Source of the DNA: Hydrogenophaga sp.
Lineage (GTDB): Bacteria > Pseudomonadota > Gammaproteobacteria > Burkholderiales > Burkholderiaceae_C
DNA: 64,000 nt
Assembly (NCBI RefSeq): GCF_019635465.1
Contig: NZ_JAHBZK010000002.1
Coordinates: 62,001-126,000 of the forward strand
Direction of reading: 5' to 3'
Shown here: positions 1 through 64,000 of the stretch, one piece after another
Numbering within the stretch: position 1 is the first letter of the stretch
Layout of the letters: the number at the start of each line of letters is the position of its first letter
Position numbers and translations under genes: made by a program
The notes under the pieces: generated by a model
Databases searched by the model: none
What the model was told of the DNA's origin: nothing
What the model saw: the letters and a program-made list of their open reading frames with translations, nothing else

Positions 1-44
1 CGTGGTCCGTACTCCGGCGCCTCAACCGGGCGCAGTGTCGAGCA

Positions 45-3000
45 CTAGGTAGCCAGGTGCAAGGCCAGCCAGATCAGAACGAACTCGGGGCGTGAGACGG
101 CCTTGTCGCTGCACGCTTCAATGGGCTCGTCATTTCGTGTCGCCGGAACGATGGCGAGCCGATCTATTTGGTCCAGCAGCCGAGGCTGGCCCTTGATGCG
201 CACCTTGGCCACTTCAACCTGAAAGACAGGCTCTACGCGCTGGCTTGCAACACCAACGACCGCAGGGATCGCTTGCTTCTTCTTGCTACCTTGCGCGGGC
301 TTCGTGTCCTCGCTCTTCTCGTCCTTCACCTTCTTTGGCTTCTTTCCAGAGCGGTCGCGGCCAACGATGACCTTGAACCCGTGGGCTCTGGCCGCAGCAG
401 GCATAGTCAGCCCGTACCCGTCCGGTTCATAGACATCGACGTCATCTTTCGACCAACCGATGCAAGCGAGGAAGCGATTGATCTGAATGAGATGCTCATC
501 GCTGAAAACCAGAATCTGCCGAGCGTCAGCCACCTGATCGCACGGGTGCGACTCCGGCGTCCCGAGTGGTGCGCGAAAACCAACCAGTGCGTCAATCCGA
601 TTCCAGGAAGTTTGAGGGCGGTTCAGCACCAACCGCGCGTACTGCGAGCGCGGCTCGCGAGGGCGTGCCGCCTTTGCCTTACGCACCAGATCTGGCTTGC
701 GGGTAGGCTTGTGGGCCTGCAGCGCCGTAAAGGCCTCTTGCAAGCGCGCAGAGCTCAGCGGGGAAAGTCGAAGCTGCCAAGCGACCGTCTCAAGCTTGAC
801 CGCCCTGCCACAGAGCTTCATCGCATCGAGCGCTACTCTCGGCGTCAATTGCGCGTACACGGCGGCCGCGCGCGGCGGCGGGGCCAAAGGGTATGCGGGA
901 TCCGCATCACAGCGCTCGATATCGAACTTGCGCTCGGCAATCCGATGACGCACCTCGGCCTCAAACGCGCGCGGATTGGCCTTCTGGCAATGGACATTGG
1001 CCCAGTCGTGTAGGAGGTGCGTGTAGTGATGGAAGGTGGTTTGCGGGTGTGCGTGTCCAAGCGTCGCTGCCAGCGCCCATGCAGCGCGGCGGGTTGGCTT
1101 GTCGTGCTTCAAGAGTTGCAGGGAAGTCTGGCGTGCATCCCAAAGCTCGTCGAACGCGAAAGCGGGGTATGTGTCCAGCAATTCGGGAAAGATCAAGCGC
1201 AGTGCGAGCAGGTTGGCAAAAGAGTGCCGCGCGTGGTGGAAGGTCACGCTGTCATTGCTGCAAACGGCGCGCAGTGTGCTCACGATGCGTGTGCGATGAG
1301 GCTGCACCTGCGTCGGGATCTTGGGGTTGACCTCAGAGAAGAACAATGGGGCGTTTGGGTCCTTTGGAGCGAAAAGCTCCCAATGCTTGAGCCAACTTTC
1401 AACAATGAGCTGTTCATGATCAGAGAACGTACCCATCAGCGGAATCTGGCGCCGCCCAGCGAACGACTTGGTGCTTCGATGTCTGGCGCTGATCACCACG
1501 ACGCACGCGCCAGAGGTTGTCACCCAGTCCGAGCGAGCAAGCGAAATCGCCTCGGAAGCACGAAGACCGAATCGGTAGCCAAGCAACAGTACGAACGCAT
1601 CCAACGTTGCCTCGCGATCGAAGGTCACCGAGCGCGGGCACAGGCTCTGCAGCGCGAGGTGGTATTCCGTCGGTGTGATGACATGTGCGGAAACCATGGA
1701 ACCAGTCAGATCCGCACCCAAAGCCGACCAGTCCGGTGAGTCAACACCGTACTCCTTCTCGGCGAATCGATGAAAGTCCATCAAGCGCGCCAGGATGTAG
1801 CGCTGATTCTTCAGGCGCTGGGTCAATGGCTCCTTGTCGTTGGACCGCTTTGTGACATGTGGCCTTCGCAGGACGCGGTCATAGAACATCTCGATCTCAA
1901 TCTCGTCCGCGTTGAAGAGATCGAGCTCGCAGGAGTATTCGACGAAGCCAACGGAGAGCGCGTCCAAGTAGCGCAACACAGAGCGGGCTTTGAGCCATCT
2001 CCCGCTGGCGCGTTTGTTGCACAGCAGCTCCAGAATCCAGGCGACCAGGATCTGCGCAGCGCTGGAGCAGTCCTTGCCATGAATCTTCAGGGCTTCGCTG
2101 ATTTTCCCCGCAACGCTGGCGCGATGGCCGCTGATGACCTCGCTGGTGGGGCTCTTGTCTTTTGGGATCGCGACTTTGAACCCAGCGAACGCCTCTCGCA
2201 CTTTCCGCAGCAATGTCCGGGTGACTTCTTCGCTGCCGCGGCCGTCGTGGACATAGGGGTAGGAAAAATCGTAGGGCTCTTCTTGGTTCTCCTCCGTCGA
2301 GGCTTCGACGCCGGAGCTGTAAAGCTCCGCGACGTCTTCCGCAGGATCTTCATCCTCTTCTTCCTCGTCTTCGGGATCCTGGACGTCAGCGCTGGCCGCC
2401 ACGTCAGATAGCGGAGCAATGAGCCGACCGAACTGGACGCGGGCGAGCTCTTGTGCCGACAAGGACCATGATGGGAGGCGCGAACTTCTTGATGCTGCAG
2501 CGATTCCAGGAAGAACGATGGCGTTCTCACACTCGACCAGGTGCGCGATAGCCTCGATGGCCCTGACACGGTAGTCCCCGGTCGCTTTAACGCCAAGTTC
2601 GTTCAGGAATGGTGCGAGCAAACCCTTTGCCGCACTCGAATCACGACTCGATTGCTCCCCTTCCTTGAGCTTGAGCAATATCCCAAAGGACCGCTCGGGC
2701 AAGATGAACCACGCGAATGGAAGGCCATCGTCATCGGTCCGCTCGGGGTGAAATCCGATGTAAGCGACGTTCTTGCGGATGTGATAGCGAAGCCGGCCAC
2801 TGTTCTTCGAGGTCAAGCGAAGCAGAAAACGAGAGTCGGTGACACGTGCGCTGAGGCACAGATCGAATGCCAGCAGCAGCTCCTTGAGCGAGTGCGACAT
2901 CTTGGACGCGGGCGGCGCGCTCTTGAACGCTTCATCTAATGCGTTTCTCAGCTTGCCGAGTCGTTTGGTGATGCCAATGCAATCTTCATGAAAGGCGGGG

Positions 3001-5984
3001 CGCTCGAGCAGATGCTGGCGCGCCGCGAACTTCGAGCGCAAGCGCACACGGTAGCGTTCGTGAATTCGCTCGGCCAGCTCCTCATAGGCTTCATACCAGA
3101 TGGACGCGTTGGCGCGAGGCGTGTCCTTGTCGTTGAAGAGCATACGGCGACCGAGTTCGGTCCACCGCTCGGGATCGATGCTCTTGAGGAATTCGGCTCG
3201 GTCGAGGGGTAAAGCCTCTTCGTCCGACGCACCTTTCTCGGGCTTCCCGTCGGCAGCGTGTGCCAGCTTTGGGTCATCTGCCCACTCGGAGAGTCGCCGC
3301 AGCAGGTAGGTCCGGGCTTCCCGTAGCGCCTGGCGTCTCGTGTCCTGTCGCGCCCGCAGACGCTTTGCCGAGCCAAAATTTGACAAGAGGGCGACGCGCG
3401 CAACGGACGTGATGGGGATTCGAGTCTGACTCGATGTAAACGTCGGTGGTTCGATGCGCAGTGGCGCGATGGCGTTCGCTAGCTTCTCGCGCCATGGCGT
3501 CTCGTCCTGCTCCCAACAGCGAGTGGAGAAGTCACCATACGTGGCGGCGCCGGACTCGGTGTGGCCCAGTTGTGCCGCGACCAGTTCTTCATCCAGCCCG
3601 AACGAGCGCAGCCGAGTGGCCATCCGGTGTCGAAACAGGTTCCAGGGCAGTGGCCAGTCGAACAAGGCACCTTCCGCCAGCCCGCTTTCATCCACTTCTC
3701 GGATTTCGAGTGCGCCGTCGCGCACCTGGCGCAAGTGAAAGAAGTAGGGCAACGCGCAATCCGGCTTGCCCTGAAGTTGACCGTCGATGGCGTTGATTAA
3801 TGGCTGAAGGTGAATCTGCCCAGTCGAGCGCAAGCTTTCGAGCAGCGCGTACAGGTACGGGCGGTACAAGCCCTCGATTAACTTTTTGACCAGGCCTGGT
3901 AGCGGAACGAGCCTGCCCCAGCGATCCTGCTTGTGATTCGAGATGGCCTTGTCATCAACGAAGAGCCTGCCACGCTCAAGATCGAAGTCGGCAGCTCGCT
4001 CGAACACGGAGCTCACCGGGCGAGCGCCTGTGCATGCCAGCAAGACGACAACGCTGTAGGTGGTGATCTGGTTGTGCAGCTCTATCCAGCCGCCGGGACC
4101 GTTGCCCGCCATGACGTTTATCAGGCTGTCCTGCGCCTGGGAAAATGCCGCGCGCAGCCGCTCGTCGTCAGGATCGATGCCACTTCCCAGACCATTGTGG
4201 TCATCGCCTTGGGAAGGCGTGGTGACTACCCCGCCGGGTGCGATGCAGGCCATCGCCCGGTTGGCTTCTCCCAAGCTCCAGGATGCATACCATCCGGCGG
4301 CTGGTTTCACAGCGTGTGCCGGCACCAGCAGCATGCGAGCCATGACGGCGCTGTTCGTCTCATCGAAGACGACCTGCTCTGCCGTGTGACCCAGCAGACC
4401 TTGTGTAACGCGTTCCAGACCACGCGTCTTGGCGCACCGTTGGTTGAACGCAGTCCATGGAGCCGTTTCCTCTTCTTCGGTAGGCCACAACTTTCCAAGT
4501 GCAAGTGCATTGGGTTTGGCCGCTAACGCTTGCCGAAGCGGTACGACGAGCGCAGGTGAAAGGTCTAGGACCTGGACGTTGGCCAAGGGGCGGATCCAGC
4601 CTGGGTAGGGCTTGCGCAGTGGCGGTTCCTTCTCCGCCGCGATGGATCCCTCAGTGGGTTGGACGATGCGGCGCAACAATCGGGCGCCTTCGATGTCGAG
4701 CGTCCAGGCAGAAGTCGTGGCGTCGCTGCCGAGCACCATATTGGAGACTGTCTCGATCGAGCAGCGTGCAAGCAAGGCCAAATGTGCGAAGGCGCCAAGC
4801 AGAGCGTCCTCGGCGCTTCCTAGCAGTTCGGCCAGCAGCACGCGAAGTCCGTCGATTTCGTCGGGCCGCAGCCGATTCCATGCGTACGGTAGGAGATTTC
4901 GATCTGCTTGCGTCTGCAGCATGTGGCCTTTGCCGAGCCGGTATTGCAGTTCAGGCGGGACGGGCCGGTCGTACTCGGTGACCTCAATCCCTGTTGGCTC
5001 TTCATCGCCCGAATTCTCCAGATCGTCGGCCTTGGCGGAAACGATGGGGGCCCATGGGATTTCTACGTCGAGCGGCCCCAAATCGATGCGGGCCGGCAGG
5101 ACCGGTGGCTTTATGAGGTTGACCTCATGCGACCTGTTATCCAGGGGGATTGGGTCGCCAAGGTGGCCCGCAGCCAAGTCACGAATTCGCCGAAGTGTCT
5201 TTCTTTCAGTGGATTCACCTGCGCCGGATAGCTCTTTCAACTCGGCGATCTGGAGCTCCGCATCGTTCGCAAGCCCGGCGCAATAGCTCGAAAAGTCAGC
5301 GCTGAAGTTCGGCAGCTTTAGAAAGAGCGCGAGCTTTTCTGGATCATTTGCTTTGCTGTCGAGTGCCAAGCGCATCTGCGTTGACACGTCATTGATCACG
5401 GGGCCCGCCGCATATCGTTGTTCAGCTTGGGCGAGCGCTCGAATCAACAGCAGCACCCTTTGTGCTGCTAGCGCGAGCAACCCTGCTGGATTCCCAGCAA
5501 TGTCAGGCGCCGGGCAGGCCAACAAGAGGGCGAGGGGGCAGCTCTTGAGTTCTGCGTTGAAGGTCGCCTTGACCCGCCCTGCGACCTCCGGCTTTGGCAG
5601 AGGCGGGAATTGACGTTGCGCAGCGTGGCTGACCCTGAGCAGACGTCCTGCCTGATCGGAATGACCCTTCCAGGCGAGCAGTACAGCTTGCGTGTCCGCC
5701 TGCACAAGAAACTCAAAGGTGTGCGAAAAAAGTGCTCTTCTAGGCGAGCTGGTCGCTAGCCAGAGGTGGTGGGTGAGGGTCGGAACTCGATGCCGGAGTG
5801 CCCAGGCGTCGAGTTCGAAAACGGGCGGAGAGGTGATCAAGGGCGGGCCAAAAAGAGGGTTGTGGTCCCCTTCTGGTGCAGCGCCTGGGCGGCGCAAGTC
5901 CGCGGTAAGCGTCATGGCGTCCGCAAGGGTCCTCCTCGTGCGGGCGCCATTTCGGGGTTCACTTTCCGCCTTATCGGCACTCAA
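45..5984 (-). CDS. Giant protein with two tyrosine-recombinase cores
   Basis: A 1979-residue protein containing two catalytic-core-like regions of the tyrosine recombinase (phage integrase) family, which break and rejoin DNA through a Tyr-DNA bond. Core 1 (about residues 645-820) shows TGARPVS, then FRHRMATRL (the usual His of HxxR is Asn), then GHTESGAATYGDF with the Tyr. Core 2 (about 1465-1660) is complete: GLRASEA, FHHARHSF (HxxR), LGHAHPQTTFHHYTH. An acidic linker and Lys-rich C-terminal segments are visible. Most integrases are 300-500 residues, so this size is exceptional; it looks like a duplication or fusion within one reading frame. The start used is a TTG without a clear ribosome site; ATG at 5915 is an alternative. 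The role is probably mobilising an island. The recombinase call is firm; the number of active sites is inference. Confidence 0.8.
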   Translation of the reverse strand: MSADKAESEPRNGARTRRTLADAMTLTADLRRPGAAPEGDHNPLFGPPLITSPPVFELDAWALRHRVPTLTHHLWLATSSPRRALFSHTFEFLVQADTQAVLLAWKGHSDQAGRLLRVSHAAQRQFPPLPKPEVAGRVKATFNAELKSCPLALLLACPAPDIAGNPAGLLALAAQRVLLLIRALAQAEQRYAAGPVINDVSTQMRLALDSKANDPEKLALFLKLPNFSADFSSYCAGLANDAELQIAELKELSGAGESTERKTLRRIRDLAAGHLGDPIPLDNRSHEVNLIKPPVLPARIDLGPLDVEIPWAPIVSAKADDLENSGDEEPTGIEVTEYDRPVPPELQYRLGKGHMLQTQADRNLLPYAWNRLRPDEIDGLRVLLAELLGSAEDALLGAFAHLALLARCSIETVSNMVLGSDATTSAWTLDIEGARLLRRIVQPTEGSIAAEKEPPLRKPYPGWIRPLANVQVLDLSPALVVPLRQALAAKPNALALGKLWPTEEEETAPWTAFNQRCAKTRGLERVTQGLLGHTAEQVVFDETNSAVMARMLLVPAHAVKPAAGWYASWSLGEANRAMACIAPGGVVTTPSQGDDHNGLGSGIDPDDERLRAAFSQAQDSLINVMAGNGPGGWIELHNQITTYSVVVLLACTGARPVSSVFERAADFDLERGRLFVDDKAISNHKQDRWGRLVPLPGLVKKLIEGLYRPYLYALLESLRSTGQIHLQPLINAIDGQLQGKPDCALPYFFHLRQVRDGALEIREVDESGLAEGALFDWPLPWNLFRHRMATRLRSFGLDEELVAAQLGHTESGAATYGDFSTRCWEQDETPWREKLANAIAPLRIEPPTFTSSQTRIPITSVARVALLSNFGSAKRLRARQDTRRQALREARTYLLRRLSEWADDPKLAHAADGKPEKGASDEEALPLDRAEFLKSIDPERWTELGRRMLFNDKDTPRANASIWYEAYEELAERIHERYRVRLRSKFAARQHLLERPAFHEDCIGITKRLGKLRNALDEAFKSAPPASKMSHSLKELLLAFDLCLSARVTDSRFLLRLTSKNSGRLRYHIRKNVAYIGFHPERTDDDGLPFAWFILPERSFGILLKLKEGEQSSRDSSAAKGLLAPFLNELGVKATGDYRVRAIEAIAHLVECENAIVLPGIAAASRSSRLPSWSLSAQELARVQFGRLIAPLSDVAASADVQDPEDEEEEDEDPAEDVAELYSSGVEASTEENQEEPYDFSYPYVHDGRGSEEVTRTLLRKVREAFAGFKVAIPKDKSPTSEVISGHRASVAGKISEALKIHGKDCSSAAQILVAWILELLCNKRASGRWLKARSVLRYLDALSVGFVEYSCELDLFNADEIEIEMFYDRVLRRPHVTKRSNDKEPLTQRLKNQRYILARLMDFHRFAEKEYGVDSPDWSALGADLTGSMVSAHVITPTEYHLALQSLCPRSVTFDREATLDAFVLLLGYRFGLRASEAISLARSDWVTTSGACVVVISARHRSTKSFAGRRQIPLMGTFSDHEQLIVESWLKHWELFAPKDPNAPLFFSEVNPKIPTQVQPHRTRIVSTLRAVCSNDSVTFHHARHSFANLLALRLIFPELLDTYPAFAFDELWDARQTSLQLLKHDKPTRRAAWALAATLGHAHPQTTFHHYTHLLHDWANVHCQKANPRAFEAEVRHRIAERKFDIERCDADPAYPLAPPPRAAAVYAQLTPRVALDAMKLCGRAVKLETVAWQLRLSPLSSARLQEAFTALQAHKPTRKPDLVRKAKAARPREPRSQYARLVLNRPQTSWNRIDALVGFRAPLGTPESHPCDQVADARQILVFSDEHLIQINRFLACIGWSKDDVDVYEPDGYGLTMPAAARAHGFKVIVGRDRSGKKPKKVKDEKSEDTKPAQGSKKKQAIPAVVGVASQRVEPVFQVEVAKVRIKGQPRLLDQIDRLAIVPATRNDEPIEACSDKAVSRPEFVLIWLALHLAT

Positions 5985-6835
5985 CGCGACTACTTAAATC
6001 GCGACGACATGATTATGGGAACGCCCTCCGAAGCCGATCCCCGCCAGCCGCGCCAAACCTTGTCTCCTCGGTGAGTAGCCAATCACAAAGGCAGTTGATT
6101 GGCTTCTACCTAGTTGACCCCAGCATGCCTTCGTGGGCACAGCGTGCATTTTGGCCAATGGTCGCAATGGTTGCCGCAGGTCTTCTTGTGCCTTGGCTGT
6201 GCCCGACATGTGCCAACACTATATTGCTCTATGGCCCGTTTCGACCCTTGCCCCGTGCCAGGACGCTTCTGCAATACCTGCGCCTTTCGTGGCGAGTTCC
6301 TACAACTGATCGCGTAGGTCTCTTTCGCAACGGTTTCTGCCTCTCGACCGTTAGAACTGATCGGTTGCACCCAGCCCAAAGCGAGCATTGCACCCTCATC
6401 CAAGATGCACACTTCGCACAACCAAGTCGCGCTTCATTGACCGGCCAGGCTCCAACGCGGGGCCAGCGTTGCGACGTTAGAGATGTTCCAGCCAAGTTGA
6501 CTTGAACATCCTTCACATCGCCGCGCCGACGGGTTTCGCTACCACAATGATCGGAACGCAGTCTGTTGTTATGCGTACCAACAGCACGACTGCTGTTCAG
6601 CTCAATGGGACTGGGTGCATTCTTCGAGAGTTCGTCCAGTAGGCTCTATCGCGGGCGACCACGAATAGGTCTAGTGAACGAGCCAAAACATGTCTTCGCT
6701 GCCGGTAGGTTTGGCATCAACCCGGCCAAGCATTTGTAGTCGCTGCGTCATCGAGTTCGAGCCGGTCTCACGCTATCAGTGTGCGATCCAATGTGAGCGG
6801 CACAAACATCAGTCGCAAGACAGACAAATCAAAGC
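5985..6835. other. 851-bp gap with no convincing gene
   Basis: This stretch separates the giant recombinase from the conjugation locus. Short open frames exist on both strands, for example 6071-6505, but none has a clear ribosome site, a conserved motif or a plausible composition. It could hold an attachment site or a regulatory region for the recombinase; I see no direct repeat or hairpin strong enough to name. Confidence 0.5.
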
Positions 6836-7054
6836 CTAGTTCGATCCCAGCAGTCCTAGATGCTTGCGATAGATGTCCGCAAGCTCCTGTTCTTCCCTCT
6901 CGCCTTCCTTCGAGTCATCAATGTCCGAAGAATCCGTGAACTCCAGTCGCGGGTTCTCCTTGATGAAATCATCTACGATGGCATTGACTTCCGCCAACAT
7001 TCGCTCGTTGGCTTGGCTAGCCGGCGTTGCCTTCGTCTTCCTTGCTCTTTTCAT
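6836..7054 (-). CDS. Small acidic protein, last gene of the sigma/Ntn operon
   Basis: A 72-residue protein starting MKRARKTK, with a basic N-terminus followed by a strongly acidic, helical stretch (DSSDIDDSKEGEREEQEL). The start at 7054 is preceded by AAAGGAG and lies inside the end of the Ntn-hydrolase-like gene (38-bp overlap), so the two are probably translationally coupled. I recognise no family. A small acidic partner encoded beside a protease-like protein could be an adaptor, inhibitor or substrate tag, but this is a guess from context only. Confidence 0.55.
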   Translation of the reverse strand: MKRARKTKATPASQANERMLAEVNAIVDDFIKENPRLEFTDSSDIDDSKEGEREEQELADIYRKHLGLLGSN

Positions 7055-8369
7055 CAATCGGTTCTCCTTTCGCAGACTTGGCGGGACGATTCCTGAAGAA
7101 ATGTTCGTTGAACTCGGGTTGGAAGTAGTGCTTTCGATCGATCCAGACAAAGCCATCACCTTTCGAAATCACTGCCACGTCGATTGGCCCACCGACAGTC
7201 TCATCTTCCCCGGTCGTCATGCGTTTCTGAAACGAGCTCAAAGTCACAAGGGAAGCCGCCACGTGCGCAAGCTCCTTTTTCGGCAGATGCACGACCGACT
7301 GGAGGATCGGCATTCTGTGGTTTCGCTCTTTGAACCCCGAGAACTCCTCGATTGCACTCTTCGCAGCCTTCACGGACACAGCGCTCAATTGAGCCTTGTA
7401 GGCTTCCTTCCTGACTTTGGAGACGCCAGGGAACCCGTCAATGATGGCCTCGGGCGTCTGTACGTATGCTTTCGCAAGTGCCCGGACCACCTGAATCTCA
7501 ACCTTTGGACTGATGCCCTCCAAGAAGGTCTGGGCCATAGAGGATTGTGCAAATGGCTTGATCACGGACGTTTTGTCCTTGCTGATCTCCCAGGTCTCCA
7601 CGAGCTTGTGTTTCAGTTCGCCCTCGAAAACCCCACCAATCTCGTACTGCTGCATGACTGGGAAGTGCTCGGCTTCCCCGTATCCGGCAATGACCAATCC
7701 TGTCAAGGACTCCATGACAATCTCGTCCTTCTGGACAACCAGCTTGGCCAGCTCGTACAAGTCGGGCGTCAGCTTGTGCAGAACTGCGGGCTTCAACCCT
7801 TCGAAGACCTTCATCGTCAAGCCGGAGATTAAACCCGACTGCTTGGACTTCAAATCAGTCGCCACGTCCTTCTTGAAGCAAGCAGCCTCTTTCTTGGCTT
7901 TCCACTCCTTCAAAGCATTTGTCACCACAGCGGTGGGAATGGCTTCTAGGTCCTGTTGGGTAATGCCTTCCCCGTTGTTGACCAAGGCGTCGAATCGCTT
8001 CTTGATGCCATGCGCAATCCCAGTGAAGAACGTGCCGATGAGAAGCTTGTAGTAGTGCTCCTGCACGTCGAGCGGAAACAGCTGAAGGTTGTCAGTCAGG
8101 AAGGCAATGAGATCGGCTGCGTAGCCCTTCAGATGTGGGAAACTTTTTTCGCCGAGCTTGGCGCGGTACATCTTGAAGATGACCTCCCACGGAACACCCA
8201 AGAGCGAAGAGTTGTTGTAGACCATCACGCCGACGGGATGAAAGCTCGAAAGCATGAACAGCTTGTCTGCGTGAAAGAACTTCGCCTTGCCATTGGAACG
8301 CACGGTCGCCGCGCTGTCGCTGGCTAGCGCGATCCCGAGCCGGTTCATTACCACCACTTCTGCCGTCAC
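7017..8369 (-). CDS. Proteasome-like Ntn-hydrolase family protein
   Basis: A 450-residue protein that begins GTG-Thr behind a strong GGGAGGG site, so Met removal would expose Thr as residue 1. Counting from that Thr, Asp falls at position 17 (LASDSAAT) and Lys at 35 (ADKLF), close to the Thr1/Asp17/Lys33 catalytic set of proteasome beta subunits and HslV. The segment VGVMVYNNSSLLGVPWEVI and the later VGGPIDVAVISKGDGFVWI match the strand pattern of that fold. Unlike proteasome subunits it is twice as long, with a helical middle of about 250 residues. It sits in an operon with a sigma-like factor, divergent from Ubl/E2/E1 genes, suggesting a proteolytic or amidohydrolase role linked to conjugation. 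The fold assignment is by eye; no ATPase partner is adjacent. Confidence 0.65.
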   Translation of the reverse strand: MTAEVVVMNRLGIALASDSAATVRSNGKAKFFHADKLFMLSSFHPVGVMVYNNSSLLGVPWEVIFKMYRAKLGEKSFPHLKGYAADLIAFLTDNLQLFPLDVQEHYYKLLIGTFFTGIAHGIKKRFDALVNNGEGITQQDLEAIPTAVVTNALKEWKAKKEAACFKKDVATDLKSKQSGLISGLTMKVFEGLKPAVLHKLTPDLYELAKLVVQKDEIVMESLTGLVIAGYGEAEHFPVMQQYEIGGVFEGELKHKLVETWEISKDKTSVIKPFAQSSMAQTFLEGISPKVEIQVVRALAKAYVQTPEAIIDGFPGVSKVRKEAYKAQLSAVSVKAAKSAIEEFSGFKERNHRMPILQSVVHLPKKELAHVAASLVTLSSFQKRMTTGEDETVGGPIDVAVISKGDGFVWIDRKHYFQPEFNEHFFRNRPAKSAKGEPIDEKSKEDEGNAG

Positions 8370-8404
8370 GTTATTCCCTCCCAGCGGCCGACAGGCCTTG
8401 ACCT

Positions 8405-8782
8405 CTATTTTCTTTGCTGCTTGTTCGAGATGATGCGCGCGATGTCATCAATAAGAGAGTCAAAGTCAGACTGACGAGAGTCATCTCCCTCAAACGCAGC
8501 CGCCCCCTGCAACCCCACATCAGACGGCGGGTTGAGCAAGGCCCGCAACTCGCGCAGCTTGACGGCCGGGGTCGCCCGAGATCTGCTGAGCCGTGCCATC
8601 TGGGGCTTGGCCTCCAAGTTCGCCCGCGCAGTGCTGGCCGCCAAGACCAGTCGCATCGACTTCGCGAGATCGGCTCGTTCCATAGCGGGCATGGCGTGCG
8701 GGGACTGAGCTGCCAAGACTAGGTCTTCCAGACCATCTAGCAGGCCTTCGAGCTGCTGCGCGGCGTTTAGCTTCCTACTCAT
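8405..8782 (-). CDS. Small helical protein coupled to the sigma-like factor
   Basis: A 125-residue predicted helical protein beginning MSRKLNAAQQLEGLL. Its start overlaps the end of the sigma-like gene by 8 bp, and it ends 35 bp before the Ntn-hydrolase-like gene. No known family is recognised. The position directly after a sigma-like factor would suit an anti-sigma factor or cofactor, but there is no membrane segment or zinc motif to support that. An upstream in-frame start at 8842 exists but would overlap the sigma gene much further. Confidence 0.6.
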   Translation of the reverse strand: MSRKLNAAQQLEGLLDGLEDLVLAAQSPHAMPAMERADLAKSMRLVLAASTARANLEAKPQMARLSRSRATPAVKLRELRALLNPPSDVGLQGAAAFEGDDSRQSDFDSLIDDIARIISNKQQRK

Positions 8783-9350
8783 CGCTTGTCCTTCCAAACT
8801 TACGCGCCAAGGTGCGCTGGATCCGCTTTTGGGCGCTCGCATACTGCACTGGGTTCATTCCTGCGCGCGCCTGTGTTTCGGTGGGTGTTAGCCCTTCAGC
8901 CAGTCCATGGATCACATGCAAGGCTTGAGGGTCAGCGGAGAACAGCGCTTCCACTTGCCGGATGGCTTGACGGGCCGCCAACTCCGTTTCCAGTGTCTGC
9001 TCGCCGGCCACAGTTTCTACGGCGCTGGGCCCCTCGTCATCGGCCCCAATCGCAGCCTGCTCAATCGGTTCGTTGGCGGTTCGAGCGCGTACCTCGCTGG
9101 CAATGCTGCGCATGGTCTGTGCTAGGAAGGCGACCAAACTGACGCTTAGTGGCCAAAGGCGTGCTCCGGCCAGCGCTCGGTAAAGCGCTTCGTGCAGCAG
9201 ATCTTCCCAGCTCATGGAGGGCAGGCCGAGCGCGCGCAGCTTGGCAATCTGTCGCAAGGACTGTTGCTCACCAGGAGACAACATGGAGAAGGCCTCCGCC
9301 ACCTGATGGGGGGAGGCCACTTCTCTTGGCTGCGGTGCAAAGCTGGTCAT
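8775..9350 (-). CDS. Sigma-70-like transcription factor
   Basis: A 191-residue protein with the outline of a small sigma-70 family factor. Region-2-like sequence lies at residues 40-90 (SWEDLLHEALYRALAGARLWP, then FLAQTMRSIASEVRAR). Region-4-like helix-turn-helix sequence lies at 140-185 (LHVIHGLAEGLTPTETQARAGM). It would direct RNA polymerase to selected promoters. It is the first gene of the minus-strand operon ending at 6836 and diverges from the Ubl gene across a 138-bp interval, so it may control one or both operons. No conserved promoter pair for it could be identified by eye. Confidence 0.6.
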   Translation of the reverse strand: MTSFAPQPREVASPHQVAEAFSMLSPGEQQSLRQIAKLRALGLPSMSWEDLLHEALYRALAGARLWPLSVSLVAFLAQTMRSIASEVRARTANEPIEQAAIGADDEGPSAVETVAGEQTLETELAARQAIRQVEALFSADPQALHVIHGLAEGLTPTETQARAGMNPVQYASAQKRIQRTLARKFGRTSDE

Positions 9351-9488
9351 CTCAAGAATGTATGCGCGCCCGCAAGCGGGTTGCGGACATGTCCCTCACA
9401 AAAGATTTCTGTCTGGTTAGGGTGTGCTGGTGCGCATATCTAGTTGAGCGGCCAATCACCGCGAACCCAGAAAGGCAATAGGTACACC
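9351..9488. promoter_or_regulatory. Divergent promoter region of the Ubl and sigma/Ntn operons
   Basis: A 138-bp interval separates the starts of the sigma-like gene and the Ubl gene. Promoters for both operons should lie here. I could not pick out a convincing -35/-10 pair, which would be consistent with recognition by the encoded sigma-like factor. Confidence 0.4.
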
Positions 9489-9764
9489 ATGACAGCTGAA
9501 AACACTTCCGCCGCTAAGGACTCGGACCGTAAGCAGGTCTACAAAATTACGATCGACAAGGTGCATTTTGATGTGCTCCAACCCTTGATCTCCGGCGCCG
9601 CCTTGCTGCAGCTTGCAGGAAAGGTGCCGGTAGATCAGTTTGGTGTCTATATCAAGCGCAAGGGCGCCCAGCCCGAGCGAATCGGCTTGGACGAGGACGT
9701 TGACCTACGCGAGCCGGGCGTAGAGCACTTCGTCACTTTGCCCCTAGATCAGACGGAGGGTTGA
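9489..9764 (+). CDS. Ubiquitin-like protein (multiubiquitin-type domain)
   Basis: A 91-residue single-domain protein. KQVYKITIDKVHFDVLQPLISGAAL followed by PVDQFGVYIKRKG and FVTLPLDQTEG follows the pattern of the bacterial multiubiquitin family: a beta-grasp domain with a short lysine-containing loop. It ends in Gly (TEG), so the C-terminus is already exposed and would need no trimming before activation by the E1 encoded two genes downstream. It is the first gene of a tight operon (3 bp to E2). It should be the conjugated modifier; the target is unknown. The start at 9489 is chosen because the domain begins soon after it and AGG lies just upstream. Confidence 0.85.
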   Translation: MTAENTSAAKDSDRKQVYKITIDKVHFDVLQPLISGAALLQLAGKVPVDQFGVYIKRKGAQPERIGLDEDVDLREPGVEHFVTLPLDQTEG

Positions 9765-9767
9765 GGC

Positions 9768-10166
9768 ATGCGCAGGGAGTTCTCGCTGCCGGCGGAGGAT
9801 ATGGAGTGGCTCGACGGCTGCGGCTACGCCTATGACCTAGCCGAAGAGGCCAACGTTCTGCGTGTAGTCCTACACAACTTTCCAGTGCCCGCCGGCTACA
9901 ACGTCTCGACCGTTGATGTCAATGTGCGGATCGAGCCGGGCTACCCCGACGCCCAGATCGACATGGCCTACTTCTTACCGGCACTGACACTTCAAAGCGG
10001 GCGCGCGATCCGCGCGACCAGTTCGGACAGCTTCGCCGGCCAGGAGTGGCAGCGCTGGAGTCGGCACCGCACGCCTTCGAACCCTTGGCGTCCCGGCATC
10101 GACGGCTTGGGCACCCATTTCGCGCTTGTCCAGGAATGGCTGGCGCAGGAGCTCAAGAAGGTCTGA
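9768..10166 (+). CDS. E2-like conjugating enzyme (prokaryotic E2 family E)
   Basis: A 132-residue protein with the signature of prokaryotic E2 family E: EPGYPDAQIDMAYFLPAL, then EWQRWSRHR and NPWRPGIDGL. These enzymes are expected to accept the Ubl from the E1 and pass it to a target. The only cysteine is Cys18 (DGCGY), outside the position where canonical E2s carry theirs, so either chemistry is non-canonical or a Ser/Tyr/His-assisted step is used. Encoded 3 bp after the Ubl and 2 bp before the E1. Family assignment is confident; mechanism is inference. Confidence 0.85.
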   Translation: MRREFSLPAEDMEWLDGCGYAYDLAEEANVLRVVLHNFPVPAGYNVSTVDVNVRIEPGYPDAQIDMAYFLPALTLQSGRAIRATSSDSFAGQEWQRWSRHRTPSNPWRPGIDGLGTHFALVQEWLAQELKKV

Positions 10167-10168
10167 AC

Positions 10169-11566
10169 ATGAACATGGGCATGTCGTTGACGTTGGCGCA
10201 GTTCCAATTCGAGGAGTTGGCCTCTCACCTTTTTCCGCCAGACGGCTGTGAAGCCGTCGCTATCGTGTTGTGTGGGCGCGCAGAGTCTGCCTACGGTCAT
10301 AGGCTGGTAGCGCGCAAGGTCGTGCTTGTGCCCTACAGCCAATGTAGCGTCCGCAGACCCGACCGTGTGACGTGGTCCACAGCAATTCTGCTGCCGCTGC
10401 TGGCAGAAGCGAACAAGCACAACATGTCGCTCGTGAAGATCCACGGACACCGGGGTTTTGATCAATTCTCTGCGATCGATGATGAGTCCGATCGCGAATT
10501 GTTCTCCAGCATCTATGGCTGGATGGATCAGGACCAGCCCCATGGCAGTGTGGTGATGATGGACGATGGCCGCTGTTTCGGCCGTGTCGTGGCGCCCGAT
10601 GGCAGCTTCGAGGCACTGGCGAGAGTGACTGTCGTAGGAGACGATATCCGAGTGTTCGATGCGCCACGTGCAAATCAGGGCGTTCCGGAGCAAGGTCACA
10701 GGATAGCGCAGACCTTCGGTAAGGGCACCTACGAAAAGTTAGCTCACTTGCGCGTCGGCGTTGTGGGGTGCTCGGGAACGGGAAGCCCGGTTATCGAGCA
10801 ACTAGCACGCAACTGCGTTGGTTCGCTGGTTTTGGTCGACCCTGACGTCGTCGAGCGCAAAAACCTTAACCGGATCCTGAATTCAACGATGGCCGACGTC
10901 GCCGCTCGGCTGCCCAAAGTCGAACTCGCCCGGCGAACTATCTCTCAGCTGGATATGGGCACAGAGGTGCTGGCATTCCAGAGCACCCTATTCAACCGCG
11001 AGGCGGCGCGAGCGCTGGCGAGTTGCGACGTCCTCTTCGGCTGTATGGACTCAGTAGACGGCCGGTTTGCGCTGAACAAGCTAGCCTCGTTTTACGCCAT
11101 TCCCTACTTCGACCTGGGGGTGCGCATCGACGCCGACGGGGCCGGTGGTGTCGACCAAGTGTGCGGTACGGTTCACTACATCCAGCCTGGCGGATCGAGC
11201 CTGCTGAGCCGCCACCTATTCACCATGGAGCAGGTCCGCGTCGCTGGGCTGTATCGAACGGATCCCGGCGAATACAGCAAGCTCCTGGGCGAGGGCTATA
11301 TCAAGGGCGTCAATGAAGATCAGCCAGCTGTTATTCAGTTGAACATGCTGATTGCGAGCCTGGCGATCAACGAGTTCCTGGCGCGACTGCACCCTTACCG
11401 TATTGAAGCCAACGGAGACACTGCGGTTTTTCGAGTCAGTCTGTCGCATGGCATATTCGCGGGCGAGCCGGACGGCCTACCTTGTCCGGTTTTCAAGCGC
11501 CACGTGGGCAAAGGAGACGTCGAACCCATGCTCGACATGCCCGAACTTAGCGTCGGAGAGAGATGA
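10169..11566 (+). CDS. JAB peptidase - E1 (ThiF) fusion
   Basis: A 465-residue fusion. Residues 1-150 form a JAB/MPN metalloprotease-like domain: HGHRGFDQFSAIDDESD near residue 92 gives His-x-His...Ser..Asp, one residue shorter than the usual JAMM spacing. Such domains remove Ubl modifiers. Residues 190-430 are an E1/ThiF adenylation domain: GVVGCSGTGSP (nucleotide loop), VDPDVVERKNLNR, and CMDSVDGR. It would adenylate the C-terminal Gly of the Ubl. The segment where related E1s often carry Cys reads PGGSSLLSR, with Ser in those positions. It overlaps the next gene by 4 bp. Activation and removal in one chain imply a reversible system. Confidence 0.88.
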   Translation: MNMGMSLTLAQFQFEELASHLFPPDGCEAVAIVLCGRAESAYGHRLVARKVVLVPYSQCSVRRPDRVTWSTAILLPLLAEANKHNMSLVKIHGHRGFDQFSAIDDESDRELFSSIYGWMDQDQPHGSVVMMDDGRCFGRVVAPDGSFEALARVTVVGDDIRVFDAPRANQGVPEQGHRIAQTFGKGTYEKLAHLRVGVVGCSGTGSPVIEQLARNCVGSLVLVDPDVVERKNLNRILNSTMADVAARLPKVELARRTISQLDMGTEVLAFQSTLFNREAARALASCDVLFGCMDSVDGRFALNKLASFYAIPYFDLGVRIDADGAGGVDQVCGTVHYIQPGGSSLLSRHLFTMEQVRVAGLYRTDPGEYSKLLGEGYIKGVNEDQPAVIQLNMLIASLAINEFLARLHPYRIEANGDTAVFRVSLSHGIFAGEPDGLPCPVFKRHVGKGDVEPMLDMPELSVGER

Positions 11567-11910
11567 TGATTTGGGGTCGTCTCGCGCGTGCCTTCAGGCT
11601 GGTACTTGACCCGCGCCTGAAGTACGTTTACGAGTGGGCTGAGGATCCGCCGCCTGTGACCCGTCCCGGCTTCGTCTACTTGATCGGGGACCAACCGAAA
11701 CCTTGGTCCGCGCAGTTCATCTGTCCTTGTGGATGCGGTGACGTCATCACGCTTAGTTTGATCGAGAACGATAACCCGAGATGGCGGCACGCCATCCACC
11801 CGCTGGGTTCGATTTCTTTGTGGCCGTCTGTTTGGCGGACAAAGGGCTGTCGCAGTCACTTCTACATCAGAAACGGAAAGGTGCTATGGGCCTATCCAGA
11901 TGACTCGTAG
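11563..11910 (+). CDS. DUF6527 protein of Ubl-conjugation operons
   Basis: A 115-residue protein that overlaps the E1 stop codon (ATGA). It contains CPCGCGD, then SISLWPSVWR and GCRSHFYIR, a pattern of conserved Cys and His matching DUF6527 proteins, which I know as frequent last genes of E1/E2/multiubiquitin operons. The Cys/His set could bind zinc or form an active site; which one is not decidable from sequence alone. Co-translation with the E1 supports a direct role in the pathway, such as release, targeting or structural scaffolding. Confidence 0.75.
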   Translation: MMIWGRLARAFRLVLDPRLKYVYEWAEDPPPVTRPGFVYLIGDQPKPWSAQFICPCGCGDVITLSLIENDNPRWRHAIHPLGSISLWPSVWRTKGCRSHFYIRNGKVLWAYPDDS

Positions 11911-12124
11911 ATCGTCGATGACAGCGCGCGTACTCACTGGACGAGTGATCGCGCAGAGCGCAGAGAGTTGCGCGCCAGAGAACGGGCGAATGTGTATATA
12001 CGAACTAGGAACATGGGGCGGATCAACACGTTGATCGCTGGTATCGCCTAGGAATAGGCGCGCTTTGGGTCAGAGACCGTCTTTCCCGTTGACATCGTCG
12101 AACGGCCGCCCCAGTCGCAACTTG

Positions 12125-12754
12125 TCATTGAATAAGACCAGCTAGCGCGCCGAACGGCGCACGCGCTTCCGGTAGACGCCAATCGCTGCTTCTGAGGCTG
12201 AACAACTCGTTTGCCCTCTTTCGAGGCGGTTTGATGGCTGAGTGAGTCGACTCGAACAGCCTCAATTGGTTAGGCGTTTCAATCGCTCCGATGCCACCCC
12301 AATCCAATACGGGCAGGCGGTGACCCGGGCGGCGGTAGATGACTGCCCATGCCCGTACCTCAATCCAAGGAATGCCCGCCGATTGGTATGCCAAGCGTTT
12401 GATGGTGGACACAGCATGTGTATGCCAGACCTCTATGGCCAAGAGGAGGCGACCTGAAATCGCGCAGTGCACCACCAGGTCGGGTATGTATCGCCGTCCG
12501 GCAGCCTTCAGTGGAGCTTCCGCCCGAACAGTCACGTGCACCCCTTTCTGTATCAAAGGAATCGCACCCCGCCACGTCACGCCACCGTGGAACCACCCGT
12601 ACAAGATGTGGCCCGTTTGAAGTTGTTCTCGAAGCAGGTTGATCGCCATCCGGTGAATGCTGACGAGGCCCCTAGACTTGGTTTGCCGCCGCTTTCCCGA
12701 GCGCTTGCGCGCATTGCGCACCGCGCGAGACCGCGAATATTGCTTCTTGCTCAT
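12125..12754 (-). CDS. CoiA-like nuclease-fold protein
   Basis: A 209-residue protein with a very basic N-terminus (MSKKQYSRSRAVRNARKRS) and a core resembling CoiA-like / PD-(D/E)xK nucleases: IPDLVVHCAISG, then LLLAIEVWHTHAVSTIKR. This is the Asp...Glu pattern with a Thr-His following, as in competence-associated CoiA-like proteins. It probably binds and cuts DNA. The start at 12754 is chosen because basic residues begin there; 12820 would overlap the divergent gene. It is divergent from the membrane-protein gene at 12796, and the pair might form one module. Confidence 0.55.
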   Translation of the reverse strand: MSKKQYSRSRAVRNARKRSGKRRQTKSRGLVSIHRMAINLLREQLQTGHILYGWFHGGVTWRGAIPLIQKGVHVTVRAEAPLKAAGRRYIPDLVVHCAISGRLLLAIEVWHTHAVSTIKRLAYQSAGIPWIEVRAWAVIYRRPGHRLPVLDWGGIGAIETPNQLRLFESTHSAIKPPRKRANELFSLRSSDWRLPEARAPFGALAGLIQ

Positions 12755-12795
12755 GTCACACCTCAGTTGGTTCGGGTGCGGGTAAGCTGCCAGTG

Positions 12796-13794
12796 ATGAA
12801 GTCAGATTTGCAGTCCTCAAACCTCCATGTACCGTCCGAGTCTGCGTTGACGCAGGCTGGTAAGGTGGCGCTCACATTTCTGGAAGTTACCGGTCAGACT
12901 CAGCGAAATCAAGCTGTCCAAGTATTCCGCCACATGGCCCACATCGCAGCTGAGCGGGGTCACGAACTAGCGACCATCGAGTTCGAAACGGTGGCGTTGA
13001 AAGAAATCGTGGCGGCCAATGCTGTCAAAGGGGCGAGTGCGTGGATGAGCCCGTTGTGGAAACAGTTGGAGGGTCTCGAGGAGAGCTGGGGCCCAGGTCT
13101 GAGATCGACCGCGATTCAAATGGGCTACAGGTTTACGCCCAAACTCAGGAAACTCCATGGCTCACCCGCCAAGTACCAGCTGACCGCGGAGCCCGTGGAG
13201 ATGGATCCTGGCGACATGCATCCGACACCCACCCCGGACGGAGGGATCAGGTACACGCCCGCGGCCGTGGCGGCTCCAGGGGCAGTGATATCGGCTGGAT
13301 TGCGTGGCGGAGTTGTGCGCCACACCCTTCCACTAGTCGCTTCCACAAGCGCTTTTGTTGCTATCGCAATCCTTCTGCTTTCGTTCAGCGCGTGGTGGAT
13401 GGTGGTCACGGGGCTTCGCTCAAACAGTCCTCTATCTACCGCGCACGTTTCCTACGCGGTCATGTGGAGCTTCGCCTCATGGACTATGTGGGGTCTATTT
13501 AAATTTCTGAGTCAGCTTGCCGACCTCGGGATTGTCATGGCTCCGGACTTCCTGGTTCCCCTCAAAGAAGACCACGTTACCTTGGAGCTGCGACCCAGAG
13601 AAGGAAACAAGAAGGGAGCGTTCGCATTCGTGCGATACACCGCCACCTGTCCCCAATGCAAAGGGCGTGTCTTGCTACACGACGGAGGCGAAGAGTTTAA
13701 ATGCCGAATCGTAGGTCGCTGCGGCAACTCCCCGAGGGAGCACGTGTTCTCGTTTGATCAAAAGTTGCATGTTGGCCGTCCAATGCGCGGCTAG
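12796..13794 (+). CDS. Membrane protein with a C-terminal Cys motif
   Basis: A 332-residue protein. Residues 1-120 look helical and soluble. Two hydrophobic spans follow near residues 180-205 (LPLVASTSAFVAIAILLLSF) and 215-240, then a C-terminal domain of about 90 residues with CPQCKGRVLL and CRIVGRCG, a possible zinc ribbon. I recognise no family. The soluble-TM-TM-ribbon layout resembles effectors of some defence modules, and the divergent nuclease-like gene 40 bp away supports a paired function, but this is inference. ATG at 12796 is preferred over the adjacent GTG at 12793. Confidence 0.65.
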   Translation: MKSDLQSSNLHVPSESALTQAGKVALTFLEVTGQTQRNQAVQVFRHMAHIAAERGHELATIEFETVALKEIVAANAVKGASAWMSPLWKQLEGLEESWGPGLRSTAIQMGYRFTPKLRKLHGSPAKYQLTAEPVEMDPGDMHPTPTPDGGIRYTPAAVAAPGAVISAGLRGGVVRHTLPLVASTSAFVAIAILLLSFSAWWMVVTGLRSNSPLSTAHVSYAVMWSFASWTMWGLFKFLSQLADLGIVMAPDFLVPLKEDHVTLELRPREGNKKGAFAFVRYTATCPQCKGRVLLHDGGEEFKCRIVGRCGNSPREHVFSFDQKLHVGRPMRG

Positions 13795-13981
13795 GCTCAG
13801 AGGCTGTTCAAGACTGGGTGCTGCCGACCGGCACATTTCAATCGATAGCTTGCTTGAGGCAAACGCTGAGATCCTCTGGCGCTGAAAAGTAATGCTGGTC
13901 TTTTGTTGGTACACCGATTCGAGTGGTCGAACGGCTGTTCTGAGAACATGAGATTGCGCAGGAACAGAGAGGGAGCACATC

Positions 13982-14590
13982 ATGGTTAAGCGCAGCAACA
14001 CCGCGTCATGGGTCGATGAACGCTACGCCAAGCAGTTGGCGCGGCAGGCAGTCGATACGCTTGATGCAGACCGCGGTAACAACACCGCAATGATGACGCT
14101 TTCGACAATGCGGAAGTCGTCGCTATTCCTGCGCGAAGAGCGGGTGCGCGTAGGCCCTGGATTCAAAGTGGGCACGCGCGTCTGGTGCCTGGACACTCCA
14201 GTCTCGCAAGCGAGAATCGACAGGCTTGCGCCCGGTCGCAGGACTCTTGAAGGGATCAAGGTGTTTGCCATCGACTACGACGACAAAGGGCGCGTTCGAT
14301 TGGGCAACCTCAAATCACGCCCGCCTCTGGCGAATATCAGTCAACACGCACTAGGGCGTCTTTTCGAACGGCTACGCACCAACGCGCTCGATGATGTGGT
14401 GCGCGAAGCATTGATCCCAGTCTCGTTACTAGCCCAACCGATGCTCGACGCGGTCGGAGAAGAAGTGGAGATCGCACTTCTGGGGCTTGGTCGCATGCCG
14501 GCGGTGGTGCAAGGAGCGTGCGACGTCGTCGGTGCGCCCATCGGCGCTTTCTGGCAGGTCAAGACTTTCATTGCATTGCCGTTGACATAG
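13982..14590 (+). CDS. Conserved-looking protein of unknown function
   Basis: A 202-residue protein with a clear GGGAG ribosome site. The sequence is soluble and basic at the N-terminus (MVKRSNTASWVDERYAKQLA), with VGTRVWCLDTPVSQARIDRLAPG and a helical second half. No motif or family is recognised. It stands alone, 187 bp after the membrane-protein gene and 171 bp before the end of the convergent TIR gene. Codon use looks like that of the neighbours, so it is probably expressed. Confidence 0.55.
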   Translation: MVKRSNTASWVDERYAKQLARQAVDTLDADRGNNTAMMTLSTMRKSSLFLREERVRVGPGFKVGTRVWCLDTPVSQARIDRLAPGRRTLEGIKVFAIDYDDKGRVRLGNLKSRPPLANISQHALGRLFERLRTNALDDVVREALIPVSLLAQPMLDAVGEEVEIALLGLGRMPAVVQGACDVVGAPIGAFWQVKTFIALPLT

Positions 14591-14761
14591 CCTCGCTGCG
14601 AACAACGGCCAGAAGTTAGGCGTGTCCGTCGCATTACCCCAGATGAGTGACGAACGAACGAGTCAGACAGGTTGCTGTCGACCAAGTAGTCCGTTCCAAA
14701 TTGCCGCGGGTGTCCCGAGAGACAGTCATTCGTGCGCCCATGCGCGGGTCGCCCAATCTAG

Positions 14762-16051
14762 TTAGGCGTGTGCAGCAGGACCGTCAACGTCTGAGTGAAC
14801 AAACGCGACGGCGTTTGCCCTCTTGGCGAGCAAGTGCGGACCGTCGAACTTCAACAGTGGTCCAAGCTCATCGAAAGAAAATTCAGCGCTCCATGAGCCT
14901 GCGGCATAGCCACCCAGTGTGTAGGGGGGAAAGTACACGCTGATGCCGGTCGCGCTGAGTGAGAAGTGGAGGTAGGTCGACCATTCGGGAGGGAACGATC
15001 GTGCAATCTCCTCGCGATCGTCAGCGCTTGGCGGGGTTTCGAACCGCGCTTCCCACTCCTTCTCAATCTTCTGAATACAGAGCTCTGTTAAGTGCTGACA
15101 GGCCGAATATGGATCAGAGAAGAAGTCCTCCAACCGCAACTTCACTAGACCATCGTCCTTTGCAACGAAGTTGTGCGTGGTCGCGCCCTGAAATCCATGC
15201 GCGGCGCCAGCGAAGTATCCGAACTCGTAACGGATCATGCTGATGATCGACTCGCCAACAAGCACCGGCTCTAAAGAGAAGCTGAAGGAGCTTGCAGCGA
15301 ATTCACTATCGGTACCGACCCAATGCTTGAACCGCTCTGGATCCTGCTCCAACTTCGTTCGCCGTGCTTCAAGGAGGCAATCGAAGCGCATTGCGGTCAC
15401 GTACTCGTTCAACTCAAGAGCGATATTCGAAAGTGTGGATGACTCAAAGTGCGGGAAACGAAGCTCGAGCGAATAGCCGGGTAGTCCAGACCACTCAAGA
15501 ACTTCTTTGCGTGGGTAGACCAAAAATGGTCCCAAGGGCAAACCGTCATTGACGGCAATCTCGCGTTGCTGCGCTGCCAACGAGAGTGACTCGACCACCT
15601 TGTGCCATTCGTTTGGAAGTCTGATGTACTGAAGCACTTGAGAAATTTGGTGCGGGACTTCGCACTCCTCAAGCATCAATGGAATCACACCGATGTCGCC
15701 GGGTAGAAGTGACTTCAACCGCTCCAGTGCATCGTGGATCTCCCGCTGAACGTAGCCGCGTTTGCGAACGCTTCGTGGCGTCATGAAGATGAGAACTACA
15801 TCAGACGAATAAAAGGCGCGCTGAATTTCTTCATCCCAGCGCTGGCCTGGCAGCAGCTTCCTGTCGATCCAGGGCTCATGCCCAAGCGCCCTGAGTTTTT
15901 CAAAGTAAGGCAGGACAAGCGCCCTGTCCTCCGATGCGTGGTTCAGAAATACCTTGAGCACGTTCGCTTTCTTGGCGGATGCTTGACCGCTGTGGTGTGG
16001 TGTAGTGAATGGGTCGCCGGGGACATTAGGACCTCCCTCCACATTGAGCAT
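14762..16051 (-). CDS. TIR domain - DUF3298-like protein
   Basis: A 429-residue protein. The N-terminal TIR domain shows VFLNHASEDRALVLPYFEKL, then GHEPWIDRKLLPGQRWDEEI and VVLIFMTPRSVRKRGYVQRE, including the Glu expected at the NAD-binding site. The C-terminal half (residues 190-420) contains FGYFAGAAHGFQGATTHNF and later TLGGYAAGSWSAEFSFDEL, the RsiV/DUF3298-like pattern. Bacterial TIR domains often cleave NAD+ in antiphage systems; DUF3298-like domains bind wall or periplasmic ligands in other proteins, and here may sense a trigger. No signal peptide. The start is uncertain: ATG 16051 has GGGGGGAA upstream, and GTG 16075 is an alternative. Confidence 0.75.
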   Translation of the reverse strand: MLNVEGGPNVPGDPFTTPHHSGQASAKKANVLKVFLNHASEDRALVLPYFEKLRALGHEPWIDRKLLPGQRWDEEIQRAFYSSDVVLIFMTPRSVRKRGYVQREIHDALERLKSLLPGDIGVIPLMLEECEVPHQISQVLQYIRLPNEWHKVVESLSLAAQQREIAVNDGLPLGPFLVYPRKEVLEWSGLPGYSLELRFPHFESSTLSNIALELNEYVTAMRFDCLLEARRTKLEQDPERFKHWVGTDSEFAASSFSFSLEPVLVGESIISMIRYEFGYFAGAAHGFQGATTHNFVAKDDGLVKLRLEDFFSDPYSACQHLTELCIQKIEKEWEARFETPPSADDREEIARSFPPEWSTYLHFSLSATGISVYFPPYTLGGYAAGSWSAEFSFDELGPLLKFDGPHLLAKRANAVAFVHSDVDGPAAHA

Positions 16052-16357
16052 CCGGTTCCCCCCGGTTGATTCCACCGTGGGCGGCGATCCTCTGTTCGCG
16101 AAGTATGACCGGCGGCAACCGCTGCGAAAGGGAAGCCTGGTCAGACGAGGCCGCCCCGAAAACTGACGTCGAACATTCGCCCATGGCGTGTGAGTGAACG
16201 TGCACGCCGGTCACCAGTCCGACGACGTCGGACCTAGCCCGTATGCAACGCGGACTGCATGGAGTCACTGGAATGTGCCCTTCCGCGTATCGAACGTTGC
16301 GCTGCGCACTACTGCCTACGCCCTCCGAGCCATCAGACGCCTTCAGGCGACTATGAG

Positions 16358-17434
16358 CTAGTAGACCACGGGACCGAAATGCCCCACGTAGCCGATCTGG
16401 GTGAGGACTAATCGATTGATGCAATGCACACTCACCGACCGTTTCTCGATTGGGCGCCCGAAGAGTGCGAAGTTCGGAATCGTGAAGGTGCGGCCGTACT
16501 CCTCAGCCTGAGGATGAAATCGACGCAGCGAAAGCCCGTAGGCAGTTTCGAAGGGACGCCCGCCCGTGCGGATCAAGCTGAAAAACGAGGGATAGATTAC
16601 TCCATCGAAGCCTGCATCCCTCGCTGACAACGCAATCGCGCGGGAGATCTCGTAGGAGTGAGAGCGTGCAAGGAACAGCATGTGAATCGCCATGTCCAAG
16701 CTTTCGAACTCCGTCACATCCTCCTTGAGAACGTGCGTCAGATCCAACAACCTCATATCCCGCTGCGGCTTCAGCGTCGCGACGAAGATCTCATCCTCGG
16801 CGGTTGCTCGGCACTCGTGAATGCAGATATCGATGTCCTGCGAGCCGTACAGAACGGGGAAGCTGACTGAGTCAAGCCGCCCTTTGCCTGCCAGTTCAGT
16901 TGGCGGGCTGTCGTACTCACTGGGGTCTGCAGGTTGTCGAGGTCCGACACGGAGGCGATAAAAGGCGGAGCCCTTCGCTAGCGTCTTCTCAGGATACTCT
17001 CTCAAAACGCGCGCGATGACCTGAAGACGCTTTGCCGGATCTTCAAGATCCCTTAGAGGCTCGACTTCTCCTACCATCCAGAGACGGGGCCCGTAGTGGA
17101 AGAACCCGATCTTCGCTGCGTCCTCGATCAGCTTGATGTCACCCTTCAACCATTGCGATGGGGAGATGTCGCTCCTGCCATAGTGGTACTCGTTGAACTG
17201 GATGACCGGAGCGCCGCCATATGGTCCCCGAATTGTCGTGCCACTCACAAAGAAGCGCCAAGCTAGAGCTTCAATGTGATTCTTGGTGAGCTTCCGGCCA
17301 TTCGGACTCTTGCAGTTTGGGCAATCGCCCTCCTTCTCAAGGCCGTGCTTATAAGCGTCGATACGGAGACCCTCATCCACAAAGCAGTCTGAGCAGAGAA
17401 GATGGGGACCGCTGTCGTTGCTAGTCGTCGTCAT
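16358..17434 (-). CDS. RES-domain protein with zinc-ribbon N-terminus
   Basis: A 358-residue protein. Residues 10-45 carry CSDCF...CPNCKS, the zinc-ribbon part of the HEPN/RES N-terminal domain. The RES domain lies in the second half: FYRLRVG, then GRLDSVSFPVLYGSQDIDICIHEC, with the Arg, Tyr, Ser and Glu typical of RES NAD+ phosphorylases or ADP-ribosyl-type toxins. It probably depletes NAD+. Start at 17434 (MTTTSNDSG) rather than 17515, whose first 27 residues look non-coding. The XRE gene 210 bp upstream is not the usual Xre/MbcA antitoxin, so no cognate antitoxin is evident. Confidence 0.7.
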   Translation of the reverse strand: MTTTSNDSGPHLLCSDCFVDEGLRIDAYKHGLEKEGDCPNCKSPNGRKLTKNHIEALAWRFFVSGTTIRGPYGGAPVIQFNEYHYGRSDISPSQWLKGDIKLIEDAAKIGFFHYGPRLWMVGEVEPLRDLEDPAKRLQVIARVLREYPEKTLAKGSAFYRLRVGPRQPADPSEYDSPPTELAGKGRLDSVSFPVLYGSQDIDICIHECRATAEDEIFVATLKPQRDMRLLDLTHVLKEDVTEFESLDMAIHMLFLARSHSYEISRAIALSARDAGFDGVIYPSFFSLIRTGGRPFETAYGLSLRRFHPQAEEYGRTFTIPNFALFGRPIEKRSVSVHCINRLVLTQIGYVGHFGPVVY

Positions 17435-17644
17435 CTCGAGAATCGGCGATGCCCGCGGCGTTGAGGTTTGAGAGGTAGCGCATTGCCCCACGCTGATTCT
17501 CAGCGCGGGCGGCAACGAAAGACTGCCTTGTACCAGTCAGCACACATACCGGTTTGCGCCGCGATTGGCTGCAATCGCTGCTCAACTGCCCCTCGAGCTG
17601 GACAAGAATCGCGAGCTACTACGCCACTTCCGGTGGGACCAGAC

Positions 17645-17863
17645 CTATCCCGACGTCTGGTCTGAGTTGACCCGTTCAAGCAGATCACTGATATCGATCT
17701 GAAAGTACTCGCAAAGTCGATCGAGTACCTCCAGTTCAATCCGCTCCGCTGTCTCGTAGTACAGCCTGGTCAGCGTTCCCCGATTGATCCCCGTGTCGCG
17801 CGCGACGTCCGCGATCTTGAGCTTGCGCTCCCCCATCAGGCGGGCGAAATGGCAGCGGATCAT
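17645..17863 (-). CDS. Small XRE-family repressor
   Basis: A 72-residue protein that is almost entirely a Cro/C1-type helix-turn-helix: LKIADVARDTGINRGTLTRLYYE, followed by LEVLDRLCEYFQIDISDLLE. Single-domain repressors of this kind often switch mobile-element genes. It is divergent from the excisionase/integrase pair, and two perfect inverted repeats lie in the interval (17883 and 17935), the likely binding sites. It may therefore autoregulate and repress the integrase operon. Confidence 0.8.
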   Translation of the reverse strand: MIRCHFARLMGERKLKIADVARDTGINRGTLTRLYYETAERIELEVLDRLCEYFQIDISDLLERVNSDQTSG

Positions 17864-17882
17864 GACCCCGTTTGTCAGAAAA

Positions 17883-17899
17883 TGATCTATAGAAGATCA
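17883..17899. promoter_or_regulatory. Operator copy 1: TGATCT-N5-AGATCA
   Basis: Perfect 6-bp inverted repeat with a 5-bp spacer, followed by an A-run. It lies 20 bp upstream of the XRE start. The same sequence recurs 52 bp further on, about five helical turns away, so two dimers could bind on one face. Confidence 0.65.
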
Positions 17900-17934
17900 A
17901 AAAGGGTTGTTGTGGGTCAAAGCATGGGATATAG

Positions 17935-17951
17935 TGATCTACAGGAGATCA
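17935..17951. promoter_or_regulatory. Operator copy 2: TGATCT-N5-AGATCA
   Basis: Second perfect copy of the inverted repeat, again followed by an A-run. It lies on the excisionase side of the interval, 64 bp before that start codon. It is likely bound by the small XRE protein. Confidence 0.65.
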
Positions 17952-18014
17952 AAAACACCTGTTGCTTCGCAAACTGGTCTCCCAGTGTAACTGCTCAAGA
18001 AAGGAGAGCCAAAC

Positions 18015-18275
18015 ATGCAAGTCCCTATCGCGGCCGGGCCGCATCAGACCTACCTAACGACCGACGAGTTGTCGGCGCTGATCAAGTACGACAGCCGAAC
18101 GATCCGCGATCGGCTGAAGGACAGCGTGCTCATCGAAGGGCGGCACTACATCCGCCCCTTTGGTGGCCGCAAGACGCTCTACATCTGGGAGCACATCCAG
18201 GAGGACATGGCGCGCCACTCGCGGGTGATGAGCTCCGGCATCCCCATGAGCAGCGGAGGTGCGCTCCGTGGGTAG
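18015..18275 (+). CDS. Excisionase-like DNA-binding protein
   Basis: An 86-residue protein with a clear AAAGGAG site. TYLTTDELSALIKYDSRTIRDRLKDSVL and HYIRPFGGRKTLYIWEHI resemble the winged helix-turn-helix of small excisionase/MerR-type proteins encoded before integrases. Its last codons overlap the start of the integrase gene, so the two are coupled. It probably bends DNA and biases the integrase towards excision, or acts as a transcription factor for the operon. Confidence 0.65.
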   Translation: MQVPIAAGPHQTYLTTDELSALIKYDSRTIRDRLKDSVLIEGRHYIRPFGGRKTLYIWEHIQEDMARHSRVMSSGIPMSSGGALRG

Positions 18276-19818
18276 TATTCGCCGCCGCCCTGAGTCCGGG
18301 CTTCTGTTTCTGGACTTCAAGTATCTCGGCCAGCGTCTGCGCGAGCAGACCGCATTGCCAGATACCGAGACCAACCGCAAGCGCCTTCAAAAGGCCCTCG
18401 AGCGCATCGAAGGCGAAATCGCCCTCGGCACGTTCGACTACGAAAAAACCTTCGGCAAGCCACTTCCCACCAAGCCTGGTGAAGGGATCGCCGAAGCTTC
18501 GATCAACGACGCTGCAAGCATTCAGCCCACCACGCGCACCGGCACGCCCTTGTTCAAGGACTTCGCCGACATGTGGTTCGCCGAGTGTGAAGTGTCCTGG
18601 CGCCGCAGCTACCGCGTCACGCAACGGGGATCGCTGGACCAGTACCTGATCCCGTACTTCGGGGACAAAGAGGTCGGCTGCATCACCAAGGCAGACGTTC
18701 TGGCTTTTCGGGCAACGCTCGCCAAAGTACCCGCCCGCAAAGCTTCTTCCACGCTGTCCAACCGCCGCATCAACTCCGTGATGAAGCCGCTGCGGCAGAT
18801 CCTCAACGAGGCGGCCGACCGTCTGGAGTTCACTTCAGCGTTCCGCAACATCAAGCCGCTGAAGATGAAGCGCAGCGACGTCATGCCCTTCACGCTCGAG
18901 GAGGTCCAGCAGATCCTCACGACCGTGCGGGCGGACTTTCGGAGTTACTTCACCGTGCGCTTCTTCACCGGCATGCGCACCGGAGAGGTCCACGGTCTCA
19001 AGTGGAAGTACGTCGACTTCGAGCGTCGCCTGATCCTGGTTCGCGAGGCCATCGTGATGAAGGAAGAGGATGAGCTCAAGACCGACGGCAGTGTGCGCGA
19101 CATCCAGATGACCGATCTGGTGTTCGACGCCTTGCAGGCGCAGTTCAAGGCCACCGGAAAACTCTCCGAGTTCGTCTTCTGCAACCGCAAGGGTGAGCCG
19201 ATCGACAACCAGAATTTTCTGAATCGGGTCTGGTCACCGCTGCTGCGCCACCTGCAGCTGCCGCACCGTCGCGCTTACCAGATGCGCCACACGGCGGCGA
19301 CGCTGTGGCTCGCGGCAGGCGAGGCGCCGGAGTGGATCGCGCGCCAGCTCGGCCACACCAGCACCGAGATGCTGTTTCGGGTGTACAGCCGCTATGTGCC
19401 CAACCTGACGCGCCGCGACGGCTCGGCCATGGAGCGCCTACTGAAGCAGCACATCTCGGTCGCGCCGGTGCAAGGCCTGGTGGTGCGTTTGCCGGAAGAG
19501 GGCGCCATGCTGCCTGGCACCAGTCAGTCCGGCGCACGTGCAGCCTCATCTGATACAGCCTCATCTGATGCCGCCGTCAACGACGCGCTTGATCCCACAA
19601 CGCTCCAGGTCGATTCGGGTGCGCCGCTGCAGGCGGTAGAGGCGAGCACGGCGGCAGTCAACGACGCGCAGGCGTTTGAGGTGTTGCCTGCACCGCGGCG
19701 TCGAAAGGATGCGGCGGGAACCAGCGCGAAGAAACGGGTCGGCGGGGGACAAGCCGATGCCGAGATCGCGGCGCTGTTCAAGCCCCCGCCCGAGCCACCG
19801 TTCCTGAGGCAGGGATGA
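18268..19818 (+). CDS. Tyrosine-type site-specific integrase
   Basis: A 516-residue integrase. The N-terminal arm-binding part begins GSIRRRPESGLLFLDFKYLG (DUF3596-like). A SAM-like core-binding domain follows at about residues 95-200. The catalytic domain carries FTGMRTGEVHGLKW (Arg), a Lys-containing turn, HRRAYQMRHTAATLWL (here HxxR reads YQMR, with the second His present), LGHTSTEMLFRVYSRY (His and Tyr). About 130 residues of low-complexity tail follow the Tyr. GTG 18268 is preferred because GGAGG precedes it. This is the integrase of the middle insertion, and its excisionase-like partner is directly upstream. Confidence 0.85.
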   Translation: MGSIRRRPESGLLFLDFKYLGQRLREQTALPDTETNRKRLQKALERIEGEIALGTFDYEKTFGKPLPTKPGEGIAEASINDAASIQPTTRTGTPLFKDFADMWFAECEVSWRRSYRVTQRGSLDQYLIPYFGDKEVGCITKADVLAFRATLAKVPARKASSTLSNRRINSVMKPLRQILNEAADRLEFTSAFRNIKPLKMKRSDVMPFTLEEVQQILTTVRADFRSYFTVRFFTGMRTGEVHGLKWKYVDFERRLILVREAIVMKEEDELKTDGSVRDIQMTDLVFDALQAQFKATGKLSEFVFCNRKGEPIDNQNFLNRVWSPLLRHLQLPHRRAYQMRHTAATLWLAAGEAPEWIARQLGHTSTEMLFRVYSRYVPNLTRRDGSAMERLLKQHISVAPVQGLVVRLPEEGAMLPGTSQSGARAASSDTASSDAAVNDALDPTTLQVDSGAPLQAVEASTAAVNDAQAFEVLPAPRRRKDAAGTSAKKRVGGGQADAEIAALFKPPPEPPFLRQG

Positions 19819-20080
19819 CGCTCATAGCCCGTTGAGAACCGGTAGAGCGCCCAGGCGCTTCGCTCGATACCTACACGACCTGCGGAACACCCGCTGAAGG
19901 TCCACGGAAGACCCCGGAGGACCCACTGAAGACGTTCTGAACCGGCCGGACCGATGTGTCCGCTGCACCGGTGAGGCGAAGCCTTGCCTGAAACAGCCCA
20001 AGCGCACCGAAACACGACTTCGAACGACCCGATCTCCGAACCCAAAACCCAGTTTTCCCATTCGCGAAAAGGACACCACC

Positions 20081-22234
20081 ATGAACACGAACCGCAAGAC
20101 CGCCGCCCAGTGCACCCAACAACTGATCGCTCAAACCACCGCCCGCGCTGCCGCGCAGTTGGTTGACCAAACCGACGGCACTGGTCACATCAAGCCGCAT
20201 GCCGACCCGGTGGCCCACGCCCTGGCCATGCCCAACGTCCTGCGTGAACTCTCCAAGAACATGGGTGAGTTCGAGAAGAGCGTGCGCAGCCAGCTCTCGG
20301 CGCGCTTGGCCAAGCCCGCGGCCAACGATGGTGGTCGCGCTGAAGGCTCGGATCGCTCTGACCTCAGCACCGGCTCGGGCACCGGTGGCTTTGCCCCCTA
20401 TGCCGTCTCCCCCGGCGAAGAGATGCCCAACCTGCTGGGTGAACTGGCAGAGCCCGGCTCGGTGTTTCGCATGAACACGCTGCTGAGCGCTTCTTTCCCG
20501 CTCGGCCCCGTGGGCCCGTACACCAACCAGCACGGCCAAATCTGCCAGCGCCGAGAAGGCAGTGTCTCAATCGCCCTGCTCGGCAGCGGTGACCAGACGC
20601 TCGTGCTGCCCACGCCCTCGGAGCAGGCCGAGATCGTCCAGGCGGCTTCTCCCCGCGTGCGCTGGATCCGAGCTACCAAGACCCGCGTGCCGGGTGTGCC
20701 TGGTGATGCTCTCCTGGTCACGGGTATCGACCAGCCGCGCTCGGGCCGTGGCTCGGGCCCCTGGTTGCTCGATCACCTGGGCCTCTCGGGTGGCATCACG
20801 GCCGACCTGAACCACGCCATCCTGAGCTTGAAACCCGCTCACCAGGCGTTGTTCATGGCCGCGATCGCCCGGGCCGACATTGAGCAGGGGCTAATGGCTC
20901 TGCTGCCGGAGGTGCGTGCGCGCAGCGTGGTGCACCCACTGGCCCTCGGCGTGGTCGCGGCCGGGCAGGTCAATTCGCCTGAGCTGACCCGGGATGAAAC
21001 CTCTCTCGTTCGCCTGGCCTGCTTGATTGCCGAACTGGGGTCTCTGCGCGGGGCACCGGATCCGGTGTCGGGTGGCGGCTATTCGTCCAGCGAAGCCCTG
21101 GCCCGAGCGCGCGATGCCGAGCGCGCCGCGCACCCGCTGACCCAGCTCACGCTGCGCGGCCTGCTCACCCGCTTCATCAACCTGGAGCCGATGAGCAATG
21201 CGGCCGATGGCCAAGGAGGCATGAAAGATGCGGTGAACGACGGTGTCTGGCTGCAGTTGCTGCTCTCGGACGCGGTTCACCAGCAGTACCGCATCGGTAG
21301 CAAACACGGACCCCTGGGCAAGAACCCCGTCAACCCGCGCTTTGCGCTCATGGCGCAGACCTTCTGTGATGCCATGCAGCTGGCACGCCGCGAAGCTTCT
21401 GCCCGACTGCGTGATGCCCGTCCTGATCCTCAACAGCCGCTGCCGCTGGAGCCCGTGCCGACGCTGGTGACCGCGGCGCTGGCCCGGGTCCCTGGGGATT
21501 CGGCTGAAGTGGGTGCAGGCGCTGAGGATGCTGCGGACGCCGAGCACGAGTCGGACCGCGACCCGCAGGATGGCGCCCAAGGCGATCTTGACCTGGCGTA
21601 CGAGCCCGACGAGGGGCCGCTCACCGAGGAGCCCGAGATCGACGACGGCGAAGACGACGTTTCTCCTTTGCTGATGGCCATGATGGCGCTCCCGCCTGAG
21701 CCGCTGCGAGCGGACGAATCCCGCACTGGCCTCGGCTCCGATCCTCGGCGGGCGTCTGGGCGAGAACCCGAGCGTGATCTCTACACCTACGCGGACCGCA
21801 AGCTTCCCTGGCCACGCCCGAGTCTGGCCTGGGCGGCCGGCATGCTCGATGGCGACGGCTGCATCAGCATCGTCAAGCAGCGCTACCCGAACCGAGCCGC
21901 CACCTACCGCCTGGTGGTGCAGATCACGCAGAACTGCCTCAAGACCCTGGAGCACTTTCGGGAGTGTGTGGGGGAGGTCGGCCCGATCCACGAGGTGACC
22001 CGGCGCATCAGCCACAACAAGCAGGTCTACGCCCTGATGTACTCGGGTCCCAAGGCGACTCTCGTGCTGCAGCGCCTGGCCGCGCACCTGGTCCGCAAAC
22101 GCGCCGAGGCCGAGGTGGCGTTGTCCTTCATCGAGAAGGGGCAGGTGGGCCGACGCTTCGGTGCGCGGTGCGTGCCAGTCGAGATCGAGCGCATCCGCAT
22201 CAGCCATTACAACAAGCTACGCGCGCTGAAGTGA
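20081..22234 (+). CDS. Unknown protein with C-terminal LAGLIDADG endonuclease-like domain
   Basis: A 717-residue protein with an AAAGGA site. The first 550 residues match no family I recognise; 455-570 is an acidic, low-complexity linker. From about residue 580, LAWAAGMLDGDGCISIVKQ starts a LAGLIDADG homing-endonuclease-like domain that continues through RLVVQITQNCLKTLEHFREC. LAGLIDADG proteins cut long DNA sites and usually spread introns or inteins. Here there are no intein splicing blocks and the domain is terminal, so it is a fusion. It lies 9 bp before the AAA+ gene, suggesting joint function. The role is unknown. Confidence 0.65.
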   Translation: MNTNRKTAAQCTQQLIAQTTARAAAQLVDQTDGTGHIKPHADPVAHALAMPNVLRELSKNMGEFEKSVRSQLSARLAKPAANDGGRAEGSDRSDLSTGSGTGGFAPYAVSPGEEMPNLLGELAEPGSVFRMNTLLSASFPLGPVGPYTNQHGQICQRREGSVSIALLGSGDQTLVLPTPSEQAEIVQAASPRVRWIRATKTRVPGVPGDALLVTGIDQPRSGRGSGPWLLDHLGLSGGITADLNHAILSLKPAHQALFMAAIARADIEQGLMALLPEVRARSVVHPLALGVVAAGQVNSPELTRDETSLVRLACLIAELGSLRGAPDPVSGGGYSSSEALARARDAERAAHPLTQLTLRGLLTRFINLEPMSNAADGQGGMKDAVNDGVWLQLLLSDAVHQQYRIGSKHGPLGKNPVNPRFALMAQTFCDAMQLARREASARLRDARPDPQQPLPLEPVPTLVTAALARVPGDSAEVGAGAEDAADAEHESDRDPQDGAQGDLDLAYEPDEGPLTEEPEIDDGEDDVSPLLMAMMALPPEPLRADESRTGLGSDPRRASGREPERDLYTYADRKLPWPRPSLAWAAGMLDGDGCISIVKQRYPNRAATYRLVVQITQNCLKTLEHFRECVGEVGPIHEVTRRISHNKQVYALMYSGPKATLVLQRLAAHLVRKRAEAEVALSFIEKGQVGRRFGARCVPVEIERIRISHYNKLRALK

Positions 22235-22242
22235 GGTCCAAG

Positions 22243-23937
22243 ATGACTGACCTCAAGAAGGACGCCGATCCGAGCGCACCGGCGAGCGCACCGGCGAGCG
22301 CACCGGCGAGTGCACCAGTGAGCGCATCAGCGAGCGCACCCGTGAGCGCATCAGCGAGCGCACCCGTGAGCGCACCAGAGAAGACCAAGCGCCGCCCGGC
22401 CAGCTTCACCACCAAGCCCGCCGAAGGCCGCACGCGTCTGCACAGCGAAAAGACCTTCGTTGTCTACCACCGGTTTGCCGACGACTACAGGCTGGATCTC
22501 ATGCTGCCCCCGGGTGTGGGTGAGCAGTTCGACGCCCTGAAGGAGCGCCTGAAAAGGGAGGGGGACGAGGAGAGGGGCGATGAGAGGGACGAGGCAGGGG
22601 CCGGGGAGGAGTCTCAACCCGACCCCGCGGAAAGTAGGGCACGCATTCGCAGGATCCGAAAGGAGGAGGAAGAACGGCGCCAGCTGGAGCAAAAGAAGCT
22701 TGCGGCCGAGCGCGCCGAGCGAGAAGAGAAAGAGAAGCAGGTAAAGATCCAGGCGCGCCTCAAAAGCATGGGGATTGACCCGGACCAGTCCGGATTCCGG
22801 AAACAGGTCGCCAAGCTGCCAGCTTCCCGGCGACTGCGGGTTTGCCGAGAAGACGACGTGCAGCGCATGGCGAGCACGGCGCAAAGCGTGGACTCGGACG
22901 TGAAGAACAGGAATGAGTCTGTGGGCTACCTGCTCAAGGCGAAAGGGCCCTGGCGGCGCCTGGGGGCGCCCGAGTCGGTTGAGGCCATCCTGGCGCTGCA
23001 GGACGATCACCCGCACTTCGGTGAGGTGATCCAGTTCGTGGCCAACCACGTGGCGCTGCAGAAGATGCGCGGTGAGGCGCCAGGGCAGCCGAGCGCGAAG
23101 CCCGAAACGGACGCCGAAGCCCGCGGCACAGGAAAGAAGGTTCGGGCAGGGAAGGGCAGGTCCAAGAAGGCCAGCAAAGACAGAGGCGCGCCAGGAGAGG
23201 AAGAAGTCTCGCCGCCCGTGCGCTTGCCGCCCTTGCTGCTCTTCGGCCCTCCCGGAGTGGGCAAGACCCATTTCTGCGAATCCCTGGCCAAGGTGCTTGG
23301 GGTTCCGGTGCGTCGCCACCCAATGGATCAGGCCGAAACCTCGTCAGCCCTGCTGGGCTCGGACATCACCTGGGGCAATTCCCGCTACGGGCTTGTCTTC
23401 GATCTACTGGGCATGGGCGAGTACGCCAACCCGCTGGTGATCCTGGATGAACTGGACAAGGCGCAGGTCATCAACAAGAGCTCGGGCGGGCTGTCCTCGC
23501 CAACTGGTGTGTTGCACTCGCTGCTCGAGCCGGTGTCGGCGGCCAATGTGCGTGATATCAGCCTGGATCTGGAGATGAATGCGAGCCAGATCACCTGGAT
23601 CGCCACAGCCAACTACCCGTGGTGGGTGCCAGCGACACTGCGCTCGCGCTTCAAGGAGTTCCTGATCACGCCGCCGGATGCGGAGCAGGCGATTCAGCTT
23701 TCACGAAGCGTGGTGAAGCACGCACTGAAGGCGGCCGGGTTCAGAGAAGGGGAGCCGGACCGGCGCATCGTGGTGGCGCTTGCGCACTTGAGTGCGCGGG
23801 AGATCTACCAGGCAACACTGGGCGCGTCAGCCGCCGCGGCTCGCAGCGGATCAAATCTGGTGGCGGTACACCATCTGCCTCGCGAGGTCCTACTGTCCGA
23901 TGTAGATGGCAATCGCGCAGCGACTTGGCTCCACTAG
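22243..23937 (+). CDS. AAA+ ATPase with repetitive N-terminus
   Basis: A 564-residue protein. Residues 9-46 are Ser/Ala/Pro repeats encoded by a 12-bp-type DNA repeat. Residues 115-180 form a charged coiled coil (EEERRQLEQKKLAAERAERE). The AAA+ module starts near residue 325: LLLFGPPGVGKTHFCESLAK (Walker A), LVILDELDKA (Walker B), TWIATANYPWWVPATLRSRF (sensor 1 and Arg finger region), which resembles Lon-type ATPase modules. No protease Ser-Lys dyad is present. Start ATG 22243 follows GAGGTCC. It probably remodels a protein partner, perhaps the upstream LAGLIDADG fusion. Confidence 0.75.
   Translation: MTDLKKDADPSAPASAPASAPASAPVSASASAPVSASASAPVSAPEKTKRRPASFTTKPAEGRTRLHSEKTFVVYHRFADDYRLDLMLPPGVGEQFDALKERLKREGDEERGDERDEAGAGEESQPDPAESRARIRRIRKEEEERRQLEQKKLAAERAEREEKEKQVKIQARLKSMGIDPDQSGFRKQVAKLPASRRLRVCREDDVQRMASTAQSVDSDVKNRNESVGYLLKAKGPWRRLGAPESVEAILALQDDHPHFGEVIQFVANHVALQKMRGEAPGQPSAKPETDAEARGTGKKVRAGKGRSKKASKDRGAPGEEEVSPPVRLPPLLLFGPPGVGKTHFCESLAKVLGVPVRRHPMDQAETSSALLGSDITWGNSRYGLVFDLLGMGEYANPLVILDELDKAQVINKSSGGLSSPTGVLHSLLEPVSAANVRDISLDLEMNASQITWIATANYPWWVPATLRSRFKEFLITPPDAEQAIQLSRSVVKHALKAAGFREGEPDRRIVVALAHLSAREIYQATLGASAAAARSGSNLVAVHHLPREVLLSDVDGNRAATWLH
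22270..22380 (+). repeat. 12-bp degenerate tandem repeat coding Ser-Ala-Pro-Ala
   Basis: About nine units of the type GCGAGCGCACCG, some altered to GTGAGCGCATCA. The repeat keeps the frame and codes the flexible N-terminus of the AAA+ protein. Unit number may vary between strains. Confidence 0.7.
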
Positions 23938-24096
23938 CAGGGCGCTCAGCCATATGACCTTGCATACGAAAGGTGTCATTCACCTTGGAGGCAAGAATTC
24001 TGGCTCCGGTAGTTGCGTGAGGCTTCGCACGAGATCATGATGCGTGCGCTCAAGGGGGAACTGTGCCAAGCGGAGAAGCGCAGACTTGGGGGTCCC

Positions 24097-24603
24097 ATGG
24101 ACGAGTCAGCAAAAGAAGAATCACCGTTGAACCTGTTGCCACTGCCCCTGGTGACGGTGTTTCTCGATTTCGATGGCGTTCTTCACCCGTTGGGGGCGCC
24201 AACCGAACGCTTGTTTGAGCGAGCGGATGTATTGGAGCTCACGCTCAAGGAACTGCCCAATGTGGAAGTGGTGGTATCCAGTACATGGGCGGCCTACCAC
24301 TCACTTGCCCATATCCGAGAGTTCCTGGAAGTCTGGCCGACGCTGTATGAGCGCGTCGTTGGGGTCACCGCGCAGTGCCGGCAGCTCCCAAGTCACTATC
24401 CAGAAGTTCCCAGCCGAGAAACGCAATGCAGGGACTGGTTGATCGCGAACAAGCGCTCACTGTTGCACTGGTGCGCGATTGACGATGAACGATTGAACTT
24501 TCTCACTCACGAGCGGGTGATCTACACAAACTCCAAGAAGGGGTTTACGGCTTGTGATGCTCACAGGTTGAGAGAGCTGATTCACACGCTACGGCTCGGC
24601 TAA
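24097..24603 (+). CDS. HAD-domain protein
   Basis: A 168-residue HAD-like protein. VTVFLDFDGVLHP is the first HAD motif with both catalytic Asp residues, and VVVSSTWAAYH supplies motif 2. AIDDERLNFL and YTNSKKGFTACDAHRLREL form the C-terminal half. Such short HAD proteins are common in islands and phages; the substrate is unknown. The start is uncertain: ATG 24097 is used, and in-frame starts at 24037 and TTG 24013 are possible. The 3' half is duplicated downstream (24778-25011). Confidence 0.7.
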   Translation: MDESAKEESPLNLLPLPLVTVFLDFDGVLHPLGAPTERLFERADVLELTLKELPNVEVVVSSTWAAYHSLAHIREFLEVWPTLYERVVGVTAQCRQLPSHYPEVPSRETQCRDWLIANKRSLLHWCAIDDERLNFLTHERVIYTNSKKGFTACDAHRLRELIHTLRLG

Positions 24604-24729
24604 AGGTGTGCAGACTGCCAACTACTAGCGGATTCACCTTAACAGGGTGTATTCAAAGCCGGTAGCAGCCCAGTAGGAGCCGAATATGCGGGTTCCTTCA
24701 CGAGTCGACCATGGTCTCATGCGTCCGAA

Positions 24730-25011
24730 TTGAAGTGGCACTTTGGCATGCGTATGGGCACAGACAATATGTCAACCGCGCAGTGCCGGCAGCTCCCAAG
24801 TCACTATCCAGAAGTCCCCAGTCGAGAAACGCAATGCCGGGACTGGTTGATCGCGAACAAGCGCTCACTATTGCACTGGTGCGCGATTGACGATGAGCGA
24901 CTGAACTTCCTCACTCACGAGCGGGTGATCTATACGAACCCGAGGAAGGGCTTCTCGGCGTGCGATGCTCACAACCTGCTCGAGCTGATCCGGTCGATCA
25001 GATCTGGCTAA
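24730..25011 (+). pseudogene. Truncated second copy of the HAD gene
   Basis: An open frame of 93 codons whose last 78 are nearly identical to the C-terminal half of the preceding HAD protein (QCRQLPSHYPEVPSRETQCR through the final helix). The DFDGV motif half is missing, so it cannot be an active HAD enzyme on its own. The repeat offset is 408 bp over this part. It looks like a tandem duplication that later lost its 5' half. Confidence 0.75.
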
Positions 25012-25034
25012 GGCTGGTTCCAACGCCTGTTTCC

Positions 25035-25355
25035 CTACTTGGCTGGCTGGAACATGATGAGTCCCATCCCGAGCAGTGCGACCGCAACGCCTGTCACGTC
25101 CCAGGCCGTTGGTCTTACCTGGTCCACAACCCAAAGCCAGCCAAGCGCCACGCACACGTAGACGCCACCATAGGCCGCATAGACCCGCCCGGCCGCAGTT
25201 GAGTGCAAGGTCAGTAGCCAGACGAATGTGACCAGACTGAGTGCGCCGGGGATCAAAAGCCAGACCGGCTTTCCTTGTTTCAACCAAAGGTAGGGCAGGT
25301 AGCAGCCCAGGATCTCCGCGAGAGCGGTTGCAACGAAGAGCAGCAGGGTTCTCAT
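25035..25355 (-). CDS. YnfA/UPF0060-family membrane protein
   Basis: A 106-residue membrane protein with four hydrophobic spans. [22 protein letters not shown], then [17 protein letters not shown] and [21 protein letters not shown], are characteristic of the YnfA (UPF0060) family, small SMR-like inner-membrane proteins of uncertain transport role. Start ATG 25355 is used because the first membrane span begins there. It stands at the edge of the metal-resistance region and is transcribed away from it. Confidence 0.85.
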
Positions 25356-25554
25356 GGAAGCATTTTGATCGAGGTAGCTCGATTCCCACTGAGAGCAGTG
25401 CAAGGTTCAGGTCGTAAGGCCGCTTGGGAGTCAACGGACCTCAGAGCTGAATGAACTTACCCAGAGAGCATTCATTCGACTTTCCGAGGTGCAGGACCGA
25501 TGGAGGGAGCACGCGGCTGTCTGCGTCTCCTGCGTACTCTGACGGGTCGCGACG

Positions 25555-25595
25555 TTGATCTGCGTCAAATGGCCTGCGGAACCCGTGCCTAGAAT
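25555..25595 (+). promoter_or_regulatory. FNR/ANR-like box and -10 element
   Basis: TTGAT-CTGC-GTCAA (25555-25568) differs from the FNR/ANR consensus by one base. A TAGAAT -10 element lies at 25590-25595. The box centre falls about 41 bp before the predicted transcription start, the class II activation position. It precedes the small exported protein at 25611. This is motif matching by eye. Confidence 0.45.
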
Positions 25596-25610
25596 AGAAA
25601 TCATCCATCC

Positions 25611-26060
25611 ATGATCACCATGGCACCGATCCGCCGACCCAGAACCTTGCGCCGAATCGCAACCGCGATGCTGGTGTTCTGGCTGTTTGCCATTGGCGTA
25701 TCTTGGGCGAACGCCTGCGTCCTTCAGGAGCGGCAGACTCATGCTCACGCCGACGCGGGCAGCGACGCCCTGACGGCAGCCATCCTGATGGCGGGGCACG
25801 GGGGTGCCGTGCCCTCGCATGGCAATGACGCTGGGCCAGATGATCTGCTGTGTCTGGATCTCTGCGACGCCACGTTGCAGACCCGGGTGCAACCCGACGC
25901 CACGCCGGGTGCAGTCGACCTTACCCATGTGCCGCTGCTTCTGCTGTCGGCAGCGTGGACTTCGAGCGTCGCAAGTTTGGCGGACGATCCCGTCGCCGCC
26001 ACGATGCCGATCCCAGCCGCGATCCCGCCGCGCACTCGCCTCTCGCGTCTGGCGCTATAG
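25611..26060 (+). CDS. Small exported protein of the metal-resistance region
   Basis: A 149-residue protein with an N-terminal signal-anchor (RIATAMLVFWLFAIGVSWANAC). His-rich stretches (HAHADAG, GHGG, SHGND) and a CLDLCD motif follow, then a second hydrophobic segment near residue 105. Similar short proteins appear beside copper genes in betaproteobacteria. Probably periplasmic or membrane-attached metal-binding. Initiation could also be at 25620. An FNR-like box lies upstream. Confidence 0.6.
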   Translation: MITMAPIRRPRTLRRIATAMLVFWLFAIGVSWANACVLQERQTHAHADAGSDALTAAILMAGHGGAVPSHGNDAGPDDLLCLDLCDATLQTRVQPDATPGAVDLTHVPLLLLSAAWTSSVASLADDPVAATMPIPAAIPPRTRLSRLAL

Positions 26061-26247
26061 CGCCTCGTCTTCGCGTCCGTCCCGGAGCATGGGGCGGCGT
26101 GAGCACGCCCTTGTGCATCCCGTCGTCCTTCGCATGCCAACAATCGTTATCCGCTTGTTGCCCGCACGACACCGTACGCAGGTACGGCCACGACATTGAT
26201 ATCCGACCAGATCTTTCCGAATCACTTTCGTTCGACAGGAGCTTTCC

Positions 26248-26772
<525 letters not shown>

Positions 26773-26782
26773 GGGGCAACAG

Positions 26783-27190
26783 ATGAGCTACGGTTTCCAC
26801 TGCGACCTACCCGACAGCGAATTTGATGCGGTCGTCGAGCGCGTTGTCGAGGCGCTCAAGGTCGAGGGCTTCGGGGTGCTGACTGAGATCGATGTGCAGG
26901 CCACGATGAAGGCCAAGCTCGGTGTCGACGGCCGTCCCTACCGCATCCTCGGCGCCTGCAACCCGCCCTTGGCGCACCGCGTGCTGATCGCAGAACCCGA
27001 CATAGGGCTGCTTCTGCCGTGCAACGTAATCGTGCGAGAGGAGGCCGACGGCCGCCTCGTTGCCGGCTTCATGGATCCGGTGGCCGTGCTGCAGCTCACC
27101 GACGACCCCGAGGTCGCCAAGGTGGCTATCGAAGTTCGCGCACGGTTGCAGCGCGTCCGCAGCGCCCTCATGGCGCCGAACCAAGGTTGA
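26783..27190 (+). CDS. DUF302-family protein
   Basis: A 135-residue protein matching DUF302: [75 protein letters not shown]302 proteins are small, often near metal or redox genes; the function is not settled. No signal peptide, so it is cytoplasmic. The gene lies between the Met-rich protein and a SHOCT membrane protein in what looks like one transcript. Confidence 0.85.
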
Positions 27191-27201
27191 AGGAGATGTA
27201 T

Positions 27202-27459
27202 ATGTATTACGACGGCGGATGGTTCATGGGCGGCATGCACTTCCTGTGGTGGATCTTCTGGGTCGGCATCGTTGCGGCATTTGTCTGGGCACTGTGGGGT
27301 CGGACGGGTGAGCGCACGAGCGATGCGGGTCGCATGACTGGGCGGCGCGAGACGCCGCTCGAACTGCTGCAGCGGCGCTTGGCCAGCGGCGAATGCACAC
27401 CCGAGGAGTACGAGAAACGCAGGGCGCTTCTGCAACGCGATCGCGCGGCAGGCCCTTGA
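27202..27459 (+). CDS. SHOCT-domain small membrane protein
   Basis: An 85-residue protein with one membrane span (FLWWIFWVGIVAAFVWALW) and a C-terminal SHOCT motif (PLELLQRRLASGECTPEEYEKRRALL). SHOCT segments are oligomerisation motifs. Start 27202 is preferred because GAAGGAG gives better spacing than for ATG 27196. Located 11 bp after DUF302, so probably the last gene of that transcript. Confidence 0.75.
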   Translation: MYYDGGWFMGGMHFLWWIFWVGIVAAFVWALWGRTGERTSDAGRMTGRRETPLELLQRRLASGECTPEEYEKRRALLQRDRAAGP

Positions 27460-27486
27460 CATTGACCCGTTGTCAGGGTCTACGCT
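27456..27486 (+). promoter_or_regulatory. CueR/MerR-type promoter before the DUF2933-ATPase operon
   Basis: TTGACA (27456-27461) and TACGCT (27481-27486) are separated by 19 bp, the long spacer typical of MerR-family activation. The spacer contains a perfect dyad GACCC-N7-GGGTC (27464-27480). This fits copper-induced activation by the CueR encoded at 44271. Confidence 0.7.
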
Positions 27487-27533
27487 GAGTACGAGCAATC
27501 GAGCTCCGCGAGGCATCACGAAAGGACGACACG

Positions 27534-27836
27534 ATGAATACGCATGACCACTCGCACGGTTCCCTGCAAGGCCTAGATTCGCGGCCTGCCCCAGATATGA
27601 AGCGGTCCTCCTCGAGCCTGGGCAGGCCGCTGAAGACGGCCCTGCTGATGGTGGCGCTGGTGGGCGGCTTCTACCTGCTGCGCGAGCACTGGAATCATGT
27701 CGCTGGCAACTGGATCTACTTGCTGCTGCTGGCCTGTCCGCTGATGCACCTGCTCCTCGGTCATGGGGGCCATGGCGGGCACGGCGGGTATGGTGGCCAG
27801 AGCGCCGGTCCACGCAACGACAGCGACAAGGGTTGA
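27534..27836 (+). CDS. DUF2933-family small membrane protein
   Basis: A 100-residue protein with a soluble His-containing N-terminus, two membrane spans ([15 protein letters not shown] and [18 protein letters not shown]) and a Gly/His tail ([13 protein letters not shown]). The [13 protein letters not shown] segment matches DUF2933 proteins, which are usually encoded beside copper ATPases. It precedes the P-type ATPase by 4 bp and shares its promoter. Probably an accessory membrane metal-binding protein. Confidence 0.8.
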
Positions 27837-27840
27837 GACC

Positions 27841-30279
27841 ATGGATATGCCCCAACAACGCCTCCGTGACCACGACGAGCGATCGACCGGACAGGTCGCA
27901 ATCGATGCCGTGACGACCTATACGTGCCCGATGCACACGGAGGTCCAGCAGGATTCCCCCGGCAGGTGCCCGAAGTGCGGCATGTTTCTGGTGCCAAAGG
28001 ATCAGGTCTCGGCCGACGCCCATGCTGTTCATGGCCATGCAGGCCATGCGCACCACGATCACGCAGGTCACGGTCAAGCCGCGCATGCCGCGTCGACACC
28101 TGCCAAGGCAACAGCGGCCAGCGCCTATGACAAGGTGCCAGCCGACTGGCGCGGCAGCGTCTACACCTGCCCCATGCACCCGGAGGTGCGCCAAACCGGG
28201 CCCGGTGCCTGCCCACTGTGCGGCATGGGACTTCAGCTCGAGGGCGTCTCGGCCGCGGCTGACGAAGGCCCGAATCCTGAGCTCGTCGACTTCACGCGCC
28301 GCCTTTGGGTTGCAACTGTGCTGACGGTGCCTTTGCTCGTGTTGACGATGTCGCCCTTGTTCGGCATCACCGCAGTGCGCAACTTTTTCGGTGAGCACAA
28401 TGCAATGTGGATCGAGCTCGCGCTTTCCATACCAGTGATCATGTGGTCCGGCTGGCCCTTCTTCGAGCGCGGCTTAACCTCATTCCGCACGTGGAATCTC
28501 AACATGTTCAGCCTCATCGGCATGGGCGTGGCGGCGGCGTTCATCTACTCGGTGGTAGCGCTGGTCGCGCCAGGAATCTTCCCGGCCGGATTTCGCGACC
28601 CAGCAACCGGCACGGTTGGCGTCTACTTCGAGGCCGCTGCGGTCATCGTCACACTGGTGCTGCTTGGCCAAGTGATGGAGCTTCGAGCTCGGGAAGGCAC
28701 CGGCAAAGCGATTCGCGCGCTGCTCGACCTTGCGGCAAAGACTGCGCGCGTGATCCGCCCCGACGGCACCGAAGAGGAGATCCCGCTCGAGCAGGTGCAG
28801 GTCGGCGACCACCTGCGCGTGCGCCCGGGTGACAAGGTGCCGGTGGACGGCACCGTGGTCGATGGCCGCTCTTCAATCGACGAGAGCATGATCACCGGCG
28901 AGCCGGTACCGGTGGAAAAGGTGGCCGGCGACAGGCTCACCGGCGCCACGCTCAACGGCACCGGCAGTCTGGTGATGGAAGCCACGCGCGTTGGCGCCGA
29001 CACCCTGCTGGCGCAGATCGTGGACATGGTGGCCAGCGCGCAGAAGAGTCGTGCGCCGATCCAGAAGTGGGCCGACATGGTGGCTGGCCGCTTTGTGCCG
29101 GCCGTGATCGGCGTTGCGGTGCTCTCCTTCATCGCATGGGCGATCTGGGGCCCGTCGCCGGCACTGGCCTACGCACTGGTGTCGGCCGTAGCCGTGCTGA
29201 TCATCGCCTGCCCCTGCGCGTTGGGGCTGGCAACGCCGATGTCGATCATGACCGCTACTGGCCGTGGTGCACAAATGGGTGTGCTGATCAAGAACGCCGA
29301 GGCGTTGGAGCGCTTTGAGAAGGTCGATACCCTGATTGTTGACAAGACCGGCACGCTCACCGAGGGCAAACCGAAGCTGGTGGTAGTGATGCCGGAGCCG
29401 GGGCACGACGAGGCCGAAGTGCTGCGCCTGGCCGCGACACTGGAAAAAGGCTCGGAGCACCCACTGGCTGAGGCCATCGTTAAGGGTGCCGAGGAGCGTG
29501 GCGTCAAGCTGGTCGAGGCGCAGGACTTTGAGGCGGTCACTGGCAAGGGCGTCAAAGGCCGCGTCGACGGTAAGTCGGTGGCATTGGGCAACCTCAAGCT
29601 GGTCAAGGATCTTGGCCTCGACGGCGCGGCGCTGTCTGCCAAGGCCGATGCCGCACGCGACGAAGGCCAGACGGTTATGTTTGTGGTGCTCGACGGCGCC
29701 GTTGCCGGTTTGGTGGCGGTGGCCGACCCGGTCAAGGCAAGTACGCCGGAGGCCATCAAGGCCCTTCACGCGCTGGGCCTGCGGGTCATCATGGCCACCG
29801 GCGACAACGAGCGCACGGCCAGGGCGGTCGCCGCGCGTCTGGGCATCGACGAGATCCGCGCCGACGTCCTTCCTCAGGACAAGGCCCGCATCGTCCAGGA
29901 GCTGCAAGCCCAGGGGCGCAAGGTGGCGATGGCCGGCGACGGCGTCAACGACGCGCCGGCGCTGGCGCAGGCCGACGTGGGCATCGCAATGGGCACCGGC
30001 GCAGATGTGGCCATCGAGAGCGCCGGCTTCACGCTCGTCAAGGGCGACCTGACCGGCATCGTGCGCGCACGGCGTCTGGCGACCGCGACAATGAGGAACA
30101 TCCGCGAGAACCTTTTCTTCGCGTTGATCTACAACGCCGCCGGGGTGCCGGTGGCCGCGGGTGTGCTCTACCCCTTCATCGGCCTGCTGATCGGGCCGAT
30201 CTTCGCGGCCTTCGCGATGAGCGCCTCTTCGCTGTCGGTGGTGCTAAACGCGCTGCGGCTTCGCTCGGCGCGGGTGTAA
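27841..30279 (+). CDS. copA: Cu(I)-type P-type ATPase with two heavy-metal-binding motifs
   Basis: An 812-residue inner-membrane P1B ATPase that exports Cu(I) from the cytoplasm. The N-terminus carries two HMBD motifs ([20 protein letters not shown] at about 23 and [20 protein letters not shown] at about 104) with a His-rich segment between. Eight membrane spans follow. TGEPVPVEK (actuator), [12 protein letters not shown] (the CPC metal site), [10 protein letters not shown] (phosphorylated Asp) and [14 protein letters not shown] are all intact. CPC plus the late YN and MSASS residues indicate Cu(I)/Ag(I). Start ATG 27841 is used, 4 bp after DUF2933. It is distinct from the paralogue at 45676, which has HMA domains instead. 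Confidence 0.93.
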
Positions 30280-30289
30280 AGGCAGGGCC

Positions 30290-30530
30290 GTGGACATCCT
30301 CGCGCACGCGCTCTGCGCTCTGGGCTGGCCTCGGCACCACCTGGCCGGCACGGCGGCGGCGGGACGTCACGTGCAGGACCTCGACGGCGACCATGGCGCT
30401 GGGCGCGCTGCCCGGCGTGATCCACATGCTCCCGGTGCTGGCGTGGTGGGCGCCGGCAAGTGGAGCGCCGTACTGGCGATGGCCTTGGCGATGCAAGACC
30501 ACGAACCGGTCATACCGGGTTGTGGGACTG
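30290..30530 (+). pseudogene. Frameshifted remnant of a YdjM-like membrane hydrolase
   Basis: MDILAHAL in one frame continues as CRTSTATMALGALPGVIHMLPVLAWW in the next. Together these match the start of small membrane metal-dependent hydrolase (YdjM-type) proteins, so a frameshift separates them. The remainder is missing. It is a relic between the ATPase and cusA. Confidence 0.5.
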
Positions 30531-30905
30531 GGTAGTCTCACGCCATGCTTTGCACGACCTGTGATGGCGCAATACCTGCGGGAGTGACTGTGGTTCTTCG
30601 GTCCAGTAGGCGCACGCTGTACCTGCCGCTGCCAGGCTTGTGATCGTTTATCGTGGTGGGGACATTGAAGGTCTGCGCCAAACAGGCTGGGGGCCAAACC
30701 GCGGCCGATCCAGTCGAACTGGTGCCGCACTGTTAATCGCATCAGAATGGAGCTCCAACCCCTGCTGAACTTGCTCCCCTCACGCGCTGGGGACCGGAGT
30801 AAGCCGCCGCGCAGCCCCGCTCTCGAGGGAGTCCCACGACACTGGATTGCACATCAAGAGGTTCAGTCTTCGGAAATCGAGGATGCCCCCAAGATCTGGG
30901 TATGT
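30531..30905. other. 375-bp gap between convergent genes
   Basis: This lies between the pseudogene and the end of the minus-strand cusA gene. I see no gene and no strong hairpin; it should hold the terminators of the two converging transcripts. Confidence 0.4.
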
Positions 30906-33900
30906 CTATCGCCGTTCGCGCATCAGCCGGTATACCACTGGCACCACGAACAATGAAAGCAATGGTGCACTGAGCATGCCTCCGACCATTGGGGCAGCAA
31001 TTCTCTGCATCACCTCGCTGCCAGTTCCCGAACTCCACATGATGGGCAATAGGCCTGACACGATGGTAGCCACCGTCATGGCTTTCGGGCGCACGCGAAG
31101 TACCGCACCTTCACGGATCGCATCCAGCAACGACTGTGCGTCAAGTTGACCCGCATTGACTCGCTCCTGCCATGCTTGCTTCAAGTAGACAAGCATGATC
31201 ACGCCGAACTCGGCTGCCACGCCGGCCAGTGCGATAAAGCCAACGGCACTCGCCACCGACAGGTTGTGTCCCAGTGCCCACAAGAGCCAAACCCCGCCCA
31301 CCAATGCGAACGGCAGTGTGGCCATGATGAGCAGGGCCTCGTCGAACCGCCGAAAGGTAATGAACAGCAGCACGAAGATGATCAGCAATGTGAAGGGAAC
31401 CACCAGTTGCAGTTGCGCGGCTGCACGCTCCAGGTACTCAAACTGCCCCGACCAGGAAATCGAATAACCAGCGGGCAAGGCTACGCTGCTCGCCACCGCG
31501 CGCTGCATTTCCAGCACGGTGCTGCGCAGATCGCGCCCGCGCACATCGACGTAAACGAACCCCGCCAGACGCCCGTTCTCGCTGCGCAGCATCGGCGGAC
31601 CACTGGAGATGCGCAGATCGGCCACGTCGCCCAGCACCAGACGTTGACCATCGGGCGCCACCATGGGCAGGCTGCGCAGCGCGGGTAGGGAGTCGCGCAT
31701 GTCGCGTGGGTAGCGTAGGTTGATGCCGTAGCGTTGTAAGCCCTCCACCGTTTCACCGATGACCTGTCCGCCAATGGCACCTTCCACCACGGCTTGCACG
31801 TCGGCGATGTTCAAGCCGTAGCGCGCGGCACGCGCACGGTCAATGTCCATGTCAATGTAGCGGCCGCCGGCCACGCGCTCTGCCAGGGCGCTGCTCACGC
31901 CGGGCACGGTTTTGACGGTCCGTTCCACTTCGGCCGCGAGTTTCTCTATCGTCGACAGGTCGGGGCCGGCCACCTTCACACCCACCGCGCTCTTGATTCC
32001 GGTGGCTAGCATGTCGATGCGATTTCGGATCGGTGGCACCCAGATATTGGACAAACCGGGTACACGCACCGTGCGATCGAGTTCCTCCACCAGCATGTCC
32101 ATGGTCATGCCGGGTCGCCACTCGTCGCGCGGCTTGAAGCGTACGGTTGTCTCGAACATCTCCAGCGGAGCCGGGTCGGTGGCGGTCTCCGCGCGGCCTG
32201 CCTTTCCATAGACGCTCTGGACCTCAGGGATGGTCTTGATGAGCCGGTCGGTCTGCTGCAGCAACTCGGCCGCCTTGCCGATGGACAAGCCGGGCAAGGC
32301 GGTGGGCATGTAGAGCAAATCACCTTCGTCCATTGGCGGCATGAACTCACTGCCCAGTTTGTGCAGGGGCCAGGCGGTTGCCAACAGCAACATCGTCGTG
32401 AGTGCCAGCGTCAGCTTTGGCCAAGCCAGCACCGCCTCGAGTGCCGGACGGTACAGCGCAATCAGCGCGCGGTTGATTGGATTTCTGTTCTCGGCAGCCA
32501 CCGGCCCGCGGATCAGGTACCCCATGAGCACCGGGATGAGGGTCACTGCCAGGCCTGCAGACGCCGCCATGGCGTAGGTCTTGGTGAAGGCCAGGGGCGA
32601 GAACAGCCGGCCCTCCTGAGCCTGCAGCGTGAACACAGGAATGAAGCTCAGCGTGATCACAAGCAGCGAGAAGAACAATGCCGGACCCACCTCGGCCGCG
32701 GCATCCCCCATCAGCTTCCAACGCGCTTCGCCGCGCAGCACTTCCCCCGGGTGTTCGTGTTGCCAGCGCTCCAGCCACTTGTGGGCGTTCTCGATCATCA
32801 CGATGGCCGCGTCCACCATGGCGCCGATGGCGATGGCAATACCGCCCAGCGACATGACGTTGGCGTTGATGCCCTGCTGCTGCATGACGATGAAGGCCAC
32901 GAGCACGCCCAGCGGCAAGGTGACGACGGCGACGACAGCGCTGCGCAGGTGAAATAGGAACGCCAGGCACACCAGGCCCACGACGAGGAACTCCTCCATG
33001 AGCTTGGTGCGCAGGTTATTCACCGCGCGCCCGATCAGGTCGGAGCGGTCGTACACCGGCACCAGCTCCACGCCCGCGGGAAGGCTGCGTTGCAGGTCGG
33101 CCAGGCGCGCTTTGACCGCCGCAATGGTGGCGAGCGCGTTCTCGCCGCTGCGCATGACCACGATGCCGCCAGACGCTTCGCCTTCCCCGTTCAGCTCGCC
33201 GACGCCGCGGCGTGCCTCGGGGCCGATCTGCACCTGTGCCACATCGCCCAGGGTGACCGACACACCAGCGGCCGTGCCGCGCAAGGGAATGGCGCGAAAG
33301 TCGTCGAGCGAGCGCAGATAGCCGTTGGCGCGCACCGCGTACTCGGCCTCACCGAGTTCGAGGACCGAACCACCAGCCTCCTGGTTGGCGCGCGAGACCG
33401 CATCACTCACATCCCGCTGCGTGATCCGGTAGGCCGCCAACCGGTCGGGATCGAGCACGATCTGGTACTGCCGCACCATGCCCCCCACGCTGGCCACCTC
33501 CGCCACGCCAGGCACGGTCTTGAGTTCGAAGCGCAGGAACCAGTCCTGCAGCGCGCGCAGTTGCGAGACGTCCTGCTGGCCGCTGCGGTCGACCAGTGCG
33601 TACTGATAGATCCAGCCCACGCCTGTGGCGTCGGGCCCGATGGAGGAGCGTGCCGCCGTGGGCAGGCGGGACTGGACCTGGTTGAGGTACTCCAGCACGC
33701 GCGATCGCGCCCAGTACAAATCGACGCCGTCCTCGAACAGGATGTAGACGAAGCTATCGCCGAACATGGAGAAGCCGCGCACTGCGCGCGCGCCCGGCAC
33801 CGACAGCATGGTGGTGGTCAGCGGGTAGGTGACCTGGTTTTCCACAATCTGCGGCGCCTGACCGGGCCAGCTTGTGCGCACCACGACCTGCGTGTCCGAC

Positions 33901-34025
33901 AGGTCGGGCAGCGCGTCCAGCGGCGTACGCAGCAGGGCGATCGTTCCCCAGGCGGCGGCGATGAGCGTGCCGATGAGCACCAGCAGCCGGTTCGCGATGC
34001 TCCAGTGGATCAAGTGGGCGATCAT
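30906..34025 (-). CDS. cusA: Heavy-metal RND permease CusA
   Basis: A 1039-residue inner-membrane RND pump of the CusA/CzcA (HME) family. It opens [21 protein letters not shown] and has the twelve-span layout with two large periplasmic loops. [19 protein letters not shown] in TM4 carries the proton-relay Asp and a Glu, typical of HME pumps. The three-Met copper relay of Cus-type pumps cannot be placed with certainty by eye. It extrudes Cu(I)/Ag(I) through the tripartite CusCBA complex. Its ATG overlaps the cusB stop, so the two are coupled. It is the last gene of the minus-strand operon. Confidence 0.93.
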
Positions 34026-35635
34026 CGCGGTGCTCCCGGTGCCGCGCGCCTGAGATCGAGGATCAGCGGCAACTCGCCGTCTTGCTCGCGGAACTCAACC
34101 TGCACGCGCTCGCCAGTCACCAGGTTTCGCGGTAGGCGGTCGGGCGGTGGCAGGCGGAAATCCATCACCATCGCAGGCCACTGCAGCGAGGCGATCGGCG
34201 GGTGGTCCAGCGTGATGAGCCCGTCCTTGAATCCTGCGATGCGTGCTTCGGTGCGATGGGCAGCGCCAACCGTCTGGACGGGTTGGGCCTCCTGGTTCAA
34301 GCGCGCTTGCAGCCCTCGCAGGCTGGCTTCCGAGTCGACCAGGAACTGCCCAGAAACCACCACGCGCTGGCCCACCTGCAAACCGGCCAGCAACTCCACT
34401 TGGCCATCGGATTCGCGGCCGAGTTCGACCTCCACCGGTCGAAAATGTCCATCTGCTTCGGCCAGCATTACCACGTTGCGTTGGCCGGTTCGAATGAGAG
34501 CATCGCTCGGCAGCAGCAGGCGTGTCTCTCCTTCCTCGGAGTGAAAGCGCATTTGCGCAAGCTGTCCCGCTACCAGTCGCTCGCGTGGGTTGTCCAGCAC
34601 GAGCCGGGCGCGCTGCGTGCGCGTGCCGGCGTCAAGCACGGGCAGCAGGGCTTGCAGTTCCCCCTTGAGGGTTTCGCCGGGAAGTGCTGGTGTGGTGGCA
34701 GTCACGGCCATACCCGCGTGCAATCCGGCTGCCTGGCTTTCGGGGACCTCGGCCTCTGCCCAGACCTGGCGCGTGCCTTGCAGGCGCAACAGGGGCATGC
34801 CGAGTGTCACCGTGACGCCCTCGCGCACGAGCAGTTCGCTGACGAATCCAGCGTGCGGCGCGCGCAGCGTCAAGCGCGGTTGCAACTGGCCAGCGCGCAC
34901 CACCGAGTCGATCTGTTCGTTTGACATGCCGGCCTGTCGCATGCGCACCAGCGCGCCTTCACGCAGCGACGCCGCCCCCGGCCCCTGCATGCGCAGGGCG
35001 GCAAGGTAGTCTTCTTGCACGGCCACCCAGTCGGGCACGTACAACTCCAGCAGGGGCGCACCCCGGGCCACACGGTCCAGCTCCGCGCGTACGTGCAGCC
35101 GCTCCACAAAGCCGGTCGCGCGCGCGCTCAGCAGGGTTTGCTCGCGCTGGCTCCAGGCAATGTTGCCCACGGCCAGCACTTCGGTCTTGAGGCGCCCTTC
35201 GCCAACCACCACCGTGCGCAAGCCCAGGTTCTGCTGAATGCGTGAGCTCACGTTCACGCTGCCGCTGTCAGCGCCCTCGCTGCCGGCGTAGCGGGGTACC
35301 AGCATCATGTCCATGAAGGGCGATTTGGCCGGTGCGTCGAATTGCCTTCCAGGCACCATGGGGTCGTGGTAATACAGGATGCGCCGGCCCGTTTGCGGAT
35401 CCTGGTCGCCGGCTTTCAGGCCATCGCGCAGGTGGCGCCGGGTGGCCGCTTCGCCCTGAGCGATGCTCCACTGGCCAGGATCCTGTGGCGCACCGGCCGA
35501 GGTTGAGTCGACCAAGGTCTGCGCCGCAGGCCCAACGCCTTGTCGGCCCACCCACCAACCGACCATGGCCACCGACACCAGAACCAGCGCGCCGATCAAC
35601 CAGCGCACCAGGCGATGCAAAGCATGGGTTTTCAT
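34022..35635 (-). CDS. cusB: CusB periplasmic adaptor
   Basis: A 537-residue membrane-fusion protein. It has an N-terminal anchor ([20 protein letters not shown]), then a heavy-metal-binding motif variant ([22 protein letters not shown]) as in CusB, where Met residues take Cu(I) from CusF. Barrel-sandwich, hairpin and C-terminal beta-barrel regions follow. About 90 C-terminal residues ([18 protein letters not shown], then [13 protein letters not shown]-like text) resemble a fused CusF-like domain: [18 protein letters not shown]. Start 35635 is used because the anchor begins there; it overlaps the cusC stop by 4 bp. Confidence 0.9.
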
Positions 35636-36930
35636 GGGCGATCTCCCGCGGCTGTGACCAACTGACGTGACGAAGGCAAGGCAAAGGCCAGCGCGGACCA
35701 TGCGCGCGCGGCGGAAAGCTCCACATCGATGCGTTCAAGCGCCAGCGCCAGGGCGTCCTGCTGGGCTTCGATGACCGATGCCATGGGTTCCTGACCCGTG
35801 CGGTAGGCGGCGAACACCGCCTGCACACGTTGGCGCGCCAGGGGTTCGCGTTGGCTGTCGATGAGTTCGCGCCGGGCCAGTGCCGAGCGCCACTGCGACC
35901 GCCAGGTCTGAAATTGCCGCGCCAGTTCGCGCTGCACGTCCTCAGCCTCTGCTTCGCGCGCATCGGCCTCGGCCAGGCGTGCGGCCAGCTCGCGATCCTG
36001 CCGATGTGCCCGGTCCAGCGTGAGCGGAATCGACAGGCCCACCGAAACCATGTCGGTGTAGCGCGAGCCCCGCCGGCTGTACATGAGCTCGACGCTCCAG
36101 TCGGGCGATCGCTCTGCATCAGCCAGACTGGCCATGGCCCGCGTGGCGGCTGTTCGGGCCTGCGCGACCAGGCCCTCAGGGTGCTGAGTGAGCAAGGTGG
36201 TGTCTGTGGGCAATTCGGTATCGATCGCTGGCGCCTCGGGCAGTTGTTCGGGCACGACTTGCGTCCAGCGTTTCAACGCCGTACGCGCTATCTCCTGCTC
36301 CTCGATTGCTGCAAGCAAAGCCTGTTGCAGCCGCAGCCCATCATCGCGCGCCGCGATCAGCGCGCTGGCGCTGCCACGCCCACCACGCCACGCTGCCTCG
36401 GCGGCCAGCAACAGATCGGCGGCGTGTATGGTCTGCGCCTGAATGGCCTGGCGGCGCAGGCCCGCAGCGCGCAGGTCCCACCAGGCCCAGGCCGCCTCAC
36501 GGCGCGCAGTGGCAGCCTGCGCGGCGGCCTGGGCAAGCTGCGCGTCGGCCTGTCGATCACGTTCGGCCCGGCGCGCCTCCCGCTTGCCGCTCGACGGCAG
36601 GGCCTGTTCGACTCCGACCGAGCGCATGGTCATGAAGTCCCGCGTGGTACTCCAGCGGTCGGTGCCATTGACAGGCAAGTTGTTCAGCGACAGCCGCAGC
36701 ATGGGGTCCGGCCGGGTACCGGCTTGAACGGCCAGCTCGCGAAGCGCGCGGGCTTCGCTTTCGCTTGCCGCCACGGCGGGCGAGCGCATCTGCGCGAGGG
36801 CGACCGCTTCGTCCAGTGTCAGGGCATGGAGGACCGGGGAACCGGACCAGAAGAAAAGTCCCGCCAGGGGGGGCAGTGCGGCGCGCAGCGCCCCGCGCAG
36901 CCCATTGCGGCTGCAAGGTGAGGAGACCAT
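35632..36930 (-). CDS. cusC: CusC-like outer-membrane factor
   Basis: A 432-residue TolC-family protein with a strong GGAGG site. A signal-like hydrophobic stretch is followed by LTLDEAVALAQMRSPAVAASESEARAL, the start of the coiled-coil repeats. It forms the outer-membrane channel of the CusCBA complex. The family's second repeat is visible near residue 250. It overlaps cusB at the stop codon. No lipobox is obvious. A role in copper export follows from operon context. Confidence 0.88.
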   Translation of the reverse strand: MVSSPCSRNGLRGALRAALPPLAGLFFWSGSPVLHALTLDEAVALAQMRSPAVAASESEARALRELAVQAGTRPDPMLRLSLNNLPVNGTDRWSTTRDFMTMRSVGVEQALPSSGKREARRAERDRQADAQLAQAAAQAATARREAAWAWWDLRAAGLRRQAIQAQTIHAADLLLAAEAAWRGGRGSASALIAARDDGLRLQQALLAAIEEQEIARTALKRWTQVVPEQLPEAPAIDTELPTDTTLLTQHPEGLVAQARTAATRAMASLADAERSPDWSVELMYSRRGSRYTDMVSVGLSIPLTLDRAHRQDRELAARLAEADAREAEAEDVQRELARQFQTWRSQWRSALARRELIDSQREPLARQRVQAVFAAYRTGQEPMASVIEAQQDALALALERIDVELSAARAWSALAFALPSSRQLVTAAGDRP

Positions 36931-36996
36931 GGAAAACCTCCGGAGATATGGCGAAAAAGGCGGCGCGCGAACGCGCCACCGCTGAGTGCGAAAGCC

Positions 36997-37359
36997 TCAG
37001 CCCGCCGTGGGCGGTCGCCAGATACCGGAGGGATCGAAACGGGGCGCCTGCCACGCTGGCCAGGGCGGCGTTGGCCAAGTGAGAGGAGAGGGCAGGGCCG
37101 GGATGAAGGTGGTCAGCGCGGGCCAGACGCTGGCTGGCATACACACGGTTCCGGCCTGGCAGGCCAGGCCGGTGCGCGCCCAGGTGGCGAAGTCGTTGCA
37201 ACAGTCGCTGCTGGCGTCAACCATGCCGCCGTCACCGGCGTCTGCTTCGGTGGCCATGGCTTCCTCGCCCATCGCGCAGGGCATGCTCCACGAGCCCGTG
37301 CTGGCCAGGGCCTGCCAGGGCAAGGTCATCAAGAGCAGGAGGGCAATCCAGCGACGCAT
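36997..37359 (-). CDS. Small exported Cys-rich protein before cusC
   Basis: A 120-residue protein with a signal peptide (MRRWIALLLLMTLPWQALAS) and several Cys and Met residues (SMPCAMGEEAM, DCCNDFATW, CQAGTVCMP). It is encoded between cusF and cusC in the minus-strand operon. Similar short proteins accompany Cus clusters in betaproteobacteria. It may bind copper in the periplasm; no domain is assigned. Confidence 0.7.
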   Translation of the reverse strand: MRRWIALLLLMTLPWQALASTGSWSMPCAMGEEAMATEADAGDGGMVDASSDCCNDFATWARTGLACQAGTVCMPASVWPALTTFIPALPSPLTWPTPPWPAWQAPRFDPSGIWRPPTAG

Positions 37360-37418
37360 CCGGGAATGCTAAGGCATTTGAGGAGCCCGCGATGAGGCAC
37401 CCGATGCGCCAACCGAGG

Positions 37419-37754
37419 TCAAGGCTTGATGGCCTTGATCGACTCGACCAGCATCTGCCCCTTCTCGTTGACGGCGGTGAATTGCACCTTGTCGCCCACA
37501 GCGATGCCTTCGAGCATGGCCTTGTCGCGCGCGGTGAAGACCATGGTCATCGGCGGCATGTCCATATTCTTGATGGCGCCGTGTTTGAGGGTTACCTTGC
37601 CGTTCTCTTTGTCGACTCGGCGCACCTCGGCGTCGACCATGGGCAGATCCTGGGTCATGCCCATCTTGCCGTGGTCCATGGTCTGAGCCATCGCAGGTTG
37701 GGTGAATGCTGCCAGGGAAAGACTGGCCACCGCGAGAATGGAAGTGAGTTTCAT
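37419..37754 (-). CDS. cusF: Copper chaperone CusF
   Basis: A 111-residue periplasmic protein. A signal peptide (SLSLAAFTQPAMAQ) is followed by the CusF OB-fold: EVRRVDKENGKVTLKHGAIKNM, DMPPMTMVFTARD, MLEGIAVGDKVQF. The copper ligands of CusF (His in TLKHGAI, Met residues in DMPPMTM, and the nearby aromatic position, here Phe) are conserved. It hands Cu(I)/Ag(I) to CusB. Encoded between the cupredoxin and the exported Cys-rich protein. Confidence 0.92.
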   Translation of the reverse strand: MKLTSILAVASLSLAAFTQPAMAQTMDHGKMGMTQDLPMVDAEVRRVDKENGKVTLKHGAIKNMDMPPMTMVFTARDKAMLEGIAVGDKVQFTAVNEKGQMLVESIKAIKP

Positions 37755-37790
37755 GTTCTTTGTCCAAGTGGTTGAGAGGAGCGGAGTGAC

Positions 37791-38279
37791 TTACTTGGCC
37801 ACGACTTTGATCTTGCCGACCATGCCGGCTTCGTAGTGGCCAGGCAACAAGCAGGCGAAGTCGAACTCGCCTGCGCGGTTGAATCGCCAGACGATTTCGC
37901 CGCGCTTGCCTGGGGCGACGTGAGACATGTAGGGCTCATCGTGCTCCATGCCGGGGAACTTCTTCATCAGTGCGGCGTGTTCGTCGAGCTCCTGTTTGGT
38001 ACCCAGCACAAACTCGTGCATCACCTTGCCCGAGTTGGTGTGGACGAAACGCACCGTTTCACCTTCCCGCACTTCCAGCTTGTCCGGCGTGAAACGCATG
38101 GCGTCGGTCATACCGATCTCAATGGTGCGACTCACCGCCTTGGCGTTGCCGGCAATGCCCCAGGGCTTTTGCTCCATCTTGACCGGTCCGGCCTTCTTGT
38201 GCTCCTCGTTGCCATGGGCGCTCGCGAGGGTGGTGATCGAGGCCAGTGACAGGAGCAGGGCCGCAGTGCGAAGTTTCAT
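37791..38279 (-). CDS. Periplasmic cupredoxin
   Basis: A 162-residue exported cupredoxin. Signal peptide MKLRTAALLLSLASITTLASA. The type-1 copper ligands are visible: His in GKVMHEFVLG, Cys and His in FDFACLLPGHYEAGM, and the following Met. A GGAG site precedes the start. Cupredoxins of this type occur in copper-resistance operons next to a multicopper oxidase, where they may accept electrons or store copper. The position between the oxidase and cusF fits. Confidence 0.85.
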   Translation of the reverse strand: MKLRTAALLLSLASITTLASAHGNEEHKKAGPVKMEQKPWGIAGNAKAVSRTIEIGMTDAMRFTPDKLEVREGETVRFVHTNSGKVMHEFVLGTKQELDEHAALMKKFPGMEHDEPYMSHVAPGKRGEIVWRFNRAGEFDFACLLPGHYEAGMVGKIKVVAK

Positions 38280-38331
38280 GAATGACTCCAGAAGGGTGAG
38301 ATGTCGTACGAACGGAACTGAATGCGAGGCA

Positions 38332-39711
38332 TCAGTGGTGCTTGGCGCTGTGCGAGGGCTTCACCGCCGTTGCGTCGGCCTTGCCGCTACTACTGACGGT
38401 GGTCGAACGTGGCGCGGTCGGAGTAGCGCCTGACCACTCATAGGCAACGGTGCCTTGCGGAAACTTGTAGGGGCCGGGATCTTTGTAGTCTCCCGGCTTC
38501 TGGTCTTTGCGGACCTTGAACACACTGAACATGCCGCCCATTTCGATGGGACCGAACTGGCCGGTACCGGTCATCATGGGTGCTGTGTTGTCAGGGATGG
38601 GCATCTGCATCTCGCCCATGTCGGCCATGCCTCGCTCGCCCATCACCATGTAGTCCGGCGCCACGCGCTGGATCTTGTTTACCAGACCACGGTGGTCCAC
38701 TCCAATCATCGTGGGTACATCGTGACCCATGGCGTTCATGGTGTGGTGGCTCTTGTGGCAATGGACGGCCCAGTCGCCTTCTTCGTCGGCAATCAGCTCG
38801 ATCTGGCGCATCTGACCGACTGCTACATCTGTGGTCACCTCGTACCAGCGCGTGGAGGGTGGCGTGGGTCCACCATCTGTGCCGGTCACCAGGAATTCAT
38901 GGCCGTGCAAGTGGATGGGGTGGTTGGTCATCGTCAGGTTGCCCACGCGGATGCGCACGCGATCGTTCAGGCGCACGTTGAGGGTGTCGATGCCCGGGAA
39001 GATGCGACTGTTCCAGGCCCAGATATTGAAGTCGGTCATGGTGTTGACCTTGGGTGTCTTGCTGCCGGGCTCGACGTCGAAGGCGTTGAGCAGGAAGCAG
39101 AAATCGCGGTCGACGTCGCTGATGTGCGGATGCTTGCCTTTGGGGTGCGTGACCCAGAAACCCATCATTCCCATGGCCATCTGCACCATCTCGTCCGCGT
39201 GTGGGTGGTACATGAAAGTGCCGGGGCGACGCGCCTCAAATTCGTAGACGAAGGTCTTTCCCACTGGAATGGCGGGCTGGTTCAGGCCACCGACGCCATC
39301 CATGCCGCTGGGCAGGCGCTGGCCGTGCCAATGGATGGTGGTGTGCTCGGGGAGCTTGTTGGTTACGAAGATGCGCACGCGGTCGCCTTCAACGACCTCA
39401 ATGGTCGGTCCAGGGCTTTGTCCGTTGTAGCCCCACATATTGACCTTGAACCCGGGCGCCATCTCCCGCACCACGGGCTCGGCCACCAGGTGGAACTCCT
39501 TCACGCCATTGTTCATGCGCCAGGGGAGGCTCCAGCCATTGAGCGTGACCACCGGGTTGTATGGGCGTCCGGTGTTGGGAACCAGGGGCGCCGCCGTGTC
39601 AACAGAGGTCTGGATGACGGGCTCGGGGAGGGCGGCCAGCGCCGATCGTGCAACGGTGAGACCGGCCATGGTGGCCGCGGCGCCCGCAAAGAATTGACGT
39701 CGATTGCTCAT
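38332..39711 (-). CDS. Multicopper oxidase, CopA type
   Basis: A 459-residue multicopper oxidase. The N-terminus MSNRRQFFAGAAATMAGLTVA is a twin-arginine signal. Copper-site motifs are present in order: HWHGQRL, HPHADEM, HPIHLHGHEF, HCHKSHHTMNAMGH. It oxidises Cu(I) to the less toxic Cu(II) in the periplasm. It is shorter than the classical CopA protein of about 600 residues and has a Met-poor linker. Located between the TolC-like gene and the cupredoxin, in one transcript. Confidence 0.9.
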   Translation of the reverse strand: MSNRRQFFAGAAATMAGLTVARSALAALPEPVIQTSVDTAAPLVPNTGRPYNPVVTLNGWSLPWRMNNGVKEFHLVAEPVVREMAPGFKVNMWGYNGQSPGPTIEVVEGDRVRIFVTNKLPEHTTIHWHGQRLPSGMDGVGGLNQPAIPVGKTFVYEFEARRPGTFMYHPHADEMVQMAMGMMGFWVTHPKGKHPHISDVDRDFCFLLNAFDVEPGSKTPKVNTMTDFNIWAWNSRIFPGIDTLNVRLNDRVRIRVGNLTMTNHPIHLHGHEFLVTGTDGGPTPPSTRWYEVTTDVAVGQMRQIELIADEEGDWAVHCHKSHHTMNAMGHDVPTMIGVDHRGLVNKIQRVAPDYMVMGERGMADMGEMQMPIPDNTAPMMTGTGQFGPIEMGGMFSVFKVRKDQKPGDYKDPGPYKFPQGTVAYEWSGATPTAPRSTTVSSSGKADATAVKPSHSAKHH

Positions 39712-39732
39712 TTTTTGGATGGTTTGTTGGGT

Positions 39733-40836
39733 TCAATGTCCGGCGGCAGCAGCGCCCTCACCGGCGGATGCGCCCGGCGTGACGAAGGAGGTGGGTTCTC
39801 CGCCTTGAAGTACCCACAGCAGGTCGGTTTCCGCGAGCCAGTAGTCGCGTACTGCGTTCACGGTGTTACGTTGCGCTTGGGTTCGGGCCTGGACCTCGGC
39901 TAGCAGCTCCCAAACGCTCTTGAGCATGCCGTTGTACTGGAGCACGCTCTCGTCGACGAGAAAATTGCGTTGGACCATCACCTCATTTCGGTACGCGCGA
40001 GCGACGCCCAACGAGGCCTCCCACGCACCAACGGCGAGACCAAAGTTGATTTGTGCCTTGGATTGATTGACGATGGGAAGTTGAGCGGAGATCTCTCGCA
40101 ATTCGGCATCCAGGCGCTCGGCGCTTGGTAGGTCCTTGGGCAGATCGGGCAGTGTCTCGGGCAGATCCAACCGCTGATATACGCCGTTGAGGCGCAGCAG
40201 TTTCAACAGCGCTTGTTCCGACTGCCCCGCGGCGACACGGGCCTGGAGTAGAGCCGTCTTCTCAGCAGAGAGCCCCAACTCAACGCGGCTTTGCTGGTAG
40301 GCACTCCAGTTGCCCACCTTGACCATGCGACGCCCCAGTTCGGTGGCTGTCTGCGCCGCGTCTAGAGATTCCTGTTGCAGGCGCAACGCCTGTTTCGCGG
40401 CAACAGCGTTCAGCCATGCCTTACGGGCATCCACCGCAACGTCCAACAATTCGTCGAACCCGCCCACGCGACGTTGGTGACGCGCATCGACGTCCAACCA
40501 TTTTCCTGCTGCAATGCGGTCAGTGTTCTCCTGGCCCAGGCGAGACATCACGCTGCGAAGTTCCAGGTGTGGCTTCCAGGCCGCTCGAACAACGCTCTCC
40601 ATCGTGGGTAGCGGGAAGCCGGGTTCGAGCTTCGGCTCGGCAACTGGGGCAGGGGCGTTCTGCGCCTCCCACTTGAGGATGTCGGCGTGCCCTCGTTTGA
40701 ACTGGCCGACCGCGTCGTTCGCAGAGCGCCAGTCCGACGACTGTTCGGCTGCGGTGCTTTGAGCGGCAACCAAGCCCGCGGACGCCATCGCCGCGAGGAG
40801 GACCAACCCCTGCGTTTTCCATCGAACTCTCTTCAC
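39733..40836 (-). CDS. TolC-family protein, first gene of the cop/cus operon
   Basis: A 367-residue TolC-like coiled-coil protein with a signal peptide (GLVLLAAMASAGLVAAQS). GTG 40836 is preferred over longer in-frame starts because AAAGGAG precedes it and the signal begins there. Repeats are seen at DARKAWLNAVAAKQALRLQQ and VARAYRNEVMVQRNFLVDES. Shorter than CusC, it may serve a second channel or be a structural partner for the oxidase. It starts the minus-strand operon, divergent from copR. Confidence 0.75.
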   Translation of the reverse strand: MKRVRWKTQGLVLLAAMASAGLVAAQSTAAEQSSDWRSANDAVGQFKRGHADILKWEAQNAPAPVAEPKLEPGFPLPTMESVVRAAWKPHLELRSVMSRLGQENTDRIAAGKWLDVDARHQRRVGGFDELLDVAVDARKAWLNAVAAKQALRLQQESLDAAQTATELGRRMVKVGNWSAYQQSRVELGLSAEKTALLQARVAAGQSEQALLKLLRLNGVYQRLDLPETLPDLPKDLPSAERLDAELREISAQLPIVNQSKAQINFGLAVGAWEASLGVARAYRNEVMVQRNFLVDESVLQYNGMLKSVWELLAEVQARTQAQRNTVNAVRDYWLAETDLLWVLQGGEPTSFVTPGASAGEGAAAAGH

Positions 40837-40902
40837 GTGGACTCCTTTGCTGATCGATGGGGGCATTGTTCTGAATGCCCGCACACAGGCGTCTGTCCGT
40901 TT

Positions 40903-40920
40903 CATTACAGAGTTGTCATG
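40903..40920. promoter_or_regulatory. CusR/CopR-like box
   Basis: CATTACA-GAGT-TGTCATG is an imperfect inverted repeat resembling the CusR/CopR box (ATGACA...TGTCAT). It lies between the divergent TolC-like gene (start 40836) and copR (start 40973), so it probably controls both the cop/cus operon and copRS. Confidence 0.6.
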
Positions 40921-40972
40921 TTGGGCCTGCACAAGCGGCGTGGCAAACTGCCCTTGATTGGAGATTTGCTGC

Positions 40973-41653
40973 GTGAAGATCCTCATCATCGAAGACGAAG
41001 CCCACACGGGCGAATACCTCAAGCAAGGGCTGAGGGAGGCTGGATACTTCTGTGAGTTGGCCCGCAACGGTGTCGACGGATTGCACGAGGCCACCGAGGG
41101 CGACTACGGCCTCGTGATCCTGGATGTCATGTTGCCAGGCATCGACGGTTGGTCTGTGCTGAGCTCTTTGCGGCGCAAGAAGAGCCAGTTGCCGGTGCTG
41201 TACCTGACCGCCCGAGATAGCGTGGAGGATCGCGTCAAAGGCCTGGAGCTGGGCGCCGACGACTACCTGATCAAACCGTTTTCGTTCTCCGAGTTGCTTG
41301 CCCGCATTAAGACGCTGCTAAGGCGTGGCGGCCAAATTCAAGATACGACGTCCTTGCAGATCGCAGACTTGCAGCTGGATCTTGTCCGTCGCCGCGTCAC
41401 GCGGTCAGGTCGGCGCGTAGACCTGACCGCCAAGGAGTTCGGGCTACTGGAGCTCTTCATGCGACGCCGCGGTGAGGTTCTTCCTCGGACGCTGATTGCG
41501 TCACTGGTGTGGGACATCAATTTCGACAGCGACAGCAATGTGATCGACGTGGCCGTGCGGCGACTGCGCGCCAAGATCGACGATGGCTTCGACACCAAGC
41601 TCCTGCAGACGGTGCGAGGCATGGGCTACGTTCTCGACGAACCCGATCACTGA
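40973..41653 (+). CDS. copR: Copper response regulator (CopR/CusR type)
   Basis: A 226-residue OmpR-family regulator. Receiver domain: [18 protein letters not shown] (acidic pocket), [14 protein letters not shown] (phosphorylated Asp), [11 protein letters not shown] (Lys). The C-terminal winged helix ends [14 protein letters not shown] 40973 is used, with GGAG upstream. It lies 12 bp before the sensor kinase and diverges from the cop/cus operon. The receiver and wing patterns are those of heavy-metal response regulators. It should bind the box at 40903. Confidence 0.9.
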
Positions 41654-41665
41654 TTGCAGGGAAGC

Positions 41666-43024
41666 ATGTCACTCACCGCGCGTCTGACCATTCTGTTCGC
41701 GGGTGTCGTTGCACTCGTTCTGGCCGGTTTCTCGACGCTCGTGCTTCGGGAAACAAGCGCGCATTTCGTCGAGCTGGATCGCTCGCTGTTGATGAGCAAG
41801 GTGCACCTTGTGGAAGAAGCGGTTCAGGCAAGCCAAACCGAGGACGATTTGCGCCGTCAACTGGCCACGAGCACACATGGTCACGATGGCCTGTATCTTC
41901 GTGTCAGCGGCAGTTCAGGCGTACTGCTAGAGCAGGGTGATTTCATTGTGCCTGGCGTCGTGCTCGAAGGGTTGGAGACAAGCTCCCAAGGCCTGTCCTG
42001 GTACGACGCCAATGGCAGCCTGTATGCCCAGCGCTTCGAGCTGAACCTGGTCGGAAACGCGCCCGGGCAGATATCGGTGACCGCGGCCGTCGACACGAGC
42101 CATCACCGGCACTTTCTCGATGACTTGACGCGAAAGATCGCGGTCTACGCTCTGATCGCTGTGCTGGCCGGCACCTTGCTGGGGTGGATGGCGAGCCGGG
42201 GCGGTCTTAAACCGCTTACAGCCATGAAGGCGCGGGCCGAACGCCTGAGTGCCCAGCGTCTGGGTGAGCGCATGCCTGCCGAGAGCGTTCCTCGGGAAAT
42301 GCGCGAACTTGCCTTGTCGCTCAACGACATGCTGAATCGCCTGCAAGCTGACTTCGAGCGGCTCAGCACGTTTTCATCGGACCTGGCGCATGAGATGCGC
42401 ACGCCAGTGAGCAATTTGTTGACCGCGGCACAGGTCACGCTCGCACAGCAGCGAACGCCGCAGGACTATCGCAGCAGCCTCGCCACCATCTCGGAAGAAC
42501 TTCAGCGTCTGGCTCGCACGATTTCCGACATGCTGTTGTTGGCCAAGACAGAGAACTTGCACGAGCTGCCTTTGCGCGAGGCCGTGAACCTCGTGACAGA
42601 GGCTCGTTCGATTGTGGAGTTCTATGAGGCGGTCGCCAGCGACAAGAACCTGGCCATCGGTGTGGACGGTGAGGGCGAGGTGTCGGGCGACCGCTTGATG
42701 ATTCGCCGTGCCATCAGCAACCTGCTATCCAACGCCGTTCGGCACGCCGACAAGCACACCACGGTGTCCATCGTGGTGAGTCCGTCCGAATCCGGTGTGA
42801 CGCTGTCGGTCAGCAACCGCGGTTCGCAGATTCCGGTTGCTTCCCACCAGCAGCTGTTTGATCGCTTCGTGCGCCTGAGCCCCGGCCGAAGTCGGGACGT
42901 GTCCGAGGGGGTTGGTTTGGGGCTTCCCATCACCAAGGCCATCATGCACGCTCACCACGGCGAGGTGACAGTGCGCTCAGCAGACGGAGTCAACACGTTC
43001 GCTCTCGAATTCGTGACTCGCTAG
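41666..43024 (+). CDS. copS: Heavy-metal sensor histidine kinase (CopS/CusS type)
   Basis: A 452-residue inner-membrane kinase. TM1 (LTARLTILFAGVVALVLAGF), a periplasmic sensor of about 130 residues, TM2 (IAVYALIAVLAGTLLGWMAS), HAMP, the H-box (SDLAHEMRTPVSNLL) and an ATP-binding domain (RRAISNLLSNAVRHA, GVGLGLPIT) appear in order. It is typical of the CusS/CzcS family, which senses periplasmic Cu(I)/Ag(I) and phosphorylates the paired regulator. ATG 41666 is used; the gap to copR is 12 bp. Confidence 0.9.
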   Translation: MSLTARLTILFAGVVALVLAGFSTLVLRETSAHFVELDRSLLMSKVHLVEEAVQASQTEDDLRRQLATSTHGHDGLYLRVSGSSGVLLEQGDFIVPGVVLEGLETSSQGLSWYDANGSLYAQRFELNLVGNAPGQISVTAAVDTSHHRHFLDDLTRKIAVYALIAVLAGTLLGWMASRGGLKPLTAMKARAERLSAQRLGERMPAESVPREMRELALSLNDMLNRLQADFERLSTFSSDLAHEMRTPVSNLLTAAQVTLAQQRTPQDYRSSLATISEELQRLARTISDMLLLAKTENLHELPLREAVNLVTEARSIVEFYEAVASDKNLAIGVDGEGEVSGDRLMIRRAISNLLSNAVRHADKHTTVSIVVSPSESGVTLSVSNRGSQIPVASHQQLFDRFVRLSPGRSRDVSEGVGLGLPITKAIMHAHHGEVTVRSADGVNTFALEFVTR

Positions 43025-43044
43025 CGTGATCGCCGGTGATGGGG

Positions 43045-43440
43045 TCAGTGGCTGCTGTGTCCCTTGCTTGGCAGATGCGAAAGGCGTGCGACTTCGTCGC
43101 TCGTAACATGGACCGTCTTGTCAGTCGCCGTCGGAATCCAGACCGTCAAGGTATGCAGAACACCCGCCGCCCCCTGTGCGGCCAGCGCGTAGTGGAGGGA
43201 AGCGAAAAGCCGGTTCTGCTTCAAACTGGCCACAGTGTCTTGCGGCAGCATGCGTACCGAAGCGGGGTCCGTAAGGTCTCCCTTCAAGAGGGAAATTTGC
43301 GCGCTGCTGCCAGCCACTTCGGCACCCGTACACCTTGCGTTGTCCAATTCGGCATTGACCAGGGATGTGGCGTCGTTGATGCCATCGCTAGCCATTGCCA
43401 GCAAGCGCTCGGCAATCTCCTCGTTGCTGAGACAAACTGA
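43045..43440 (-). pseudogene. Remnant of a heavy-metal P-type ATPase C-terminus
   Basis: An open frame reading ERLLAMASDGINDATSLVNAELDNARCTG, ISLLKGDLTDPASVRMLPQD and SLKQNRLFASLHYALAAQGAAGVL. This follows the end of a P1B ATPase ([26 protein letters not shown]) with many substitutions. The Gly of GDGIND is Ser and the phosphorylation domain is missing, so it is a degenerate relic. It lies between copS and the methyltransferase. Confidence 0.7.
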
Positions 43441-43500
43441 TTTCGACGCTAAAGTAAGTTAGTTCGCCGACTTGCGGCAGATCGAGTCTAGGAGGCTCCG

Positions 43501-44121
43501 ATGCAATCTAAGGAACACTGGGAACAGGTCTACACCACGAAGTCTGAGAACGAGGTCAGTTGGTTCCAGGAGCATGCAGGCCAATCGGTTGAGCTTATCG
43601 GACGTGCGGGTGTGCCGAAGACGGCAAGCGTTATCGATGTTGGCGGAGGCGCTTCGACATTGGTGGACGATCTGCTCGTCAACGGCTATCAATTTGTCAC
43701 TGTCCTCGACCTGTCGGATGCTGCGATTGCTGCATCGCGTGCTCGGCTTGGCATGCGAGCATCTGGTGTAAGTTGGCTGGTCGGTGACATCACGAAGCTT
43801 AAACTTTCACGCCATGCCTACGATGTCTGGCACGATCGCGCCGTCTTCCACTTCCTCACGACTCGAGAAGAACGCGAAGCCTACGTCAACGCTGTCCTGC
43901 GTGCCGTCAGGCCGGGTGGCTACGTTATCGTTGCGACATTCGCCGAGGACGGGCCGGAGAGGTGTAGCGGGTTGCCCGTCAAGCGCTACAGCGCCGACGG
44001 CCTGCATGCAGAGTTCGGAGCCCCATTCACGCTTTTGCAGCAGGAGCGCGAAGAGCATCACACTCCTATGGGTACCGTCCAGAAGTTTATCTACTGTCTA
44101 TGCCGCAAGGACTTGAACTGA
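43501..44121 (+). CDS. Class I SAM-dependent methyltransferase
   Basis: A 206-residue methyltransferase. HWEQVYTTKSENEVSWFQEH opens the fold; VIDVGGGASTLVDDLL is the SAM-binding motif I, LDLSDAAI motif post-I, VWHDRAVFHFL and VRPGGYVIVATFAEDGPE later motifs. The start is supported by GGAGG. The substrate is unknown; the set of motifs resembles thiopurine/tellurite-type methyltransferases found near metal genes, so methylation of a metalloid or small toxic compound is possible. It is followed by the convergent cueR. Confidence 0.85.
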   Translation: MQSKEHWEQVYTTKSENEVSWFQEHAGQSVELIGRAGVPKTASVIDVGGGASTLVDDLLVNGYQFVTVLDLSDAAIAASRARLGMRASGVSWLVGDITKLKLSRHAYDVWHDRAVFHFLTTREEREAYVNAVLRAVRPGGYVIVATFAEDGPERCSGLPVKRYSADGLHAEFGAPFTLLQQEREEHHTPMGTVQKFIYCLCRKDLN

Positions 44122-44270
44122 TCGGCAGTGCTGTCCAGCGATGAGGTGGCGGTTCGTCGATCCGGCTGCCCCCGCGGGGCGTTCATCATGCCGGGCTTTT
44201 CCGTAACAGAACAGTTCGAGAACCTGGGATGGGGTCACACGGGCGTTCAGACCGTCCGATTGCGTCGCAC

Positions 44271-44813
44271 TCAGAGCGTGCCGTGGTGCACCTGGACGCC
44301 GCGCATCCAGGCCATCAGATCGATGTGGCCGGAGCCCGCTGTGCCTGCCTCGCTGTCCTTGGCATGCGCCTTCTTGAGTTGCGGCTTGTGGCGTGGCTGG
44401 TGCTTGTCGAGGCTGTGCTGCGACAGCGTGTCCAGGATCGCGCAGTGAGGATGATCGTCGCCCTGGCAGGCTTGCACCAGCTCCGACAGGCCCGCCATCA
44501 TCTGTTCGATTTCGCGGCGCTTCTCCTCGAGGCTGGCCAGATGGCGCTCGGCCACGGTCTTAACTTCGCGGCTGGAGCGCGCCGAGTCGCTCCACAAACC
44601 AATGAGTTCGGCGATTTGCGCGATCGAGAAGCCCAGGTGGCGCGAACGCCCGATGAAGCGAAGCACCGACACCTCGCGTTCGCTGTAGAGGCGATAGCCT
44701 GATTCGTTGCGGTCGGCCTCGGGCAACAGGCCGATGAGCTCGTAGTGACGAATCATCTTGGGCGAGACGCCCGCGGCGGCGGCGGCCTGGCCGATGTTCA
44801 TGAGCGTGGACAT
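44271..44813 (-). CDS. cueR: CueR-like copper-responsive MerR regulator
   Basis: A 180-residue MerR-family activator. The N-terminal wHTH reads MNIGQAAAAAGVSPKMIRHYE, ESGYRLYSEREVSVLRFI. The dimerisation helix follows, and the Cu(I) loop is C-QGDDHPH-C, the Cys-x7-Cys pattern of CueR. A His-rich tail extends beyond the usual CueR end (HSLDKHQPRHKPQLKKAHAKD). It activates promoters with 19-bp spacers when Cu(I) binds. Its own promoter (44845-44875) has this form, so it is probably autoregulated. Five other such promoters lie in this window. Confidence 0.9.
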   Translation of the reverse strand: MSTLMNIGQAAAAAGVSPKMIRHYELIGLLPEADRNESGYRLYSEREVSVLRFIGRSRHLGFSIAQIAELIGLWSDSARSSREVKTVAERHLASLEEKRREIEQMMAGLSELVQACQGDDHPHCAILDTLSQHSLDKHQPRHKPQLKKAHAKDSEAGTAGSGHIDLMAWMRGVQVHHGTL

Positions 44814-44844
44814 GGAGTTCTCCAGAGAAGGCGCAACGGGGTGA

Positions 44845-44875
44845 AGCTTGAACCTTCACCCCGCGGTAGGGTCAA
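44845..44875 (-). promoter_or_regulatory. MerR-type promoter of cueR
   Basis: On the minus strand, TTGACC (-35) and CAAGCT (-10) are 19 bp apart. The spacer holds ACCCTACCGCGGGGTGAAGGT-type dyad symmetry around CCGCGG. It lies 32 bp before the cueR start, consistent with autoregulation. Confidence 0.65.
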
Positions 44876-44904
44876 GTGCCGGCCGAGGTCGGGCCGACGA
44901 GCGG

Positions 44905-45099
44905 TTAGGCGGCCGGCGGATAACCCGCATCGGTCAGCGCTTCGATCAGCGCATCGCGCTCTTCGCTGCTCTTGACCTGAACCTTGCGGTTGGCGACGTC
45001 GACCGAGACATCGCAGGTGGGGTCAACCAGTTTGAGCGTGAGGTTCACGGTGGAGGCGCAGTGACCACAGGTCATGTCGGGAAGCTGAAATTCGTGCAT
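44905..45099 (-). CDS. copZ: CopZ-like copper chaperone
   Basis: A 64-residue HMA-domain protein. MHEFQLPDMTCGHCASTVNLTL holds the metal-binding CxxC as CGHC, with the usual hydrophobic lead. It carries cytoplasmic Cu(I) to the P-type ATPases or to CueR. It is encoded upstream of cueR on the same strand, with its own 19-bp-spacer promoter at 45130. Confidence 0.88.
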   Translation of the reverse strand: MHEFQLPDMTCGHCASTVNLTLKLVDPTCDVSVDVANRKVQVKSSEERDALIEALTDAGYPPAA

Positions 45100-45129
45100 G
45101 GAAGGCTCCTAAAGGGTTGAGGAGCCGCG

Positions 45130-45160
45130 AGCGTGAGGCTTGCCACGGTGACAAGCGCAA
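45130..45160 (-). promoter_or_regulatory. MerR-type promoter of copZ
   Basis: On the minus strand, TTGCGC (-35) and CACGCT (-10) are separated by 19 bp. The spacer holds the dyad CTTGTC-ACCG-TGGCAAG, the same design as the copA and RND promoters. It lies 31 bp before the copZ start. Confidence 0.7.
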
Positions 45161-45185
45161 GGCGGCGCAGGGCAACCCACGGTGT

Positions 45186-45216
45186 TTGACCTTGACAACG
45201 TGTCAAGCGAAAACAT
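45186..45216 (+). promoter_or_regulatory. MerR-type promoter of DUF2917 gene 1
   Basis: TTGACC (45186-45191), a 19-bp spacer and AAACAT (45211-45216). The dyad is perfect: CTTGACA-ACG-TGTCAAG (45191-45207). It is back to back with the copZ promoter. Confidence 0.7.
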
Positions 45217-45247
45217 TCGCAGCTCCAACCTCTACCGGAGCACCTCC

Positions 45248-45613
45248 ATGTCCACTGCCTGCCTTTTGCCGCATACCGGCTTCGGCCCCTTCACCGCCAG
45301 CGAATGGCAGCTCTCGCCCGAACACAGCCTGATGCTGCCCGTGCAGCCGGGCGATCTTCTGCAATCCACGCAGGGCACCGTCTGGATCACCGTCGACGGC
45401 GATCCCCGCGACACCCTGCTCGCCACCGGCGATGTGCACACCGTGTGCGAAAACGCCGTGTTGCGCCTGAGCGGCTTCGACGCCCCGCGCGTGAAGGTCC
45501 TAAGCCGCAAGCCCGTGCAGGCGCGCGTCTGGCGCGACACGCAGGGCTGGAGTCACTGGTTGCCGATGGCGCGCGCCTGGGCCCATCGCCGGCTGCAGGC
45601 CGGCGCCCTCTGA
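45248..45613 (+). CDS. DUF2917-family protein, copy 1
   Basis: A 121-residue protein of the DUF2917 family: EWQLSPEHSLMLPVQPGDLLQS, GTVWITVDGDPRDTLLATGD, VLRLSGFDAPRVKVLS. These are small, mostly beta, cupin-like proteins of unknown function. It is transcribed with the copA gene 62 bp downstream and has a CueR-type promoter, so it is a copper-induced gene. A second, weaker copy occurs at 48654. Confidence 0.8.
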   Translation: MSTACLLPHTGFGPFTASEWQLSPEHSLMLPVQPGDLLQSTQGTVWITVDGDPRDTLLATGDVHTVCENAVLRLSGFDAPRVKVLSRKPVQARVWRDTQGWSHWLPMARAWAHRRLQAGAL

Positions 45614-45616
45614 CCT

Positions 45617-45647
45617 TTGACCTTGCCCTCGTGGCAAGGCCGAGCAT
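45617..45647 (+). promoter_or_regulatory. MerR-type promoter of copA
   Basis: TTGACC (45617-45622), 19-bp spacer, GAGCAT (45642-45647). The dyad CCTTGCC-CTCGT-GGCAAGG (45621-45639) is perfect and closely matches known CueR operators of copA genes. Confidence 0.8.
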
Positions 45648-45675
45648 CCATCGAACCCCCTAAAGGAGACCCAGC

Positions 45676-48057
45676 ATGAACACTTCAAGCACCCTTGTAG
45701 CGCACGAGTTCCCAATCGCGGGCATGACTTGCGCATCGTGTGTCGTCCGCGTCGAGAAAGCCCTCAAGTCGGTTGCGGGCGTAGCGAGCGTCGACGTCAA
45801 CCTGGCCACCGAGCGTGCCACGGTCAATGTGACCGCAGGCACATCCGGCGCGCAGCTGATCGCCGCCGTCGACAAAGCGGGCTACAGCGTGGCTGCAGAG
45901 GACTTTGAGTTCTCGATCGAGGGCATGACCTGCGCCTCCTGTGTGGCGCGGGTCGAGAAAGCCTTGAAGGCCGTAACCGGCGTGCAAGAGGCCTTCGTCA
46001 ACCTGGCCACGGAGCGCGCCAACGTGAAGGCCGTCGGGGTGTCGGTGGACGCGCTGATCGCCGCAGTCGAGAAGTCGGGCTACCGCGCCGTCGTGTTTGA
46101 AGAGAACACCTCGCGAGCGGCCGCTGCCTCCCAGGGCGAACCGCTGTGGCCGGTGCTGCTGGCCGCGGCCCTGTCGGTGCCGCTGGTTCTGCCCATGTTC
46201 GGCATGCTGTTCGGCATTGAATGGATGCTTGACGGCTGGTTGCAACTGGCCCTGGCCACGCCGGTGCAGTTCTGGCTGGGCGCGCGTTTCTACCGCGCCG
46301 GCTGGCGTGCGGTGCGCGCCGGTGCCGGCAACATGGACCTGCTGGTGGCCCTGGGCACCAGCGCTGGCTATGGCCTGAGCCTGTACCTCATGTTCAAGCA
46401 CGCCGCACACGGCACGCCGCACCTGTATTTCGAGGCCTCGGCCGTGATCATCACGCTCGTGCTGCTGGGCAAGTGGCTGGAGTCGCGCGCCAAGCGCCAG
46501 ACCACGGCCGCCATTGCCGCACTCAATGCCCTCAAGCCCGAGGTGGCTCGCGTACGCACCGACAACGGTGATCTGGACATGCCCCTGTCGCGCGTGAAGG
46601 TGGGTGACATCGTGGTGATCCGCCCGGGCGAACGTGTGCCGGTGGACGGCCTGGTGACCGAAGGCGCGAGCCAGGTCGATGAATCGCTCATCACCGGGGA
46701 GAGCTTGCCGGTGGCCAAACACGAAGGCGACAAGGTCACCGGGGGCGCGATCAACGCCGAAGGCCTGTTGCTGGTGCGCACGACGGCGGTGGGTGCGGAG
46801 TCCACCCTGTCGCGCATCGTGCGTATGGTCGAGTCGGCGCAGGCGAAGAAGGCACCGATCCAGCGCATCGTGGACCGCGTGAGCGCCGTGTTCGTGCCGG
46901 TGGTGCTGGTGCTGGCCGCGCTCACGCTGCTGGGTTGGGGTCTGGCCACGGGCGACTGGGAGCAAGCCATTCTGAACGCAGTGGCCGTGCTGGTCATTGC
47001 CTGTCCGTGTGCATTGGGTCTGGCCACGCCCACGGCCATCATGGCCGGCACCGGCGTGGCGGCGCGCCACGGCATCCTGATCAAGGACGCCGAGGCGCTG
47101 GAAGTGGCGCACCGCATCGACACCGTGGCCTTTGACAAGACCGGCACGCTGACCGAAGGCAAGCCCACGCTGGTGGCTGCGGTTCCCGCGGCGGGCCACG
47201 AGTCGCACCTGCTGGCCTGGAGCGCGGCCATCCAGGCGGGCAGCGAACACCCGCTGGCTCGCGCAGTGATGGACGCCGCACAGCAGGCGGGCGAGCCGCT
47301 GTTGTCGGCCGCCAAGGTGAGCGCGGTGGCGGGCCGTGGCATGTCGGCCGAGGTGCAAGGCCGTTCCCTGCGCTTGGGCAGCCCACGCTACATGCAGGAG
47401 CTGGGTGTGGACACCTCGGCCCTGCGCGGGCAGGCCAACGCCTTGCAGGACGACGGTCGCACGGTGTCCTGGCTGGCCGATGTCACCGAGAAACCCACGC
47501 TGGTCGGCCTGCTGGCCTTTGGCGATGCGGCCAAGGCCAGTGCGGGCCAGGCCATCGAGCGCTTGCGCGCCATGAACGTGCGCTCGGTGATGGTGACCGG
47601 TGACAACCTGGGCAGCGCCACCGCGGTGGCCAGCCAGCTTGGCGTCGATCACGTCGAGGCCGAAGTGCTGCCAGCCGACAAGGCCGCCATCGTGAGCCGC
47701 CTGAAAGAAGGCAATCGCACGGTGGCCATGGTGGGTGACGGCATCAACGATGCGCCTGCGCTGGCGCAGGCGGATGTGGGCATCGCCATGTCCACCGGCA
47801 CCGACGTGGCCATGCACGCGGCCGGCATCACGCTCATGCGTGGCGACCCGGCGCTGGTGGCCGACGCGATCGACATCTCGCGCCGCACCTACCGCAAGAT
47901 CCGCCAGAACCTGTTCTGGGCCTTTGCCTGCAACGTGGTCGGCATTCCGCTGGCGGCGGCCGGGCTGTTGAACCCGGTGGTGGCCGGCGCGGCCATGGCG
48001 CTGAGCAGCGTGAGTGTGGTGAGCAACGCGCTGCTGCTGCGCGGATGGCGGCGCTGA
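45676..48057 (+). CDS. copA: Cu(I)-exporting P-type ATPase CopA
   Basis: A 793-residue P1B-1 ATPase. Two N-terminal HMA domains carry GMTCASC (near residues 15 and 83). After these come TM1-2, TGESLPVAK (actuator), [12 protein letters not shown] (CPC site), [10 protein letters not shown] (phosphorylated Asp), [14 protein letters not shown] and final TM7-8 with YN-equivalent and MALSSVSVV. It pumps Cu(I) out of the cytoplasm, fed by CopZ. AAAGGAG precedes the start. It differs from the paralogue at 27841 in having HMA rather than HMBD modules. It sits behind a strong CueR-type promoter. Confidence 0.95.
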
Positions 48058-48287
48058 ACCCGACGCAGTTCGCAAGCGATCTGATCAGGCGGGCGGGGCC
48101 ATGGGCCCCGGCCCGCCAAACACCGTGGTGGCCACTCATTCGCACACTCGCCGCGCGAGGTTGGGTGATGTGGTCTGCTGCGGATGGGGTACTGCAGCTG
48201 GGCTACCGGCTGCAGCCTCCGGATGTCCTGCTCGCTCCGGCGAAGCGTCGCATCTTCCAGCAAGGGCGCGGACTTGTCTTGCGATAG
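48045..48287 (+). CDS. Possible small ORF overlapping copA end
   Basis: An 80-codon open frame beginning inside the last codons of copA ([20 protein letters not shown]) and ending [13 protein letters not shown]. It has no motif or signal peptide. The overlap could allow translational coupling, but the GC-rich composition also produces such frames by chance. Listed as a weak candidate only. Confidence 0.25.
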
Positions 48288-48590
48288 CGGTTGCGCCGCC
48301 AGCCATTGCACGCTGCATTGCGCCAGGCTTCGCAGCTGACGATGGTAGTGACAGCTGGCGGTGTCGGCCTGCGTTGCATTATGAGATGCACGCCGTTGGC
48401 AGACGAAATCGATGACTGCGAATCGGATCCTAGGCTGATCACCCGTCCGGGATCTCGCCTTCTGTGCCGGGTGTGCATGGTCTAGGCGCAGCTAGCGCAA
48501 CGGCTGAAGCTGCCTCAGGACCGTCGATCCGGGATCTTCAAGGTCCGCCCTGTATTCAGGTTTCGCACTGCTTCCTGATGCCGAAGTCCC
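48288..48590. other. 303-bp gap with no gene seen
   Basis: Between copA and the second DUF2917 gene. I see no recognisable coding sequence. The degenerate MerR-type promoter at 48591 follows immediately. Confidence 0.4.
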
Positions 48591-48621
48591 TGGACCTTGA
48601 CATCGTGGGCACCACGAGCAT
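48591..48621 (+). promoter_or_regulatory. Degenerate MerR-type promoter before DUF2917 gene 2
   Basis: It aligns base for base with the copA and RND promoters: TGGACC (48591-48596), 19 bp, GAGCAT (48616-48621). The right half of the dyad is lost (GGGCACCAC instead of GGCAAGGCC). It may be weak or inactive. Confidence 0.5.
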
Positions 48622-48653
48622 GCGAGTTCTCTCCGGCTTCAAGGCGTACCGCC

Positions 48654-49067
48654 ATGTTTGCATTGGCTCCCAGAATACCTGCCGACTTCGGCAATCGCCA
48701 TTTCAGCGAATGGCACCTCTCCAGCGAACACAGTCTGCTTATGCAGGTTCAGCGCGGGGATTTGTTGCGTGCGGAACGCGGAACGGTCTGGATTCGCCTG
48801 AATGAAAGTCCCACGGGGTTGGCATTGCGCCAGGGAGAGATGTGCGCCGTGCCACACGACGGCATGCTGTGCATGACTGGCGCGGATCAGCCTCTTATCA
48901 CGGTGGCTAGCCGTGTGCCGATCACGTCACGCGCGCAAGCCGACTACGGCGGATGGCGCCATCAACCACCCGTACCGCCCACCTATAGCAAGTCGCGCCT
49001 GCCGCGTTTGCTGGATCGGTGGTTGCGACGACCAGTGCGAATAGACAGCGATCACACGCACGCTTGA
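48654..49067 (+). CDS. DUF2917-family protein, copy 2
   Basis: A 137-residue DUF2917 protein. EWHLSSEHSLLMQVQRGDLLRA, GTVWIRLNESPTGLALRQGE and LCMTGADQPLITVASRVPI align with copy 1. The C-terminus is longer, with a basic tail. It lies 64 bp before the RND adaptor gene and has a degenerate copy of the CueR-type promoter, so it may be a duplicate losing its regulation. Confidence 0.7.
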   Translation: MFALAPRIPADFGNRHFSEWHLSSEHSLLMQVQRGDLLRAERGTVWIRLNESPTGLALRQGEMCAVPHDGMLCMTGADQPLITVASRVPITSRAQADYGGWRHQPPVPPTYSKSRLPRLLDRWLRRPVRIDSDHTHA

Positions 49068-49069
49068 GC

Positions 49070-49100
49070 TTGCCTTTGCCATCGTGGCAAGGGCCAGCAT
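49070..49100 (+). promoter_or_regulatory. MerR-type promoter of the HAE1-type RND operon
   Basis: TTGCCT (49070-49075), 19-bp spacer, CAGCAT (49095-49100). The dyad TTGCC-ATCGT-GGCAA (49076-49090) is perfect. It closely matches the copA promoter at 45617, so the pump is probably CueR-controlled. Confidence 0.7.
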
Positions 49101-49131
49101 CCAGACCTCCCCAATCGCTGCGAGGCTTCAC

Positions 49132-50313
49132 ATGTCCGGACATCCCCTCCCCATCAACGCGTTGAAACGCAACACGATTGCGGCCGCCGCACTGCTGGCT
49201 GCTGCCCTTGGGCTGACCCTGGTTGTGACCAGTGGCGACCTGTTGACCTATGCCACTGCTGCCGAACCAATGGCAACCGCGCTTGACCTTCCCACGGTGG
49301 CGGTCACCGCGGTGGAATCTCGAGCTGTCGCGCCAGAGTCAACATTCATTGCGCGTGCTGAGGCAGCCGAGCGCGTGGCGCTGCGCCCGCGCGTGGCAGG
49401 CCACGTGGAAGCCGTGCTGTTCCAGGATGGGCAGTTCGTGAAGGCGGGCCAGCCTTTGTTCACCATTGATGCCCGCGCATTCGATGCCGCCCTGGCCAGT
49501 GCCCAAGCACAGCTCAAGTTGGCACAGGCGCGCGAGCAGCGGGCCGTCGGCGAAGCCCGCCGCGCGCGCGAGTTGCTGGCATTGGATGCCATCGCCGCCG
49601 AGGAAGCAGAGCGTCGCAGCGCCGCGCTGGCTGAAGCACAGGCCCAGGTAGCGGCCGCTCAGGCCGCGCTGCGTGCGGCCAAGCTCGATCGCGAATTCGC
49701 TACCGTGCGCGCGCCGATCGATGGGCGCATTGGCCGCGCGCTGGTGACCACCGGCAACTACGTGGACGTGGGTGCGTCCCAGGCACCGTTGGCGGTGCTG
49801 CTGTCCAGCCAGTCGCTGCAGGTGCACTTCGACGTCGCCGACCCCGCAATCCAGGCGCACCTGGCGCGCGCACGCAAGCCCGATGCAATGAAGGTAACGC
49901 TGGTCGGTGAGCTGTCGGAGCAGCCGCTCGGCACGGCCACGCTCGACTTCGCCGACAACGAAATCGAACCCGGGACCGGTACGTTACGCCTGCGAGCGCG
50001 CGTCAACGCACGCGACAGTGGCCTGCTGCCCGGCGCCTTCGTGCGCGTGCGGCTGGCCCACCCCAAGGCTGGGACCACTTTGCTGGTGCCCGACGCCGCC
50101 ATCGGCACCGACCAGGGGCGTCACCACGTGCTGGTGGTGGATGAAGAAGACACAGTGCAGTACCGCGCGGTGCAGCTCGGTGATCGCCACGGCGATTTGC
50201 GCGCGGTCATTGGCGGCGTTCAGGCGGGTGAGCGCGTGGTGGCCTCAGGCCTGATGCGCATCAAGCCCGGAATGAAGGTGCGTGCCGCCGAACGTGCGGC
50301 CAACGCTGGCTGA
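49132..50313 (+). CDS. RND periplasmic adaptor
   Basis: A 393-residue membrane-fusion protein of the AcrA/MexE type. N-terminal anchor (NTIAAAALLAAALGLTLVV), barrel-sandwich (RPRVAGHVEAVLFQDGQFVKAGQPLF), an alpha-hairpin with repeats of Ala/Glu/Arg, the second half-lipoyl (APIDGRIGRALVTTGNYVDVG) and a beta-barrel are all present. No metal-binding N-terminal motif is seen, unlike CusB. It should link the permease to the OM factor downstream. ATG 49132 lies 31 bp after the promoter's -10 element. Confidence 0.88.
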   Translation: MSGHPLPINALKRNTIAAAALLAAALGLTLVVTSGDLLTYATAAEPMATALDLPTVAVTAVESRAVAPESTFIARAEAAERVALRPRVAGHVEAVLFQDGQFVKAGQPLFTIDARAFDAALASAQAQLKLAQAREQRAVGEARRARELLALDAIAAEEAERRSAALAEAQAQVAAAQAALRAAKLDREFATVRAPIDGRIGRALVTTGNYVDVGASQAPLAVLLSSQSLQVHFDVADPAIQAHLARARKPDAMKVTLVGELSEQPLGTATLDFADNEIEPGTGTLRLRARVNARDSGLLPGAFVRVRLAHPKAGTTLLVPDAAIGTDQGRHHVLVVDEEDTVQYRAVQLGDRHGDLRAVIGGVQAGERVVASGLMRIKPGMKVRAAERAANAG

Positions 50314-50327
50314 ACCCGGAGATCGCC

Positions 50328-53300
50328 ATGAACCACGCCACAGCCCCTTCGTCGGCATCCTGGGTCGATCGCTTCATCGAGCGACCGGTGCTGGCCATCG
50401 TGCTCTCGCTGCTGATCGTGCTGGCCGGTGCGCTCACGCTGGGCAAGCTCCCGCTGACCGAATACCCCAACGTCATGCCCACCACGGTAATGGTGCGGGC
50501 CGGCTACCCAGGCGCCAACCCGCAGGTCCTGGCACAGACCGTGGCCACGCCGCTGGAGACCGAACTCACCGGCCTGCCGGGTCTGCAGTACATGAGCTCC
50601 AGCGCCTCGGGTGATGGGCGCTACGCGCTCACGCTCACCTTCGCTGCGGGCACCGACCCGGCGCGCGCCGAGACCGAGGTGCAGAACCGCGTCACGCGCA
50701 CGCTGTCGCGCCTGCCCCCCGAGGTGCAGCGCGCTGGCGTGGTGACCGAGCAGATGGCGCCCGACATCCTGATGGTCGTGCACCTGCTTTCCCCCGGTCA
50801 GCGCTACGACCTGCTGCATCTCTCCAACTTCGCCCAGCTGCAGGTGCGAGACGCCCTGCTGCGCGTGCCCGGTGTGAGCAAGGTGGTCGTGTGGGGCGCG
50901 GGGGAATACAGCCTGCGTGTCTGGCTCGACCCGGACCGCATGGCTGCGCGCAGCCTTACAGCAGGTGACGTCGTCGCTGCCATCCGCACACAGAACCTGC
51001 AGGTCGCGGCGGGCTCGGTGGGCGCATCGCCGGACGCCGCATCGGCGCGCCAGATGCTACTAGCGGTTTCCGGGCGCCTGCAATCGCCCGAGGCGTTTGG
51101 TGAGATCGTGGTGCGCACTGGGCCAGATAGCCAGGCGCTGCGCCTGAAGGACCTGGCGCGCATCGAGATCGGTGCCAGCCAGTACGCCATGCGCAGCCTG
51201 CTGGACAACACACCGGCAGTGGGCATCCAGATCGTGCAGGACCCGGCCGCCAGCGCGCTGGAGGTATCGGCCGCGGTGCGCGCGGAGATGCAGCGCCTGC
51301 AGGCCAGCTTCCCGCAAGACATCGAACACCGCATTGCCTACGACCCCACGGTGTTCGTCAAGAAGTCGATCGGCAACGTCGTGCAGACGCTGGTCGAGGC
51401 GCTGGTGCTCGTGGTGCTGGTGGTGCTGCTGTTCCTGCAGAGCGCGCGTGCGGCGGTGATCCCCATCGTGGCGGTGCCGGTGTCGCTGATCGGCACGCTC
51501 GCGGTGATGCACCTGGCGGGCTTCACGCTCAACACGCTGAGCCTGTTCGGCCTGGTGCTGTCCATCGGCATCGTCGTGGACGACGCCATCGTGGTGGTGG
51601 AGAACGTGGAGCGCCACCTGGCGCGCGGGCTCTCGCCGCACGACGCGACGCGCGCCGCGATGCGCGAGGTGACGGGCCCCATCCTCACCATCACCGCGGT
51701 GCTGGCCGCGGTGTTCATTCCCACGGCGTTCATGGGTGGCCTCTCCGGGCAGTTCTACCGCCAGTTCGCTTTGACCATCGCCATTTCCACGGTGATCTCG
51801 GCCATCAACTCGCTCACGCTGAGCCCGGCACTGGCCGCGATGTGGCTGCGCCCGCACGCCGCCACCCCCAAGGGCTGGCTCGGCCGTGCCCTGGGCGCGT
51901 TCAACCGTGGCTTCGAGGCCGGCGCCGAGGGCTATGCCCGCACCAGCCAGCGCAGCCTGAGCCGACCCTGGCGCCTGGGCGTGCTGTACGTGGGCCTGCT
52001 GGCCCTCACGGTGTGGGGCTGGAAGGCCATCCCGTCCGGCTTCGTGCCGGCGCAGGACAAGTACTTCCTCGTGGGGATCGTGCAACTGCCGCCGGGTGCT
52101 TCGCTGGATCGCACCGAGACGGTCACCCGCGAGGTCACCCGCATTGCGCTGGAGCAGCCCGGCGTCGAAAGCGTGGTGGCGTTTCCCGGTCTGTCAATCA
52201 ACGGCTTCGTGAACAGCCCCAACAGCGCGGTGATCTTCACCATGCTCGACCCCTTCGAACAGCGCCGCGACGCCTCGCTCATCGCCGGCGCCATCGCGGG
52301 CCAGCTCAACGGGAAGCTGCAAGGGATCGACCAAGCTTTCGCCGCCATGTTCCCGCCGCCCCCTGTGCCAGGCCTGGGCCAAGCCGGTGGCTTCAAGCTG
52401 CAGATCCAGGACCGCCAGCAACAGGGTCCAGCGGCGCTGAATGAGGCGCTGGGCCGTGTGCTGGCGGCCGCCGCCAAGGAACCGCGTCTGATGGGCCTGT
52501 TCTCGGGCTACCAGGTCGGCGTGCCCCAGTTGGCTGTAGACATCGATCGCGACAAGGCGCTGGCCATGGGTGTTCCGCTGGAGCGCGTGCACGAAGCACT
52601 GCAGGTGTACCTGGGCTCGTACTACGTGAACGACTTCAACATGCTGGGCCGCACCTGGCAGGTCAACGTGCAGGCCGACGCCCCCTACCGCGACGACGCG
52701 CAGGCGCTGCAGCGGCTGTGGACGCGCAACGACGCCGGCCACATGGTGCCGCTGGCCGCGGTGGTGAGGGCCACGCCCTCGGTCGGGCCCGACCCGGTGG
52801 TGCGCTACAACGCCCACATGGCCGCCGACATCTCGGGCATGGCCGCGCCGGGTGTGAGCACGGGAGACGCCATGGCGGCGATGGAAGCCATTCTGGCGGC
52901 CGAGCTGCCGCCCGGCTTCGGCTACGAATGGACCGATCTCGCGTACCAGCAAGCGCGCGAGGGCAGCAGTGGCCTGTGGGTGTTCCCGCTGGCCGTGGCG
53001 CTGGCCTTCCTGATCCTTGCGGCCGCCTACGGCAGCTGGTCCTTGCCGCTGGCGGTGCTGGCCTCGGTGCCCGCGGTGGTGCTGGGCGCATTGGCCGGTG
53101 TGTGGCTCAGCGGCGGCGACAACAACCTGTTCACGCAGATCGGCCTCGTGGTTCTGGTGGGGCTGGCCACCAAGAACGCCATCCTGATGATCGAGTTCGC
53201 ACGCAGCCGCCAGGCCGAGGGGCTGGACGAGCGTACTGCCGTGATCGAGGCGGCACGCCTGCGCTTGCGCCCCATCCTGATGACGACGCTGGCCTTCGTG

Positions 53301-53486
53301 ATGGGCGTACTGCCCCTGGTGTTCGCCAGCGGCGCAGGCGCCGAGATGCGCGCTGCCGTGGGCGTGGCGGTGTTCGCCGGCATGCTGGTCGTCACGCTTG
53401 CTGGCCTGCTGTTCACACCGCTGTTCTATGTGCTGCTGCAACGCCGGCGTGCACAGGCAGCGGCCCTTGACCTCGCCCTGAACTGA
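50328..53486 (+). CDS. HAE1-type RND permease
   Basis: A 1052-residue inner-membrane RND pump. FIERPVLAIVLSLLIVLAGAL at TM1, then LPLTEYPNVMPTTVMVRAGYPG, place it in the hydrophobe/amphiphile (HAE1, MexF/AcrB) group, not the metal HME group. TM4 reads GIVVDDAIVVVENVERHL with the paired Asp proton-relay residues of HAE1 pumps. Its usual substrates are organic compounds, so control by a CueR-type promoter is unexpected. It is 14 bp after the adaptor and 13 bp before the OM factor. Confidence 0.92.
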   Translation: MNHATAPSSASWVDRFIERPVLAIVLSLLIVLAGALTLGKLPLTEYPNVMPTTVMVRAGYPGANPQVLAQTVATPLETELTGLPGLQYMSSSASGDGRYALTLTFAAGTDPARAETEVQNRVTRTLSRLPPEVQRAGVVTEQMAPDILMVVHLLSPGQRYDLLHLSNFAQLQVRDALLRVPGVSKVVVWGAGEYSLRVWLDPDRMAARSLTAGDVVAAIRTQNLQVAAGSVGASPDAASARQMLLAVSGRLQSPEAFGEIVVRTGPDSQALRLKDLARIEIGASQYAMRSLLDNTPAVGIQIVQDPAASALEVSAAVRAEMQRLQASFPQDIEHRIAYDPTVFVKKSIGNVVQTLVEALVLVVLVVLLFLQSARAAVIPIVAVPVSLIGTLAVMHLAGFTLNTLSLFGLVLSIGIVVDDAIVVVENVERHLARGLSPHDATRAAMREVTGPILTITAVLAAVFIPTAFMGGLSGQFYRQFALTIAISTVISAINSLTLSPALAAMWLRPHAATPKGWLGRALGAFNRGFEAGAEGYARTSQRSLSRPWRLGVLYVGLLALTVWGWKAIPSGFVPAQDKYFLVGIVQLPPGASLDRTETVTREVTRIALEQPGVESVVAFPGLSINGFVNSPNSAVIFTMLDPFEQRRDASLIAGAIAGQLNGKLQGIDQAFAAMFPPPPVPGLGQAGGFKLQIQDRQQQGPAALNEALGRVLAAAAKEPRLMGLFSGYQVGVPQLAVDIDRDKALAMGVPLERVHEALQVYLGSYYVNDFNMLGRTWQVNVQADAPYRDDAQALQRLWTRNDAGHMVPLAAVVRATPSVGPDPVVRYNAHMAADISGMAAPGVSTGDAMAAMEAILAAELPPGFGYEWTDLAYQQAREGSSGLWVFPLAVALAFLILAAAYGSWSLPLAVLASVPAVVLGALAGVWLSGGDNNLFTQIGLVVLVGLATKNAILMIEFARSRQAEGLDERTAVIEAARLRLRPILMTTLAFVMGVLPLVFASGAGAEMRAAVGVAVFAGMLVVTLAGLLFTPLFYVLLQRRRAQAAALDLALN

Positions 53487-53499
53487 ACCGGAGGCTGAC

Positions 53500-54867
53500 A
53501 TGAACCGACCGAAATCCCTCTGGCGCTGGACGGCCCTGGCCATTGCAGCCTTGCTCGCAGGTTGCGCCGCACCGGCCACCGCGCCCCTCGACAAAAGCAC
53601 AGCGGATGCACCGCGTTTCGCGGGCGCCCCCGAGTGGCCCCGCAGCGCGCCCGCAGCTCCTTGGGGCGCGTTGGGTGACACGGCATTGCTGAGCCACATC
53701 GAACGCGCGCTTGCGGGCAACCTCGACGTGGCGCAAGCTGTGGAACGCGTGCAGCGCTCGCGCGCACTGGCCGCTGCGGACGCAGCTGCGCGTTGGCCCG
53801 CGCTCACCGCCTCACTCGGTGCCGTCGAACGCGAAGACCGACAACGCAGCGGCAGCGCAAGCGCGGGCATCGAGCTGGCCTGGGAGGTCGACGTGTTCGG
53901 CCGTCTGCGCCACGCGAGCCACGCGCAGCGCCTGCGCATCGACGCCGCCGTGGCCGACGCCGATGCGGTGCGTCGCGCGGTGGCGGCTGAAGTGGCCCAA
54001 GCCTGGTATGCGCTGGCGAGCGCGAACGAGCGTCTGTCATTGACGCAGGCCGTCATCGACAACCGCCGCGCCACGCTGACGCTGGTGCAGCACCGCGCAC
54101 GCGCCGGCCTGAGCGCACCGCTGGACGAAGCTCGCGCGCGCAGCGACCTGGCCGCCGTGCAGGCCGACGTGCCCGCTCTGCAAGCACAAGCCGCGCTGGC
54201 CTTGAACCGGCTGGCCGTGCTCGCGGGCGACACACCCGGAACACAAGCCATGCCGTCGATGGACAGCACCGCCGCGGACCCGGCCGCCATCACCCTGGAG
54301 CTGCCGGACGGCGAAACATGGCTCGCATCACGTCCTGACGTCGCCGCGGCCGAGGCCCGTATGCGCGCCCTTTCCATGGACGCCGAAGCCGTTCGTTCGG
54401 AATTTCTGCCGCGGATTTCGGTGGGTGGCTTCGTCGGCTGGTTGGCCGGCTCGGCCGTCGGCCTGAGCTCGGCCAGCACGGGGGCCTGGTTGATCGCGCC
54501 CTCGGTCAGCCTGCCGGTATTCAACGCCGGGCGCTTGCAAGCCCGCCTGGACGCCGCACGCGCTCAGGAGCACGAGGCATTGCTGCACTATCGCCAGCGC
54601 GTGCTGCTGGCCACTGAGGAGGTCGAGAACGCGCTGGCACAGGTGAGCTTCGGTCGCGCCCGACTGACGGCGCTGCAGGAGCGCAGCCGCGAGGCGGTGC
54701 GCGCGGAGCAACTGGCGCGGCTACGCTACCAGAGCGGCGCGTCCGATCTGCTGGAACTTCTCGATGCGCAACGCAGCGCCCAGCAAGCCCAGCTGGTTCT
54801 CGCCGAGGCGCTCGGGCAGCACAGACAGGACGTGACCCTGTTGCTTCGCGCGCTCGGCGCGGTCTGA
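53500..54867 (+). CDS. NodT-type outer-membrane factor lipoprotein
   Basis: A 455-residue TolC-like protein with a lipobox (LAIAALLAGCAAP), so it is a lipoprotein of the NodT/OprM family. Coiled-coil repeats include ALAGNLDVAQAVERVQRSRA and, in the second half, LDAARAQEHEALLHYRQRVL; FLPRISVGGFVGW marks the barrel strands. It completes the tripartite pump. It is the last gene of the operon, and a GGGG...CCCC stem follows the stop as a possible terminator. Confidence 0.92.
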   Translation: MNRPKSLWRWTALAIAALLAGCAAPATAPLDKSTADAPRFAGAPEWPRSAPAAPWGALGDTALLSHIERALAGNLDVAQAVERVQRSRALAAADAAARWPALTASLGAVEREDRQRSGSASAGIELAWEVDVFGRLRHASHAQRLRIDAAVADADAVRRAVAAEVAQAWYALASANERLSLTQAVIDNRRATLTLVQHRARAGLSAPLDEARARSDLAAVQADVPALQAQAALALNRLAVLAGDTPGTQAMPSMDSTAADPAAITLELPDGETWLASRPDVAAAEARMRALSMDAEAVRSEFLPRISVGGFVGWLAGSAVGLSSASTGAWLIAPSVSLPVFNAGRLQARLDAARAQEHEALLHYRQRVLLATEEVENALAQVSFGRARLTALQERSREAVRAEQLARLRYQSGASDLLELLDAQRSAQQAQLVLAEALGQHRQDVTLLLRALGAV

Positions 54868-54920
54868 CGAGCGGCGGGGGCCGAACCGCCCCGGCTTTCG
54901 TGGAGGCCGGTTGGTTTACG

Positions 54921-55319
54921 TCAGGCCTCCGCCATGGAGGTCAGATTGGCGAGATGCGGCCAGTAGTTTGCCTCAGCCTCTGCCGGCGCGATGTAGCCGA
55001 TGGGCTCAAGCAGTCGTTGGTGGTTGAACCAGGGCACCCATTGCAGGGTAGCCAATTCCACCGATTCGCGGTCTGGCCATGGGCGGCGATGAATCAACTC
55101 CGCCTTGTCCAGCCCGTTGATGGTCTCTGCTAGCGCGTTGTCGTAAGTGTCGCCCTTGCAGCCTACCGAATGCGCGATGCCCGCCTCGGCCAGGCGCTCC
55201 GTGTAGCGAATGGACACGTATTGCGACCCGCGTTCGGAGTGATGCGTCAAGTCACCATCACGCTCGGGTTGCTGAATCGGACGACCCGCGACAAGTCCCT
55301 CACGGTGCAAGGCCAGCAC
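54921..55319 (-). pseudogene. IS3-family transposase C-terminal fragment
   Basis: About 132 codons of an IS3-family OrfB. HHSERGSQYVSIRYTERLAEAG, then YDNALAETINGLDKAELIH and WFNHQRLLEPIGYIAPAEAEA are the usual C-terminal part of the DDE domain. The second catalytic Asp (normally HHSDRGSQY) is Glu here. The N-terminal two-thirds, OrfA and clear terminal inverted repeats are missing. It is an inactive relic that marks a junction between the copper and nickel regions. Confidence 0.8.
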
Positions 55320-55478
55320 CTACTGGACGAGAACGCGCTGTTCCGGCGTGATAAGTCGGCGCTGTAGCAGATGCGAAGCCGAGAACTGGCTTCGAGGTCG
55401 GACGAGGGCTGAGCTCGGAATTTCGGTTTGACCGAATCGAACGTCCGCTTCATTTCAAACCAGCCGCCGATCAAATCG

Positions 55479-56363
55479 CTAGCGTCCCAGCCGATTCGAG
55501 CGCCATTGATCGAGCTGCCGTTGATCGTTGGCAGCCTCGGCTTCGATGGAATCCTGCGGCAACTGCTGTAGGCATTCTTCGAGCGACAAGGGTGGGTCTT
55601 GCGTGTCTTCGTTTCCGGGGCGGCGGGCGTGCTCACCCTGTGCGAATGGATTGCGAAAGCCCGGTGGGTCGGGCACGCAGTCGTCCTTGTAAATCGGGGG
55701 AATGTCCGACACGAAAGGCGAGAACGAGATGGTCTTCTCGAAGACAAGAGGCTTGCCCGTGGGGGTGGGTGGCAGCGGCGGCAGGGCTGCGATGGCCTGG
55801 CGCGCACGCTGCTCAGCCACGACGGACGTGCTCCACAAGGTGTCGAGCGCGACCAGCTTGCCGTCAGCTGCGATCGTGACCTTGAAGCGGACGATGCCCT
55901 GATCAGGCCCTTCCACCGCCGTGCCCATCATGCTGCGCACCTGGCGGCCCCAGTTGTAGCGATAGGCCTTGCTGTTCTTGAGCTGGTATCCAGCGGCGAA
56001 CGCCCAGTCCTGTGCCGTGGGGGCGGGGGGTGCATCCTGGCTTAGGCCAGGGCGCACCGGCGCGGGCGATTTGCGTGCGACATTTGCGCTGCGCGCGCTG
56101 CTGGGCACTGCCAGGTCCGATCGGGCAGCACGGGGCCCAGGCGCAATTTCCTGAGGTTCAGAAGGTGTTGGCAGCACCGCTACCTCGAGCACCGAGACAA
56201 GCGGCTGCGCTGGTTGCCCTGGATCGGCGGGTCGTGACCAGTCACCACCGACCCATGCCAGCACCATCGCGTGAATGGTCAGTGAGAGCACGACAGCTAC
56301 TGAGCGCCTGTGTCCGTCGGCCGCGTTTATATATCCGTGCTTGCTGATGCCGTTATTCACCAT
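55479..56363 (-). CDS. TonB-like energy transducer
   Basis: A 294-residue protein with an N-terminal anchor (RRSVAVVLSLTIHAMVLAWV), a Pro/Ala-rich linker and a C-terminal domain (YRYNWGRQVRSMMGTA, GIVRFKVTIAADGKLVALDTLW, RARQAIAALPPLPPTPTG) of TonB type. TonB proteins pass proton-motive energy to outer-membrane receptors. About 90 extra residues after the TonB fold (CVPDPPGFRNPFAQGEHARR and beyond) are unusual. No receptor or ExbBD genes are adjacent. The start is uncertain because no clear ribosome site is seen. Confidence 0.7.
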   Translation of the reverse strand: MVNNGISKHGYINAADGHRRSVAVVLSLTIHAMVLAWVGGDWSRPADPGQPAQPLVSVLEVAVLPTPSEPQEIAPGPRAARSDLAVPSSARSANVARKSPAPVRPGLSQDAPPAPTAQDWAFAAGYQLKNSKAYRYNWGRQVRSMMGTAVEGPDQGIVRFKVTIAADGKLVALDTLWSTSVVAEQRARQAIAALPPLPPTPTGKPLVFEKTISFSPFVSDIPPIYKDDCVPDPPGFRNPFAQGEHARRPGNEDTQDPPLSLEECLQQLPQDSIEAEAANDQRQLDQWRSNRLGR

Positions 56364-56454
56364 GGCATCATGTCACTTTTCCCATCGACGCAGGCACCGC
56401 CATCCAACGATGCCGCGAGCGCCTAGGTTGGGCCTCGGGGAGCCCGCAGGGCAG

Positions 56455-57744
56455 TCAGATGGAAGACCGATGCCGGGGTGCCGGCCAGTGCGGATGCTGA
56501 TCGTCGATCCAGAAGGCGTGGGCATGGTGGGTGCCGTCGTCGTGGTCGTGCTCGATCACCTCAGGATCGTCGGCAGGCCACACCCACCAGGCCACGCACA
56601 GCGCCAGCAGGACCGCCACCCCGAGCACGGCAAAAGTGGCGCGCATGCCCCAATGGGCACCGGCCCAGCCGGCCAGGGGATAGAACAACAGCCAGCAGGC
56701 GTGCGACAGCGCGAACTGGGCCGCAAACAGCGCCGGCCTGTCGGCCGGGTGGGCCGATCGGCGCAGCAGCCGACCCGAGGGTGTCTGCGCGACCGAGTAC
56801 GCAATACCGGCGACGCACCAGAGCGGCAGCAACGCGGCATAGCTTGTCACCCACATGCCTGCAGCCATCACGCCGCACAGCAGGGCCACGCCGCCCAGCA
56901 TGACCGGCCGGTCCGGCCAGCGATCGAGCAGGCGGGGCAAGCCGAGCGCGGCGGCCATGGACCCGGCGCCAAAGCTCGCCAGGGCCAGTGCAAGCGCGTT
57001 CTGCGGCAGACCCCATTGCGCCTGGACCAGCACCACGGTGTTGACAAAAACCATGGCGCCCGCTGCCGCGACAGCGAAGCTGATCGCCAGCAGGCCGCGA
57101 AGGCGAGGCGTGGCCAGGTAGATGCGCAGGCCGCGCGTGGTGCGGTCGTAGAAACCACGTCGCTCGGCACTGGCGGGGCTGGGCAGGGCCACGGACACCA
57201 CCAGCAGCGCCGATGCCAGGAAGCCCAGCACGGTACCGCCGAACAAGGCGTGGAAGGACATCACGCCCAGCAATGCAGCCGCCAGCATCGGGCTCAGCAG
57301 GCTCTCCAGGTCATACGCCAGGCGCGACAGCGAGAGCGCCTTGGTGTAGTCCTGCTCATCCGGCAGCACATCAGGAATCGTGGCCTGGAAGGTGGGCGTG
57401 AAGGCGGCAGAGGCTGACTGCAGCAGAAAGATGAGCAGGTAGATCTGCCAGATCTGGGTCACAAATGGCAGGCTCAACGCCACTGCCGCGCGCAGCAGAT
57501 CCAGCGTGACGAGCACCGTGCGCCGCGGCAGGCGCTGAGCCATGGCGGTGGTAATCGGCGCGATGCCCACATAAGCCACCATCTTGATGGCCAGCGCGGT
57601 GCCCAGCACCAGGCCGGCGCTCTGGCCAGCCAGCTCGAACGCCAGCAGGCTGAGCGCCACGGTGGCCAGCCCGGTGCCGACCAGCGCAATCGCCTGGGCG
57701 GCGAACAGATGCCGGTAGGTGCGATGGCGCAGGACGCTCAGCAT
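56455..57744 (-). CDS. nreB: NreB-like nickel MFS exporter
   Basis: A 429-residue MFS transporter with about twelve spans: HLFAAQAIALVGTGLATVALSLLAFELAG opens, and MAQRLPRRTVLVTLDLLRA is the A-motif-like loop. The C-terminus is His-rich (DDPEVIEHDHDDGTHHAHAFWIDDQHPHW), as in NreB of nickel-resistant betaproteobacteria. It likely exports Ni(II). ATG 57744 is used because the first span begins soon after it. It is 19 bp after the RcnR-like gene, matching the nreA-nreB arrangement. Confidence 0.8.
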   Translation of the reverse strand: MLSVLRHRTYRHLFAAQAIALVGTGLATVALSLLAFELAGQSAGLVLGTALAIKMVAYVGIAPITTAMAQRLPRRTVLVTLDLLRAAVALSLPFVTQIWQIYLLIFLLQSASAAFTPTFQATIPDVLPDEQDYTKALSLSRLAYDLESLLSPMLAAALLGVMSFHALFGGTVLGFLASALLVVSVALPSPASAERRGFYDRTTRGLRIYLATPRLRGLLAISFAVAAAGAMVFVNTVVLVQAQWGLPQNALALALASFGAGSMAAALGLPRLLDRWPDRPVMLGGVALLCGVMAAGMWVTSYAALLPLWCVAGIAYSVAQTPSGRLLRRSAHPADRPALFAAQFALSHACWLLFYPLAGWAGAHWGMRATFAVLGVAVLLALCVAWWVWPADDPEVIEHDHDDGTHHAHAFWIDDQHPHWPAPRHRSSI

Positions 57745-57763
57745 GGTTTCACCGTTCGCTCGG

Positions 57764-58048
57764 CTACAGGTAGCGTGTGATCTGCTTGAACTCGTCGAGC
57801 GAGGCGGCGGTTGGAGCCGCACCCTTCGCGCCGGCGATGGCGTGCTCGAGACAGTGGTCGATGTGGTCCTGCACCAAGGTCTTCTTGGCCTGCGAGATCG
57901 CCTTCTCGACGGCTTGCAGCTGCTGGGCGATGTCCAGGCATTCGCGGCCCTGCTCGATCATGTCGATCACGCTGTTGAGGTGACCGTGGGCGCGGCGCAG
58001 CCGTTTGATCAACGCGGGATGGGTTTCGTGGCGATGGGGGTGTGACAT
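57764..58048 (-). CDS. nreA: RcnR/NreA-type metal-sensing repressor
   Basis: A 94-residue all-helical repressor of the RcnR/FrmR/CsoR superfamily: MSHPHRHETHPALIKRLRRA, GHLNSVIDMIEQGRECLDIAQQL, QAVEKAISQAKKTLVQDHIDHC. The N-terminal His residues, Cys of RECLD and later His are candidate Ni ligands. It would release a C/G-tract operator on nickel binding. The operator-like C7 tract is at 58064. It is divergent from the His-rich exported gene and co-transcribed with nreB. Confidence 0.85.
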   Translation of the reverse strand: MSHPHRHETHPALIKRLRRAHGHLNSVIDMIEQGRECLDIAQQLQAVEKAISQAKKTLVQDHIDHCLEHAIAGAKGAAPTAASLDEFKQITRYL

Positions 58049-58055
58049 GCTCGGA

Positions 58056-58078
58056 CTATATCCTCCCCCCCAGGTTAA
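58056..58078. promoter_or_regulatory. RcnR-type operator candidate
   Basis: CTATATCC-TCCCCCCC-AGGTTA: a run of C flanked by short AT-rich arms, the layout of RcnR/DmeR operators. It lies between nreA (start 58048) and the divergent His-rich gene (start 58108), so it may control both. Confidence 0.45.
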
Positions 58079-58107
58079 GATCGCCCCCGATTCCGACCAC
58101 CCTGCGC

Positions 58108-58524
58108 ATGAGTCCACGTTCTCCAATCCCGACCTCACGCCCCACCTGGCTGGGCCGGGGCCTGCGCGTCTGGGTGCTGCTGACACTGCTTGTGGGGACC
58201 CTGGGCTCCTCGATCGGTGCCATGAACAGCCATGCGCTCGCGGTGCTCGATGCGGTGCGCTCAGCAGACATGCCGCACGGCGCCGACCAGCCGAACGCCC
58301 ATGATCATTCGAACAATCATTCGCACGATGACCTGTGGCTGGCCGACATCGAGGGGGCTGCGCACTCGCACCTTGGCGCCGACCACTCGCACGACAAGGC
58401 CCATGCCTTGCCGGTTCTGATCAGGCTGGCGAATGCTGCGCCATCCGGCTGGACGCGGCGCACCATCGCCTTGTATGAGCGATGGCCGGTGCATCGGCTG
58501 GAGCGACCTCCAAAGGCGGTATGA
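58108..58524 (+). CDS. His-rich exported protein
   Basis: A 138-residue protein with an N-terminal hydrophobic anchor (GLRVWVLLTLLVGTLGSSIGA) and a His/Asp-rich centre (HGADQPNAHDHSNNHSHDD, HSHLGADHSHDKAH). It probably binds Ni(II) in the periplasm. No domain is recognised. It starts the plus-strand nickel operon, with hupE 83 bp downstream. ATG 58108 is chosen so that the anchor is near the N-terminus. Confidence 0.65.
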   Translation: MSPRSPIPTSRPTWLGRGLRVWVLLTLLVGTLGSSIGAMNSHALAVLDAVRSADMPHGADQPNAHDHSNNHSHDDLWLADIEGAAHSHLGADHSHDKAHALPVLIRLANAAPSGWTRRTIALYERWPVHRLERPPKAV

Positions 58525-58607
58525 CGGCTGCGCTCTGAGCGTCGCCCGTTTCCGTCCTGGCTCGCCCGCAAAGGGCGGCCACCCGTACTTTCTTTTCAGG
58601 AGTTTCC

Positions 58608-59354
58608 ATGCCCGGCTTCTTCGAGCCGCGGCCGGCGCTTGCCCAACGGGCATTGCGCTGGCCAGCGGCCTTCTGGCTACCCCTCGCCTTGTTCGCGCTC
58701 GCGCTCATGGGCACAACCGCTGCGCTGGCCCACGGCGTCACCCAGGGTGACAAGGGCTACATACAGGAGATATCTGGTGTCAAGCTGCTGCCCTTCATCT
58801 ACCTGGGGGCCAAGCACATGATGACCGGCTACGACCACATCCTGTTTCTGTTCGGCGTCATCTTCTTCCTGTACCGGCTCAAGGACATCGGGCTCTACGT
58901 GAGCCTGTTCGCCATCGGCCACTCCACGACCATGATCCTCGGCGTGTACTTCAACGTCGGGATCAACGCCTTCCTGATCGACGCGATCATCGGTTTCTCG
59001 GTGGTCTACAAGGCGCTCGACAACCTGGGCGCCTTCCAGCGCTGGTTTGGCGTGCAACCCGACACCCGGGTGGCCACGCTGGTCTTCGGCCTGCTCCATG
59101 GCTTCGGTCTGGCCACCAAGATCCTCGACTACGAGATCTCACGCGATGGCCTGGTGCCCAACCTGCTCGCGTTCAACGTGGGCGTGGAGCTGGGTCAGTT
59201 GCTGGCGCTCGCGCTCATCCTGATCGGCATGAGCTACTGGCGCCGTACCGCCGGATTTGCCCGACACGCCTACACCGCCAACGTCGTGATGATGTCCGCC
59301 GGCTTCGTGCTGGTGGGCATGCAACTGGCGGGCTATGTTGTCTTCCACGCCTGA
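58608..59354 (+). CDS. HupE/UreJ-type permease
   Basis: A 248-residue membrane protein. A hydrophobic first span ending LAHG is followed by GAKHMMTGYDHILFLFGVIFFLY, the HupE/UreJ_2 signature with the HxxxGxDH metal motif, and FGLLHGFGLA. HupE proteins move nickel; the nickel context supports this. Six to seven spans are seen. It is followed 19 bp later by the membrane-anchored protein. Confidence 0.85.
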   Translation: MPGFFEPRPALAQRALRWPAAFWLPLALFALALMGTTAALAHGVTQGDKGYIQEISGVKLLPFIYLGAKHMMTGYDHILFLFGVIFFLYRLKDIGLYVSLFAIGHSTTMILGVYFNVGINAFLIDAIIGFSVVYKALDNLGAFQRWFGVQPDTRVATLVFGLLHGFGLATKILDYEISRDGLVPNLLAFNVGVELGQLLALALILIGMSYWRRTAGFARHAYTANVVMMSAGFVLVGMQLAGYVVFHA

Positions 59355-59373
59355 ACCACATTCTCTGAACACC

Positions 59374-60099
59374 ATGTACAACAGTCCTGTTCCCACCACC
59401 GCCGAGCTGCCATCCTCCCGGCAGCTGCTGCGCTCCACCGTCATTGCCGCCGTTGCGGCCGCCGTCCTGCTGGTTACGGTCGTCTTCCCTGCCGAGTACG
59501 GCAAGGACTGGACCGGCGTTGGTCGCCTGCTTGGGCTGACCGAGATGGGCGAGATCAAGACCGCGTTGGCGCGCGAAGCCGCCGAAGAGGCCGCTGCCGC
59601 AGCGCAGCAGCGAGAAGACGACCACGCCCAGCAGCACGCCAGCGGCCAGGCACATGGGCATGACAGCGCCGCGGCCGAGTCGGCGCCCGCGCCTGCACCT
59701 TCTCAGCCCGCGCCACCCCTGGTCATGCCAGCAGCGCCTGCCCCGGCGGCCGCGCCTTCCGCCGCCAGCGCGTCCGCCGTGAGCGCTTGGCGTGACGAAC
59801 TGAGCCTGGTGCTCAAGCCCGGCGAGGGCACCGAGATCAAGCTGGTCATGAGAGAGGGTGAGAAGGCCTACTTTGCCTGGACAGTGCAAGGCGGAGTGGT
59901 CAACTATGACACCCACGGGGACGGCGGCGGTCGATCGATCAGCTACGTCAAGGGCCGCGGCGTTCCGTCAGACGAAGGCGAACTGGTGGCGGCGTTCACC
60001 GGTAACCACGGCTGGTTCTGGCGCAACCGTGGCAAACAGGACGTCACGCTGGTCCTGCGCACGCGAGGTGACTACAGCCAGCTCAAGCGGGCCAAGTAG
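59374..60099 (+). CDS. Membrane-anchored periplasmic protein
   Basis: A 241-residue protein with an N-terminal span (STVIAAVAAAVLLVTVVFPAE), then an Ala/Glu/His-rich linker, and a C-terminal beta domain (WRDELSLVLKPGEGTEIKLVM, AYFAWTVQGGVVNYDTHGDG, GNHGWFWRNRG). Proteins with this layout are encoded after HupE-like genes in metal-resistance islands. It probably binds metal or stabilises the transporter. Family unnamed. Confidence 0.7.
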   Translation: MYNSPVPTTAELPSSRQLLRSTVIAAVAAAVLLVTVVFPAEYGKDWTGVGRLLGLTEMGEIKTALAREAAEEAAAAAQQREDDHAQQHASGQAHGHDSAAAESAPAPAPSQPAPPLVMPAAPAPAAAPSAASASAVSAWRDELSLVLKPGEGTEIKLVMREGEKAYFAWTVQGGVVNYDTHGDGGGRSISYVKGRGVPSDEGELVAAFTGNHGWFWRNRGKQDVTLVLRTRGDYSQLKRAK

Positions 60100-60308
60100 T
60101 GCGGGTGGCCTGGAGCATCGCCAAGTTAACTTGACGTGGTCCAGGCCAAATCACGCGAATGTCGGTGACGCTCTAATCAAGCCGAAAAGGTGGATCAGAT
60201 GCGCGACACCGGTCTGAAGGCGCAATCCGATGGGCTTGCAGATGAGGCGGCTCTAGCAGACATCGGGATGCGGTCAGGCCGCAATCCCGTTCAGACCAAT
60301 TCGGTACT
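60100..60308. other. 209-bp gap
   Basis: Convergent interval between the membrane-anchored protein and the small Cys/His protein. I see nothing coding here. Confidence 0.4.
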
Positions 60309-60431
60309 TCAGTGGCAGTGATAGGGTTGGGAGCCAGAGTGGCAACCATTCTTGTCAGTGCCGCCTGAGTGCGCGTGAGCAAACGATGTGGCGGCCAACG
60401 CCACTACGAAAAAGGCCACTGCTTTCCTCAT
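60309..60431 (-). CDS. 40-residue secreted YHYH-type protein
   Basis: A complete 40-codon gene with an AGGAG site 7 bp before ATG. The signal peptide (MRKAVAFFVVALAATSFAHA) is followed by a 20-residue mature part: HSGGTDKNGCHSGSQPYHCH. The THSGGTDxNGCH...YHCH pattern matches small YHYH-type secreted proteins that probably bind a metal through Cys and His. It has its own ribosome site and lies at the end of the nickel region. Confidence 0.7.
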   Translation of the reverse strand: MRKAVAFFVVALAATSFAHAHSGGTDKNGCHSGSQPYHCH

Positions 60432-60908
60432 ATCCGTTCTCCTGTTCGGGTTGAAGTAACTCAGCATCTTCAAGTGTCGCCAGCGGAGCTAGAGCGACGA
60501 ACCATGAAGCCGCCCGTCCACACAACGGGCCGCCCGAAATCTAGAAGCATCAGTTGCTCGGCGATATCCCCAATATGTAGGAGCCACCATCGCTGATGTG
60601 AGAAAGTGGACATGCCTCCAGAATGATCGAGTCGGCTCGATTGGCTAGGAGTTGCATGACTGTGAGCGAACTAGCCGTCGCAGCGGCGAACGACCGAAAC
60701 GTCAGATAGAGCGCACATTCAGATGGGCAGATCGACCGGCAGCAATCGCTGCGAAGCAGAAGTCCACCGAATCGCGCGCATCGACGCGCTGACCGCTTTT
60801 GGGGTCAGAAACGGGTCACATACTCTGCAACTTACTGGCCTCAGGCACCATCGAAAGACGCACGCGGTTTCGGTCACCGCAGCTTGCCCCGTCTAACGCC
60901 CGTCCCCC
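60432..60908. other. 477-bp gap with no gene seen
   Basis: Region between the small secreted protein and the recombinase partner gene. No convincing coding sequence or strong hairpin. As the boundary between the nickel cargo and the right-hand recombinase module, it is a candidate place for a junction or attachment sequence. Confidence 0.4.
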
Positions 60909-61730
60909 TCAACCCATCGGCATTTCTCGTGCAGGTGCGCCCAGTAGCGTCCGGCCTCTTCCCCTAGCGATGGAGACGCGCATCTCGATTGCCGTTTTTG
61001 TGTGCGCGTGTCGAACCAGTTTGATGGATTCATCTTCGGACAGATCCATCAAGCGCAGAAGGAGCTTTCCTCCCATAGGTTGCGTGGAAGTTGACTCGAT
61101 CAGTTGAAGCATGAACCCCTTGCTATTCAGAATAGGCACTCCGCGGAGCAAGCAGGGCTGGCTCCAGACTGGGATGTCAGATGCTCCATGGTCCGCCAGT
61201 TCGAAGCACTCTCCGTCAACATCCACCTTCTCCATAGATGGCGGCAGTACAGCCTCTGTCGCTCGCTCGATCTCAGCTGCCGTGGCGATCGGCACGAGTC
61301 CCCTCGCCGGATCGTTGGTCATGCGCCGCGCCGCAGTTGAAAGTACGGGACGATCAATGATTGCGATCTCGTGGTCCTGACATTTAGCTCGCAAACGATT
61401 CCGCCACTCCGCAACGTCCTTCTCGAAGGCCTCGTCACTCGATAGGCAAACATAGCCCTCGAGCATCATGGGCACCAAGGTTTGCTGTGCAACCTCTCGG
61501 CAGACCAGCTCAACACATAGCGCTCCTTCCTGACTGGCGAAGCGGAAGTCGAGACAGGTGAAGAACAGCGCACCTTGCTCCTGGAGCATGATGACTACCC
61601 TATCCACCCACAGCCGTGCAGCATGCGCCTGTTGCGCCGCGGTTGAGCCTGTCACGATTTCGGAATCGTAGAGAGGTCGATGCATCCCAATCGACTCATT
61701 GCGAAGCGCGCGCTTCGTATCACGCAACAT
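60909..61730 (-). CDS. Recombinase-partner protein of unknown function
   Basis: A 273-residue soluble protein that overlaps the end of the recombinase gene by 11 bp. ATG 61730 has AGGAGC upstream. Segments include WVDRVVIMLQEQGALFFTCLDF and KLLLRLMDLSEDESIKLVRHA. No family is recognised. The tight overlap shows co-translation with the recombinase. A recombinase plus partner arrangement recalls multi-gene integrase modules such as the gamma-mobile-trio (GmtZ then GmtX), but I cannot confirm homology. Confidence 0.65.
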   Translation of the reverse strand: MLRDTKRALRNESIGMHRPLYDSEIVTGSTAAQQAHAARLWVDRVVIMLQEQGALFFTCLDFRFASQEGALCVELVCREVAQQTLVPMMLEGYVCLSSDEAFEKDVAEWRNRLRAKCQDHEIAIIDRPVLSTAARRMTNDPARGLVPIATAAEIERATEAVLPPSMEKVDVDGECFELADHGASDIPVWSQPCLLRGVPILNSKGFMLQLIESTSTQPMGGKLLLRLMDLSEDESIKLVRHAHTKTAIEMRVSIARGRGRTLLGAPAREMPMG

Positions 61731-63975
61731 TGCGCTGCTCCTGCAAAAGCTCTGCTTTGAGATGCGCCGCAAGGAACAACCCGGAAAAACCCTTCATCGA
61801 GTGGGCGCTGCCATCATGATCGGCATCCACAGTGCCTTGTTGCGCAATTTCCGAGCGAACCGATAGGTACAAGGGTGGCCTGCCGCCGCGCGGCGTCACG
61901 GAGCGAAGTTGCACATCAATGCCGAGCTCCTGGCGAATTTTGGCCAGCGCGTGCCTGGCGTTACGCTGGTTGTCGGCGGTATCGCCCACATAGTGAAGAT
62001 GCAGCGACGAGAGGTTCATGCCGCTCGCGCGGATGACGCGCACCAAGGAGATGAAGGCTGGATCCGCGACGACCGTAGGCAGGTAGATGTCGCAACCCAT
62101 CGATTGAAGAACATAGTCGCCCGCATTCACAACGTCATCGTCGCCCGCATGACGATCCAGGTACATCATCAAACGCTGCCACTTTTCGGAAAGCGCAGCA
62201 CGCATCACCGGCTCCCAGTGATTTGCCACGAGCCATGCCGCCTTGTTCTTCTCCAGCCTGCGTGGTGACACCACCGCGTGAGCGGAGCGACTCACCAGCC
62301 AGAGCTCGTGAAGTACCCGTGCCCAGTCTGCAACGTCAATACCGGCAAGGCGGGCGATATCCGTCGCGCGCTGATCGGCGTTCTGCGATGAACTCACCAA
62401 CATCAGCAAGCACTGCAGGAGAACTCGCGTTGTCAGCTCACGCGGGCGATAGCCACCCAGAGGCGAATTCGGTTCCTGAAGCGAAATGCCGTACACCTCG
62501 TCGGCCCCGCGCAGTGGCAACTTCGTGGCATACGCCTGAATCTCCTTCATGAGCAGACGTTGGCCGTCTGCATCACGAGTCCTCGCGCCAGCACGCGAGA
62601 GCTTCTTTCGCAGATTGGTATCCGACTTCGAGAGATGTGATTTCACTGATGCATGGCTGCGAGCAGTCCAGGCAGCCGCTGATTGCGTGCGAATCAGACC
62701 ATCATTGAGCAGTTGCTGGTCAACCCATACCCGAATACCTTGGCCGAACTGGTGCGTGTAGGTGGTGAACATCAAGTCGTTGGCCGCATGGCCTAGTTCG
62801 TTGGCGCGCCGGTCAAAAGGGTTCTCCTGCAGCAAGCCAAGGGTGCAGAAGTCGGTGTCGTTGCCGAAGCTGACCCAGGAATGGCGCAAGTCGTGAGGAA
62901 CCGATCGCGAATCGCCAGTGGCGCACTTCAGAAGAATCGACATCCACATCCGGATTTCGCTCTCGAACCAGATCGCGCCTGGCTGGTGTGGGTCGCCGAA
63001 CAGAAGATCGTTCCGTTCGGCCAGTTGCGAGTTGAGTCGTTGTCGTGCGTCTGGGGGCAATGCCAGTGACCGAGCTGGGTCTTCGGCGCGCAAGGTCATG
63101 GTTAGACCATGGCGCTTGGCAAGAAGCTCCATCAAGTAGCGGATCACACGCAGGTCTTTCGTATGCGTGAGTCGACGACTCTCCTTGGTTTTGACCCTGG
63201 GGTCTGAGCGCGTCGGATTCACGGCAACCTGCAGCCGGTCTTCGAAGAGGTGGAAGTTCTCAAGGCGCAAACGCAGTGCTTCGCCCATGCGCAAGCCGCA
63301 CTCTTTGGCAAGACCAATGAGAAGGCGTGTCATCGGGAGCGCTGGGCCCTGTTCGCCCTGCCTGATGCACTCGTCCGCCCAGTCCATTGCGCGAGTGGAT
63401 TCGTGCGGGAAGATGACTTGTGCACGCGGAGCGATGGAGCCCGTTCGCTTTTGAGCTCGCTGGAGTTGGGTGGGCTCAATGACCTCCTGAACAACGAGCA
63501 AGTCAAGAATCGCTTGACCCACCGCGCGCACGGAAGGCTTGTTCGATTCTTCTACGCTGGCGTGCACGTCCTCGATGCGCCGCACCAGTTCCTTGACGTC
63601 GATGTTCACCAGGTCCATGTCATGCACAGCGAGGAACAGCCGCTTGGCTGCTCCCGAAAAGTACCGGCCGATACTGGACATGGCGAGATGGTGCTCGTGT
63701 ACCCAGTTCAACGCCACCAAGTGCAGCGCTCTAGGCCAGTGGTGCGAATCGCCAATTCGAGGTCGCAGTGCCCTCAGATTGCGTGAGACAGTGGCGCGAG
63801 CTTCGGCCGTGCCGATCCCCGCGTGGGTGGCCCGTACGATGTCATCAACCAGATCGGCAGCTCTATCGCGGTCTGTGGCGGATCCGTTTACCGAGCTGGT
63901 GGCATGCAGCGGGTGTCTTAGGCGAGCTTGCGCAAGCTTCGCCTCGCTGATCGCCAGGGCCTCCTCGGTCTCCAT
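61720..63975 (-). CDS. Large tyrosine recombinase
   Basis: A 751-residue tyrosine recombinase. The catalytic residues are present: CGLRMGEALRL (Arg, about 228), a Lys in VKTKESRRLTH, VPHDLRHSWVSF (HxxR, about 362), ELGHAANDLMFTTYTHQF (His and Tyr, about 405). The catalytic core is central; about 340 residues follow it, longer than in ordinary integrases. ATG 63975 is 25 bp from the window edge, so an upstream overlapping gene is likely but not visible. The downstream partner gene is coupled. Confidence 0.82.
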   Translation of the reverse strand: METEEALAISEAKLAQARLRHPLHATSSVNGSATDRDRAADLVDDIVRATHAGIGTAEARATVSRNLRALRPRIGDSHHWPRALHLVALNWVHEHHLAMSSIGRYFSGAAKRLFLAVHDMDLVNIDVKELVRRIEDVHASVEESNKPSVRAVGQAILDLLVVQEVIEPTQLQRAQKRTGSIAPRAQVIFPHESTRAMDWADECIRQGEQGPALPMTRLLIGLAKECGLRMGEALRLRLENFHLFEDRLQVAVNPTRSDPRVKTKESRRLTHTKDLRVIRYLMELLAKRHGLTMTLRAEDPARSLALPPDARQRLNSQLAERNDLLFGDPHQPGAIWFESEIRMWMSILLKCATGDSRSVPHDLRHSWVSFGNDTDFCTLGLLQENPFDRRANELGHAANDLMFTTYTHQFGQGIRVWVDQQLLNDGLIRTQSAAAWTARSHASVKSHLSKSDTNLRKKLSRAGARTRDADGQRLLMKEIQAYATKLPLRGADEVYGISLQEPNSPLGGYRPRELTTRVLLQCLLMLVSSSQNADQRATDIARLAGIDVADWARVLHELWLVSRSAHAVVSPRRLEKNKAAWLVANHWEPVMRAALSEKWQRLMMYLDRHAGDDDVVNAGDYVLQSMGCDIYLPTVVADPAFISLVRVIRASGMNLSSLHLHYVGDTADNQRNARHALAKIRQELGIDVQLRSVTPRGGRPPLYLSVRSEIAQQGTVDADHDGSAHSMKGFSGLFLAAHLKAELLQEQRNVA

Positions 63976-64000
63976 GTCGATATCCCGTGTTACGAGTGAG

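Follow-up and report, generated by a model that had tools for sequence, protein, structure and literature searches.

Bacterial ubiquitination-like (Bub) operons have reportedly been described by Gong in 2025 and by Ye in 2026, and switches that combine an ECF sigma factor, an anti-sigma factor and regulated proteolysis are a known kind of system. According to the accessible text of PMC13373217, CapW or CapH plus CapP accompanies 219 of 544 Bub operons; CapP is described there as a protease that is activated by single-stranded DNA and cleaves the repressor CapH. Among proteasome relatives, the accessible text of Fuchs, Alva and Lupas (2021, PMC8665760) describes PMI-4, a proteasome homolog with multiple insertions.

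The locus considered here resembles the CapH plus CapP controllers of PMC13373217, as far as that source is accessible, in placing a regulator and a putative protease gene beside an immune or Bub operon. Where those have the CapH repressor, this locus has a sigma factor and a small protein, here called mid; the M78 metalloprotease is replaced by a proteasome-like Ntn protein. This layout suggests that a proteasome relative is part of a switch for tagging genes, rather than a destroyer of tagged proteins.

Two divergent operons with a common start region

The locus occupies positions 6836..11910 of a 64,000-nucleotide stretch of Hydrogenophaga sp. DNA (contig NZ_JAHBZK010000002.1), hereafter the window, and has the following features:

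9489..9764, plus strand: Ubl (Multi_ubiq; Pfam 1.6e-17), ending in ...FVTLPLDQTEG
9768..10166, plus strand: E2, Prok-E2_E (Pfam 6.9e-36)
10169..11566, plus strand: JAMM (JAB)-E1 (ThiF) fusion (Pfam ThiF 7.1e-28)
11563..11910, plus strand: DUF6527 (Pfam 8.5e-21)
8775..9350, minus strand: ECF-like sigma factor, by profile matches of its relatives
8405..8782, minus strand: mid, a putative anti-sigma factor; 8-nt overlap with the sigma gene
7017..8369, minus strand: proteasome-like Ntn hydrolase; GTG start, two helical insertions (PMI-4-like)
6836..7054, minus strand: small protein encoded right behind the Ntn gene; a small ORF stands there in most of the clade
9410..9438, plus strand: candidate sigma promoter of the Ubl operon, TGTCTG-N17-CGCATA
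9361..9389, minus strand: candidate sigma promoter of the sigma operon, TGTCCG-N17-CGCATA

All eight ORFs that a first-pass annotation had ordered into two divergent operons are present, and the start region that it gave as 138 bp is exactly 9351-9488. The Ubl conjugation operon that it proposed is borne out by the Pfam matches to Multi_ubiq, Prok-E2_E, ThiF and DUF6527, and the adjacent Ubl, E2 and E1 genes are those of a Bub operon. Across 12 aligned rows, the N-terminal JAMM residues of E1 (E28, H92, H94, S101 and D104) and the CxCxC and CxxH motifs of DUF6527 are invariant (12/12), and E2 has no conserved cysteine in the clade, the best Cys column reaching 6/12. A plasmid operon of Enterobacter roggenkampii (L115) has the same gene set (Ubl, E2, E1 and DUF6527); the window differs from such Bub operons by the neighbouring operon of sigma, mid, Ntn and small genes. 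The sigma-like, mid and Ntn-like proteins of the window have no Pfam/NCBIfam match above the curated cut-off.

Sigma factor, small gene and Ntn gene with divergent Ubl, E2, E1 and DUF6527 genes are found in the window and in 11 other loci (L003, L020-L027, L040 and L046), a recurrence that shows the arrangement not to be due to chance. A small ORF within the size limit set for the last place is present in 9 of these 11 (exceptions L003 and L026), and a further locus, L032, has sigma, mid and Ntn at a contig end.

A proteasome fold with two helical insertions

The AlphaFold2 model of the Ntn protein (pLDDT 89.1, pTM 0.85) matches 20S beta subunits and Anbu, and by this model the product of 7017..8369 has the proteasome beta (Ntn) fold that the first-pass annotation had set as a check on itself. 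In an alignment of 52 rows (the window and 51 of 80 genome loci, picked for diversity and intact ends), T2, D18 and K36 (1, 17 and 35 without Met) are present in 52/52 rows and K30 in 51/52, consistent with an N-terminal Thr1/Asp17/Lys33 arrangement in which K36 and K30 are the candidate equivalents of Lys33. Judging from the sequence, removal of Met would expose Thr2.

Helices at 100-213 and 288-360 of the model are insertions after H1/H2 and between H3/H4. Both insertions belong to PMI-3 and PMI-4 in the accessible text of PMC8665760, which among PMI types lists phages only for PMI-4. PMI-4 as described there has in common with the window protein the proteasome fold with Thr1/Asp17/Lys, the long insertion after H1/H2 with another between H3/H4, and occurrence in bacteria, archaea and phages. 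On this pattern of predicted structure and on the distribution as described, we regard the Ntn protein as probably PMI-4-like. Since proteasome homologues of this kind were described by Fuchs et al. (2021), the family as such was known before. In the open-licence PMC literature (preprints and most subscription papers are outside this scope) we found no published account of the link between Ntn and Bub genes, nor one of a sigma-CapP controller. PMC8665760, in its accessible text, reports no function-suggestive genomic context for PMI-4; in the present case one clade is linked with sigma, mid and the Ubl operon, and a large orphan family of proteasome homologues thereby gains a genomic context that predicts function.

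In a tree of 84 rows, the 13 Ntn proteins with a sigma link group into a single clade (100/99, the bootstrap being not fully settled); the tree omits by name L001, L008, L010, L011, L041, L045, L062, L064, L089 and L091, together with rows having an in-frame stop and loci missing from the coordinate list. Matches of the Ntn profile to Cullin-3 (E about 1e-3) involve the helical insertion only and were treated as compositional.

The Ntn protein might also be an Ubl processing enzyme or a connectase-like ligase that, for instance, cuts an Ubl-E2 fusion after TEG. Indeed, Ubl is fused to E2 right after an invariant TEG in 8 of the 12 loci (the window counted among them), and the accessible text of PMC8665760 gives protein ligation as the activity of connectase, itself a proteasome homologue. 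We consider this role very improbable, since the window Ubl terminates at TEG without any need for cleavage, E1 already brings a JAMM domain, and Ubl-E2 fusions also occur in Bub-type operons with no Ntn match (L112, L113 and L115).

Sigma cassettes, their candidate promoters and their protease genes

The sigma-like factor of the first-pass annotation is recognised through its relatives. At E up to 1, TIGR02937 (sigma70-ECF) matches 9 of 13 sigma rows (best 6.8e-10) and Sigma70_r2 matches 5 of 13 (best 0.0046), the window row being unmatched by both; by the sequences of its relatives, the product of 8775..9350 is classed as an ECF/sigma70-type factor. A small gene stands in the mid position in 12/12 relatives, with 17-21% identity to the window mid, whose AlphaFold2 model (pLDDT 54.7) is too poor to use. 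As in ECF sigma/anti-sigma switches, the sigma gene is followed by a small overlapping gene and has an apparently autoregulated promoter; here a proteasome homologue would serve as the protease for release, and the anti-sigma role of mid is putative.

The mirrored pair TGTCYG-N17-CGCATA, a motif picked by eye on the clade itself, is found in 11 of 12 intergenic regions, always with 17-bp spacers; L040 is without it. None of 300 dinucleotide shuffles per region reached both promoter scores, in any region, and the window's own genome (3.9 Mb, 88% complete) has two motif matches only, both at this locus. Pairs with each half scoring at least 9/12 lie in the gap of 11 of the 12 clade loci, vs 6 pairs (all 9+9) in 2.08 Mb from 149 control loci; the 9+9 threshold also yields 32 pairs in 240 mononucleotide shuffles of the clade loci and one further pair in the window, inside the E1 gene. 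A strict double-motif pattern has no match in viral contigs or in 369 genomes of the class, own genome included, the latter being missed because its right-hand site has TGTCTG. Once the motif was fixed, mirrored pairs were also read at the sigma loci L217, L219 and L237, and with 16-bp spacers at L238; the upstream regions of L110, L112 and L218 are without the motif. We regard the two sites as candidate targets of the sigma factor.

Sigma matches lie in 34 plasmid records, 8 of which were inspected. In 5 of the 13 sigma loci read outside the clade, sigma, a small gene and an M78/CapP protease stand in a row (L219, L237, L238, L111 and L112, the protease of L112 being identified by record annotation), with PADLOC capP matches at L237 (7.2e-60) and L238 (1.7e-62). 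L237 adjoins CBASS (cyclase 3.1e-121, E2 1.1e-88, SAVED endonuclease 2.5e-143), L238 a Beta_protein operon (2.1e-33), and L111 and L112 Bub-type operons. That an M78 (CapP-type) gene takes the Ntn position next to other immune operons suggests a regulatory role for the protease. A protease is not obligatory, as profile searches detected no M78 or Ntn gene at the other 8 of the 13 loci. The M78 (ImmA/IrrE) profile is unmatched in the clade loci searched, as is Pfam M78 among the window proteins scanned, and in the place of CapH stands a sigma-like protein, which in the case of the window has no HTH family match. Mid proteins of different cassettes resemble one another weakly (hhalign probability 89; 6e-8 to 8e-6 in single-target hmmsearch), including L216 and L217 (6e-6 and 1.2e-4, respectively).

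We give about even chances to the minus-strand operon controlling the Ubl (Bub-type) operon that diverges from it. Its sigma factor would transcribe both operons from the mirrored promoters and, judging from the promoter architecture, its own gene too, creating a positive loop. Mid, coupled to the sigma gene, would keep sigma inactive as an anti-sigma factor, and the Ntn protein would most likely be a signal-dependent protease that inactivates mid, freeing sigma on infection or damage and turning the tagging operon on. We cast the Ntn protein as a sensor protease because some other sigma cassettes carry a CapP-type ImmA/IrrE metalloprotease in its place, and the cleavage of CapH by CapP is a known precedent for the action on mid proposed here. 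Its predicted substrate is the mid protein or the sigma factor; most Ntn loci are without sigma or mid, so mid cannot be the general substrate of the family. The fold, the conserved catalytic residues, the gene order, the promoter pair and the exchange of proteases between loci are established at the level of sequence; proteolysis by the Ntn protein, its substrate and the signal, like any effect on phage, are hypothetical.

If the minus-strand operon is such a controller, a proteasome relative is used as a sensor protease. The cassettes further suggest a type of controller for immune operons that is built on a sigma factor, can exchange its protease and is placed beside CBASS, Beta_protein and Bub-type operons. 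The Rhizobium Ntn-Bub loci (below), the sigma loci with no M78 or Ntn match, the missing promoter pair at L040, the motif-free upstream regions of L110, L112 and L218 and the weak mid similarity speak against a controller, and identity with mid is claimed for none of the small genes of L110, L111 and L112.

Association of Ntn genes with Ubl genes

E1 and E2 genes are present in the examined flanks of 10 of 80 genome Ntn loci (the best 80 of 488), or 10 of the 55 among these best 80 of 488 that have at least 4.5 kb upstream. The corresponding counts are 0/80 for viral, 0/8 for phage (8 of 13 records fetched) and 4/9 for plasmid loci (9 of 10 fetched; H8, near H7, left out). Among plasmid records, E1 relatives (E up to 1e-20) occur in 122 vs Ntn relatives in 10, and of 398 genomes in the phylum samples 9 have Prok-E2_E and 10 a member of the Ntn family, with both only in the window's own genome. 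A second Ntn-Bub association is seen on Rhizobium plasmids (L007, L009 and L010) and is separated from the proteobacterial clade in the Ntn tree. These loci contain an HTH module and give no sigma match, and their Ntn gene is not part of the controller operon.

These counts bear on the first-pass reading of the locus as a compact analogue of the ubiquitin-proteasome pathway, in which the Ntn protein degrades proteins tagged by the divergent operon. The proteasome fold with conserved T1, D17 and a Lys, the layout fixed in 12 loci, the two Ntn-Bub associations apart in the tree and the common sigma-type promoters, which would co-express both operons, are in its favour. We consider it unlikely, as Ntn relatives lie mostly away from Ubl genes, an outcome that the first-pass annotation had itself named as refuting, Ubl operons are mostly without Ntn, the two families overlap in a single genome of the 398, CapP-type proteases occupy the Ntn position in other cassettes, and no unfoldase was noticed at the locus. 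The linkage of Ubl, Ntn and sigma genes is supported, being kept in one clade; a tagging system that supplies a proteolytic enzyme of its own is not supported in the form first proposed. The fuller version, Ubl conjugation with a dedicated proteasome homologue destroying the tagged proteins and one sigma factor switching on both, is more doubtful still; if true, it would be a bacterial tagging-plus-proteasome pathway.

Ntn genes without Ubl or sigma genes occur in phages, satellite phages, plasmids, bacteria and archaea, and their upstream neighbours fall into few shared clusters. In streptococcal satellites, the regulator encoded upstream of Ntn resembles an XRE antitoxin and was rejected by inspection as an Ntn partner. 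A family-wide partner of ~60 aa behind the Ntn gene is conserved (34 seed rows), and 14 of 52 other loci score above the best of 2600 shuffles with its profile; the 6836-7054 protein of the window has no detectable homology to it (score -1.0), and the count of 85 loci that have an ORF behind the Ntn gene is a product of selection. This wide distribution and the conserved partner favour a reading in which the Ntn gene and the small gene behind it form a self-contained cargo module, of defence or toxin-antitoxin-like kind, that was captured and placed under the sigma promoter and does not act on the sigma factor or on tagged proteins. Such a capture seems to us improbable, as the order sigma, mid and Ntn has been kept by a single clade across diverse proteobacteria and CapP stands in the same slot elsewhere.

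Gene order and linkage of the Ntn gene

The first-pass annotation is confirmed for all eight open reading frames, for the way they overlap and for the 138-bp region (9351-9488) that the two operons share at their starts:

9489-9764, plus strand: Ubl (Multi_ubiq)
9768-10166, plus strand: E2 (Prok-E2_E)
10169-11566, plus strand: E1 (JAMM-ThiF fusion)
11563-11910, plus strand: DUF6527 protein
8775-9350, minus strand: sigma-like protein
8405-8782, minus strand: mid, a small protein whose gene overlaps the sigma gene
7017-8369, minus strand: proteasome-like Ntn hydrolase (Ntn), 450 aa
6836-7054, minus strand: small protein beyond the Ntn gene, 72 aa

This divergent layout (sigma, small gene, Ntn // Ubl, E2, E1, DUF6527) is common to the window and eleven loci elsewhere, nine of which have a last-place small ORF of the set size, and the sigma-mid-Ntn order is seen at a contig end in L032. 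The 13 sigma-linked Ntn proteins form one clade (support 100/99; bootstrap not settled). The tie between the Ntn and Ubl genes is kept within this clade, while elsewhere the Ntn family occurs mostly without Ubl genes. Among the best 80 of 488 Ntn relatives in the genome scan, whose neighbours were searched with clade-derived E1, E2, Ubl, DUF6527 and sigma profiles, E1 and E2 lie near the Ntn gene in 10/80 loci (10/55 of those with at least 4.5 kb upstream, 7/33 with at least 5 kb on both sides). The same profiles place E1 and E2 there in four of nine plasmid loci and in none of 80 viral or 8 phage loci. Plasmid records with an E1 relative number 122, versus 10 with the Ntn protein, and among 398 phylum-sample genomes Prok-E2_E is found in nine and Ntn in ten, overlapping in the window's own genome only. 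Overall, the linkage is real and retained in a clade, but the Ntn family as a whole is mostly Ubl-independent.

A second association of Ntn with a bacterial ubiquitination-like (Bub) operon, with a different layout and an HTH gene, is found in three Rhizobium plasmids (L007, L009, L010). Record annotation gives these loci a Clp-like protease gene; in L007, an SDH/ClpP-like protease after DUF6527 matches SDH_protease (3.5e-14). Two of the three were placed in the tree, both outside the sigma-linked clade. Another L007 protein, of 205 aa, bears a weak resemblance to PD-T4-9_A (6.6e-7).

A protein of ~60 aa is widely encoded behind the Ntn gene (34 seed rows; 14/52 others beat the best of 2600 shuffles); the window's 72-aa protein occupies the same place, yet does not match this profile (score -1.0). 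In streptococcal satellite phages (L013, L014, L016, L019) the Ntn gene lies near the genome end, resembling a cargo position, with a 55-58-aa gene immediately behind it in L013, L014 and L019. The Ntn gene and small gene of L002 (1471-2775) adjoin genes that, judged by the appearance of their sequences, resemble hscB, iscA and iscU; L084 likewise has an hscB-like neighbour.

The sigma-like protein and mirrored candidate promoters

At an E-value cut-off of 1, TIGR02937 matches nine of 13 sigma-like rows (best 6.8e-10) and Sigma70_r2 five (best 0.0046); the window's protein matches neither. A promoter-like motif, TGTCCG-N17-CGCATA, chosen by eye on the clade's own intergenic regions, flanks an A/T-rich stretch there in both orientations. 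Both halves with the 17-bp spacer are present in 11/12 regions, and none of 300 dinucleotide shuffles per region attained both scores in any region; L040 has the Ubl-side site and lacks its mirrored partner. In the window's own genome (assembly 88% complete), TGTCYG-N16-18-CGCATA has two matches, both at this locus. In 149 control loci without a sigma gene (2.08 Mb), six pairs were found, none scoring above the minimum of 9+9 (of 12). When clade loci were shuffled by mononucleotide (240 shuffles), 32 pairs reached that threshold, and the window has one additional 9+9 pair, within the E1 gene.

Since the motif was derived from the clade, sigma loci read afterwards are the better test. Mirrored pairs occur in L217 (11+12), L219 (12+12) and L237 (12+11), and L238 has a pair with 16-bp spacers. 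An exact site lies upstream of the sigma gene in L216, as its single site, and in L217; in L111 the motif occurs twice, with an altered -10 box, and no clear pair was seen at L110, L112, L218 or L220-L223. That the predicted sigma factor would act at the candidate promoters of both operons is well supported by sequence.

Protease exchange and a proposed switch

Thirteen loci with a sigma relative from outside the clade were inspected (L110-L112, L216-L223, L237, L238). In five of them an M78 (ImmA/IrrE) protease gene comes after sigma and a small gene: L111 (Pfam M78, 1.8e-5), L219 (1.7e-13), L237 (2.3e-16), L238 (2.5e-16) and, by record annotation, L112; PADLOC assigns capP to the L237 (7.2e-60) and L238 (1.7e-62) proteases. 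Profile searches found neither M78 nor Ntn genes at the other eight. The mid profile (A4) weakly matches the small proteins of L219, L237 and L238 (6.1e-8 to 7.6e-6, single-target searches; hhalign probability 89) and of L216 and L217 (6e-6 and 1.2e-4); the small genes of L110-L112 are candidate mid genes at most. According to PMC13373217, CapP is a protease that ssDNA activates and that cuts the CapH repressor, and 219/544 Bub operons have an associated CapW or CapH+CapP.

In L237 (Roseivivax plasmid) a CBASS operon adjoins an apparent sigma-mid-CapP controller with mirrored promoters, and Bub-type operons adjoin the cassettes of L111 (downstream) and L112 (divergent); the cassettes of L238 and L219 neighbour a Beta_protein gene and two small unknown genes, respectively. 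The window cassette holds a like position, but has a proteasome homologue where others carry CapP. We therefore favour a switch of sigma, mid and Ntn protease, in which sigma would drive both divergent operons, mid, a putative anti-sigma factor, would restrain sigma, and the Ntn protease might, on a signal, lift that restraint. Against this, the Ntn protein usually occurs without sigma or mid, and in the majority (8/13) of the inspected sigma loci from outside the clade no protease was detected. The Rhizobium linkage also counts against the switch and needs another explanation. That the Ntn protein instead degrades proteins tagged by the divergent operon seems to us unlikely.

As separate observations, the sigma-mid pairs of L216 and L217, where no protease was found, neighbour a methyltransferase-like ORF (by eye) and a mad2-like fragment (9.8e-13), respectively, and a Bub-type operon in L115 (Enterobacter IncHI2A plasmid) adjoins gmtX/gmtY gamma-mobile-trio genes.

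Ubl chemistry and flanking genes

TEG is invariant at the end of the Ubl, and in 8/12 loci E2 continues in frame after it; the Ubl gene stops at TEG in the window, L020 and L022, and two residues later in L021. Five cysteine columns are invariant in the E1s (12/12), another being lost in L021, L027 and L040, and DUF6527 keeps CxCxC and CxxH in 12/12. A standard thioester cascade is doubtful because the 12 aligned E2s have no conserved cysteine (best column 6/12). Bub enzymes reportedly work differently from such a cascade.

Beside the locus lies a giant tyrosine-recombinase-like protein of 1979 aa (45-5984, minus strand), with a Phage_integrase match at residues 1458-1593 only. A gene at 14762-16075 (minus strand) encodes a TIR_2 domain followed by DUF3298, possibly a further defence gene adjoining the locus, and is accompanied by a RES-domain protein (16358-17515) and an integrase (18259-19818).
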